This document shows, one piece after another, positions 1 to 41,090 of a stretch of 41,090 nt of DNA. Every line of letters begins with the position of its first letter. The stretch's first letter is position 1. Where the stretch lies: NCBI GenBank assembly GCA_945883795.1, contig CAMCYC010000017.1, positions 1 to 41,090 on the forward strand, read 5' to 3'. The notes under the pieces are model-generated. The model saw nothing but the letters and a program-made list of their open reading frames with translations, was not told the DNA's origin and did not search any database. A program made the translations under genes and the position numbers. The stretch comes from Sulfurimonas crateris. GTDB taxonomy: Bacteria; Campylobacterota; Campylobacteria; Campylobacterales; Sulfurimonadaceae.

Positions 1-129
1 TTAATTCGCTATACCTACTTTGAAAAGAAACCTTCTATTAATTTTACTCAAGATGAACGAAATCTGCTCTTATCATCAATGGATGACAATGCTCAAAACA
101 CCGATTTTAAGGGGATTGTACTGTTTTAG
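1..129 (+). CDS. C-terminal end of an unidentified protein (5' truncated)
   Basis: The first frame is open from the left edge and encodes 42 residues ending in DFKGIVLF before a TAG stop. The start lies outside the window. The fragment is mixed polar/hydrophobic with no motif I recognise. A long palindrome follows five bases after the stop and could end its transcript. Mobile-element-like repeats lie downstream, so a transposase or addiction-type gene is possible, but nothing in these 42 residues shows it. Confidence 0.5.
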   Translation, partial: LIRYTYFEKKPSINFTQDERNLLLSSMDDNAQNTDFKGIVLF

Positions 130-133
130 ATAG

Positions 134-166
134 TGTCGAACTCAGGTTAATAACCTGAGTTCGACA
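134..166. repeat. Perfect 33-bp palindrome, possible terminator or REP-like element
   Basis: The arms TGTCGAACTCAGGTTA (134-149) and TAACCTGAGTTCGACA (151-166) are perfect reverse complements around a single A. It sits directly after the stop of the left-edge gene. AGTTCGAC is then repeated in tandem (158-173) and a T run follows (176-180), so it could work as a rho-independent terminator. The left half recurs at 348-366, which points to a repeated element rather than only a terminator. Confidence 0.75.
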
Positions 167-347
167 GTTCGACAGTTTTTCTTTATTAAATCCCAAAATA
201 TAGGGACTTAAAAATATAGTAAAATACAATTAAGTTTAATTTAAGTTAAAATCTTCATTTCACAATGTATTTATTACAATAAAAAATATATAAAAACATA
301 TAAAGTTTAAATAACTCTACTAAATCCCTAAAAATAGGTTTTTATTC

Positions 348-366
348 TGTCGAACTCAGGTTAATA
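348..366 (+). repeat. Second copy of the half-palindrome (19 bp)
   Basis: TGTCGAACTCAGGTTAATA is identical to 134-152. The two copies are in direct orientation, 214 bp apart start to start. Each has a nearby related sequence of the form TAAATCCC..AAA..ATAGG (about 186-205 and 321-338). Here the palindrome is not completed; the sequence runs on into GCGGTGAGC. Confidence 0.7.
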
Positions 367-375
367 GCGGTGAGC

Positions 376-432
376 AAAAGGGTGTCAGGCACTATTTTGT
401 TTTGGAAAATAAAAGGTGTTAGGCATTTATTT
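376..432 (+). repeat. Two tandem GTGTCAGGCAC-like repeats
   Basis: AAAAGGGTGTCAGGCACTAT (from 376) and AAAAGGTGTTAGGCATTTAT (from 411) are imperfect direct repeats of about 22 bp, 35 bp apart. From memory, GGTGTCAGGCAC sequences recur next to IS200-like/REP-associated transposase genes in many bacteria. No such transposase is visible inside the window. The rest of 167-450 is AT-rich with no convincing gene. Confidence 0.5.
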
Positions 433-460
433 ATAGAAGAGACAATTTAATTTTTTTCGA

Positions 461-466
461 TATAAT
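461..466 (+). promoter_or_regulatory. Likely -10 element for the aminotransferase-hisZ-purA operon
   Basis: A perfect TATAAT follows a T-rich run (451-457), a common promoter form in campylobacterota, where -35 boxes are often weak. It lies about 43 bases upstream of the chosen start at 509. Confidence 0.55.
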
Positions 467-508
467 GCTCACTTTTAAAACATACTAATCATGTATAGGA
501 ATCATCTC

Positions 509-1615
509 ATGTTACTTTTCACTCCAGGACCCACTCCAGTTCCCCAAAATGTTCGTAATGCTATGTCTGAAGAGACTATGCACCACCGTACACCAGAATT
601 TGAAGCGATATTTCTTAAAACAAGAGAGCATCTTTTTAAACTTTTTAATACAGATGAAGTTGTCATGCTCTCTTCTAGTGGCACAGGTGCTATGGAAGCT
701 GCTGTTATCAATTTATGCCATAACACACTTTTAAATGTAAACTCTGGAAAATTTGGCGAAAGGTTTGGAAAAATTGCACTTGCAAATGGCTTGAAAAATG
801 TTCAAATAACCAATGAATGGAATACGCCTGTTACTGTGCAAGAGGTTATCATGGCAGTTCAAAATAATCCTAATATAGATGCAATAGCTGTACAAATTAG
901 CGAATCAGCAGGAGGTCTTCGTCATCCCGTTGAAGAGATTGCTAAAGCTATAAAAGAGATTAATCCTAATATTATGATTATAGCGGATGGTATTACCGCT
1001 GTTGGTGTAGAAAAGATTGATGTGACAAACATAGATTGTCTTATCGCTGGAAGTCAAAAAGCACTTATGTTACCCCCAGGACTTGCTATTTTAGGACTTA
1101 GCAATCAAGCAATTACAAAACTTGGTAGCGGAAAAGGGTACTATTTTAACTTAGCAACAGAGATAAAATCACAACGAAAAAATACTACAGCATGGACCGC
1201 TGCAACAACTCTGATTATTGGGTTGTTAGAAGTTCTTGAAACTATTGAAAAAGATGGTGGGATAGAAAAATTATATGCAAAAACTGATATTCGTGCAAAA
1301 TCAGTACAAAATGCACTTGAAGCAATAGGATTGCATGTATATCCAAAAACTCCAGCAAAATCTATGACAACAATCGATGATGAAGATGCGTCAAAAATTA
1401 GAAAAATGTTAAAAAATGAATTTAGTGTCAATGTAGCAGGTGGGCAAGACCATTTAGATGGCAAAATTTTTCGTATCAATCAGATGGGTTTAATCCCTGA
1501 TTATGAGATAGCATGGGTTGTAAATGCAGTGGAAATAGTACTTAGTAAGCTTGGTAGAAGAGCGTATGATGGTACTGCAAATAGAGTGTTTAATGAAACA
1601 CTTTTTGGAAAATAA
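509..1615 (+). CDS. Class V PLP-dependent aminotransferase (alanine/serine-glyoxylate type)
   Basis: A pyridoxal-phosphate enzyme of the PucG/AGXT family, which moves amino groups between alanine, serine or aspartate and glyoxylate or pyruvate. The N-terminus FTPGPTPVP, the LSSSGTGAMEAA phosphate-binding loop, the IADGITAVG aspartate region and the SQKALMLPPG segment with the Schiff-base lysine are all typical. I chose the ATG at 509 (368 residues) because TAGGA lies 8 bases upstream and the conserved FTPGPTP begins three residues in. An upstream in-frame ATG at 491 would add MYRNHL. The stop is two bases before hisZ, so the genes are probably co-transcribed. The amino donor cannot be told from the sequence. 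Confidence 0.9.
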   Translation: MLLFTPGPTPVPQNVRNAMSEETMHHRTPEFEAIFLKTREHLFKLFNTDEVVMLSSSGTGAMEAAVINLCHNTLLNVNSGKFGERFGKIALANGLKNVQITNEWNTPVTVQEVIMAVQNNPNIDAIAVQISESAGGLRHPVEEIAKAIKEINPNIMIIADGITAVGVEKIDVTNIDCLIAGSQKALMLPPGLAILGLSNQAITKLGSGKGYYFNLATEIKSQRKNTTAWTAATTLIIGLLEVLETIEKDGGIEKLYAKTDIRAKSVQNALEAIGLHVYPKTPAKSMTTIDDEDASKIRKMLKNEFSVNVAGGQDHLDGKIFRINQMGLIPDYEIAWVVNAVEIVLSKLGRRAYDGTANRVFNETLFGK

Positions 1616-1617
1616 TT

Positions 1618-2466
1618 GTGATTTTAGAGCATGAGATTCCAAATGGTACAAAACTTTATTTTGGCAAATCTGCTAAAGTTAAACGGGAAATAGAAAAAGT
1701 TGCTAGTGACATTTTGTATGCAAATGGCTTTGAAGAGATTGTAACACCAATATTTTCTTACCATCAACATCTTAGCATTGCAGATGAAAAAGAGCTTATT
1801 AGAGTAAATGATGCTAAAAATAACAACATGAGTCTAAGAGCTGATTCTACAATAGATGTCGTAAGAATTATTGACAAAAGACTAGGACGCAACACAGAAC
1901 ACAAAAAATGGTTTTATATTCAGCCTGTTTTTCGTTATCCATCTCATGAACAATATCAAGTTGGCGTTGAATTTATGGGACAAGAAAAACTCTCCTCTGT
2001 TTTGAATTTATCAGTAAATATTTTTGAAAAACTTGAACTCAAACCATTGATTCAAGTTTCAAATATGAAAATACCTCAAATAATTACAGCTATGTTTAAT
2101 TCATTGACACTTGATGATTTCCGTCATATAAATATAGAAAAGTTTTTAAATCTTAAAGTGGAATGGTTGGAAAAACTTGTTTATTTACAACATTTAGAAC
2201 AAGTTGAAGAACTTTTAGATATTGTTCCAGATGCAATAAAAATAGAATTACAAAAGATGAAAGATTTATGTTCTGAAATGTCATATACCAATACCGTTCT
2301 AGCTCCCATGTACTATGCAGAAATGCTTTATTATGATGAACTGTTTTTTAGAGCAATAGATAAAAATGAACTGTTTGCAAGTGGCGGAAGATATAAAAAT
2401 GAAGAATTGACTTCTGTCGGTTTTGCAATTTACACAGATATTTTGTGCGAAACACTAACGAAATAA
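1618..2466 (+). CDS. hisZ: ATP phosphoribosyltransferase regulatory subunit HisZ
   Basis: A 282-residue class II aminoacyl-tRNA-synthetase-like protein with the start pattern HEIPNGTKLYFG and motif-2-like IQPVFRYPSHEQYQVGVEF. It is much shorter than histidyl-tRNA synthetase and lacks its anticodon domain, as expected for HisZ. HisZ partners the short form of HisG in the first step of histidine synthesis. It begins with GTG two bases after the aminotransferase stop and is followed 21 bases later by purA, a purine gene; histidine and purine routes share AICAR. A divergent HisS paralogue is the main alternative. hisG is not in the window. Confidence 0.8.
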   Translation: MILEHEIPNGTKLYFGKSAKVKREIEKVASDILYANGFEEIVTPIFSYHQHLSIADEKELIRVNDAKNNNMSLRADSTIDVVRIIDKRLGRNTEHKKWFYIQPVFRYPSHEQYQVGVEFMGQEKLSSVLNLSVNIFEKLELKPLIQVSNMKIPQIITAMFNSLTLDDFRHINIEKFLNLKVEWLEKLVYLQHLEQVEELLDIVPDAIKIELQKMKDLCSEMSYTNTVLAPMYYAEMLYYDELFFRAIDKNELFASGGRYKNEELTSVGFAIYTDILCETLTK

Positions 2467-3735
<1,269 letters not shown>

Positions 3736-3744
3736 GATAAATAC

Positions 3745-4164
3745 ATGAAAACTCGTTTTAGCTCATTAGTGACTTTGAAAAAAAATGCCATGGATAAGAG
3801 TGAACGAGGTGTTCAACAAGCAAATAGTGATTTAAAAAATGCAAATACAGCTCTTGAACTTTCCTATAATTCATTGCAAACTATTGATTCACCACAAAAT
3901 GGACACATTTCAGATTTACTCGCTCAAAGAGCTCTTTTAAGCTCGCAAAGAGCTATCATCATTCATAATAAAGAGTGGGTGAATTTCGCTAAAAAACAGC
4001 TTGAATTATCAAAAGAACAACTCAAACGAGATATGATTGAATTTGAAAAATTTAAGTATTTAGAGCTTGAAGAGATGAAAAAAGTTATCAAAAAAAGAAA
4101 AATGGAAGAAGCAAAACAACTTGATGAAGTTGCTTTAATGACTTATGGACGAAAGGATAAATAG
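3745..4164 (+). CDS. FliJ-like coiled-coil flagellar export protein
   Basis: A 139-residue, highly charged and almost wholly alpha-helical protein with long heptad stretches and a basic end (KKRKMEEAKQLDE). Size, coiled-coil nature and position before a MotE-type gene fit FliJ, the stalk protein of the flagellar type III export ATPase that helps recruit chaperone-substrate complexes. FliJ is poorly conserved, so the call rests on shape and neighbours. It ends directly against the next gene (stop 4162-4164, start 4165), which implies coupled expression. Confidence 0.65.
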   Translation: MKTRFSSLVTLKKNAMDKSERGVQQANSDLKNANTALELSYNSLQTIDSPQNGHISDLLAQRALLSSQRAIIIHNKEWVNFAKKQLELSKEQLKRDMIEFEKFKYLELEEMKKVIKKRKMEEAKQLDEVALMTYGRKDK

Positions 4165-4692
4165 ATGCAAAATAATTCACATATAATTAAAATTGGATTT
4201 ATGATACTTTTTTCAACATCCTTATACGCATTACAAACAAGCGATAAACTTTTTGAGTGTACTGAAATTTTTAAAGAAAGAAAAAGTGAACTTTTAGTTG
4301 AACTAGAAAGAATTGATGAGCAAAAACAATCCCTAAGTGCGCTTAAGACGGCGACAGAAGATTTACTGAAAAAAAAAGAGATAAAACTTTCACAACAACA
4401 AGAGCTTGTAGATACCAGATTAGCAGAAATTTCTCAAAAAGAGGCATCAATTAAAACAATGCTCACAAAAAATGAACAAGTTTTAAAAGAGATGAAAGAT
4501 ATTAAAACTAATAATATAGCTCAAACATTTGCAAAAATGAAGGCTGCTGCTGCATCAGGTATACTCTCAGACATGAATGCTTCAGATGCTGCAACTATTT
4601 TACAATCCTTAAAGCCAAAAGTTGTGGGGCAAATACTTACAAAAATGGACGCAAAAAAAGCTTCAGAATTAACATTGATATTAACTAAGTAA
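4165..4692 (+). CDS. Secreted MotE/MgtE_N-type protein (PDP-like)
   Basis: 175 residues. An N-terminal signal peptide or signal anchor (IGFMILFSTSLYALQ, about residues 10-24) is followed by a coiled coil (about 30-115) and a C-terminal MgtE_N-type module of about 55 residues with the repeated pattern MNASDAATILQSLKP / MDAKKASELTLILTK. This is the layout of MotE-like periplasmic proteins linked to flagellar motor assembly. With the FliJ-like gene directly upstream it forms a small flagellar pair inside a housekeeping operon. The exact role in this phylum is not evident from sequence. Confidence 0.7.
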   Translation: MQNNSHIIKIGFMILFSTSLYALQTSDKLFECTEIFKERKSELLVELERIDEQKQSLSALKTATEDLLKKKEIKLSQQQELVDTRLAEISQKEASIKTMLTKNEQVLKEMKDIKTNNIAQTFAKMKAAAASGILSDMNASDAATILQSLKPKVVGQILTKMDAKKASELTLILTK

Positions 4693-4703
4693 ATAAAACT
4701 CAC

Positions 4704-4709
4704 TATAAT
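4704..4709 (+). promoter_or_regulatory. Possible -10 element for DUF507-carA
   Basis: TATAAT in the 78-base gap before the DUF507 gene. A second candidate, TAAAAT, is at 4732-4737. The gap marks a likely transcription restart after the flagellar pair. Confidence 0.4.
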
Positions 4710-4770
4710 CATATCTTTACCTTACATAATGTAAAATAGCAAAATTTATTTTATAAGCAGGTTCACTCAC

Positions 4771-5322
4771 ATGAAAATATCACTAAAATCTATACCACAT
4801 ATAGCAAATAAAGTTGCAATTGATTTACACTTGAGTGGCGTAGTTAAAATGACTAAAGGGCTTGAAGCAGTTGCTTTTGAAGCAGAAAAAATTTTGAGCG
4901 ACAATGTGAAAAAAGAGATAGCTTTAGAAGATAAAGCAGATAGCATATGTCAAGACAATGAAGAAGAGATAGATTTTATGTTGGTCGATGAACGACAATT
5001 ATTTTATATGATTAAAAAAAAGTTAGCTCCAGAATTTGGTGTTATACTTAATTATGAAGAGAGATACTCAGATATATCACATAAGATATTAGATGAACTT
5101 TATGAAGAAGATTTAATTCATTTTGAAGTAACAGAAAATAGAATTAAAAATATTATTTATAATGCGATAACATCTTTTATTGCTGATAATTCTGAGATAG
5201 AAGATGCTGTTATGGATAAAATCAAAACTTATAAAAAAAGATATATTCCAGGTACGGATGAGTTTGATATTTTACACGAAAAACTTTACAAAGAAGAACT
5301 TACAAAAAGGGGTATGGAGTGA
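4771..5322 (+). CDS. DUF507 family protein
   Basis: 183 residues, acidic, no signal peptide or membrane segment. It holds two similar halves of the DUF507 type, each with a helix rich in I/L followed by a KKRYIPGTDEFDIL-like or ILNYEERYSDISHKILDEL-like segment. DUF507 proteins are cytosolic, of unknown function, and in campylobacterota often sit directly upstream of carA, as here. The stop overlaps the carA start (TGATG), so the two are translationally coupled. No function is proposed. Confidence 0.8.
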   Translation: MKISLKSIPHIANKVAIDLHLSGVVKMTKGLEAVAFEAEKILSDNVKKEIALEDKADSICQDNEEEIDFMLVDERQLFYMIKKKLAPEFGVILNYEERYSDISHKILDELYEEDLIHFEVTENRIKNIIYNAITSFIADNSEIEDAVMDKIKTYKKRYIPGTDEFDILHEKLYKEELTKRGME

Positions 5323-6473
5323 TGGAAGCTAACATGAGAAAAATTTGGATTTACCTTGAAAATGGTACATATTTAGAAGCAAATAGCTTTGGCGCAGATG
5401 ATACAAGTGTAGGAGAGATAGTTTTTAACACTTCTATGAGTGGGTATCAAGAGATAATGTCAGACCCTTCATACGCAGGACAGTTTGTGACATTTACTAT
5501 GCCTGAAATTGGCAATGTAGGAGTAAACGCTCAAGACATGGAGAGTACAACTGCTTTTGCAAAAGGGATGATTGTTCGCAAATATCAATCAAGATATTCA
5601 AACTTTAGAGCAGAAGAGTCTCTTGAAGCTTTTTTAATACAACATAATGCTATAGGGATTTGTGATATTGATACAAGATATTTAACTAAAATGATTCGAG
5701 CTGAGGGTGCCATGATGATGGTTGCTTCAACTAAAATAAGCGATAAAGAAGAGTTAAAAAAAATTCTAGAAAATTCTCCTCGTATTGAAGATATTAATTA
5801 TATAGAGCAAGTTAGTACGAAAAAAGGATATAAACACACATCAGGAACATACGGTTCAAGTGCATTTGAATATAACGATGCTCCAATAAGCGAAGCAAAT
5901 GTGGTTGTGTTGGATTTTGGTGTAAAAAGAAATATCTTAAATGAGATGGTTCAGGCTAAAATGGGAGTAGAGGTTATCCCAAATAATTTTGATGCTGATG
6001 TTTTGATAGAACGATATAATGCAAAAGAGATAGATGGTATATTTTTATCAAATGGACCAGGCGACCCTTTAGTTTTAAAAAAAGAGCAAGAGCAGATAAA
6101 AAAACTCATTAGTGCAAAAATTCCTATGTTTGGAATATGCTTAGGGCATCAGTTACTTTCAATCTCACATGGATATGATACTTATAAACTCAAATTTGGT
6201 CATCATGGTGGAAACCATCCAGTAAAAAACGCTAAAACAGGCTTAGTAGAAATTACAGCTCAAAATCATAATTACAATGTACCAGATAATATCGTAGAAA
6301 TTGCCGAGGTAACGCATACTAATCTTTTTGATAATACTATTGAGGGTTTAAAATATAAAGATGAACCAATATTTTCAGTACAACATCACCCAGAGGCAAG
6401 TCCTGGACCAAGAGAAAGTGCATATATTTTTGGTGAATTTATAAAAATAATGCAAGACAATAGAAACTTATAA
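5322..6473 (+). CDS. carA: Carbamoyl-phosphate synthase small (glutaminase) subunit
   Basis: Class I glutamine amidotransferase subunit that supplies ammonia to CarB for pyrimidine and arginine synthesis. The N-terminal CPSase small domain (IWIYLENG, GEIVFNTSMSGYQEIMSDPSY) is followed by the glutaminase domain with nucleophile Cys in FGICLGHQ and the His/Glu pair in QHHPEASPGP. About 383 residues, a normal length. Start choices are GTG 5319, ATG 5322 (TGATG overlap with the previous stop, GGGG 9 bases upstream) and ATG 5334, directly before the conserved RKIWIYLENG. I list 5322, but 5334 is quite possible. carB is not in the window. Confidence 0.95.
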   Translation: MEANMRKIWIYLENGTYLEANSFGADDTSVGEIVFNTSMSGYQEIMSDPSYAGQFVTFTMPEIGNVGVNAQDMESTTAFAKGMIVRKYQSRYSNFRAEESLEAFLIQHNAIGICDIDTRYLTKMIRAEGAMMMVASTKISDKEELKKILENSPRIEDINYIEQVSTKKGYKHTSGTYGSSAFEYNDAPISEANVVVLDFGVKRNILNEMVQAKMGVEVIPNNFDADVLIERYNAKEIDGIFLSNGPGDPLVLKKEQEQIKKLISAKIPMFGICLGHQLLSISHGYDTYKLKFGHHGGNHPVKNAKTGLVEITAQNHNYNVPDNIVEIAEVTHTNLFDNTIEGLKYKDEPIFSVQHHPEASPGPRESAYIFGEFIKIMQDNRNL

Positions 6474-6529
6474 AAAAGATTAATTTCCAAAATATTGGTT
6501 TCCTTCATAGTCTCTTCATTCTTTTCTCA

Positions 6530-6535
6530 TATAAT
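6530..6535 (+). promoter_or_regulatory. Likely -10 element for the 46-residue membrane protein
   Basis: TATAAT lies 28 bases upstream of the ATG at 6564, preceded by a T/C-rich stretch. No clear terminator separates carA from it. Confidence 0.5.
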
Positions 6536-6563
6536 CCTTTAAATAAATGAAAAAGGATTTGTT

Positions 6564-6704
6564 ATGAGTATGAGTGTAGTTGTAGGCTTTGCAGTTATTG
6601 TAGTACTTCTTGGTCTTGTTGCGGTATTGTTTCTTAATATAGATAGTGTATGTGGAAAAATTTGTTCTAAAATCCAAGAAAAAAAGAACGAAGAAAGTAA
6701 ATAG
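6564..6704 (+). CDS. Small single-pass membrane protein, 46 residues
   Basis: ATG with an ideal AAAAGGA six bases upstream. The product starts MSMSVVVGFAVIVVLLGL, one hydrophobic helix (about residues 4-26). A short tail follows with two cysteines (Cys31 and Cys35) and a lysine/glutamate-rich end. With its own -10 box, strong ribosome site and codon use like its neighbours it is probably a real gene, although short. I do not recognise a family. Its position upstream of a terminal-oxidase cluster hints at a membrane role, nothing more specific. Confidence 0.6.
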   Translation: MSMSVVVGFAVIVVLLGLVAVLFLNIDSVCGKICSKIQEKKNEESK

Positions 6705-6750
6705 TATTTGGGAATTGCTTTGAAACTACTCACTATGTGTAGTCGCATAT

Positions 6751-6756
6751 TATAAT
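6751..6756 (+). promoter_or_regulatory. Possible -10 element before the 179-residue membrane protein
   Basis: TATAAT inside the 126-base gap. It would give a leader of about 70 bases before the ATG at 6831. A second weaker box, TATACT, is near 6811. Confidence 0.3.
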
Positions 6757-6830
6757 ATTTTCTTACTTTAAGAATTCTCAAATAGATTAGTGGTTAGTAT
6801 TACATTAATTTATACTCCTAGGATTTAGAA

Positions 6831-7370
6831 ATGAGAGATTTTATATATGGTATTATGACGGACTATAAGACGATAGTCGTTTTTTTACATGTTCTTAGTG
6901 CAGCTGTTTGGGTTGGTGGTTTGGTTGCATTATGGTATATAGGTAAAAATACAAGTCGTGAACTTGCCATTGAAAATAGATTTGCAGATAGAGTTGCTGT
7001 AATAAAAAAATATTTTATTTTTTTATCTCCTTTTATAGTAACTCTTTTTATAACTGCATTTTTGATGGCAGTAGGATATAAGGATAGTGCTTATGATTCA
7101 GATGGGTTTATTCTTGATGTACAAAATGTTCAAATATATAAATGGATAAATATGAAAGTGAGTATTTGGAGTGCTATGGTTTTAAATATGTTTTCAATGC
7201 TGTACTTCATGACAAAAACAGGTTGTAGTACATATAAAAATCATAAATCAGCTAGTCGTCATAAGACAACTGATTGTATGTGGCTTATTAATAGATATTT
7301 ACTACCTTTAAATATCCTTTTTGGCTTTATCGCAATATATTTAGGCGTATATGTAAGCCATCTATCTTAA
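6831..7370 (+). CDS. Integral membrane protein with CopD/DUF2269-like first helix
   Basis: 179 residues with four predicted membrane helices (about residues 13-35, 60-82, 108-130 and 150-175). The first contains HVLSAAVWVGGLVALWY, the His and W-x-G-G pattern seen in CopD-type and DUF2269-type membrane proteins, some of which bind haem or copper. I infer a membrane protein that may carry a cofactor, but no catalytic signature is evident. It lies three bases before another membrane protein and upstream of the sco1-cox genes, so a part in oxidase assembly is possible but unproven. Confidence 0.6.
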   Translation: MRDFIYGIMTDYKTIVVFLHVLSAAVWVGGLVALWYIGKNTSRELAIENRFADRVAVIKKYFIFLSPFIVTLFITAFLMAVGYKDSAYDSDGFILDVQNVQIYKWINMKVSIWSAMVLNMFSMLYFMTKTGCSTYKNHKSASRHKTTDCMWLINRYLLPLNILFGFIAIYLGVYVSHLS

Positions 7371-7373
7371 AAT

Positions 7374-7802
7374 ATGCGGGAGTTAGTTACACATTTAAGT
7401 AAACGCCGAATCATTATGATGAATGTGGTTACTTTACTTGCATTTGTTGCTATTATTATCAGCTACAATTTTAAAATTACACCTTCTGTTTATTTTGGTG
7501 GTAAATATAATCTATATTTTGTTTACGCACTTATTGTTTATAAAATAATAGAATTATCAATATTGTATTATTTTTTACTTCACCATCATCTTATATATTT
7601 ACAAAAAAATACAGACTATATAGAAAGACTTCCAAAGATTAAAAAGCATTCAAAACTCCTTTTATTTTTAATTCCACAAGGTAATACGGTTTTTGGTATT
7701 ATTGCATATAAGTTGACTGGTGATGTTTTTTTCTTTCTTATTTTTTCTGCTATCGCCTTAATTACTCTCTTTCTTGTGAAGCCAAATCGATTAAACCAAT
7801 AA
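7374..7802 (+). CDS. Hypothetical four-helix membrane protein
   Basis: 142 residues with four hydrophobic segments (about 14-31, 45-67, 92-110 and 115-134) and a basic C-terminus. A HHH cluster (LLHHHLIY) sits near the end of helix 2 and could bind a metal or haem; that is speculation. It starts three bases after the stop of the preceding membrane-protein gene, so the two form an operon. Family not recognised. The 154 bases that follow are very AT-rich and hold the likely promoter of the oxidase operon. Confidence 0.55.
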   Translation: MRELVTHLSKRRIIMMNVVTLLAFVAIIISYNFKITPSVYFGGKYNLYFVYALIVYKIIELSILYYFLLHHHLIYLQKNTDYIERLPKIKKHSKLLLFLIPQGNTVFGIIAYKLTGDVFFFLIFSAIALITLFLVKPNRLNQ

Positions 7803-7907
7803 TTATTATTATTTATAATATAATGTATAAAAAAATATAATAATATTTTCAAGTGCATTTAAACTATATTTCTGTACAATTCACGAAATTTTTTGCAGTT
7901 TTTTTAA

Positions 7908-7936
7908 TTGGTCACACCTTATAAAGCTGATAAAAT
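7908..7936 (+). promoter_or_regulatory. Possible promoter of the sco1-cox operon
   Basis: TTGGTC (7908-7913) and TAAAAT (7931-7936) are spaced by exactly 17 bases. The start of transcription would be close to the AGGAGG ribosome site at 7946-7951. The surrounding AT-rich DNA offers other boxes, so this is tentative. Confidence 0.3.
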
Positions 7937-7956
7937 TAAATTCATAGGAGGCGATA

Positions 7957-8748
7957 TTGAGGAAATATATATTGGTTCTATCTTTATTCTTTACTTTTTT
8001 GAGTGCTAGTAGCAAACTAGGTATACATGAAAAGTTAGGCGAGATGGTTCCGCTGGATTTGACATTTTTAAATGAAAAATCTCAGAGTGTTACTTTAAAG
8101 GAATTGATGGCTGGAAAACCGACAATTATTACTTTAAATTATTTTAAATGTGCTGGCATTTGTACTCCACAGCTTAATGATTTGGCAAAAATGTTAAGTA
8201 GATTGGAATTAGCAGAAAACACTGACTATAAAGTATTAAGTATTGGTTTTGCAGAAGATGAAATTCCTGCTTTAGCGGCTGCAAAACGAAAAAATATTCT
8301 TGCTTCAATGTCTAGACCTTATGTATCAGATGCATGGCATTTCGTAATAGGGGAAAATAATAGCTCTCATATTTTAGCTGATGCTGTTGGATTTGCTTTT
8401 GAAAAGCAAGTTTCTCCTTCAGGACAAGTTGAATATATCCATGCTGGTGCAGCTATCGTATTATCACCAGAAGGTAAAGTGACCCGTTATCTTAATGGTA
8501 TCAATCAACTTCCTTTTGATGTTAAAATGGCTTTAATTGAAGCTACAGATGGAAGAGTTGGTCCAACAATTGCAAAAACATTACTTTTTTGCTTCGCATA
8601 TGATTCAGAAAATAAAAAGTATGTTTTTATGTGGGAAAAAATTGGTGCAGTAATAATGTTAACAATAGTATTTGGATTTTTCATATATTTAGTTAAAACA
8701 GGTAGAAAAGACGAAGATTATCAAAAAAAAGGAGAAAATAATGAGTAA
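7957..8748 (+). CDS. SCO1/SenC family copper chaperone for cytochrome oxidase
   Basis: Periplasmic thioredoxin-fold protein that delivers copper to the CuA site of oxidase subunit II. A signal peptide (residues 1-17) precedes the fold. The copper ligands are visible: Cys65 and Cys69 in CAGIC and His162 in YIHAGAAIVL. An extra C-terminal membrane helix (about residues 228-247) is unusual for SCO and would make it doubly anchored. The TTG start follows AGGAGG by five bases. The gene overlaps the subunit I gene by 8 bases, so it is the first gene of the oxidase operon. Confidence 0.9.
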   Translation: MRKYILVLSLFFTFLSASSKLGIHEKLGEMVPLDLTFLNEKSQSVTLKELMAGKPTIITLNYFKCAGICTPQLNDLAKMLSRLELAENTDYKVLSIGFAEDEIPALAAAKRKNILASMSRPYVSDAWHFVIGENNSSHILADAVGFAFEKQVSPSGQVEYIHAGAAIVLSPEGKVTRYLNGINQLPFDVKMALIEATDGRVGPTIAKTLLFCFAYDSENKKYVFMWEKIGAVIMLTIVFGFFIYLVKTGRKDEDYQKKGENNE

Positions 8749-10420
8749 TTCGAGTAATTCGGGTAAATCGTATTTAGAAGCTGGTGAAACGCACTATGCT
8801 ATTGGACACCCAAAAAGTGTATTCATGCAATGGATGCTAACCATAGACCATAAGCGTATAGGTCTTATGTATGCAGCAGTTATTTTTGTGTTCTTTTTTG
8901 TTGCAGTGCTTGTAGCGCTTTCAATCAGAATAGAATTATTTGCACCAGGTGCACAACTATTTGATGGTGATTCATATAATCAAGCATTTACACTTCATGG
9001 TGTAATTATGATTTTTCTTTTCATTATACCAGGTGTTCCTGCTGTATTTGGAAATATCATTATGCCTTTAATGATTGGAGCAAAAGATGTGTCTTTTCCT
9101 CGTTTGAATTGGTTCACTTTTTGGTTATATATTTTTGGTGCATTAATTGCATTATCATCATTATGGACTGGAAATGGATTTGCTGATACAGGTTGGACTT
9201 TTTATGCACCATATAGTTTAAATACAAACACAAATGTTATCACAACACTTGTTGCTGCATTTGTTTTGGGTATGGCTTCAATTCTTACAGGTTTGAACTT
9301 TCTTGTAACTATTCACCGTTTACGCGCTCCAGGTATGGATTTTTTCAAAATGCCTTTATTCGTATGGGGAATTTATGCAACTGCTTGGATTCAGCTTCTT
9401 GCAACACCTGTTGTTGGTATTACACTTATTTTAGCATTATTAGAAAAAATGTTTGGTATTGGTATTTTTGACCCATCAAAAGGTGGAGACCCTGTTCTTT
9501 TTGAACATTTATTTTGGATTTATTCTCACCCAGCAGTTTATCTTATGATTCTTCCTGCTTTTGGTATTATGTCTGAAATTATTCCTGTATTTTCAAGAAG
9601 AGAAGTGTTTGGTTACCGTACAATTGCTCTTTCATCTGCTTCAATTGCAGGTATTGGTTATTTAGTATGGGGACATCACTTGTTTACATCTGGTATGTCA
9701 GATTTAGCTAAAACAGTATTCTCATTTTTAACATTTTTCGTTGCAATTCCAACTGGTGTTAAGTTTTACGACTGGGTTGCTACAATGTACAAAGGTAAGA
9801 TTATCCTCACAACTCCTATGTTATGGGCATTGGGCACAATGATTACTTTCGTTATCGGTGGTTTGACTGGTGTAACTATTGCGATGATTGGGGCTGATAT
9901 TCACCTTCAAGATACTTATTATACCGTTGCTCACTTTCACTATGCTATGCTTGGCGGTGTTGTATTCTTACTTTTCGCGGGTTTACACTATTGGTTTCCA
10001 GTGATGTTTGGAAAAATGTATGATGAGAAAAAAGCTAAGATTGCATTTTATTTGAATTTCGTAGGCTTTAATGTTCTATGGTTTCCAATGTTTATAGCAG
10101 GTTATCAAGGTATGCCAAGACGCTATTTTGACTACTTACCAGAATTTCAAATTTATCACCAAATTTCATTTTTTGGCGCATTGATTTTTATTAGTGGTTT
10201 AGCGTATATGTTCTATGTATTAATTCAAGGTATGAAACATGGAAAACCATCTGGAACAAATCCATGGCATGCAACGACACTAGAATGGCATTTACCAAGT
10301 TCACCACCACCATTAGAAAATCATTCTAAAGTTCCTTATGTTGACTTTAGACCATACGAATATCATCATGGTGAACCAGTGGTTAAATTTGATTACAAAA
10401 CTATGAAAAGGATTGACTAA
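8741..10420 (+). CDS. Haem-copper oxidase subunit I, A2-type
   Basis: Catalytic subunit of an aa3/caa3-type terminal oxidase, 559 residues with about 12 membrane helices. Low-spin haem ligand His86 (TLHGVIM), CuB His263 with the cross-linking Tyr267 in YSHPAVY, the GHHLF histidine pair and the AHFHYAM haem ligands are all present. The motif is Tyr261-Ser262-His263 with alanine where A1-type enzymes have the proton-channel glutamate. This YSHP form marks family A2. It starts with MSNSSNSGKS after AAAGGAG and overlaps the next gene by one base. An A-family oxidase is unusual next to a campylobacterial cbb3 operon. Confidence 0.95.
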   Translation: MSNSSNSGKSYLEAGETHYAIGHPKSVFMQWMLTIDHKRIGLMYAAVIFVFFFVAVLVALSIRIELFAPGAQLFDGDSYNQAFTLHGVIMIFLFIIPGVPAVFGNIIMPLMIGAKDVSFPRLNWFTFWLYIFGALIALSSLWTGNGFADTGWTFYAPYSLNTNTNVITTLVAAFVLGMASILTGLNFLVTIHRLRAPGMDFFKMPLFVWGIYATAWIQLLATPVVGITLILALLEKMFGIGIFDPSKGGDPVLFEHLFWIYSHPAVYLMILPAFGIMSEIIPVFSRREVFGYRTIALSSASIAGIGYLVWGHHLFTSGMSDLAKTVFSFLTFFVAIPTGVKFYDWVATMYKGKIILTTPMLWALGTMITFVIGGLTGVTIAMIGADIHLQDTYYTVAHFHYAMLGGVVFLLFAGLHYWFPVMFGKMYDEKKAKIAFYLNFVGFNVLWFPMFIAGYQGMPRRYFDYLPEFQIYHQISFFGALIFISGLAYMFYVLIQGMKHGKPSGTNPWHATTLEWHLPSSPPPLENHSKVPYVDFRPYEYHHGEPVVKFDYKTMKRID

Positions 10421-11127
10421 TGTCTCATGAATATGTGCCAGAAATCGCGGTTGACCGCGATGGCAAAAAACATGAAGTTCAAGGTTGGCAAGGTGACTTT
10501 TACGGTGGTAAACTAGGCTTTTGGCTTTTTATGCTTACAGAAGTTATGATGTTTGGAGCGATGTTTCTCGTTCTTACTTATTATTATTCATTACATACTC
10601 AAGATTTTCTGGATGCGTCTGCGCATCTTAATAGACTCTTAGGTGGAACAAACACAGTTGTGCTTTTATTTTCAGCACTCACTATGGGTCTTGGTTTATT
10701 AAAAATGAGAACTGGCGATGTAAAAGGTGCTAAAACTATGATATGGGCAACTATTATCTTAGCAACGCTCTTTTTAGGTATCAAAGGTGTTGAATGGACA
10801 GAAGAATATACACATGGGGTATTTTTAGGTCTTGATGCTTTACAGTCAGGGAATGAACACTCTCGTCCATTTGGTCAAATTTTGTTTTATGGTATGTATT
10901 TTACTATGACAGGTCTTCATGGTTTTCATATTATTATAGGTATTGGACTTATGATATGGTTAGTTAAGCGTATTGATGCTGGTAAAGTATCTCCACATCA
11001 CCATATATTACATTTTAACATTGCACTTTATTGGGATTTAGTACACCTCATTTGGGTATTTGTATTTCCTTATTTTTACATGATTGGTGCGGGTGATGTT
11101 ACAGGAGGAGCTATTCATGGACACTAA
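10420..11127 (+). CDS. Cytochrome c oxidase subunit III
   Basis: 235 residues with about five to seven membrane helices. The segment KLGFWLFMLTEVMMFGAMF near the start and TMTGLHGFHIIIGIG with YWDLVHLIWVFVFPYFY at the end are typical of subunit III, which stabilises subunit I and its proton path. The start codon shares one base with the stop of subunit I (TAATG). The C-terminus ends AIHGH, and the next gene starts inside it. Confidence 0.93.
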   Translation: MSHEYVPEIAVDRDGKKHEVQGWQGDFYGGKLGFWLFMLTEVMMFGAMFLVLTYYYSLHTQDFLDASAHLNRLLGGTNTVVLLFSALTMGLGLLKMRTGDVKGAKTMIWATIILATLFLGIKGVEWTEEYTHGVFLGLDALQSGNEHSRPFGQILFYGMYFTMTGLHGFHIIIGIGLMIWLVKRIDAGKVSPHHHILHFNIALYWDLVHLIWVFVFPYFYMIGAGDVTGGAIHGH

Positions 11128-11479
11128 TACACATATTAATTATGAAGAACAAAAAGTTGGCTATTATAAAGTTCTTGTTGGACTTTTACTTTTAACAACA
11201 TTGACATTTGTGCAACCACATATGTTTTTTGAAAGTTACACTTTTGTAACTCAATTGATGATAGGTGCTTTAAAAGCTTGGATGATTCTCATGTATTACA
11301 TGCATTTAAAAGGTGAAAAGCTTATTGGATGGACAGTCGCATTCTCACTTGTTTTGGTTGTATTCTTCTTCCTTGTTGTAATAGCGGATGTAAACAGTTT
11401 TCAATTTAAAGATGTTAGTCATATAACATCACAACCACATATAGATGTAGATTATCATCATGCATCACACGAAGAATAG
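11117..11479 (+). CDS. Cytochrome c oxidase subunit IV-type small membrane protein
   Basis: 120 residues with three membrane helices, the layout of prokaryotic subunit IV (CtaF/CyoD-like). The pattern GALKAWMILMYYMHLKGE in the middle helix pair is characteristic. I chose the ATG at 11117 because AGGAGGAG (11103-11110) lies just upstream; a longer reading from 11084 would add eleven residues without a ribosome site. It overlaps the end of subunit III by 11 bases. The C-terminus is rich in histidine (DYHHASHEE). Confidence 0.85.
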   Translation: MDTNTHINYEEQKVGYYKVLVGLLLLTTLTFVQPHMFFESYTFVTQLMIGALKAWMILMYYMHLKGEKLIGWTVAFSLVLVVFFFLVVIADVNSFQFKDVSHITSQPHIDVDYHHASHEE

Positions 11480-11491
11480 GGGGGAGGTAAT

Positions 11492-12691
11492 ATGTTAGAA
11501 GGATTTAACTCACAAGCTTCAACATTTGCAGCGGATGTAGACCAGGCACTCTATATAAATTTAGTGTTTTCAATCATACTTGCTGTATCTGTTCTCGGAC
11601 CGATGGTTTACTTCGCTTGGAAGTACCGTGAAAAAAATGTAAAGAATGAAAATATTGAAAACTTTGTTCATCATACTGGACTTGAAATTACTTGGACAGT
11701 TATTCCAACTATTATGATGTTTATACTTTTTTACTATGGTTATAGTTCAATGAAATCAATCAGAACTATGCCAGATACATCTACTGCTATCACAGTTCAA
11801 GTCGAGGGTAGTAAATGGAAATGGAGATATGAGTATCCTGCAAATGCAAATGGATTTGTTCACAAAGTTGGTGGAGCATATACTAAGGCGATAAAAGATG
11901 AGAACGGAAAAGTTATAGAAAAAGGTACAATGGGCAGATCGGCCCTCTATGTACCAGTTAATACGAATATCATCTTAGAGATGACGGCACCACTTGATGA
12001 TGTTATTCATTCATTTTATGTTCCAGCATTTCGTATGAAAGAAGATGTTGTTCCAGGTCGTAAAACAAAACAGTGGTTCAATTCTGCAGATGTAGGTGAA
12101 TATGATGTTGAGTGTGCTGAGTACTGTGGTACGGATCACTCATATATGTACTCTAGAATTGTCGTACTTCCAAAAGCTGAGTATGAAGCATGGTTCAATA
12201 GTAGTGAAGATACACCAAAAGGTAACTATCTTAAATCAGGTGATGCAGTATTACAACAACATGGATGTAAAAGCTGTCATGCAATTCAAACAGATAAGAT
12301 ACTTGTTGGACCTACTCTTAACACTAGAAGATTGACTAAAGAGCAAGTATTGGATGTGATTAATAATGGTCAAAATAAACTTGGTTATGCTATGGGTGCA
12401 ATGCCAGCTGGTTTGGCTAGCGGTGCAGATGCTGAAAAGATTGCAACCTATGTAGCTGGTGGTCTCAAAGGTGATAAGCCTGCTTCATTTGCCGCATGTA
12501 GTTCATGTCATGGTGAAGATGGTAAGGGCATGTTCAGTACAGCTCCAAATCTTGTAGAATACGATGTAGACCTTCTACGCAATGTATTAAAGAATGGTAA
12601 AAAGGGTATGATTGGTACTATGCCAGCATTTCCTTATGTGTCAGAAGAAGAAGTTTCAGCAATTGCTGAATATCTCAAAAGTGTAAAATGA
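11492..12691 (+). CDS. Cytochrome c oxidase subunit II with two C-terminal haem-c domains
   Basis: 399 residues: two N-terminal membrane helices, a periplasmic cupredoxin with the full CuA set (Cys208, Glu210, Cys212, His216, Met219 in CAEYCGTDHSYM), then two cytochrome c domains with CKSCH (259-263) and CSSCH (336-340). It takes electrons from periplasmic cytochrome c and passes them to subunit I. The last domain (CHGEDGKGM, APNLVE, GKKGMIG.MP.F) closely resembles the last domain of CcoP at 16743-17672. AGGGGGGAGG is a very strong ribosome site. The last four bases overlap the ctaB start. Placing subunit II after III and IV is atypical. Confidence 0.94.
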   Translation: MLEGFNSQASTFAADVDQALYINLVFSIILAVSVLGPMVYFAWKYREKNVKNENIENFVHHTGLEITWTVIPTIMMFILFYYGYSSMKSIRTMPDTSTAITVQVEGSKWKWRYEYPANANGFVHKVGGAYTKAIKDENGKVIEKGTMGRSALYVPVNTNIILEMTAPLDDVIHSFYVPAFRMKEDVVPGRKTKQWFNSADVGEYDVECAEYCGTDHSYMYSRIVVLPKAEYEAWFNSSEDTPKGNYLKSGDAVLQQHGCKSCHAIQTDKILVGPTLNTRRLTKEQVLDVINNGQNKLGYAMGAMPAGLASGADAEKIATYVAGGLKGDKPASFAACSSCHGEDGKGMFSTAPNLVEYDVDLLRNVLKNGKKGMIGTMPAFPYVSEEEVSAIAEYLKSVK

Positions 12692-13557
12692 TTAAAGAGT
12701 TTATAGTTCTAACAAAATTCGTTCTCTCTTTCGCAGTGAGCCTTTCGGCTCTCTTTGCTTATATCATGGCAAAAGGTGAAATTGGAACAGATATGTTTAT
12801 TGCAACTTTTGCTGTGCTTCTTGTGGCGATGGGAGTTTCGACTCTTAATCAGGTACAAGAGCGAAAAGAAGATGCATTAATGGAGCGTACAAAACATAGA
12901 CCAATTGCTTCAGGCAAATGGTCTCCTTTAAGCGGTATAGTTATTGCTAGTCTCTTAATTATTGCTTCATTTATTGTTATATATGATTTAATAGGTTTAA
13001 TTGGTGTAAATTTATTTTTATTCTCATTTATTTGGTATAACATTATCTATACGCCCTTAAAAAAGAAAAGTGCATTAGCTGTTGTTCCTGGTGCAATTCT
13101 TGGTGTCATCCCTCCTGCTATTGGTTGGTTGACTGCAGGTCATAGCTTGTTAGAACCTCAATTTTATGCACTTGGGTTATTCTATTTTGTGTGGCAAGTA
13201 CCACATTTTTGGCTACTTGTAATGCTTCATTATGGAGATTATAAAGGTGCGGGCTATCCAACTGCTATGCGTTTATTTGGTAAAATGAGTCTTCAAAGAT
13301 TGACATTTGTTTGGTTGATTATGACGATTCAAACAGGTTATTTTATGGTGAGTATTTTTGAACCACAAAGTACGATTATAATTAGCTTATTAATAATTAC
13401 TGCACTTCTTGCATTTGCGAGTAGTTTGCAACTTTTATACAAAAATTTTGAATTACAATATGCACGAAAAGTTTTTATACAAATTAATCTTGCATTTTTA
13501 GGTACTGTAATTCTTATTAGCATTGACCAGTATTTAAAATTTCACCTTCCTTCATAA
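12688..13557 (+). CDS. ctaB: Protohaem IX farnesyltransferase (haem O synthase)
   Basis: Membrane prenyltransferase that makes haem O from haem B and farnesyl diphosphate, for the A-type oxidase. 289 residues, about eight helices, with the prenyl-binding motif NQVQERKEDALMERTKHRP at residues 54-72 (N54, E58, D62 correspond to the usual N-D-x-x-D-x-x-x-D) and VWQVPHFWLL later. It starts by ATGA overlap with subunit II. Haem A synthase (ctaA) is not in the window, so the oxidase may hold haem O, or ctaA lies elsewhere. Confidence 0.95.
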   Translation: MIKEFIVLTKFVLSFAVSLSALFAYIMAKGEIGTDMFIATFAVLLVAMGVSTLNQVQERKEDALMERTKHRPIASGKWSPLSGIVIASLLIIASFIVIYDLIGLIGVNLFLFSFIWYNIIYTPLKKKSALAVVPGAILGVIPPAIGWLTAGHSLLEPQFYALGLFYFVWQVPHFWLLVMLHYGDYKGAGYPTAMRLFGKMSLQRLTFVWLIMTIQTGYFMVSIFEPQSTIIISLLIITALLAFASSLQLLYKNFELQYARKVFIQINLAFLGTVILISIDQYLKFHLPS

Positions 13558-13563
13558 TCGTAG

Positions 13564-13598
13564 AGTACAAAAAATTTAATTTTTGTACTTCTATTTTT
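13564..13598 (+). terminator. Rho-independent terminator after ctaB
   Basis: AGTACAAAAA (13564-13573) pairs with TTTTTGTACT (13580-13589) around a six-base loop ATTTAA, followed by CTATTTTT. It starts seven bases after the ctaB stop and closes the A-type oxidase operon. Confidence 0.75.
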
Positions 13599-13647
13599 AA
13601 AACATCTTTTTTTAATCATCAAAACACAATTTTTTTAAGGAATTTCT

Positions 13648-14157
13648 ATGTCTTTCTACTCGTTAAAAACAATTTTAGCTACTTTTACAAACTCAAATGG
13701 TAAAAAAAGGATATTATTGAATGGAGGACCAATTGGTGGTCTCAATAGTATTGCAATTATATTATTTTTTATTGCACTCCCTTTTTTAGAATATGCTGCA
13801 ATTTTTAATCCTTATATTTTTAACTTACTTGGTATTGCAACAAGTATTGTTTTGTTTATTGTTGGATTGTCAATTGTTATGATTATTATATTTTTTGTAG
13901 TATGGAGAGTTAAAAGTAATATAATCAAAAAGATTACACCATCATGGAATCACTACTTTCCAAACAGAGATATTACACTTGTTCTCTCATCTGGTATAAC
14001 TCCATATAATAAGTTTTTTGAATTTTACGCTCAAAAATTGGAAAAAGATTTATCAGAAGAGATGCTTCATAAACATTTATTAAACGGATTTAAAACTATG
14101 GAAGAAGAGAATAAAGACTTAATAGAAGCGATACGAAAAGATAAGAAGATACAATAA
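13648..14157 (+). CDS. Hypothetical membrane protein between the two oxidase operons
   Basis: 169 residues, with a ribosome site AAGGA nine bases before the ATG. Two membrane helices (about residues 32-50 and 60-88) are followed by a soluble, charged C-terminal half (about 89-169) that looks helical. The N-terminus contains NGGPIGGLN. I do not recognise the family. It lies after the ctaB terminator and about 175 bases before ccoN, so it probably has its own transcript. Position suggests respiration or assembly, with no sequence proof. Confidence 0.55.
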   Translation: MSFYSLKTILATFTNSNGKKRILLNGGPIGGLNSIAIILFFIALPFLEYAAIFNPYIFNLLGIATSIVLFIVGLSIVMIIIFFVVWRVKSNIIKKITPSWNHYFPNRDITLVLSSGITPYNKFFEFYAQKLEKDLSEEMLHKHLLNGFKTMEEENKDLIEAIRKDKKIQ

Positions 14158-14333
14158 AACAGTCGATATTTTATACTTATATTTATTATTAAAAAAACAT
14201 AAATATAAAGGTTTCTCTTTAAGGATTATTGAATTATTTAGTCGATAAAATATGCGACTTAAAAATTTAATTTCAGGTTGTTTTTAGCTAAAGATTAAAT
14301 TTTTATTAAATTTTCATTCTTCGAGGAGTCTAT

Positions 14334-15812
14334 ATGGAAAACCGTCCATTAGAATATGACTATACAGTTGCAAAATTGTTTATGTTTATGACGATTGTAT
14401 TAGGCGTCGTTGGAATGCTCATCGGTGTTATATTAGCCTTTGAATTAGCATTTCCAGGACTTAATACAATGTTAGGAAGTGGAGTAGCTGAATACACAAG
14501 TTTTGGTCGTCTTCGTCCTTTGCATACTGATTCAATTATATTTGGATTTGTTTTAAGTGGTATTTTTACTAGTTGGTATTATATCGGTCAACGCGTACTT
14601 AAGGTGTCAATGTCTGAATCTAAGTTTCTAATGTTTATTGGAAAGTTACATTTTGGTTTATATGCTGTAGGCGTTGTTGCTATCGTAGCATCGCTTCTTT
14701 TGGGTTATACAACTTCAAAAGAATATGCTGAGTTTGAATGGCCTATTGATATTGTTGTTGTTCTTATTTGGGTTTTATTTGGTATAAGTATTTTTGGACT
14801 TATTGGTATTCGCCGTGAAAAATCACTTTATATTTCTATATGGTATTTTATAGCGAATTTCCTTGGTGTTGCTATGCTTTATGTTTTTAACAATATGGAA
14901 ATTCCTACATATTTCGCTTCTGGTGGACATGGTGATATCTTGCACTCAGTATCAATGTACGCAGGAACAAATGATGCTATGGTTCAATGGTGGTATGGTC
15001 ATAATGCTGTTGCATTCGTACTTACTGTTCCTATTATTGCAATTATGTATTATTTTTTACCAAAGGAATCAGGTCAAGCAATTTATTCATATAAATTATC
15101 TTTACTTTCATTTTGGGGTTTAATGTTTGTATATTTATGGGCTGGTGGTCACCACCTTATTTATTCAACTGTTCCAGACTGGGTTCAATCTATGGGTTCT
15201 GTTTTCTCTGTAGTTCTCATTTTACCATCATGGGGTTCAGCTATAAACATGCTTCTTACAATGAAGGGTGAATGGCAACAAGTAGCGGCATCTCCGTTAA
15301 TTAAATTTATGATTCTTGCTTCTACATTCTATATGTTCTCAACATTAGAAGGTCCTATTCAAGCAATTAAATCTGTAAATGCGATTGCTCACTTTACTGA
15401 CTGGATTGTAGGTCATGTTCATGACGGTGCTCTTGGTTGGGTTGGATTTGTTGTTATCGCTGCGATTTATCACATGGCTCCTCGTGTGTTTAAAAGAGAA
15501 ATATATTCTAAATCATTGATGTCTACACAATTCTGGATTCAAACATTAGGTATCGTTTTATACTTTACTTCTATGTGGATTGCAGGTATTACTCAAGGTA
15601 TGATGTGGCGTGCTCACGATGAATTTGGTAATTTAGCTTACTCGTTTATCGATACAGTAACTGTACTTCACCCATATTATGCAATTCGTGGTGTTGGTGG
15701 TTTATTATACTTAGTAGGTTTCTTAATGTTTGCATATAACATTTACAAAACAATGTCTGCTCGTCCTGTTGAAGAATATGAGCTACAAAATGCATCGCCT
15801 ATGGGCGCTTAA
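14334..15812 (+). CDS. ccoN: cbb3-type cytochrome c oxidase subunit I
   Basis: Catalytic haem b/CuB subunit of the high-affinity oxidase, 492 residues with about 12 helices. Conserved sites visible are RPLHTDSIIFGF (low-spin haem), WWYGHNAVAFVLT (CuB His), HHLIYSTVPDW (CuB His pair with the cross-linking Tyr region) and DWIVGHVHDGALGW (haem ligands). CGAGGAG precedes the ATG. The 176 bases upstream (14158-14333) are AT-rich with AGTCGATA twice (14161, 14241) and presumably hold the promoter. No clear FNR-type box was seen. Confidence 0.97.
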   Translation: MENRPLEYDYTVAKLFMFMTIVLGVVGMLIGVILAFELAFPGLNTMLGSGVAEYTSFGRLRPLHTDSIIFGFVLSGIFTSWYYIGQRVLKVSMSESKFLMFIGKLHFGLYAVGVVAIVASLLLGYTTSKEYAEFEWPIDIVVVLIWVLFGISIFGLIGIRREKSLYISIWYFIANFLGVAMLYVFNNMEIPTYFASGGHGDILHSVSMYAGTNDAMVQWWYGHNAVAFVLTVPIIAIMYYFLPKESGQAIYSYKLSLLSFWGLMFVYLWAGGHHLIYSTVPDWVQSMGSVFSVVLILPSWGSAINMLLTMKGEWQQVAASPLIKFMILASTFYMFSTLEGPIQAIKSVNAIAHFTDWIVGHVHDGALGWVGFVVIAAIYHMAPRVFKREIYSKSLMSTQFWIQTLGIVLYFTSMWIAGITQGMMWRAHDEFGNLAYSFIDTVTVLHPYYAIRGVGGLLYLVGFLMFAYNIYKTMSARPVEEYELQNASPMGA

Positions 15813-15827
15813 GAAAAGGATTATAAT

Positions 15828-16520
15828 ATGTTTCATTGGTTAGAAAAACATCCGTTCTTTTTTGCGGTAGGTGTATTTTTAGTGATTGCTTTTGCTGGTT
15901 TAATTACAGTGCTTCCAAACTTTGCACAATCATCTCGTCCTTTAATAGGTGCTGCTCCTTATTCTACTTTAGAATTAGCAGGTCGTCATCTTTATATTAA
16001 AAATAGTTGTAATGCATGCCATTCACAACTTATTCGTCCATTTAAATCAGAAACTGACCGTTATGGTCACTACTCTTTAAGTGGTGAGTATGCGTATGAC
16101 CGACCATTTCTTTGGGGTTCAAAAAGAACTGGTCCAGATTTAATGAGAGTTGGTAACTATAGAACTACTGACTGGCATGAAAATCACATGAAAGCTCCAG
16201 CTGATGTTGTTCCAGGTTCTATTATGCCTGCGTATACTTGGATGTTTACAAAATTAGCTGATATTGATACTGCGTATGCAGAACAAGTAACAGTTGCTAA
16301 TATATTTTCTGTACCATACAATAAACCAGTACCTATGAGAGATGGGTCAACTAAAATTGTTAAAATGGGCAGTAGTGTTGAAGATGCAAATGCTATGGCA
16401 TTAGCTGAAGCAAAAGTAATTGCAGCTGATATGAAAGATCAAGATGTAAAAGATGCTATAGCTGCAGGGAAAATTCCTGAAATTGTAGCTCTTATTGCAT
16501 ATATGAATAGTCTTAAGTAG
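15828..16520 (+). CDS. ccoO: cbb3-type oxidase subunit II, monohaem cytochrome c
   Basis: 230 residues with one N-terminal membrane helix (about 10-30) and a periplasmic cytochrome c domain. The haem-binding site is CNACH (Cys61, Cys64, His65), followed by SQLIRPFKSETDRYGHYS and RTGPDLMRVG, typical of CcoO. It passes electrons from CcoP to CcoN. AAGGA precedes the ATG, 15 bases after ccoN. Confidence 0.97.
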   Translation: MFHWLEKHPFFFAVGVFLVIAFAGLITVLPNFAQSSRPLIGAAPYSTLELAGRHLYIKNSCNACHSQLIRPFKSETDRYGHYSLSGEYAYDRPFLWGSKRTGPDLMRVGNYRTTDWHENHMKAPADVVPGSIMPAYTWMFTKLADIDTAYAEQVTVANIFSVPYNKPVPMRDGSTKIVKMGSSVEDANAMALAEAKVIAADMKDQDVKDAIAAGKIPEIVALIAYMNSLK

Positions 16521-16529
16521 GGGTTTTAG

Positions 16530-16733
16530 GTGAGTATTGCTGAACTTCAAGCGTATGGTTATGTTGCAGCTATGGTTGTATTGGTGTTTGTTACTTATGG
16601 GTATGCATACCATTTATATACAAAGAAAAAAGATGCAAATGGCAAAGATTATGAAGATTACAGCAATATGGCATTAAGGGATGATTTAACTGATACGCCT
16701 GTATCGGCTAGGTCTGAGCATAAAGAGAAATAG
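16530..16733 (+). CDS. ccoQ: cbb3-type oxidase small subunit CcoQ
   Basis: 67 residues: a short N-terminus, one membrane helix (about 9-27, VAAMVVLVFVTYGYAYHLY) and a charged cytoplasmic tail. It begins with GTG nine bases after ccoO, preceded by AGGGG. Length, single helix and place between ccoO and ccoP identify it as CcoQ, which stabilises the complex. Confidence 0.85.
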   Translation: MSIAELQAYGYVAAMVVLVFVTYGYAYHLYTKKKDANGKDYEDYSNMALRDDLTDTPVSARSEHKEK

Positions 16734-16742
16734 GAGAGATAT

Positions 16743-17672
16743 ATGAATAAGCTTTATCTTTGGGGAATTATTATTACAGCTGCAATGCTGGGGTTTACAT
16801 ACTATACAATTGTTCTGACAAAGGGCGGTATGAATGGTGATATCGTAAACATGCTTGCACTTGCAGGTGCTGTTGCACTTGTAATTATTACAGTTTTTGT
16901 TGTAATTAAGTATGTTCGTCAAATGCAAACTGATACAGCAAGCGGTGAGCTAGCTGATGAGACTTGGGATGGTATTGGTGAGTATAAAAACGAATTGCCT
17001 ATGGGTTGGGCAGTTATGTTTCTTGCGCTCATGGTTTGGGCTATGTGGTATTATATTATAGGGTATCCAGTAAATGCATATTCACAAATTGGTGAATATA
17101 ATGAAGATACAGCTGCTCATAATGCGAAGTTTCAAGAAAAGTATTTATCAATTACTGGTGATAAACTTGTAGAAATGGGTGAATCTGTATTCTTAGCAGA
17201 TTGTAAAGCATGTCACGGTATTGCTGCTGATGGTATTGAAGGCAGAGCTGCAAATCTTAACAAAAGGCTTGAAGCTAAAACTGTTAAATATGTTATAGAA
17301 AATGGTTCAAATAATCATTTACTTGGTTCTGAAATGCCAATGCCAGACCGTAATGGTTTATTTAATACAAAAACTGGTGCACTTCTTACTGATGCTGAAA
17401 TAGATGCGGTTGCCTCTTATGTAGCTGATGGTATGAGTGGTGCTGGTGCTAATGTTTTTGCTAGCACTTGTGCTTCGTGTCATGGAGAAGACGGTAAAGG
17501 TATGGAAGGCGTTGCTCCGAATATAGTAGAATTTACTCCAACACTTGTTACTAATGTTCTAAACCATGGTAAAAAAGGTGCGATAGGTGGTATGCCATCG
17601 TTTAATGGATTAAATGCTAAACAAAAAGAAGCAGTTGGTGCATATATCACTAGCTTAAGCTCAACTAAATAA
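16743..17672 (+). CDS. ccoP: cbb3-type oxidase subunit III, dihaem cytochrome c
   Basis: 309 residues: two N-terminal membrane helices (about 5-25 and 33-55), a third near 80-98 (MGWAVMFLALMVWAMWYYI), then two cytochrome c domains with CKACH (154-158) and CASCH (243-247). It receives electrons from soluble cytochrome c or bc1. The first helix pair is an extension relative to short CcoP forms. The C-terminal domain shares CHGEDGKGM, APN.VE and GKKG.IG.MP.F with subunit II of the A-type oxidase upstream. AGGAGAG precedes the ATG. Confidence 0.96.
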   Translation: MNKLYLWGIIITAAMLGFTYYTIVLTKGGMNGDIVNMLALAGAVALVIITVFVVIKYVRQMQTDTASGELADETWDGIGEYKNELPMGWAVMFLALMVWAMWYYIIGYPVNAYSQIGEYNEDTAAHNAKFQEKYLSITGDKLVEMGESVFLADCKACHGIAADGIEGRAANLNKRLEAKTVKYVIENGSNNHLLGSEMPMPDRNGLFNTKTGALLTDAEIDAVASYVADGMSGAGANVFASTCASCHGEDGKGMEGVAPNIVEFTPTLVTNVLNHGKKGAIGGMPSFNGLNAKQKEAVGAYITSLSSTK

Positions 17673-17683
17673 GGAGTCAGATT

Positions 17684-17893
17684 ATGAATGAAAACAGAAG
17701 TGTATTTGCTCTTGATGGCGTAACTGGCATGTTAATTGCGACTGTTTTGTTGTTGAGTATTCTAGCTGCTTTGACAGCTTGGAATATTGGCGTACAAAAT
17801 AGTAATGCATCTAATTATTATGATATTAAAGATGAACAGTCAATTAAGATGATAAGCACTGATAATGCTAATCATCGTATTGATGTAAAGTAA
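17684..17893 (+). CDS. DUF4006 family small membrane protein
   Basis: 69 residues. The start MNENRSVFALDGVTGMLIAT and one membrane helix (about 14-34) match DUF4006, a campylobacterial family encoded just after ccoP (as C. jejuni Cj1486c, from memory of that locus). A role in cbb3 assembly or stability is likely from context only. AAGGAG lies well placed before the ATG. Confidence 0.85.
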   Translation: MNENRSVFALDGVTGMLIATVLLLSILAALTAWNIGVQNSNASNYYDIKDEQSIKMISTDNANHRIDVK

Positions 17894-17904
17894 AAGGGGA
17901 TACA

Positions 17905-17994
17905 ATGGATAAAATTCTTACTATAGGTATGATTATTCTAGCAGTTTTCACAGCTGTTGTCGTTTTAACACCGAATCACCTTTATATTGGTTAG
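17905..17994 (+). CDS. Very small membrane protein, 29 residues
   Basis: ATG preceded by AAAAGGGG six bases upstream. The product starts MDKILTIGMIILAVFTAVVV and is one membrane helix with a short NHLYIG end. It fills the gap between the DUF4006 gene and the next gene with tight spacing (11 bases before; 10 bases to the next chosen start). Size and hydrophobicity resemble accessory micro-subunits of oxidases. No family recognised. Confidence 0.55.
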   Translation: MDKILTIGMIILAVFTAVVVLTPNHLYIG

Positions 17995-18004
17995 GGAAGT
18001 TTCA

Positions 18005-18703
18005 TTGAAATTTTCACGAGGGCTTGCGGCCCTCATCCTCATTTTCTTTTTTCAAATAAGTTTAAGTGCAGAATATTTATATAAAGATGAAGTTGTACAA
18101 AAGTCTTTATTTACTGAAGATGTAAATAAGATAGGTGCTGAGTTGTATGAAAAAACTGGTATTTCACTTAGATTGGTTATGCTTAGAGAGCTTAAAAATA
18201 ATCAAAGTATCGTTGAATACGAAAAAAATCTTCTACAAGAGTTTAGTGAACCAACTATTCTTCTGACATTTAGTGAGTTAAATTCAAAAGTTGATATTTT
18301 GGCAAATGATTCATCTTTATACAAATATTTTGATAAAAAACAGGTTCTTAGTCCAGTGGCATCTCCTATTCAAGCTTTTGTTATGGCATTGTTTTATAGT
18401 AATAGTTTTGAAAATTTTAAGGATAATTTAGGTGATTATGGTGGAACTATTCTTCCATTATTAGCACAAAAAGCCAAAGACGGAGAGCAGGTTGGTAAAT
18501 ATGCAGCTTCCATGTTCAATGGCTATGGTGATATTGCAGACCAAATTGCTAAGAGTAAAAATATAGTTTTGGAAAATGGTCTTGGTGATGCTAATAAAGA
18601 TGTTTTATTTATTATTAAATTTATTTTTTATAGTGTACTAGCGTATGCAATGTTTGCATACATGAGAAGAAAACTTTCTAAAAGAGGGGATAAAAATGTT
18701 TGA
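18005..18703 (+). CDS. Periplasmic TPM-domain-like protein with C-terminal anchor
   Basis: 232 residues from the TTG at 18005: signal peptide (KFSRGLAALILIFFFQISLSA), a periplasmic domain resembling TPM/DUF domains (about 25-190), and a C-terminal membrane helix (about 202-221) with a basic tail. I prefer TTG 18005 because AGGGAAG ends five bases upstream and the protein then begins with a normal signal peptide. A TTG at 17987 would overlap the previous gene. In C. jejuni a periplasmic protein gene occupies this slot. The role in cbb3 biogenesis is unknown. Confidence 0.7.
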   Translation: MKFSRGLAALILIFFFQISLSAEYLYKDEVVQKSLFTEDVNKIGAELYEKTGISLRLVMLRELKNNQSIVEYEKNLLQEFSEPTILLTFSELNSKVDILANDSSLYKYFDKKQVLSPVASPIQAFVMALFYSNSFENFKDNLGDYGGTILPLLAQKAKDGEQVGKYAASMFNGYGDIADQIAKSKNIVLENGLGDANKDVLFIIKFIFYSVLAYAMFAYMRRKLSKRGDKNV

Positions 18704-19199
18704 AAATGGAAAAATTTGGCCGTATGCTATTGGTATATCTATTGCCTTGGTTTTTAGCTTTTGTGTTGCAACGGTTATAATTACGCAAAAAGCTTCAATT
18801 CAACAAAGTGATATTTATATGACAAGTTATCAAGATGCTGATGCAAGAGCAAATGAAATTATTCAAAATCAAATGGATTTTGATAGTAAATATAAAATTG
18901 ATTATATAACAGATGCATTAAATCCTGAAGCAACAATTATTAAATATAAAATTTCAGATAAGAATACTAATCCTATCAATAATGCAATAATTAAAGTAAT
19001 TATCTCTCGACCAGATGATAGTTTATTAAATATAGAGCTTGAAAATCCTACTATAAATAATGGTATTTATACTTTTAAAACTGTTCAATTACCTAAAAAA
19101 GGTGTATGGGATGTTATGGCAAAAGTAAATATTGATACATTTCAAAGATTTTATAACTTAAAAGCTGATACGAGGGCAAAAGAAGCTTTTGAGTTTTAA
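18696..19199 (+). CDS. FixH family protein
   Basis: 167 residues with one N-terminal membrane helix (about 10-30, YAIGISIALVFSFCVATVII) and a periplasmic beta-rich domain ending in KKGVWDVMAKVNIDTFQRFYNLK, the usual FixH pattern. FixH-type proteins take part in cbb3 maturation with the copper ATPase CcoI, which is not in this window. GAGGGG lies six bases upstream of the ATG. The gene overlaps the previous one by eight bases. Confidence 0.8.
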   Translation: MFENGKIWPYAIGISIALVFSFCVATVIITQKASIQQSDIYMTSYQDADARANEIIQNQMDFDSKYKIDYITDALNPEATIIKYKISDKNTNPINNAIIKVIISRPDDSLLNIELENPTINNGIYTFKTVQLPKKGVWDVMAKVNIDTFQRFYNLKADTRAKEAFEF

Positions 19200-19211
19200 T
19201 GATGCTTTTTC

Positions 19212-21557
19212 ATGAATAAACAAACTATCATTTTACCCTCAGCTCGTGCAATTAGGCATGAGCAACTTCATATCCAAAAAGCGACACTCTTTTTACCAGA
19301 CTATATAACAATGTCAGATTTTATCTCCAAATTATGTATAGTCAAAGATTTTAAAATTCCAGATGAAGATACAAGAGTTTTATTGCTCTTAGAAGCTTCA
19401 AATTTTAAAACATTTGCAAAATTAGAAATTCAGAGAAATTTCTTTACCTTTACAAAAAACTCCACTTATATTTTTAAATTCTTTGAAGAGCTAAGTGCAG
19501 AGATGTATGACATAGTAAAACTTGACACCTCAGATATTTATGCAGAGTATGAAGAACATATTAAAATTTTACAAGAGTTATATCGTAGATATGAAGAGCT
19601 TTGTCGAGAAAAAAAGATACTAGATAGAATATTTTTGCCAAAGCTTTATATTTTTAATGAAGAGTTTGTAAAAATTCATAAAAATATTGAGTTGCATATT
19701 GAAGGGCATCTTACAAATTTTGAGTTAGAACTCCTCCAAAAATGTTGTGAATTTAGTCAGGTAACTTTAGTATTACATACCTCTGCCTTTAATACCAAAA
19801 TGCAAAGCAAATTTTTGGAATTAGGGATGAAGTTAGAAAAAAATTTTCAGTACAAAATATCTTTGAATTCAAAAAGTGTTATTGAACAAACACCTATCGC
19901 TAAAAATAATAAAATCATTTGTGAATCTTTGAGCGAATCAATCTTGCAAGTTGCTTTTATCAAGCAAAAAGTGTATCAGTTTATAAAGCAAGGGTATGAA
20001 CCCCAAAGTATTGCTATTATCTTGCCAGATGAAAATCTAGCACCAGTTTTGAAAAGCTTTGATGAGAAGTTTAATTTTAACTTTGCGATGGGTGATTCTT
20101 ATGGTAAAACAAAAACTTATGAAAAACTAAATGCTACATGTGAAGCGATTGAGCAAGATTCAAAAGAAAATGAGGCAAGACTAGAGAGAGTTGGAAGAGA
20201 AATTTATATAGAGCTTTTAGGTATATATTATAAACAATCTACAGAAGTAGATTTTATAGCTTTTTTAAATTTATACAAAGAGAGTATTGAATCAAAAATA
20301 GAACGAAAAGTATTTGAAGAAGAGATTTATAGTTTTAAAAAAATTCTACCTCACATGGAGGATATGAGCATCAAATCAATCATGTCGGTATTTTTGCAAA
20401 GACTTTCTTCACGAACACTTGATGATGTTAGAGGTGGAAAAATAACCGTCATGGGTGTATTAGAAACCCGTGCAGTACAATTTGATGCTGTAATTATAGT
20501 TGATTTTAGTGATGCAAATGTACCAAAGCGAAGTGATAAAGATATGTTTTTAAACACAAAAATAAGAGAAATCGCTTCCTTACCAACTACTAACGATAGG
20601 GAAAATCTTCAAAAACATTATTACGAGATGCTGATAAACCGCTCCAAAGAGGTTGCGATTTGTTATGTAAATTCAAGCCAAAGCAGTGCCTCAAGATTTT
20701 TAAAACAGTTACATATTAAAGAAAATACCATGCATTCTGAGATAGATTATGCAAATATACTTTTTAAAAGAACTTTTGCAGATAAAAAACTAGAAGAAAA
20801 AATTGTACGCAAATATAATTTCAGAGACAAAAGCCTCTCAAATAGTAAACTCAAAACTTTTCTCACATGTAAAAGAAAATTTTATTACAAATATATAGAA
20901 CAAATTTCTAACCATGAGATACCAAAAGATATGCCAGAAGAATGGGCAATTGGTACAGATGTCCATTCTGCACTTAAAGAACTCTACACGAGAAAAAATA
21001 GTTATTCCGATATTTCAGAGTTAAAAAAAGATTTGTATAAAGAGCTTGATAACGCATGTGGAAAAAGTGAGCTTGAAAAGTATCTTATAAGTTTGCAAAA
21101 AAAGAAAATGGATACATTTTGCGAGTTAGATATTCAAAGATTTAAAGAGGGTTGGCAAGTAGAACTATGTGAAAAAAAATTAGAGTGTGAATTTGCAGGA
21201 ATTACTCTTAACGGTATTATTGATAGGATAGATAAACGGGGAAATGAGTTATTTGTAATTGATTATAAAACAGGTAATTATTCAATATATACAGAAAAAA
21301 CTGTAGATAAAGCAACCGATTTTCAATTAGAATTTTATTATTTATTAGCACAACAATTAGGGAATGTTGTAGCTTGTGGATATTATGATTTAAAAGAATC
21401 AAAAATAGTAGAAGAGCCATTTTTACAAGAAAAACTCGTTATTTTGGAATCAAACATCAAATATATTTTGTCGCATGACGAGTTTGAATTTGACAAATGT
21501 GATGATTTGAAAAACTGCATGTTTTGTGAATATGCAACTATTTGTGGAAGAGATTAA
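19212..21557 (+). CDS. addB: AddB-like PD-(D/E)XK nuclease / inactive helicase subunit
   Basis: 781 residues. AddB of the AddAB helicase-nuclease processes double-strand breaks for RecA. The N-terminal half resembles a superfamily 1 helicase without a usable Walker A (start TIILPSARAIRHEQLH). The C-terminal nuclease shows Cys in TFLTCKRKFYYKY, the catalytic DRIDKRGNELFVIDYKTGNY segment, and the cluster CMFCEYATICG, giving the four cysteines of the AddB iron-sulfur cap. Position after the fixH gene matches C. jejuni, but there addA follows; here no addA is present within the window. The ribosome site is weak. A SEC-C motif lies in frame after the stop. Confidence 0.85.
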   Translation: MNKQTIILPSARAIRHEQLHIQKATLFLPDYITMSDFISKLCIVKDFKIPDEDTRVLLLLEASNFKTFAKLEIQRNFFTFTKNSTYIFKFFEELSAEMYDIVKLDTSDIYAEYEEHIKILQELYRRYEELCREKKILDRIFLPKLYIFNEEFVKIHKNIELHIEGHLTNFELELLQKCCEFSQVTLVLHTSAFNTKMQSKFLELGMKLEKNFQYKISLNSKSVIEQTPIAKNNKIICESLSESILQVAFIKQKVYQFIKQGYEPQSIAIILPDENLAPVLKSFDEKFNFNFAMGDSYGKTKTYEKLNATCEAIEQDSKENEARLERVGREIYIELLGIYYKQSTEVDFIAFLNLYKESIESKIERKVFEEEIYSFKKILPHMEDMSIKSIMSVFLQRLSSRTLDDVRGGKITVMGVLETRAVQFDAVIIVDFSDANVPKRSDKDMFLNTKIREIASLPTTNDRENLQKHYYEMLINRSKEVAICYVNSSQSSASRFLKQLHIKENTMHSEIDYANILFKRTFADKKLEEKIVRKYNFRDKSLSNSKLKTFLTCKRKFYYKYIEQISNHEIPKDMPEEWAIGTDVHSALKELYTRKNSYSDISELKKDLYKELDNACGKSELEKYLISLQKKKMDTFCELDIQRFKEGWQVELCEKKLECEFAGITLNGIIDRIDKRGNELFVIDYKTGNYSIYTEKTVDKATDFQLEFYYLLAQQLGNVVACGYYDLKESKIVEEPFLQEKLVILESNIKYILSHDEFEFDKCDDLKNCMFCEYATICGRD

Positions 21558-21567
21558 ACATATAAAG

Positions 21568-21689
21568 ATGCAAAAAAAAATGAGAAGTGTCCATGTAGCA
21601 GTGGCAAAATATTTAAAAAGTGTTGTATAATACATCCCAAAAATTACATAAAGAAGGAAAAGTTATGTCAGAAAAATCTAGTAATGTAG
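21568..21689 (+). pseudogene. Cryptic SEC-C zinc-binding motif, in frame after addB stop
   Basis: In the addB frame, immediately after its TAA, the DNA reads KKNEKCPCSSGKIFKKCC, an almost canonical SEC-C motif (consensus N-x-PCPCGSGKKYKKCC), and runs on to a TAG at 21687-21689. There is no ATG, GTG or TTG in that frame between the addB stop and the motif. An ATG at 21568 is one frame off; a single added A, or a -1 slip, in the run of nine A (21572-21580) would join it as MQKKNEKCPCSSG. It may be a small gene broken by an indel, a slippage-expressed gene, or the lost C-terminus of AddB. Confidence 0.55.
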
Positions 21690-21820
21690 AAAAAATAATT
21701 GAAAAAAGTAGTGATATGGTGAAAAATCAAATTCTAAATAGGGGAATATCTCTTATGAAGTTTCCTCTTGATGTCATGAAAGCAGTAATGCAAGATATAA
21801 GCGCAAAATTCAAAAAATAA
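21665..21820 (+). CDS. Hypothetical 51-residue protein
   Basis: ATG preceded by AAGAAGGAAAAG. The product (from MSEKSSNVEKIIEKSSDM) is charged with an amphipathic C-terminal helix (GISLMKFPLDVMKAVMQDI) and a basic end. A longer reading from 21620 has no ribosome site. No family recognised. The ribosome site, the AT-rich flank and a terminator hairpin just after its stop support it as a real gene. Its 5' end overlaps the cryptic SEC-C frame. Confidence 0.55.
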   Translation: MSEKSSNVEKIIEKSSDMVKNQILNRGISLMKFPLDVMKAVMQDISAKFKK

Positions 21821-21830
21821 GCTATCAGAA

Positions 21831-21862
21831 AAAGATTGATTTCACTTCAATCTTTATTCTCA
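21831..21862 (+). terminator. Probable terminator after the 51-residue gene
   Basis: AAAGATTGA (21831-21839) pairs with TCAATCTTT (21847-21855) around a seven-base loop, followed by ATTCT. The stem is AT-rich and the T tract is short, so strength is moderate. The rest of the 258-base gap to 22078 is AT-rich without a gene. Confidence 0.5.
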
Positions 21863-21988
21863 TCGTCCACACATTAAAATTCAAAAATAATAATATTTTT
21901 ACTTATAGTTATTAATTTCCTCTCATCAATAGTAATATTAAAATTAAATGATTTAAAAGATGCTAGTCGTTTAGTGAGTCACTTATGT

Positions 21989-21994
21989 TACAAT
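21989..21994 (+). promoter_or_regulatory. Possible -10 element for the sensory gene block
   Basis: TACAAT about 85 bases upstream of the ATG at 22079. It is the best box seen between the terminator hairpin and the first gene of the block. Confidence 0.35.
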
Positions 21995-22078
21995 GACATA
22001 GAAATTTTTTTACTTTTTTAACTGCTAAAGTTGGTTAAAAAATTATAAAACTACCTTAAATAAGGAGTAGCGAGAAAG

Positions 22079-22309
22079 ATGAACAAAGATGTAAAACCAA
22101 TCTTTGATTGGGCCAATACAATAGGTGATGCTAATATAAACAACAGGATATTGGGCAAGGTGATACCTGTATTAATAAAGACAAAAATTGTACTCACTGA
22201 TAGTATGATACAAGAACAACCAACCATAATGGTGCCTCAAAATGTTTATGATGCTATAAAAGATAGTACAGAAAATCTACTCGCCACGCAATACCAAGAG
22301 GAAAAATAA
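22079..22309 (+). CDS. Hypothetical 76-residue protein heading the sensory operon
   Basis: Small soluble protein beginning MNKDVKPIFDWANTIGDANI, with no signal peptide, membrane helix or recognised motif. AAGGAGTAGCG lies upstream. It ends two bases before the V4R-like gene, whose ribosome site GAGGAAAA lies inside its last codons. The tight spacing suggests the two products work together. It may be a regulatory or partner subunit for the V4R protein; that is inference. Confidence 0.6.
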   Translation: MNKDVKPIFDWANTIGDANINNRILGKVIPVLIKTKIVLTDSMIQEQPTIMVPQNVYDAIKDSTENLLATQYQEEK

Positions 22310-22311
22310 TC

Positions 22312-23541
22312 ATGTTTGATATAAATAAGTATGAATTCGACCAAAAACATAATTGCCTTGAAATAGGTGGTGAAGCAATGGTATTTCATTGCCATCATTA
22401 CATGATGAATCTACAAAGAACTATTTTAGATGCAGATTATATAGAGAGCAAACTTTTTTTAATTGGGAGTGCTGCCGATTCTATTTATTATCAACTTACT
22501 AATCTTTGTCAAGGTCTAAGTATTGATGAATCTAAAGAGATAGCGCAAGATATTTATAAAACATTTGGATACGGACTTATAGACATTAGCAGTATGGATG
22601 AAAATGGAATAGAGTTACAAACCACAAAATCATTTTTTTCAAAAACTTGGTCTCTTAAATATGGTAACAGTAAAAAACCTGTTGACTATTATACAACAGG
22701 ATTTTTAGCAGCAGCGTATGCAGTTATCTACAATAAAAACTTAAAAAATATCTTTGCCCAACAAAACGCATGTATGGCATGTGGAGATGAAAAAAATACT
22801 TTTCTGATACGAGAGGGAGAATGTAATTTTGCAACATATCCTAAAAAACATGCAACTGTTTTTAAAGAAGTTCCAAAAGTTTCACTTAATTGGGAATATG
22901 AAGAGGTTATAACCAATGCATTTTTTGGTGCACATGCTACTATGGTTGGAGATAAGGATGGCTTGATTCCTGCTTTTCGTGTTTATCTTGTACGAACGCA
23001 GAGCGATTATGTAAATCGTTTACAGTTTGAATTTGCTAAAGCCATGATGGAAGTGGCTGGTGAATACGGTGAAACGCTTGCGGGTGAGCTTTTAATGGAA
23101 GCAGGGCATGCATGTGGATTTTTTACTTATGGTGGCATCATGAATTCACCTGAATGGGAAGGTGCTGTAAAACCATACTTAAAGAACAAAGAAGATTGGA
23201 TTAGAGGGCTTGCTGCAGTTGTAAATACTATGGGATGGGGATACCACACAGCAATTGAATTAAGTGAATCAAGAGCTGTATTTAGAAATTATAACGATTT
23301 TGAAGATTTGAGTTATATGAGAATGTACGGTACAAATACTCGTCCTATCCACTGGGCTAACAGTGGTGGATTTAAAGGGCTTATGCAGTTAGTATATAAT
23401 ACAGATATCGTTAATGGTGAAAACATTGAGACGGAAGAGGGTTTTAGAGCGATGCGAAGATCTAAAATTGGATATAAAACAAAAATGACAAAAGGTATCT
23501 CTTGTGGAGATGATTATTTGGAAGTAGAAATTTATTTATAA
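22312..23541 (+). CDS. Double V4R-like (4-vinyl-reductase fold) protein
   Basis: 409 residues, soluble. The N-terminal half begins with VFHCHHYMMNLQ (His26, Cys27, His28, His29) and ends with NACMACGDEKNTF (about 153-164), the cysteine pattern seen at the end of V4R domains. The second half repeats the plan with EYGETLAGELLMEAGHACGF and ends GISCGDDYLEVEIYL. V4R domains occur in BchJ-type proteins and in sensors that bind small ligands, possibly tetrapyrroles. The HCHH cluster could bind metal or haem. It is immediately followed by a histidine kinase and a bacteriophytochrome. Ligand and role are unknown; an intracellular sensor is my best guess. Confidence 0.6.
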   Translation: MFDINKYEFDQKHNCLEIGGEAMVFHCHHYMMNLQRTILDADYIESKLFLIGSAADSIYYQLTNLCQGLSIDESKEIAQDIYKTFGYGLIDISSMDENGIELQTTKSFFSKTWSLKYGNSKKPVDYYTTGFLAAAYAVIYNKNLKNIFAQQNACMACGDEKNTFLIREGECNFATYPKKHATVFKEVPKVSLNWEYEEVITNAFFGAHATMVGDKDGLIPAFRVYLVRTQSDYVNRLQFEFAKAMMEVAGEYGETLAGELLMEAGHACGFFTYGGIMNSPEWEGAVKPYLKNKEDWIRGLAAVVNTMGWGYHTAIELSESRAVFRNYNDFEDLSYMRMYGTNTRPIHWANSGGFKGLMQLVYNTDIVNGENIETEEGFRAMRRSKIGYKTKMTKGISCGDDYLEVEIYL

Positions 23542-23553
23542 TCGGAATGTGAA

Positions 23554-25320
23554 ATGAATAGAGAAGAATCACTAGCATCGGAAGTAGAAGTTCTACGACT
23601 TCAATCATTAAAACAAACAAAAATATACAAACGATTATATGAAATTGGAAAAAGCTTAAATGAAACGATGCAGATTCCTGAGATTTATAATTTGACAGTA
23701 GAATTTGCAACCAGTGAATTAAACTTTGAAAAATGTATCATTTTTGAACATGATGATTCAAACGGTTGGTTCAAAGTGGTTCAATCTGCAGGCTATCATA
23801 AACCTTATGAACAGCAAATATTACGAATTATCAATCTCCTCCTCTCTGGTGAGATTATCGAATATTTACGGGTTAATGGGGAACCTCTTATATATACACA
23901 AGAAAATCCAAAAGAGCAAGTAGCAAAATTAGTCAAATCACTCTTTTTAAATGAAGCCTATTTTGAGCTTTTTGGAGGCGATGTAGAGATACCTCATGGC
24001 GTTATTGTAGTAGGCAATGGAGTTGATAGTACAAACTCTTTTTCTAAAATTGGAATAGATGAGATGGTTATGCTCGCTTTGGGCAATTTTACAACAAGAC
24101 TCTCAAGTGCAGTCAGCAATATCCTTTTTTATCAAGCATGGAATAAAGAGCGAAAAAATTTACAACAATCCGTCTATGACCAAACGCTACTTAATATAAG
24201 ACTTGCTAAAGAGCAAAAATTTATTTCCACTATTTTAAATAATACAAGTGCAATCATTGCCATTATAGATTCTAAAGGGGTCATGACACGGATTAACTCT
24301 TATGGTGAAAAATTTACAGGATACACTCAAAAAGAGATTTCATCTGAACCTTATTTTTGGGGAAAATTTGTTCCAAAAGAGATTCAAGATAAAGTTTTTA
24401 GTATTGTTGAAAATGCAAAGCTAGGAAATATCGTCTCAAGGAATCAGAATTTCTGGATATCCAAAGAGGGTGAAGCTAGAATTTTTGATTGGGCAAATGT
24501 TTTGATTAAAAATGAAAATGATGAAATGGAGTATATTGTAACGGTTGGAATGGATGTAACGAACACTATAGAACAACAAAAAAAATTAGAAAATGCATTA
24601 GCAATAGCAGAAAATGCAGCAAGAGTTAAAGGTGAATTTTTGGCAAATATGAGTCATGAAATCCGAACTCCCATGAATGGAATACTTGGTTTTATTCAGC
24701 TTTTTGAACGCACTACTTTAGATGCAAAACAAAAAAAGTTCGTTGATATAATGCATACAAGTGCAAAAACTCTTATGGGGATTATTAACGATATTTTAGA
24801 TGTTTCAAAATTTGAGAGTGGAAACTTTGAATTAGATATTACAGAAGTAAATCCATTTATTGAATTCAAAAAAGTAGTTATGATTTTTATGACAAAAATC
24901 AAAGACAAAGAGATTTTATTTGATGTTGAGATAGATGAAAACATCTCTCCATGTGTTAAATTTGACTTATTACGAATGCAACAAATTATCTCTAATCTTC
25001 TTAGTAATGCCATTAAATTTACAGCTGAACATGGAAAAATTGTATTTTCAATAAAGATGCTTGATAAAAAAGAAGATTCGATACACTTAAAAATTAGTAT
25101 AAAAGATAGTGGAATAGGGATTCCCAAAGAGAAACAACAACATATTTTTGAAGCTTTTACCCAAGCAGCAGTTTCTACCACACGAATGTACGGAGGGACT
25201 GGTCTTGGCTTAACTATAAGTTCTCGCTTAGTATCTTTAATGGGTGGTCAATTACAAGTCGAGAGTGAAGAAAATGTTGGTAGTGATTTCTTTTTTGATA
25301 TTGTTGTCCAGACATGTTGA
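23554..25320 (+). CDS. Soluble GAF-PAS sensor histidine kinase
   Basis: 588 residues without membrane helices. Order: short coiled coil, GAF domain (about 30-195), PAS domain (about 222-345), HisKA with phospho-acceptor His368 in MSHEIRTPMNGI, and a HATPase with the N box (QQIISNLLSNAIKFT), the G1 box (KDSGIGIPKEKQQHIFEAF) and the GTGLGLTIS box. It ends there, with no receiver domain. The partner response regulator is not in the window. It lies 12 bases after the V4R gene and upstream of the phytochrome, so it may relay the signal of one of these neighbours. The GAF lacks phytochrome residues. Confidence 0.9.
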   Translation: MNREESLASEVEVLRLQSLKQTKIYKRLYEIGKSLNETMQIPEIYNLTVEFATSELNFEKCIIFEHDDSNGWFKVVQSAGYHKPYEQQILRIINLLLSGEIIEYLRVNGEPLIYTQENPKEQVAKLVKSLFLNEAYFELFGGDVEIPHGVIVVGNGVDSTNSFSKIGIDEMVMLALGNFTTRLSSAVSNILFYQAWNKERKNLQQSVYDQTLLNIRLAKEQKFISTILNNTSAIIAIIDSKGVMTRINSYGEKFTGYTQKEISSEPYFWGKFVPKEIQDKVFSIVENAKLGNIVSRNQNFWISKEGEARIFDWANVLIKNENDEMEYIVTVGMDVTNTIEQQKKLENALAIAENAARVKGEFLANMSHEIRTPMNGILGFIQLFERTTLDAKQKKFVDIMHTSAKTLMGIINDILDVSKFESGNFELDITEVNPFIEFKKVVMIFMTKIKDKEILFDVEIDENISPCVKFDLLRMQQIISNLLSNAIKFTAEHGKIVFSIKMLDKKEDSIHLKISIKDSGIGIPKEKQQHIFEAFTQAAVSTTRMYGGTGLGLTISSRLVSLMGGQLQVESEENVGSDFFFDIVVQTC

Positions 25321-25383
25321 GATAACATTGATAATTTTAATTACAAAATGCGTATCTACTCTTTTCACAAAGAAGAGAATCTT

Positions 25384-27873
25384 ATGGTCGTAAATATACA
25401 AGACACAAGCTTTTGTGATGCCGAGTCAATTCATAATTTATCACGCATTCAACGGAGTGGTTATCTACTTATTCTAAGCTATGAAAATTTAGAAATTTTA
25501 CAAGTCAGCGATAATATATCTAGCTTAACAAATATCCATTATCAAGAGGCATTAAATCAAACATTAGACTATCTCTTTGATAAAGATTTTTATACAAAGA
25601 TTTACAATGCAATATCAATTTTGAATAAAAATTCAAAAAAAGAAAAAACTTTTGTCGAAACTTATAAAAAAAGTAGATTTTTTTGTGCTATACATCTCAG
25701 CGAAAAATATGTAATTTTAGAGATAAGTGATATTACAGACCAAAATACAACTGAAGATTTTAGTGTTGAAGAAAATCTAGATAAGATAATACTAAGATGC
25801 CAAAAGACAGAGACATTTGATTCATTATGCAATGAAATTATTTCCTCTATTCAAAAGCTAAGTGGTTATGACCGTGTTTTGATGTATAAATTTGATGAAG
25901 ATGGGAGCGGAACTGTCTTAGCTGGACAAAGCACTATTTTAAAAGAAAATTTTCTAAATCATCGTTTTCCAGCTTCTGATATTCCCGCACAAGCTAGAGC
26001 TTTATATATTAAAAATAAATTTAGAATTATAGAAGATGTGAATGAAATAGATGCCTGTATTATCCCTGAGATAAATAGCATAACTCAAAGTGCTATAGAT
26101 ATGAGCTTTTGTCATTTTCGAGCTGTTTCACCAATACATATTAAATATTTAAAAAATATGGGCGTAGAATCATCTATGTCAATATCAATAGTGATTGATT
26201 CAAAGTTGTGGGGAATGATAGCCTGTCATAACTATGAGCCAATAAAAATACCACATACATTACATGCTATATATTATTTATTAAGTAGTATATTTGCTTC
26301 ATTTATAGAACAAAAAGAACTTATCAATAATTATCACATCTCTTTTAAACTCAAGTTGGAGCGGGAGTTGTTTATAAATACTTTAGCTCAAAAAAGTGAA
26401 ACTCATTTTATAAATGCTATTTTTGAGGATGCAACAAAACTTTTAGATATGTTCTCTTGCGAGATTGTTGCGTTAAAACATGGGAATGATTATAAATCCA
26501 CTGATAATAATATTGGTATGAATGAGATAGAAGAACTTTTAAAAATAGCTATACCTGAGATGAAAGATAATCTTTTTAATCGCTCTAACTTTGGTGTTTT
26601 GTATGGAAAAATAAACTCAAAAATTGGTGGTTTACTTGTTATTAAGCTTTCAAATATCAAAGATACTTATCTATTTTTTATAAGGGTTGAGCAAATATAT
26701 ACAGTTCAATGGGCAGGTGAGCCAAATAAAAGTGTGCGTTATGAAGATGGAAAAACAGTGGTTAGTCCAAGAGCTTCATTTGAAAGTTGGAAAGAGACCG
26801 TAATCGGAACTTCATCCCCTTTCATAAAACAAGAGATTGAATGTGCAGAAACATTGGCACAAAATCTTTCTCAACTCTATCTCTATTTTGAAATCTCGAA
26901 TAACTCACAAGAGCTCAAAGCAAAACAAATTATTCAAGAAAATATCATTCTTCAAAATGCTATCGAGAAAGAGATTTTATCGCAAAGAGATAGATTACTC
27001 AATAGCGTTGGGGAAGGGGTCTATGGAATAGATTTAAATATGAACTGTTTTTTTATCAATCCTGCTGCACTTTTAATGCTGGGATTAGAGGAAAAAGATG
27101 TTTTAGGAAAAGTTATACATCATATCATTCATCATCATAAAGATTATGGACATGAGTATTCGCCAAGTGAATACATAATACATACTATTATAAAAACTCA
27201 AAATAAACATGAGCAACATGATTGGCTTGTAAAATCTAACAGTGAAAAATTTCCAGTGAAAATGATTTTTACCCCCTTGTATGAGAACTCTCAAATTTCT
27301 GGCGTTGTTGTTGCTTTTACAGACATGTCTGCTGAGTATAACTCTAAGCAAGAGCTGCAAAAACTGAACAAAAAACTAGAACTCCTAGCAATGACAGACC
27401 CATTAACGCAAGTATATAATCAAAGATATTTCAAGAAATACGGAATGAAGCAATTTGATATTTCTAAAAAAGAGGAAAAGCCATGGAGTATCATTTTAAT
27501 AGAGATAGACAATTTTAAACTTATTAAAAAAACATATGGAAATGAAGTGAGCGATTTGGTTCTCATGATGGTGACAAAAGCACTCAAGTTAAACATCTCA
27601 GATGAAAATATTTTAGCTCGTATTGGCTGTGAAGAGTTTGCAATTATACTCCCGCAACTCAATATAAAACAGAGTGTTTCACTTGCTAGAGGTATAGTTG
27701 AAGAGATTCATAAAAATTCTGTGCCAGTTCATAACACAAAGCTATTTTGTACTGTTAGTATCAGCGTTGTTCAAAATGATACAATTTTTTCTAGATTTAT
27801 TGAAATGATGAAAACATTGGAGTTAAAGATGTTGTTTGCAAAAGAGTCTGGAGGAAACTGCATAAAAGCATAA
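25384..27873 (+). CDS. Bacteriophytochrome (PAS-GAF-PHY-PAS) with degenerate GGDEF domain
   Basis: About 829 residues. From the ATG at 25384 (AGAAGAGA upstream; another ATG at 25348 lacks a good site) the order is PAS with Cys11 in CDAESIHNLSRIQRSGYLL, aligning with the biliverdin-attaching Cys of BphPs; GAF with PASDIPAQARALY, AVSPIHIKYLKNMGVESSM and LWGMIACHN; PHY with the tongue motifs WAGEP and SPRASFESWKE; PAS (about 535-650); and a GGDEF fold. The residues matching Asp207, His260 and His290 of the Deinococcus protein are present. The GGDEF signature reads GCEEF and GNEVSD replaces the usual GHxxGD, so cyclase activity is doubtful. It would sense red/far-red light. No haem oxygenase gene is in the window. 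Confidence 0.9.
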   Translation: MVVNIQDTSFCDAESIHNLSRIQRSGYLLILSYENLEILQVSDNISSLTNIHYQEALNQTLDYLFDKDFYTKIYNAISILNKNSKKEKTFVETYKKSRFFCAIHLSEKYVILEISDITDQNTTEDFSVEENLDKIILRCQKTETFDSLCNEIISSIQKLSGYDRVLMYKFDEDGSGTVLAGQSTILKENFLNHRFPASDIPAQARALYIKNKFRIIEDVNEIDACIIPEINSITQSAIDMSFCHFRAVSPIHIKYLKNMGVESSMSISIVIDSKLWGMIACHNYEPIKIPHTLHAIYYLLSSIFASFIEQKELINNYHISFKLKLERELFINTLAQKSETHFINAIFEDATKLLDMFSCEIVALKHGNDYKSTDNNIGMNEIEELLKIAIPEMKDNLFNRSNFGVLYGKINSKIGGLLVIKLSNIKDTYLFFIRVEQIYTVQWAGEPNKSVRYEDGKTVVSPRASFESWKETVIGTSSPFIKQEIECAETLAQNLSQLYLYFEISNNSQELKAKQIIQENIILQNAIEKEILSQRDRLLNSVGEGVYGIDLNMNCFFINPAALLMLGLEEKDVLGKVIHHIIHHHKDYGHEYSPSEYIIHTIIKTQNKHEQHDWLVKSNSEKFPVKMIFTPLYENSQISGVVVAFTDMSAEYNSKQELQKLNKKLELLAMTDPLTQVYNQRYFKKYGMKQFDISKKEEKPWSIILIEIDNFKLIKKTYGNEVSDLVLMMVTKALKLNISDENILARIGCEEFAIILPQLNIKQSVSLARGIVEEIHKNSVPVHNTKLFCTVSISVVQNDTIFSRFIEMMKTLELKMLFAKESGGNCIKA

Positions 27874-27942
27874 TGACACTTCGTGGACACTTTTTCGATA
27901 CTATTCATAAAATTATAAAACTATCTAATAAAAAAAGAGTCT

Positions 27943-30900
27943 ATGATAAAAGCAAATATTGAAAAAAATAAAAGTAAAAATTTAGTGATTGTAGGACTTG
28001 GTGCAAGTGCTGGTGGGCTTGAAGCACTGAGACTTTTCCTTTCAAATCTTCCTCCTGAACATAACAATATTGCCTATGTAGTGGTGCAACATTTAAGTCC
28101 AACGCATAAAAGCATGATGCGAGAGTTGCTTGCAAGAGAGACAACTTTTGATGTTTTAGAGATACAAAGTGGATTGCTTCCAAAAGCCAATACTGTGTAT
28201 ATCACTCCTCCAGACCGTGATGTTGTCCTTAAAAATGGACTTCTCATGCTTGAACAGCCATTAGCAAGATGGATTGGACCAAAACCTTCTGTTGATAAAT
28301 TTTTTATTTCATTATCTAAAGAAAAACTTGAACTTGCCGTTGGTGTCATACTCTCAGGTACAGGCTCAGATGGTTCACAAGGTGTAAGAGCAATTCGTGC
28401 CGAAGGTGGAATAGCCATAGCTCAAAAACCTGAACAAGCCAAATATGATGGCATGCCAGCATCGGCTATACAAACAAAAAGCGTTGATTATATACTCCCC
28501 GCAGAAGATATAGCCAAAGAGATTATACATCTTTTACGCTATCCGAGTTCTCTAAGAGTCGAACAAGCAGAAGATGATGAATTCAATGTTATTTTTGAAA
28601 TAATTAGAAATAGATTTAATATAGATTTCAGTCAATACAAAAAAAGTACCATCACACGAAGAATTGAACGCCGCATGGCCGCTATAAAAGCTACAACCAT
28701 GACAAATTACATCACTTATCTTAAAGATAATATTGAAGAGGTGGAATATTTATATAAAGATATGCTCATAGGTGTTACCTCTTTTTTTAGAGATACAGAT
28801 GCTTTTGATGCGTTAAGAACACAGCTTGAATTCTATGTTAAAGAGCATAAAGAGGATGACCAATTTAGAGTTTGGGTATCCGCATGTTCTACTGGCGAAG
28901 AGGCTTATACTATCGCTATATTACTTGATGAAATTATGGGTTCTCACACTAGCAGACATGTGAAAATATTTGCAACCGACATTGATGAAGAAGCTATACA
29001 AAAAGCAAGAGCTGGAGTATTTCCAGAGCTTACGGTTTCAGAAGTCTCGCCTGAGCGATTACAAAGATATTTCATACAAAAAGGAAATGAGTTTGTAGTC
29101 AAGCCACAACTTAAAGAAAGGGTTATTTTCTCAAGACACGACATAACAATTGACCCTCCTTTTGTAAAAATTGATTTGGTTACATGTAGAAATATGCTAA
29201 TTTACTTTGAAACAGCCTTGCAAAAAAAGATTTTTACCACTTTTGCTTACTCTTTAAAACAGCATGGTATTTTATTTTTAGGAAAATCGGAATCAGTTGG
29301 TATGAATACTGATTTATACTCAACACTCGATGCAAAAGCAAAACTATTTCAAGCAAGAACAACCGTAGAATCAAGAAAGCTTTTGTATCCGCAGATGTTA
29401 AATGCAGGAAAATATATAAAACCTTCCATTGCAGTCAAACAAAAAAGAAAGACTAGCACCCTCGAAGATGCTATAAAAAACACCCTATTTGAATATTATG
29501 AAGCAAAATGCGTAGTTATAGACAATGATTTCAATATACACTACATCAAAGGAAATATGAATGATATGCTTAAATTTCCAAGTGGAGAAGTGCATAACAA
29601 TATTTTAAAAATGCTGCCTGAAAAAGTATCGCTAGAAGTACGCTCACTCGTATATAAAGCAAATAAAAATGAAGCACTCATAACTTTTCCAGCAGTTGCG
29701 CAATGTGCCCTTGAAATAGAAACAATTTCTGTAAAATTAAGTCCACTAGAGGGTAAATCAGGACATTATCTATACTTTTTAATCTGTTTTGATACTACGC
29801 AAAATACAGTTGAGAAACTACCGATTAAGATAGTTGAAAACGAAAATTCATACATTAGACAATTAGAACAAGAGCTACTTTCTACAAGGGAACATTTACA
29901 AACGGTTGTTGAAGAGTTGGAAACTTCTAACGAAGAGTTGCAATCCTCAAACGAAGAACTTCAAGCTTCAAACGAAGAACTTCAAGCGTCAAATGAGGAA
30001 CTCGAAACAACCAATGAAGAGCTACAATCTACAAACGAAGAGTTGCAAACAGCCTATTCTGAGATAAGAGCATTGTATGAAAAACAAAATTTACAGAAGA
30101 ATTATCTTGAAGGAAAGTCCAATGAACTCGGTGTTTTAAAAGAGGAACTCGATTTACAGTACGCCTATATCAAAGAAGTTTTGGACACTGAAAAAAATAT
30201 AGTAGTTGTAACAAATGGTAAAGAGATAATCTCGGTTAATGATGCGTTTTTCAAACTCTTTTCGCAATATTCCTCACTAGAAGAATTTAAAGTTGAACAT
30301 CAATGCGTTTGTGATTTCTTTGAAAAAAACAATGATGATGGGTATATTTATGAGAAAAAGAACGGCTTGAATTGGCTGAAGTTAATCATAAATAGTAATA
30401 GAAATGATTTAAAAGTAGATATAAAAAAAGATGAAGTTACATACACTTATCATATAATGGCAAGCATGTTAAAAGGCGGAGAACAGAGTTTTGTCGTCAC
30501 TTTAACGGACATCTCCCAAATTATAGCCTCTACGCTTAAATTGCAAACGGCTCTCTCTGATGAAATTCAAAGTAAAGTTAGCAGTTCGAATATCATTCAC
30601 CAATTCAATCATATTTTTGGTCAAGATTTATTCACTCTTCATATGACTGACGAGATACGAAAACCACTCAACAAAATATATCAAAACTATAAATCTATAA
30701 TAGAAATATCGAAGTTCAGTGATGCCGATACGATAAAATATATGGGAGAGTTTTCAATAGAGAAAAATGAAATTTTAAGTGCTATCACCTCTTTAAAACA
30801 TTTTTCTGGAGTCTTCAAAGACAGCACAGTTAATCTTTACGAATCATTTGAGCGAGTCGCTTTGTTAATAACCAACTCTAGGGCGAATGAACTTAATGTA

Positions 30901-31263
30901 GAATTATTAGGAATACAAACTCTTGAAATAGTTGATAAAAATGGACAAATATATCAACTTATCATGTTGTTAATGATGATATATGTACGAACAGTTACCA
31001 TGTTAAGCCTAAAGAATGTCACTTTAAAAATCGAGTTTACAAGTAAACCAGGGATGATTCTTATTAAAATTAATAATGTAGGTGATGAATCACTGTGTAA
31101 GCAATTATTAAAATTAGAAGCATCAAAAGAGATACTAGGCAAAGAATCTCAAAAAATCAGTGATACATTCACTATCTTTAGTTCAATGTTGCAAGTGGCT
31201 TATAACGCCAAATTTATTTTGGGAGCTGATTGTTGTGAGATTAACTTGCCAACAAATGTTTAA
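27943..31263 (+). CDS. CheB-CheR-coiled coil-PAS fusion ending in a pseudo-histidine-kinase
   Basis: 1106 residues. A CheB methylesterase domain (Ser22 in GASAGG, His50 in VVQHLSPTH, Asp143 in SGTGSDG) is followed by CheR (STITRRIERRM, the SAM site ACSTGEEAYT, DPPFVKIDLVTCRNMLIYF). Then come a heptad coiled coil (about 640-725), a PAS domain (about 740-865) and a C-terminal region. There, MTDEIRKPLNKI matches the H-box MSHEIRTPLNxI, but the phospho-acceptor His is Asp903. The N box is altered (IYQLIMLLMMIYVRTV) and no DxGxG follows. The CheB and CheR residues look intact. No receiver or chemoreceptor is linked. Likely a cytoplasmic adaptation or signalling hub. Confidence 0.9.
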   Translation: MIKANIEKNKSKNLVIVGLGASAGGLEALRLFLSNLPPEHNNIAYVVVQHLSPTHKSMMRELLARETTFDVLEIQSGLLPKANTVYITPPDRDVVLKNGLLMLEQPLARWIGPKPSVDKFFISLSKEKLELAVGVILSGTGSDGSQGVRAIRAEGGIAIAQKPEQAKYDGMPASAIQTKSVDYILPAEDIAKEIIHLLRYPSSLRVEQAEDDEFNVIFEIIRNRFNIDFSQYKKSTITRRIERRMAAIKATTMTNYITYLKDNIEEVEYLYKDMLIGVTSFFRDTDAFDALRTQLEFYVKEHKEDDQFRVWVSACSTGEEAYTIAILLDEIMGSHTSRHVKIFATDIDEEAIQKARAGVFPELTVSEVSPERLQRYFIQKGNEFVVKPQLKERVIFSRHDITIDPPFVKIDLVTCRNMLIYFETALQKKIFTTFAYSLKQHGILFLGKSESVGMNTDLYSTLDAKAKLFQARTTVESRKLLYPQMLNAGKYIKPSIAVKQKRKTSTLEDAIKNTLFEYYEAKCVVIDNDFNIHYIKGNMNDMLKFPSGEVHNNILKMLPEKVSLEVRSLVYKANKNEALITFPAVAQCALEIETISVKLSPLEGKSGHYLYFLICFDTTQNTVEKLPIKIVENENSYIRQLEQELLSTREHLQTVVEELETSNEELQSSNEELQASNEELQASNEELETTNEELQSTNEELQTAYSEIRALYEKQNLQKNYLEGKSNELGVLKEELDLQYAYIKEVLDTEKNIVVVTNGKEIISVNDAFFKLFSQYSSLEEFKVEHQCVCDFFEKNNDDGYIYEKKNGLNWLKLIINSNRNDLKVDIKKDEVTYTYHIMASMLKGGEQSFVVTLTDISQIIASTLKLQTALSDEIQSKVSSSNIIHQFNHIFGQDLFTLHMTDEIRKPLNKIYQNYKSIIEISKFSDADTIKYMGEFSIEKNEILSAITSLKHFSGVFKDSTVNLYESFERVALLITNSRANELNVELLGIQTLEIVDKNGQIYQLIMLLMMIYVRTVTMLSLKNVTLKIEFTSKPGMILIKINNVGDESLCKQLLKLEASKEILGKESQKISDTFTIFSSMLQVAYNAKFILGADCCEINLPTNV
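29911..30057 (+). repeat. Seven in-frame 21-bp repeats coding EEL(Q/E)xxN heptads
   Basis: Seven consecutive 21-base units encode EELETSN, EELQSSN, EELQASN, EELQASN, EELETTN, EELQSTN and EELQTAY. The third and fourth differ by only a few bases. They form the coiled-coil linker after CheR. Such repeats can gain or lose units, which would change the linker by two helical turns at a time. Confidence 0.9.
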
Positions 31264-31266
31264 CAC

Positions 31267-33270
31267 ATGAAGAAGGAAATAAAAGATTTTTTTAACTCTT
31301 GGATGCTTTCGCTTCCTTTGCCTGTCATAATCGTAGATTATGACTTTAGGATTTTGCTCTCCAACGACAAAGCAACTATGCTATTAGATTTTAATTTCAA
31401 AAAACCACAATATTTGGAAAACTATTTTCATAGGTCATTGATAACACATTTTTTAGAATTCAAAAATGCACTCAAATCTGTCGAATATGGCGAGATAGAT
31501 ATAAAGCTCGATCATCTTGGACATACAAAAATGATTGGTCGCTATTTTGATGACGACTTGGGTTATTATATTATTTTCATGATACCTCTCGTGTATAAAG
31601 ATAATTATTTAAAATTAGAAGAAAGATTCTCCACAATAATGCACCACATGAATGATTCTGTTTTAATTACCGACAAACAGCAAAGGATAATTGAAGCAAA
31701 TCCAGCATTTACTAAAATAACGGGGTATGAATTTTTAGAAGTTCGAGGTAGATTTCCAACGATTTTAAGTAGTGGCAAACAAAATGAAGACTATTATAAA
31801 AAAATGTATGAGGAAATGAGTATAAAAGGGTTTTATAATGGCGAATTGATGGACCGTAAAAAAAATGGTGAATCTTTTTATGCGAGTGCCAGCATCATTC
31901 CACTTCTTGATGAAGGTAGTGAAATATATGAATATATAGGGATTTTAAAAGATATCACTGAGCTTAAATCACTAAGAAAGAAAGTTGATAGTGATAAACA
32001 TAAAGACCCTCTCACAGGCGTACTAAGCAGAGAATCGTTTTTAAATGTGCTTAGTATAAAGTGTGAAATGGCAAACGAAAATAACACTTTGGCTATTTTA
32101 TTTATAGATTTAAATAAATTTAAGCAGGTTAACGATACTTTTGGGCATCAATATGGAGATTTCGTCCTCTCAACAGCGGCTTCAAGGATGAAAAAAGTTT
32201 TGCGTAATAATGATTTGATTGGCAGGTATGGCGGAGATGAATTTCTCATTTTATTAGAAAGAGTCAATGAAGAAAGTGCTCATAAAATTGCAGTCAATAT
32301 TAATGAGGTATTGTCACACCCTTATGTTGTAGATGAGCAAGTTATAGATTTTGTCTCAGGAAGTATAGGGATAGCATTCGCTCCTACAGATAGTCGAAAT
32401 GTAACGCAGTTAATCGAAAAAGCTGATGCGGCAATGTATTTTGCAAAAAAAGGCTTAAAAAAAAGCTATATATTGATGGCGAATGCTCTCAATAATGAAC
32501 CAAAAAATAATAAAAGTATAAAAACAGAGTTAATGCATGCAATTGAAAATGATGAGTTTTATATAAGAATTCAACCTATCGTTAAAATTTCAGATGCCTC
32601 TATTGTTGGAGGAGAAGTTCTTGCAAGATGGTTGAATTTATATTTTGACGAAGTCATGCCAAGCACTTTTATTCCATTAATAGAAAAATTGGATATTTCA
32701 AAAAAGTTTGATAGAAAAATTTTATCAAAAACAATCGAAGTCTTAAAAACCCAAAAGCTTCCAGAAGATTTTTTTATCAATGTAAACTTTTCTGCCGAAC
32801 AATTTGGAGATAGTAATTTTGTAACAATATTAGAAAATCTAGCTACAGAGGATTCTTGGCTATTAAAACATTTGGTGATTGAAATTACTGAAAGTACTAT
32901 GATGGCAGATATTGAGCAAACATCTCAATATCTGCATGAAATTAAGAAAATTGGATTCAAATTGGCTATTGATGATTTTGGAACAGGTTTCTCATCACTA
33001 TCTTACCTCAAACATTTTTCAATTGATTATCTGAAAATTGATATTAGTTTTATAGAGTATATTGAAGAAAATCAAAAAGATAGAGATATAGTTCAAGCAA
33101 TAACCATGCTAGCAAAAGGGATAGGTGCAAAAACAATTATTGAAGGTGTAGAGAGAGAAAGCCAATACGAAATACTCAAAGATATAGGCATTGACTACGC
33201 ACAAGGCTTTTTATTTTATAGACCAATGTTGAGTCAATCCTTTTTTACTACCGTCTGGTCTATAAATTGA
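31267..33270 (+). CDS. PAS-PAS-GGDEF-EAL dual-domain c-di-GMP protein
   Basis: 667 residues, soluble. An N-terminal PAS-like segment (about 10-105) and a clear PAS with PAC (about 118-238, ITGYEFLEVRG, GILKDITELK) are followed by GGDEF with intact RYGGDEF (322-326) and INDTFGHQYGD-type residues (here VNDTFGHQYGD). The EAL domain has E450-V-L in GGEVLARW, IEITESTMM, DDFGTGFSSLSYLK, LKIDISF and EGVE, so both diguanylate cyclase and phosphodiesterase sites look usable. It starts three bases after the CheB-CheR stop, so it is in the same operon. It is the one protein here with full c-di-GMP chemistry. Confidence 0.93.
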   Translation: MKKEIKDFFNSWMLSLPLPVIIVDYDFRILLSNDKATMLLDFNFKKPQYLENYFHRSLITHFLEFKNALKSVEYGEIDIKLDHLGHTKMIGRYFDDDLGYYIIFMIPLVYKDNYLKLEERFSTIMHHMNDSVLITDKQQRIIEANPAFTKITGYEFLEVRGRFPTILSSGKQNEDYYKKMYEEMSIKGFYNGELMDRKKNGESFYASASIIPLLDEGSEIYEYIGILKDITELKSLRKKVDSDKHKDPLTGVLSRESFLNVLSIKCEMANENNTLAILFIDLNKFKQVNDTFGHQYGDFVLSTAASRMKKVLRNNDLIGRYGGDEFLILLERVNEESAHKIAVNINEVLSHPYVVDEQVIDFVSGSIGIAFAPTDSRNVTQLIEKADAAMYFAKKGLKKSYILMANALNNEPKNNKSIKTELMHAIENDEFYIRIQPIVKISDASIVGGEVLARWLNLYFDEVMPSTFIPLIEKLDISKKFDRKILSKTIEVLKTQKLPEDFFINVNFSAEQFGDSNFVTILENLATEDSWLLKHLVIEITESTMMADIEQTSQYLHEIKKIGFKLAIDDFGTGFSSLSYLKHFSIDYLKIDISFIEYIEENQKDRDIVQAITMLAKGIGAKTIIEGVERESQYEILKDIGIDYAQGFLFYRPMLSQSFFTTVWSIN

Positions 33271-33293
33271 TATTTTTCAGATAAAATGATGGG

Positions 33294-34016
33294 ATGATAC
33301 ATAATAAATTAATTCAGCTAGCTCGTTATAGTTATTGGGACAAAGAAATTGGTGCTTTAATAGTGGATGCGAAACATCTAAAATTAACTGTATCTCAAAG
33401 AAAACTCCTTGGATTGTTGGTAGAAAACTTAAATCGTCCTGTTCATGGCACTCTAATATTTGATGAAGTAAATCATTCGCTAGATAAAGAATTTAATGAA
33501 AAAAGTGTTCGTAATCTCATAAGTAGTTTGAGAAAGTTTGCACCAATGATTAAGATTGTCAATATTTATGGTGGGTATTATATGCTTAGAAAAGATAGCA
33601 TGTATCCTGATTTAGAATTTAAAGATTATTTATATGAAGTTTTGGACCAATCGAAAAATGCCATAGTGATAACAAACCCAAACGAATATGACAATCCTAT
33701 TATTTATGTCAACAGTGCTTTTAGCGAATTATTTGAATACACATTTGAAGATGTGATGGGTAAAAATTGCCGTTTTTTACATGATGATGATATTGAGCAA
33801 TTAGCTATTGATGAAATAAGAAAAGCAATTCAAGAACGAGAATCTATAACAGTAAACCTTCGTAATTATACACAAAGCGGTAAGATACTTTATAACGAGG
33901 TAACCATAAGCCCCATATTTGACAAAAAAAATGGTAAATTAAAATACTTCTTAGGTGTTCATAAAGATGTTACATTTATCAAAACCTTAATGAGACAGTT
34001 AAGCTCTTTACATTAA
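33294..34016 (+). CDS. Winged-helix DNA-binding protein fused to a LOV blue-light domain
   Basis: 240 residues. Residues about 28-98 form an OmpR-type winged helix (LTVSQRKLLGLLVENLNRPV, EKSVRNLISSLRKF, IYGGYYML). Residues about 115-228 are a LOV domain: NPIIYVNSAF, then GKNCRFLHDD with Cys159 at the flavin-adduct position, LRNY (Asn191), YNEVTISP (Asn201) and YFLGVHKDVT. The two glutamines usual in LOV (NCRFLQ and GVQ.DVT) are His163 and His223 here. It most likely binds FMN and controls transcription in response to blue light or redox state. It follows the GGDEF-EAL gene by 23 bases. The ribosome site is weak. Confidence 0.88.
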   Translation: MIHNKLIQLARYSYWDKEIGALIVDAKHLKLTVSQRKLLGLLVENLNRPVHGTLIFDEVNHSLDKEFNEKSVRNLISSLRKFAPMIKIVNIYGGYYMLRKDSMYPDLEFKDYLYEVLDQSKNAIVITNPNEYDNPIIYVNSAFSELFEYTFEDVMGKNCRFLHDDDIEQLAIDEIRKAIQERESITVNLRNYTQSGKILYNEVTISPIFDKKNGKLKYFLGVHKDVTFIKTLMRQLSSLH

Positions 34017-34116
34017 AGTAAAATATCTAAGCATCAAGTGATAATTTGGATTTGAACAATTTAATAGTTATTTTATGATTGAATATAAAAAAGCAATTTT
34101 TACGACACTTTATCGT

Positions 34117-34122
34117 TATAAT
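34117..34122 (+). promoter_or_regulatory. Likely -10 element for the tandem-PAS gene
   Basis: TATAAT in the 141-base gap before the gene, about 36 bases from the chosen start. The gap suggests a transcript separate from the block upstream, possibly a target of the winged-helix LOV regulator next to it. Confidence 0.5.
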
Positions 34123-34157
34123 TTTATAAACTTAATTAGAAAAGGATGAAATATATT

Positions 34158-34952
34158 ATGAATACTTTTAGTATTAACCATATCTCTTCAAAATCAATTC
34201 TCAGTGCGTTTGATTTTGCACTTAATCCTATTGCTATCACAGATTCGGATTTGAAAAGAGGTGTGAAGATTTTGTATGTAAATCCCGCTTTTTTAAAGCA
34301 GACAGGCTACAGCAAAGAAGAGCTTTTGGGTGAAAGTCCTAAGATACTTCAAGGTCCTAAAAGTAATCAAGAGATGCTTTTAAAACTTAAAGAAACTCTC
34401 TTGCGTGATGAAGATTTTCACGGACAAACAACAAATTATAAAAAAGATAAAACTCCTTATATTGTTCAGTGGAGCATCTCCCCTTTAAAAAATGTATACA
34501 ATAAGACTGTCGCATTTATCTCCATTCAAAAAATCTTAACTAAAGAAATAGACGCTATTAACAACAACATACTTTTTGAAAGTATCATTCAGCAGTCGCC
34601 ACAAGCAATACTTGTTTCTGACCTTGAAGGAAAGATTATTTATACAAACGAAGCTTTTGTTAACAGTACGGGCTATTCGATAAATGAACTTGTTGGACAA
34701 CATACAAGAATGCTTAAATCAGGAAAACAGAATCAAGAGTTTTATGAAAAGATGTGGTTTGAACTTGTACATCATGAAAGTTTTGAAGGAATCTTTATTA
34801 GTAAAAAGAAAAATGGTTCTCTTTTTTATAATAAACAAAGTATTCGATTAGTAAAAGATATAGATGGCATGCCAAAATATTATATGTCAATTTCTCATGA
34901 TATTACAAATCTTAAAAATGCTTTAGCAACGAAAAAAAAGCAATCAAGTTGA
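34158..34952 (+). CDS. Tandem PAS protein, first domain LOV-like without the cysteine
   Basis: 264 residues made only of two PAS/PAC units (about 15-125 and 133-255). The first reads GESPKILQGPKSNQEML, which follows the LOV pattern G-x-NCRFLQGPxT but has Pro at the cysteine position. The second reads GQHTRMLKSGKQNQEFY and ISHDITNLK. There is no output domain, so it should act through partners. ATG 34158 is preferred over ATG 34146 because AAAGGA (34141-34146) runs into the earlier start and suits the later one. It is the last gene of the sensory block and ends before a strong hairpin. Confidence 0.8.
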   Translation: MNTFSINHISSKSILSAFDFALNPIAITDSDLKRGVKILYVNPAFLKQTGYSKEELLGESPKILQGPKSNQEMLLKLKETLLRDEDFHGQTTNYKKDKTPYIVQWSISPLKNVYNKTVAFISIQKILTKEIDAINNNILFESIIQQSPQAILVSDLEGKIIYTNEAFVNSTGYSINELVGQHTRMLKSGKQNQEFYEKMWFELVHHESFEGIFISKKKNGSLFYNKQSIRLVKDIDGMPKYYMSISHDITNLKNALATKKKQSS

Positions 34953-34985
34953 TGCACTAAACTTTCAACAAACATTTTTAAGAGA

Positions 34986-35030
34986 TTAGGAATTAAAAGA
35001 TAATTTTAATTCCTAAAAGTTTTTTATTTT
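34986..35030. terminator. Bidirectional terminator between sensory block and ED operon
   Basis: TTAGGAATTAAAA (34986-34998) and TTTTAATTCCTAA (35004-35016) form a perfect 13-bp stem with loop GATAA, followed by AAGTTTTTTATTTTT on the plus strand. The convergent eda gene ends at 35024, just beyond it, so one hairpin probably serves both sides. Confidence 0.85.
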
Positions 35031-35656
35031 TGATTTAATAATTCTACTGCTTCTCGTGTGAGTTGTGTTATCTCATCAAATTTTTTTGCTTCGATAAGCT
35101 CTTGTGGAACTATCCAGCTTCCACCGATACATGCCACATTTGGGAGTTCCAAAAAGCTCCTTGCATTCTCTTTATTAATCCCACCAGTTGGGCAAAAAAT
35201 CACATCTTTAAAAGGTCCGCCAAACGCTTTGAGTGCGCCAACTCCTCCTACAACTGTTGCAGGAAAAAGCTTAAACGCATCAAAACCATATTCAAGTCCA
35301 CTCATAATTTCACTTGCAGTTGCAACTCCTGGCAAAAGAGGCATAAAAGAATTTTTTGAAAATTCAGCCAAACTTTTTGTAAGTCCTGGAGAGATTGCAA
35401 ATTTTGCACCAGCATTTTCTACAGCTTTAAAAGTCTCAATATTTATAACAGTTCCCGCACCAGTGAGTGCATGAGGAAACTCTTTTGCCACAGCTTCAAT
35501 CGCTTCAATCGCAGCAGGTGTTCGTAAAGTTATTTCAAAAATATTAACACCACCTCGCAGAAGTGCTTCAGCCAAATGGAGCATTTCATTTGCACTTTTT
35601 ACACTAATGACAGGGATAATTTTGGACACTAACATCACTTCTCTAGCAGTTAACAT
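35024..35656 (-). CDS. eda: 2-keto-3-deoxy-6-phosphogluconate aldolase
   Basis: 210 residues, last gene of the operon. Splits KDPG into pyruvate and glyceraldehyde-3-phosphate, the final step of the Entner-Doudoroff route. Typical sites are IIPVISV, the Glu in FEITLRTPAAIEAI, GAGTVIN, the Schiff-base lysine in FKLFPA and CPTGGI. The start overlaps the edd end by seven bases, so translation is coupled. Confidence 0.95.
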   Translation of the reverse strand: MLTAREVMLVSKIIPVISVKSANEMLHLAEALLRGGVNIFEITLRTPAAIEAIEAVAKEFPHALTGAGTVINIETFKAVENAGAKFAISPGLTKSLAEFSKNSFMPLLPGVATASEIMSGLEYGFDAFKLFPATVVGGVGALKAFGGPFKDVIFCPTGGINKENARSFLELPNVACIGGSWIVPQELIEAKKFDEITQLTREAVELLNQK

Positions 35657-37479
35657 GATTCCTCTCCTACAGCTTCAAATATTGTTGCACCCTCTTCGGC
35701 AGTGTTTACAACTTTACGCATCATACCAAAAAGCTCTCTTCCCACACCATACATATTTTCGCTCAAATTAGGCGTGTTTATCTCCCGTTTTAGAAGTTCA
35801 TCTTCGCTTACATGTAAAATCAAACTTTCAGCATCACAATCAAGTTCTATCATGTCACCATCAATAATTTTGCCTATCACACCACCATCTTTTGCTTCTG
35901 GGCAAAGATGAATTGCAGAGGCAACTTTTCCTGATGCACCTGACATTCTTCCATCTGTAATAATTGCTACTTTATAGCCATTGTCTTGTAATGCTCCCAT
36001 GGACGGCATCAAACCATGCAACTCAGGCATACCGTTTGATTTTGGACCTTGATATGGTAAAACTGCTATAAAGTCAGAATTTAATTCACCTTTACTAAAA
36101 GCCTCTTTGAGTGCTTCTTGGGAATAAAATACTTTTGCAGGAGCTTTTATAATTCTATTGCTCTCTTTGAGTGCAGAAGTTTTGATGATTGAGCGACCAA
36201 TATTTCCATCTAAAACTTTGAGTCCACCTTGTATGTCAAACGGTTTTTTGACACTGCTAATAACTGAAGTATCAGCAGAATTCTCAATTGCTTTTTTATA
36301 TATAAGTTTGCCATTTTCTAAAAATGGTTCTTTGAGATAATTGCTCAAACCAAATCCCATAATAGTATTGACATCTTCATGTAAAAGTCCACTATCCAAA
36401 AGCTCTTTTATCACAACCGCCATCCCACCAGCACTATGAAAATGATTGACATCTGCACTTCCATTTGGATACATGCGACACAGTAATGGTACAACGCTTG
36501 AGAGTGTATTAAAATCATTCCATGTAAGAGTGATTCCACAAGCACGAGCCATAGCGATGAGGTGGATTGTGTGGTTTGTAGAACCTCCTGTTGCCAAAAG
36601 TCCCACGATTGCATTGACAAAACTTTTTTCATCTATCATTTTACCAATTGGCATGTAATTTTCACCCAAAGGGGAAAGCTCTAAAAGTTTAAGCGAAATT
36701 GCCTCTGTGAGGGCATCACGAAGTGGGGTGTTTGCATTTACAAACGAGCCACCTGCCATGTGAAGTCCCATAATTTCCATAAGCATCTGATTGGAATTTG
36801 CTGTGCCATAAAAGGTGCAAGTTCCAGAAGAGTGATAAGATGCACTCTCCGCTTCTAAAAGATTTTCACGAGTTGCTTTACCTTGAGCATATTCTTGACG
36901 AATTTTTGCTTTTTGGCTGTTACTAATTCCTGATTCCATAGGACCAGCAGGTGCAAAAACAATAGGCAAATGTCCAAATTTCATAGCACCTATAAACATA
37001 CCAGGGACAATTTTATCACATACACCAAGCATAATTGCACCGTCAAACATATTATGAGAAAGTGCAATAGCGGTACTTTGAGCAATGTTATCTCGACTAA
37101 AAAGACTCATCTCCATCCCTTTTTGGGATTGTGTTACTCCATCACACATAGCAGCTACACCACCAGCGACTTGTGCATCTGCACCTGCTAAATTTAAAGC
37201 TCTTTTAATAAGTGGTGGAAAATTTACAAAAGGTTGGTGTGCTGAGAGCATGTCGTTATAAGCTGAAACTATAGCAATATTTTCACTTTGCATTTTTATA
37301 AGATGTGCTTTTTCATGGGCTGAACAAGGTGCTATTGCATGGGCGAGATTGCTACAGCTAAGTGAGCCTCTTTGGGGTTTGTTTTTGTGTGCTTCTTCTA
37401 TGCGATTGAGATAGATTGCTCTTGTTTTTTGAGAACGCTCAATAATGTTGTGTGTCACTTCTGTGAGTTTGTTATGCAT
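35650..37479 (-). CDS. edd: 6-phosphogluconate dehydratase
   Basis: 609 residues, normal for Edd. Converts 6-phosphogluconate to KDPG with a [4Fe-4S] cluster. The cluster cysteines are in AAMCDGVTQSQKGMEMS, GVCDKIVPGM and GTCTFYGTANSN; DGRMSGASGKVASAIH is the conserved C-terminal segment. Distinguished from dihydroxy-acid dehydratase by the N-terminal HNKLTEVT.NIIERS pattern and by lying between pgl and eda. The iron-sulfur centre makes it oxygen-sensitive. It overlaps both neighbours by seven to eight bases. Confidence 0.96.
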   Translation of the reverse strand: MHNKLTEVTHNIIERSQKTRAIYLNRIEEAHKNKPQRGSLSCSNLAHAIAPCSAHEKAHLIKMQSENIAIVSAYNDMLSAHQPFVNFPPLIKRALNLAGADAQVAGGVAAMCDGVTQSQKGMEMSLFSRDNIAQSTAIALSHNMFDGAIMLGVCDKIVPGMFIGAMKFGHLPIVFAPAGPMESGISNSQKAKIRQEYAQGKATRENLLEAESASYHSSGTCTFYGTANSNQMLMEIMGLHMAGGSFVNANTPLRDALTEAISLKLLELSPLGENYMPIGKMIDEKSFVNAIVGLLATGGSTNHTIHLIAMARACGITLTWNDFNTLSSVVPLLCRMYPNGSADVNHFHSAGGMAVVIKELLDSGLLHEDVNTIMGFGLSNYLKEPFLENGKLIYKKAIENSADTSVISSVKKPFDIQGGLKVLDGNIGRSIIKTSALKESNRIIKAPAKVFYSQEALKEAFSKGELNSDFIAVLPYQGPKSNGMPELHGLMPSMGALQDNGYKVAIITDGRMSGASGKVASAIHLCPEAKDGGVIGKIIDGDMIELDCDAESLILHVSEDELLKREINTPNLSENMYGVGRELFGMMRKVVNTAEEGATIFEAVGEESC

Positions 37480-38164
37480 AATATACCTCTAATATTGGCT
37501 TTTCTTGTTGCATCATCGAGATGATTGGCATTGAAAACATATCATGATTTTGACACGCTTTGTCAAAAACTTCTTTTTTATTTTTTCCCTCTATGTGCAA
37601 AATAAGTGTTTTTGTTGTGAGTAAAAACTTTCGAGAGAGTGTCATGCGTTCATACGGTTCAACCGTTGCGGTACTAGCACAGCATCGTTCTGTTGTGTCA
37701 AATGCAGTTTTTAACTCTGTTGCATGTGGAAAAAAGGAGGCAGTGTGTGCATCATCTCCCATTCCAAGAATAACCACATCAAAAGTTTCAATAGCTTTAA
37801 GCCTATTTTGGGTGATTTTTACACCATCACTTGCTCTTATGGCAGCATTTTTAAGCGAGATAAATTGTGCCATTTTTGCATGGTTTTGCAATAAATATTG
37901 TGTCAGTAAGTTTTCATTACTTTTTATATCATAAGTTTCAACCCACCGTTCATCTACCAAAGTAATTATGACTTTGTTCCATGGAATGTCTACATTTGAG
38001 AGTTTTTCAAACATTTTTTTTGGGGTATTGCCACCTGAAAAAGCCAAATAAGCTTTCCCTTTTATATGGATGGCATTGAGAATTTCTGCAATAATTCTCT
38101 CACAAAGAGCTTCACTTAAAAGTTCATTATTTTCAAAACTGTTTATTTGATATTTATTTTTCAT
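37472..38164 (-). CDS. pgl: 6-phosphogluconolactonase
   Basis: About 230 residues of the DevB/SOL type, which hydrolyses 6-phosphogluconolactone. Seen: AFSGGNTPKKMFEKL, ITLVDERWV, ILGMGDDAHTASFFP (with the catalytic-region His) and RMTLSRKFLL. I chose the ATG at 38164; in-frame TTG 38188 and ATG 38179 lie inside the zwf end. It overlaps zwf by 11 bases and edd by 8. Confidence 0.93.
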   Translation of the reverse strand: MKNKYQINSFENNELLSEALCERIIAEILNAIHIKGKAYLAFSGGNTPKKMFEKLSNVDIPWNKVIITLVDERWVETYDIKSNENLLTQYLLQNHAKMAQFISLKNAAIRASDGVKITQNRLKAIETFDVVILGMGDDAHTASFFPHATELKTAFDTTERCCASTATVEPYERMTLSRKFLLTTKTLILHIEGKNKKEVFDKACQNHDMFSMPIISMMQQEKPILEVYYA

Positions 38165-39617
38165 ACCAGCTTCTACCATCTCTTTCAATTAAAGCGATGG
38201 AAGCCGAAGGTCCATCTGTACCTGATGTATAAGGTTTTGGTGTAATTCCATTATTTTTCCATCCATCCAAGATTTTATCTGCCCAAACCCATGCTGCTTC
38301 TACTTCATCACGACGCATAAAAAGTGTTGGATTATTTCTCACAACATCAAGTAATAAATGTTCATACGCATCTGGAGTTCTTACAGTTGAGGCTGCGACA
38401 TTGAGGTCAAGTTTTACTTTTTGAAGACGCATTCCTTCATTGAGTCCAGGAATTTTATTCATGATAAAAAGCGAAATACTCTCATCAGGTTGAAGGCGAA
38501 TAACAAGTTTATTGCTATCTATGCAGATGCCACCTTTTGGAAAAATTGAGTGCGGAACATCTTTGAAATCTATCACAATTTCACTATATTTTTCTCGCAT
38601 TCTTTTTCCAGTTCGCAGATAAATAGGCACACCATTCCATCTCCAGTTATCAATATCAGCACGCAAAGCGACAAATGTTTCTGTAAGACTATTCGCATTG
38701 CCACCATCCTCTTCTAAATAACCCACCACAGCTTTTTTATCACTCACACCCGAAGCATATTGCCCTCGAACCGTTTTAAGTCTTAAATTTTCCCCGTCAA
38801 TATATCGTAAAGAGCGGATAACTTTGAGTTTTTCGTCACGAACATTATCTCCATTAAGTGAAGATGGTGGTTCCATGGTGATAAGACACAGGAGTTGTAA
38901 AAGGTGGTTTTGCACCATGTCACGCATAGCTCCATAATTGTCATAATAGCTCCATCGCCCCTCAGCCCCTACAGTTTCAGCCACTGTAATTTGAATATGG
39001 TCAATATAAAGAGAGTTCCAAATTGGTGCAAAAAGCATATTTGAAAATCTTAAAGCCAAAATATTTTGAACAGTATCTTTTCCCAAATAGTGGTCAATTC
39101 TAAAAATTGTAGATTCGCTAAAATGTTTTGAAACTTCATCATTTATCACTTGAGATGATTTTAAATCATTCCCAATTGGCTTTTCCAAAACAACCCGTGA
39201 AGTAGGCAAAATTAAACCCGCATTATCCAAAAATCGGCAAATAGTTCCAAAAAGTGATGGCGCAGTAGAGAGGTAATTTATCCGCTCTTTTTCTTCATGC
39301 CCTTTGAGTAAATTTGCAAGAGATTGGTAAGATTCCTCTTGCATCAAATCTACCATGACATAATGAAGGCGTATTTTAAACACTTCAAACACTTGTTCAT
39401 CAAAAACTTTTTCTTTAAAAGAGGCTTTGAACTTTTGCTCTATAATATTGCAATACTCCTCTTGAGTCATATTATCACGAGAAACAGCAATAATTCTCGT
39501 TTCACTCCCAAGGTGATTCCCTTTGAGAAGATGATATAACGCTGGCATCAACTTACGAAGAGCTAAATCTCCACTTGCACCAAAAATAATAATATCAGAT
39601 TGAATCTCTTTTTTCAT
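38154..39617 (-). CDS. zwf: Glucose-6-phosphate 1-dehydrogenase
   Basis: 487 residues, first gene of the ED operon. Oxidises glucose-6-phosphate to the lactone with NAD(P)+. The Rossmann motif IIIFGASGDLALRKLMPALYH is at residues 9-29, the substrate site RIDHYLGKDTVQNIL follows, then YLRTGKRM. AAAGG lies upstream of the ATG. The promoter should be in 39618-39700 on the minus strand, but no box stood out. Confidence 0.97.
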   Translation of the reverse strand: MKKEIQSDIIIFGASGDLALRKLMPALYHLLKGNHLGSETRIIAVSRDNMTQEEYCNIIEQKFKASFKEKVFDEQVFEVFKIRLHYVMVDLMQEESYQSLANLLKGHEEKERINYLSTAPSLFGTICRFLDNAGLILPTSRVVLEKPIGNDLKSSQVINDEVSKHFSESTIFRIDHYLGKDTVQNILALRFSNMLFAPIWNSLYIDHIQITVAETVGAEGRWSYYDNYGAMRDMVQNHLLQLLCLITMEPPSSLNGDNVRDEKLKVIRSLRYIDGENLRLKTVRGQYASGVSDKKAVVGYLEEDGGNANSLTETFVALRADIDNWRWNGVPIYLRTGKRMREKYSEIVIDFKDVPHSIFPKGGICIDSNKLVIRLQPDESISLFIMNKIPGLNEGMRLQKVKLDLNVAASTVRTPDAYEHLLLDVVRNNPTLFMRRDEVEAAWVWADKILDGWKNNGITPKPYTSGTDGPSASIALIERDGRSWYEK

Positions 39618-39915
39618 TTTTAAAAACCTTTAAATTTACTTGAGGAAGTTTATACTAAATTATCGCTAAGAAGTGGCTATATTTTAGGCAAATAACAAAC
39701 TTATAGAATTGTTAGATAGTGAATAGTAGCACCTTTTGATTACATTACATGTTTTACTTCAATCAAGATAAACTTCATAGTAAATCATTACAATAAATTT
39801 AAATACATTATATGTGTCGGTTCAAGATGTGCATTGCCATTAAGTTAAGCTTTTTCTCAATTACAAACGAAAGGAAGCTATATGATTTTTTAGAGATTTT
39901 TTATAAAAAGTAATA

Positions 39916-39941
39916 GATTGCTTCGTTTCACTCGCAATGAC
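39916..39941. repeat. Dispersed 'GATTGCTTCG...CGCAATGAC' repeat
   Basis: The 26-bp sequence begins GATTGCTTCGTTTC and ends ACTCGCAATGAC. From memory, sequences of this form (attgcttcg...ctcgcaatgac) are a recurrent intergenic repeat in many bacterial genomes. GATTGC/GCAAT and the inner GAAACGAA-type bases form an imperfect hairpin. Only one copy is in this window. Confidence 0.5.
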
Positions 39942-40033
39942 AACCGCTCAAAACAGATACAAAAAGCGTAAGTTAAGTTGGAGCTTTGGAACTAACTAAG
40001 AAATTCAAACTCAACTTTTTATCCCTCTTTAGC

Positions 40034-40039
40034 TATAAT
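40034..40039 (+). promoter_or_regulatory. Likely -10 element for the AAA/STAND-like ATPase gene
   Basis: TATAAT 32 bases upstream of the ATG at 40072, preceded by a T/C-rich tract. AAGG (40060-40063) is the likely ribosome site. Confidence 0.5.
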
Positions 40040-40071
40040 TAAAAATCTCTATAACCAATAAGGCAAATCCC

Positions 40072-41090
40072 ATGGAAAAGTTTTTTAATACAGCAGGTCC
40101 TACAATAGAAGCAGACCATTACCATATTCCACTTTTATCTCGCATAGATTGGCAAGAGATAGAAACTCTTATCAATCAAAAAAAATATTTTATTCTCCAT
40201 GCACCTCGTCAAACAGGAAAAACATCTACACTCTTAGGCATCATGAAAGAGCTAAATTCTAAAGATAAATTTGCATGTGCTTATGCAAATATAGAAGCAG
40301 CTCAAGCAGCAAGAAGCGATGTAGAGAGTGGAATAGAAACAATTTGTAGTGCAGTTGCTTCTCAAATAAATCTTTATCTCAAAGACAATACACTCAAAGA
40401 ATGGTTTCATAGAGGAGAAGGGCGAACCACACCCATTAAAGATAAATTAACAGAGATGTTAAGATTGTGGACAACTAGCTCATCCAAACCAACAGTGCTT
40501 TTACTTGATGAAGTTGATGCCCTTGTTGGAGATACACTTATCTCACTTTTGCGACAAATTAGAGCAGGATATGCCTCACGACCAGAAGCTTTTCCTCAAG
40601 CAATTATTCTTTGTGGTGTGCGAGATATTAAAGATTATAGAATCCACACCAAAGAGCATGAAATTATTACAGGTGGCAGTGCTTTTAATATTAAAGCAAA
40701 ATCAATCAAAATGGGAAATTTTTCTGAGCAAGAGTGCAAACAATTACTTTTAGAACACACTCATGCAACAGGGCAAATATTTGATGAGCTGATATTTCCA
40801 AAACTTTGGAGTGACACAAAAGGGCAACCATGGCTTGTTAATGCTCTAGCCTATCAACTTACTTGGGAAAATAGAGAGCTTAGAGATAGAACAAAATTTA
40901 TTAGTTTTACCCATTACATGATAGCCCGTGAAGAGCTTATTCAAAGCAGAGCTACACACCTAGACCAACTCACAGATAAGCTTAGGGAAGAGAGAGTTTA
41001 TAATGTAATTGCTCCAATTGTAAGTACAAGTAATATTACACATAATCTTAATCCAAATGATATTTTATATGTAGAAGATTTAGGGCTTAT
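40072..41090 (+). CDS. AAA/STAND-like P-loop ATPase (3' truncated)
   Basis: Open to the right edge, 339 residues visible, starting MEKFFNTAGPTIEADHYHIP. The Walker A is HAPRQTGKTST (about residues 45-55) and the Walker B is VLLLDEVDAL. After that come LRQIRAGY and the NFSEQECKQLL segment typical of the AAA_14/AAA_35-like NTPases with a C-terminal winged-helix or nuclease part. GQPWLVNALAYQLTWE follows. These proteins are widespread, of uncertain role, and often recently exchanged between genomes. The C-terminal domain that would define the subtype is outside the window. Confidence 0.75.
   Translation, partial: MEKFFNTAGPTIEADHYHIPLLSRIDWQEIETLINQKKYFILHAPRQTGKTSTLLGIMKELNSKDKFACAYANIEAAQAARSDVESGIETICSAVASQINLYLKDNTLKEWFHRGEGRTTPIKDKLTEMLRLWTTSSSKPTVLLLDEVDALVGDTLISLLRQIRAGYASRPEAFPQAIILCGVRDIKDYRIHTKEHEIITGGSAFNIKAKSIKMGNFSEQECKQLLLEHTHATGQIFDELIFPKLWSDTKGQPWLVNALAYQLTWENRELRDRTKFISFTHYMIAREELIQSRATHLDQLTDKLREERVYNVIAPIVSTSNITHNLNPNDILYVEDLGL

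Follow-up and report, generated by a model that had tools for sequence, protein, structure and literature searches.

A bacteriophytochrome with a degenerate GGDEF domain, encoded in a gene cluster with a winged-helix LOV protein in Sulfurimonas crateris

The gene cluster

The stretch of DNA analysed here (the window, 41,090 nucleotides) is the entire contig C17 of Sulfurimonas crateris, the assembly of which comprises 2.41 Mb in 126 contigs and is 99.85% complete. Seven genes follow one another on one strand, separated by 3-129 bp, and from position 22312 they probably form an operon, as judged from the intergenic gaps only. Scans for promoters and terminators gave no clear excess over shuffled sequences. 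The genes, together with the features of the phytochrome, are the following:

22312 to 23541, forward strand: V4R-like protein, at the head of the probable operon (Pfam V4R 4.5e-07, 30.3 bits, just under the cut-off of 31)
23554 to 25320, forward strand: sensor histidine kinase, PAS-HisKA-HATPase (Pfam), ending 63 bp before the phytochrome start
25384 to 27873, forward strand: bacteriophytochrome, PAS-GAF-PHY-PAS-(degenerate)GGDEF (Pfam, residue alignment, fold match, ribosome-binding site)
25414 to 25416, forward strand: Cys23, the biliverdin-attachment cysteine, aligned with those of IsPadC, FiDCB and Agp2
25969 to 25986, forward strand: PASDIP motif containing D211 (alignment)
26767 to 26781, forward strand: PRASF of the PHY tongue, with R475 (alignment)
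27388 to 27858, forward strand: degenerate GGDEF domain (Pfam range 681-837 of the protein)
27943 to 31263, forward strand: CheB-CheR fusion with a C-terminal region (Pfam CheB 4e-52, CheR 6e-53), 69 bp downstream of the phytochrome
31267 to 33270, forward strand: PAS-GGDEF-EAL protein with an intact GGDEF motif (Pfam, key GGDEF residues)
33294 to 34016, forward strand: winged-helix LOV protein (NCBIfam YtvA_fam 4.2e-39, below the full-length cut-off of the model)
34146 to 34952, forward strand: PAS-PAS protein without the LOV cysteine (Pfam, translation)

The open frame of the phytochrome extends from 25348 to 27873 on the forward strand and corresponds to 841 amino acids. A Shine-Dalgarno-like element, AAGAAGAG, is located just 5' of the ATG at 25384 and none comparable precedes 25348, so that 25384 (829 amino acids) is the better start; residue numbers given here refer to the 841-residue frame.

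Photosensory module and chromophore pocket

Every Pfam match of the protein exceeded its curated cut-off: PAS_2 (1.1e-10), GAF (4.5e-10) and PHY (2.8e-25) in the photosensory module, PAS (1.2e-14) and GGDEF (4.7e-27) in the C-terminal part. The AlphaFold2 model had a mean pLDDT of 75, being mostly above 85 in the photosensory module and poor in the C-terminal PAS region. Its superposition on solved photosensory modules gave 2.7-3.5 Å with a target-normalised TM of about 0.9 (2.8 Å and 0.87 for DrBphP, 4q0j), and the fold was found to match those of IsPadC, DrBphP, PsBphP and Agp1. The full bacteriophytochrome claimed at 25384-27873 by the first-pass annotation is real, and the assignment lies far beyond chance. 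That annotation was right about the domains and motifs of the photosensor; it left unmentioned the PAS and GGDEF domains at the C-terminus with the degeneracy of GGDEF, as well as a second phytochrome and the LOV gene.

For the pocket, the window protein was aligned with a further 43 phytochromes, including the solved IsPadC, FiDCB and Agp2. The consensus residue was present in the window protein at each of the 20 positions checked across chromophore pocket, DIP motif and tongue, including C23, D211, Y220, R226, R258, H264, Y267, S276/S278, H294, W455 and the PRxSF element at 474-478. By motif, we take C23, D211, Y220, R226, R258 and H264 to be the equivalents of C24, D207, Y216, R222, R254 and H260 of DrBphP, and likewise Y267, S276/S278 and H294 to be those of Y263, S272/S274 and H290. 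The N-terminal cysteine, PASDIP and the pocket and tongue motifs quoted at the first reading of the sequence were all found and align with the three solved proteins, no cysteine or pocket residue being misaligned. Judged from the aligned residues, the biliverdin pocket of the window phytochrome is intact.

Haem oxygenase and the second phytochrome

The window itself contains no haem oxygenase. The profile search of the whole assembly showed that the sole PF01126 haem oxygenase of the genome is encoded on contig C16, with a score of 27-29 bits against a cut-off of 23 and a match spanning profile positions 2-58 only. The protein is divergent, yet it retains His15 and Gly112/Gly116, three residues that seven BphO-like proteins have in common. 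Its gene overlaps the following one, which lies on the same strand and encodes a second phytochrome (BphP2) with the domain order PAS-GAF-PHY-HisKA-HATPase-REC and with the pocket and tongue residues kept at 20 of 20 positions, so that a predicted source of biliverdin stands directly in front of a phytochrome of the same genome.

Among the 228 genomes of the family, PHY was found in nine and PF01126 in eight, all of them belonging to the nine (8/9 with PHY vs 0/219 without; Fisher p 6e-14, genomes being counted without regard to relatedness). The ninth PHY-bearing genome, without PF01126, is a 74% complete assembly. In other families PF01126 was present in all five PHY-bearing genomes tested. 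The haem oxygenase looked for by the first-pass annotation thus exists, is of the BphO type and adjoins the second phytochrome; of the computational findings named there as contrary to a working sensor, namely misplaced chromophore residues and a genome devoid of haem oxygenase, neither appeared.

Distribution and relationships in the phylum

The environmental members of the Campylobacterota have mostly been studied as sulfur and hydrogen oxidisers, and phytochromes are outside this usual picture. The search across the phylum proposed at first reading detected PHY in 4 of 397 sampled genomes, and the corresponding counts were 7 of 399 for the order and, as given above, 9 of 228 for the family; PHY is rare in the phylum. 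It had also been stated that few or no phytochromes were described in this group, and no description of one from Campylobacterota was found in the literature searched, which covers few subscription papers. A paper on a vent metagenome mentions a phytochrome, but it is assigned to the Thiohalomonadales and is without GAF or PHY (PMC9174799).

In the tree the phytochromes of the phylum split into several separate lineages, mostly of the bphO-BphP-HD-GYP kind. The commonest lineage (clade support 100) has bphO followed by BphP-HD-GYP-GGDEF (loci L043, L044, L045, L059, L060, L062 and L065; genomes G327, G483, G044, G556, G563, G567 and G517). These operons of related bacteria have a phytochrome photosensor, with bphO upstream, but they constitute a separate clade with an HD-GYP output, whereas the window protein is located in another one. 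The HD-GYP output of these loci would imply that c-di-GMP breakdown is controlled by red light.

The clade of the window protein includes BphP2, a short phytochrome of genome G556, a phytochrome-PAS protein of G517 (G517_C6) and G044_C1, which belongs to another family. The window protein and G044_C1 group with a support of 88 and have G517_C6 as sister (support 100). A simple duplication of the two phytochromes within the genome is not favoured, because the tree places the window protein beside the G044 orthologue (88) rather than beside BphP2. The gene of the phytochrome-PAS protein of G517 (L066:3021-5039, reverse strand) is split by a TAA inside the PHY tongue, which indicates either a pseudogene or an assembly error. 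A scan of the genome contigs with the window protein as the lone query returned distant relatives only. A recent origin by transfer from alphaproteobacteria, Deinococcus or cyanobacteria is unsupported, as identity to the available references is only about 27-31% and the clade consists purely of members of the same phylum; this concerns recent transfer only, support being low (17-70) at the deep branches.

Outside the window the complete order PAS-GAF-PHY-PAS-GGDEF was found in G044_C1 only, which shows 40% identity across 97% of its extent. This orthologue has lost the cysteine, Asp207, two pocket arginines and the tongue tryptophan, while an intact bphO-BphP-HD-GYP is carried elsewhere in the G044 genome. 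Since it keeps the architecture without the cysteine, Asp207 and tongue tryptophan, selection on the architecture need not be for light. The same losses could suggest that the window protein, too, now responds to something other than light, for instance redox or oxygen, its pocket being a relic, and phytochromes turned redox sensors are known, at least as Vuillet et al. (2007) are quoted in PMC9174799. This is quite unlikely for the window protein, which has kept all 20 residues despite a photosensor identity of only about 33-44% to its closest relatives, and whose genome has retained a haem oxygenase.

The GGDEF domain and the closest known systems

The best match in the PDB to the window protein, by both sequence and fold, was IsPadC (5llw), the phytochrome-activated diguanylate cyclase of Idiomarina. 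Both proteins contain PAS-GAF-PHY with all pocket residues, a coiled coil and a C-terminal GGDEF, the photosensors being 29% identical. They differ in that IsPadC has no intervening PAS and shows intact DxD, N and GGEEF elements, whereas in the window protein a PAS at 546-660 separates PHY from GGDEF, in place of a direct coiled-coil linker, the first metal-binding Asp is replaced by Glu, the guanine-binding Asn by Lys, and GGEEF by GCEEF. The RxxD inhibitory site is absent from this GGDEF domain. The loci retrieved from the phylum contain 45 GGDEF domains, and Lys together with GCEEF was seen in just two of them, those of the window protein and of G044_C1. Two other close relatives are without any GGDEF, and the window clade is therefore independent of this domain.

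The resemblance to IsPadC over photosensor and GGDEF, together with the strong Pfam match of the latter, could be explained by a light-activated cyclase of the PadC type, in which light would switch on c-di-GMP synthesis. It is an unlikely explanation: PadCs were gathered with a GGDEF/GGEEF motif and with a coiled coil as the direct linker (PMC9587094), both of which are replaced in the window protein, and the Glu, Lys and GCEEF active site recurs, as to Lys and GCEEF, only in the G044 orthologue. The window phytochrome is probably not a diguanylate cyclase, because the active site is degenerate and Lys and GCEEF are common to an orthologue of another family; this loss of activity we infer from the residues. 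Another nucleotide signal could also be produced, as by the Hypr GGDEF enzymes, which make cGAMP (PMC6456294), since the change of the base-binding Asn could shift the specificity; one PadC yields an unidentified product which is not c-di-GMP (PMC9587094). A changed specificity of this kind is very improbable here, as the metal ligand and the GGEEF motif are altered as well and in the orthologue Gly and Ser occupy the positions of the metal Asp and Lys332.

RpBphP1 of Rhodopseudomonas palustris is also a phytochrome with a C-terminal PAS; under far-red light it binds the repressor RpPpsR2 and so controls this regulator by light-dependent contact (PMC6899989). The comparison concerns the mode of action only; RpBphP1 ends in a HOS two-helix domain and the window protein in GGDEF. 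For the GGDEF part a precedent is found in PdeB, the inactive GGDEF of which is a protein-interaction switch that binds HubP (PMC9061725).

The winged-helix LOV protein

The protein encoded at 33294-34016 shares with the LOV domains of the YtvA family and of phototropin the common LOV fold and the flavin Cys, and differs from them in its N-terminal winged helix, in the replacement of the signalling Gln by His and in a score below the full-length YtvA cut-off. The motif GKNCRFLH contains the flavin-adduct Cys, and both pocket Asn residues are kept. At the position of the signalling Gln, His or Tyr was found in several relatives of the same genus as well. The best PDB matches were phototropin LOV2 domains, and the model gave a LOV fold with a middling pLDDT of 68.

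Full-length homologues were present in 32 of the 228 family genomes, compared with nine for the phytochromes, and the winged-helix LOV protein thus does not need a phytochrome. In all five family genomes holding both, the LOV gene lies within about 8 kb of a phytochrome gene, and in G044, from another family, it is next to the phytochrome gene. The homologues of CheB-CheR adjoin winged-helix LOV genes in G407, G289, G517 and G563. In G407 and G289, both without PHY, the LOV gene has CheB-CheR and GGDEF-EAL as neighbours, and these three therefore seem to represent an older unit, which the phytochromes joined in some genomes.

In two copies located beside a phytochrome the flavin Cys is replaced, by Ser in G556 (L059:8230-8955, forward strand) and by Pro in G483 (L044:12052-12840, reverse strand). 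These copies may have lost the blue-light function and retained the linkage.

The host and its contig

The host was described at first reading as an apparent non-phototrophic chemolithotroph, and this holds: the genome encodes SoxB, far above the cut-off, and a NiFe hydrogenase, and the profile search for a type-II photosynthetic reaction-centre protein found none in it. Gene content, like purA, agrees with Campylobacterota. The genes around the phytochrome had been said to look native to the phylum, and the phytochrome gene looks native as well, its GC and GC3 being like those of its neighbours and of the contig.

The assembly being split into 126 contigs, of which the window is a complete one, a misbinned contaminant, with the gene not being the organism's own, has to be weighed. 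It is hardly credible. The purA of the window has as its best solved match 3r7t, which we take to be the C. jejuni enzyme; GC and GC3 are fairly uniform along the contig; another contig of the genome encodes a related phytochrome; and relatives were found in two further genera of the family and in another family. Contamination was rejected on the basis of purA, GC and the second phytochrome.

Proposed mode of action

The reading preferred here, with a probability of about 0.6, is that the window protein is a red/far-red biliverdin receptor which would signal by contact with products of its cluster. The phytochrome would bind biliverdin through C23, supplied by the BphO-type haem oxygenase encoded beside BphP2 on the other contig, and would toggle between red- and far-red-absorbing forms. 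Light would refold the PHY tongue, and a movement of the helical spine would carry over to the PAS and GGDEF domains at the C-terminus; the output could be a contact with the winged-helix LOV regulator, the PAS-GGDEF-EAL protein and CheB-CheR. Red and blue light would in this way act on transcription and on c-di-GMP or taxis control in a chemolithotroph. Protein-protein contact is suggested as the most likely output in view of the degenerate GGDEF active site. The His in place of the signalling Gln of the LOV protein, the lack of a haem oxygenase in the window, the residue losses of the G044 orthologue and the wider occurrence of the winged-helix LOV protein count against this reading. The interpretation offered at first reading is supported in part: a working sensor is predicted, and light as a proxy for depth or oxygen is a conjecture.

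Two predicted red/far-red sensors, the predicted enzyme for their pigment and a cluster with a predicted DNA-binding blue-light sensor suggest that some bacteria of the phylum read light. It is tentatively proposed, as a possible rather than a probable extension, that chemolithotrophic Campylobacterota have a two-colour system, in which a phytochrome with a dead GGDEF would contact the adjacent winged-helix LOV regulator, so that red/far-red and blue light would act jointly on transcription and c-di-GMP without photosynthesis. Bacteriophytochromes are a known kind of protein; what sets this one apart is the phylum in which it occurs, its output of PAS and pseudo-GGDEF and its being linked to a winged-helix LOV regulator. 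Two intact phytochromes, a haem oxygenase that occurs in the family only alongside phytochromes and a conserved LOV neighbourhood make a light response in this group a concrete and testable claim. The degenerate GGDEF, with the same odd residues in two families, offers a natural case in which a phytochrome may signal by contact and not by catalysis, and the G044 orthologue without chromophore residues a natural comparison for the role of the architecture without light.

Two further gene sets were observed in the window. The regions 8741-13557 and 14334-17672 encode two kinds of oxidase, namely a haem-copper set of the CtaD/CoxB type that includes a haem o synthase-like gene, and a cbb3 oxidase; neighbouring one another, they may suit an oxygen supply that fluctuates. 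The cluster is immediately followed, on the reverse strand (35024-39617), by a full Entner-Doudoroff set, zwf-pgl-edd-eda, which is notable for a presumed chemolithotroph.

Follow-up and report, generated by a model that had tools for sequence, protein, structure and literature searches.

EL222 is a soluble one-component LOV transcription factor in which a LOV domain with the active-site Gln is followed by a LuxR-type helix-turn-helix. In NmPAL (PAS-ANTAR-LOV), the LOV domain takes an unusual C-terminal position, and NmPAL and YtvA have RNA-binding or STAS outputs and the canonical Gln. In YF1, this Gln was replaced by all 19 other residues and most variants still signalled, with only Pro, His, Trp, Tyr and Arg abolishing the light response (Dietler et al. 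2022, PMC9098866). Gln-to-His variants of YF1 and AsLOV2 bound flavin and formed no adduct, and NmPAL Q347H lost its light response (PMC9098866). Approximately 350 natural Gln-less LOV receptors are known, mostly with Leu or Ile and a few with His, large aromatic residues being largely absent among the replacements, and a Met-containing receptor of this kind responds to light (PMC9098866). Natural LOV proteins lacking the adduct Cys respond to flavin reduction (PMC4682037).

Here, we describe wHTH-LOV, a predicted DNA-binding protein encoded in a 41,090-nucleotide stretch (the window) of Sulfurimonas crateris contig CAMCYC010000017.1 (GenBank assembly GCA_945883795.1; feature coordinates in Table 1). 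Its architecture, active-site residues, clade, operon and conserved predicted operator are established by sequence comparison. The protein resembles EL222 as a soluble one-component LOV regulator and, as an earlier interpretation of the DNA letters (the sequence-only reading) had noted, differs from it in build, with an OmpR/PhoB-type winged helix (wHTH) at the N-terminus, the LOV domain at the C-terminus, and His in place of Gln. It shares the wHTH fold with OmpR/PhoB response regulators (KdpE, YycF, PhoB, CssR), but has no receiver domain, carries the wHTH N-terminally and has a LOV domain as its sensor. The C-terminal LOV position is shared with NmPAL and the closest LOV family model is that of YtvA, although both of these differ in output and in having Gln rather than His.

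Table 1. Features of the wHTH-LOV locus (window coordinates)
Feature	Position	Strand	Remarks
Bacteriophytochrome-PAS-GGDEF	25348..27873	+	directly upstream of predicted operator
Proposed operator, three tandem 11-bp repeats GACACTTCGTG-GACACTTTTTC-GATACTATT(CA)	27875..27904	+	predicted
CheB-CheR-PAS hybrid, operon gene 1	27943..31263	+	homologue near wHTH-LOV in eight other loci
PAS-GGDEF-EAL c-di-GMP enzyme	31267..33270	+	3 bp after CheB-CheR, 23 bp before wHTH-LOV
wHTH-LOV gene, 240 aa	33294..34016	+	ATG start; subject of this report
OmpR/PhoB-type winged helix, aa 1-100	33294..33593	+	AlphaFold2 of domain alone and family sequence profile
LOV domain with flanking helices, aa 105-239	33606..34010	+	PDB, NCBIfam and fold matches
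Adduct Cys159 codon, TGC	33768..33770	+	
His223 codon, CAT, replacing conserved LOV Gln	33960..33962	+	
Possible weak operator, GACACTTTATC GTTATAATTTT	34104..34125	+	one good half-site only; before PAS-PAS gene

Domain architecture and LOV active site

The AlphaFold2 model of the full-length protein (mean pLDDT 83.5, about 90 in the LOV core) shows an A'alpha helix at residues 105-119, a LOV core at 122-226 and a J-alpha helix at 227-239; because its pTM is only 0.52, the mutual orientation of wHTH and LOV is not confidently predicted. Modelled alone (pLDDT 88.8), the winged helix has the N-terminal four-stranded sheet, three helices and C-terminal hairpin wing of the OmpR/PhoB-type fold, and matches the effector domains of KdpE, YycF, PhoB and SaeR in fold comparison (Z about 14). 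Pfam Trans_reg_C scores 23.5 bits on the window protein alone, below the cut-off of 26.2 (E 5.8e-5), and is matched by 12 of 15 orthologues (E<=0.01; best 8e-8), while a family profile of the domain retrieves CssR, DrrD, ArlR and ToxR by sequence. Chance resemblance to the OmpR type is ruled out by this profile and the fold match.

For the LOV half, the top PDB match is phototropin-2 LOV2/miniSOG (E 1.7e-25), with YtvA at 8e-24, and LOV crystal structures match the predicted model over residues 106-240 with Z of 18-21. A LOV variant with Gln changed to His, CagFbFP Q148H, has been crystallised. Against NCBIfam, the YtvA blue-light photoreceptor family scores 134.5 bits, NifL 55.6 and the heme-PAS DosP 31.5. 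These scores and fold matches make the LOV assignment unambiguous and rule out a chance resemblance. A better match to non-flavin PAS domains, for which the sequence-only reading had advised checking, was not found in these comparisons, in which LOV models lead the NifL and DosP PAS models by approximately 80-100 bits. Profile, fold and domain order bear out the reading's proposal of a one-component protein with an OmpR-type winged helix fused N-terminally to LOV.

The active-site residues likewise stand as first read, in an ungapped alignment: GKNCRFLHDD (residues 156-165) matches the GxNCRFLx motif and carries the adduct Cys159, N191 and N201 occupy both flavin-contact Asn positions (strands G and H), and GVHKDVT (221-227) places His223 in the column of the active-site Gln of strand I. 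Arg160 is also kept, and FLQ reads FLH, as it does in Gln-type orthologues too. By the definition of LOV-deltaQ proteins in PMC9098866, the window protein is a natural Gln-less LOV, with the adduct Cys and other conserved LOV residues present and the Gln absent. It differs from the receptors described there, which mostly have Leu or Ile, in belonging to a clade with only His or Tyr, and from the one tested there, a diguanylate cyclase, in being predicted to bind DNA.

Orthologue family and His/Tyr clade

We found 23 distinct full-length orthologues, all from Campylobacterota and all with the same domain order and length. They occur in 19 of 135 genus genomes and, elsewhere in the phylum, in a small number of other genera and families; among plasmids, none was clearly seen outside Campylobacterota. 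A literature search found no paper with an OmpR-type wHTH-LOV, and an earlier mention of the architecture is possible.

Nine orthologues have Gln and Cys, two have Gln with Cys changed to Pro, two have His and Cys (the window protein and L010), nine have Tyr and Cys, and one (L045, 1501-2217) has His at the Gln site with Cys changed to Ile, Asn191 to Glu and Asn201 to Asp. Gln is thus kept in 11 orthologues and is His or Tyr in 12. In a tree computed with the active-site columns masked, these 12 proteins form one side of a branch with support of 100/99.9; the tree implies a single loss of Gln and requires a total of four changes at this position. By this tree, His223 is not peculiar to the window protein, which belongs to a clade of His- and Tyr-type orthologues. 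Once Gln was gone, the position holds only His or Tyr; Leu, Ile, Ser and Thr, which are typical of other natural Gln-less LOV domains, are never seen. Two-step paths of single changes from CAR (Gln) to TAY (Tyr) pass only through His or a stop, and His is therefore the expected intermediate. The phylum's other LOV domains with an intact NCRF/NCRY motif carry Gln at the same site.

Within the clade, the adduct Cys is retained in 11 of 12 members, with synonymous codon turnover, and Asn201 is changed to Glu, Asp or Thr in most. The loss of Gln was accompanied by changes at positions 123 and 188 and at several positions of the wHTH; position 123 we take to correspond to AsLOV2 Asn414 (ungapped numbering from the Cys, counted by hand). 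Close pairs in the clade have LOV dN of 0.04-0.06 and dS of 0.4-0.7, and by this measure the domain is still under purifying selection. The LOV/wHTH divergence ratio of 0.88, against 0.59 in the Gln clade, could mean that the sensor is partly relaxed. In a sister clade, L020 (1492-2196) and L044 (1465-2202) have canonical Gln and Asn residues and Pro for Cys (NPRYLQ), and represent natural Cys-less LOV domains attached to the same kind of DNA-binding domain.

Operon and predicted operator

wHTH-LOV is the third gene of a tight run, after the CheB-CheR-PAS and PAS-GGDEF-EAL genes. In most other loci, homologues of these partners lie next to wHTH-LOV in an order that varies, and PAS/REC-GGDEF(-EAL) genes adjoin it in most; in His/Tyr loci, wHTH-LOV is usually the last gene of the operon.

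Comparison of upstream DNA revealed a conserved block before the Gln-type genes, a tandem GACACTTTNAA-GAYACTTTT with an 11-bp period, directly followed by a -10-like element. A half-site model was built from six Gln-type promoters alone and then run on all loci. In 9 of 11 His/Tyr loci, the window included, the top match is the best site just upstream of the operon's first gene; this site ranks second in L061 and third in L057, where the top site lies 124 bp downstream of the gene. The L058 locus is truncated where its contig stops, and the model finds no good site in L066 (Gln+Pro type). In the window, the phytochrome and CheB-CheR genes are 69 bp apart, and the proposed operator lies in this gap. 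Pattern scans of the window's own genome (G000, 2.41 Mb) found exactly two zero-mismatch matches to GAYACTTNNNNGAYACTWT, both at 27875-27904. In genus-wide scans, an exact match is present in 9 of 19 genomes that have wHTH-LOV and in 16 of 116 that lack it (Fisher p 0.002). The genomes with wHTH-LOV contain 12 exact matches, 10 of which fall in its locus; matches in the genomes lacking it look like background, many being inside unrelated ORFs.

Tandem 11-bp direct repeats (GACACTTNNNN-GAYACTWT) at the wHTH-LOV operon promoter are thus a family-wide predicted operator, and one that is new here. OmpR/PhoB-type winged helices bind tandem direct repeats spaced by about one helical turn; in the pho box, such repeats have a period of 11 bp and overlap the -35 region. 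Of the DNA targets that had been proposed from the sequence alone, 34017-34157 contains a single good half-site (34104) and 21856-22078 has no operator-like site among the matches listed, and the strong predicted operator lies elsewhere, before the first gene of the operon. Loci of the Gln, His and Tyr types all conserve such sites, which suggests that DNA recognition was kept while sensor residues changed. L045, with its decayed flavin site (no Cys and neither Asn), keeps the operon and a strong predicted operator (L073 2287), so transcription-factor function would need no LOV photochemistry. Since the repeats overlap the expected -35 region, activation and repression are both possible. In L131, from a genome without wHTH-LOV, an exact GACACTT tandem repeat (approximately 1501) lies between an OmpR-type response regulator (REC-wHTH, with a similar wHTH) and its neighbour gene, which suggests that the half-site may be common to related OmpR-type regulators.

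Phytochromes near wHTH-LOV

In the window phytochrome, the motif FCDAESIH places a Cys where biliverdin is usually attached near the N-terminus. Phytochromes (PHY domains) are rare, being found in only 3 of 135 genus genomes, in four copies, two of them in the wHTH-LOV locus (the window and G182, where a heme-oxygenase-like gene lies beside the phytochrome). A second PHY of G000 is on contig C16 (20390-20887), approximately 1.4 kb from a heme-oxygenase-like gene (C16:22266), and in G130, from another family, a phytochrome directly adjoins wHTH-LOV. All three phytochrome-associated wHTH-LOVs are non-canonical (His, Gln+Pro and Tyr), and the phytochrome could therefore be a substitute light input; it is absent from most Tyr-type loci. 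Judged by gene content, the phytochrome neighbourhood ties the locus to light physiology, which does not imply light sensing by this LOV domain. The phytochrome beside the Tyr-type wHTH-LOV of L057 (2501-5032) seems to have no Cys for biliverdin binding near its N-terminus, where it reads LLYDVEPID.

Proposed mechanism and alternative explanations

The explanation that we moderately favour is that wHTH-LOV is an autoregulating one-component flavin sensor with a non-standard signal, controlling a chemosensory and c-di-GMP operon. What we infer is that the protein binds flavin, binds the repeats and autoregulates, together with the direction of this regulation and the kind of signal. The OmpR/PhoB-type winged helix, probably dimeric, would bind the tandem repeats and regulate its own operon (CheB-CheR-PAS hybrid, PAS-GGDEF-EAL and wHTH-LOV); that the protein is a transcription factor autoregulating through these repeats is very probable. 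The C-terminal LOV domain would bind a flavin nucleotide, which we hold with similarly high confidence for the window protein because YF1 and AsLOV2 retain flavin binding when their Gln is mutated to His. The DNA-binding domain would receive a change in flavin state (N5 protonation) through the A'alpha linker. With His at residue 223, and His or Tyr clade-wide, the standard thio-adduct and Gln flip are most likely not the signal. Instead, altered photochemistry or redox chemistry (weakened adduct formation, or reduction to the neutral semiquinone) would most probably generate it, and the aromatic, hydrogen-bonding residue at the Gln site would read out the flavin state.

The sequence-only reading expected that Gln to His should alter photochemistry or signalling, and the YF1, AsLOV2 and NmPAL data support this (PMC9098866). 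It also called the protein a blue-light transcription factor. The one-component architecture agrees with this name, but its blue-light part is less certain than stated, because Gln to His leaves YF1 and AsLOV2 without the adduct and makes YF1 and NmPAL unresponsive to light. Since His and Tyr cost YF1 its light response, the clade has fixed exactly signalling-abolishing residues while mostly keeping the Cys, and such swaps point to a different light chemistry or to another kind of flavin sensor. We consider the chances of any light response of the window protein to be about even, and a canonical adduct cycle to be improbable.

A canonical blue-light transcription factor, in which the Cys-flavin adduct forms, signalling is normal and the pocket accommodates His223, is accordingly an unlikely reading, since Gln to His stops the adduct in YF1 and AsLOV2 and both His and Tyr abolish YF1 signalling. 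It would be consistent with the retention of Cys159, Asn191, Asn201 and Arg160, with the Cys kept through synonymous codon turnover in nearly the whole clade, and with pocket and sheet positions that changed together with Gln, among which Gly to Ala or Pro at position 123 and the change to Asn at position 188 may compensate; natural Gln-less LOV receptors can be light-responsive, as shown for Met (PMC9098866), and the neighbouring phytochromes suggest a light-related locus. Loss of light sensing by the clade, leaving a light-blind flavin or redox sensor or a constitutively locked LOV, is possible, though not what we expect. In that case, the domain would report the redox state of the flavin or do no more than hold the dimer together, and any light input required would come from the phytochrome next door, which most Tyr-type loci do not have. 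In YF1, His and Tyr are loss-of-response substitutions; L045 lacks the Cys and both Asn, and L020 and L044 have Pro for Cys, yet the wHTH is retained; flavin reduction elicits a response in natural LOV proteins without the Cys (PMC4682037); and the LOV/wHTH rate ratio is raised. Against light-blindness, the Cys persists in all clade members except L045 and dN/dS in the LOV domain is low.

A LOV-like PAS domain that binds something other than flavin is highly improbable. The change of Asn201 in most clade members suggests that flavin ring contacts have drifted, but the window protein itself keeps both Asn residues, the Cys and the NCRF motif, its LOV matches far outscore NifL and DosP, the YF1 and AsLOV2 mutants with His bind flavin, and CagFbFP Q148H was crystallised. 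A further, more novel proposal, which we regard as rather doubtful, is that aromatic, proton-active His or Tyr took over the job of Gln and gave rise, in a LOV fold, to new flavin signalling chemistry controlling transcription. An example, to be taken just as tentatively, would be Tyr/His-assisted proton-coupled electron transfer with semiquinone signalling as in BLUF, beside the retained Cys.

LOV one-component regulators are already known as a kind, and the active-site series of this protein is unusual. Gln+Cys, Gln+Pro, His+Cys, Tyr+Cys and His+Ile versions occur within one family, with the same DNA-binding domain and the same predicted operator, and light responses, redox responses and DNA binding can thus be compared across natural variants of five active-site types. 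It is debated in LOV biology by what route the signal gets out of the flavin chromophore, and this family offers a natural test. The regulator, compact, OmpR-type and supplied with a predicted operator, could also be used as an optogenetic or redox-genetic part.

Other genes in the window

Downstream of wHTH-LOV, 34146-34952 encodes a PAS-PAS protein. Its first PAS is similar to LOV-like domains that have no Cys (ESPKILQGP ... ISIQK) and has the Gln; with Cys absent and Gln present, it is a mirror image of its wHTH-LOV neighbour. Co-directional with the phytochrome gene and tightly spaced before it, 22312-25320 encodes a PAS-histidine kinase with a sub-threshold V4R domain. On the minus strand, 35024-38188 contains genes read by eye as KDPG aldolase, 6-phosphogluconate dehydratase and 6-phosphogluconolactonase, which we take to be the Entner-Doudoroff set in a Sulfurimonas-like chemolithotroph.
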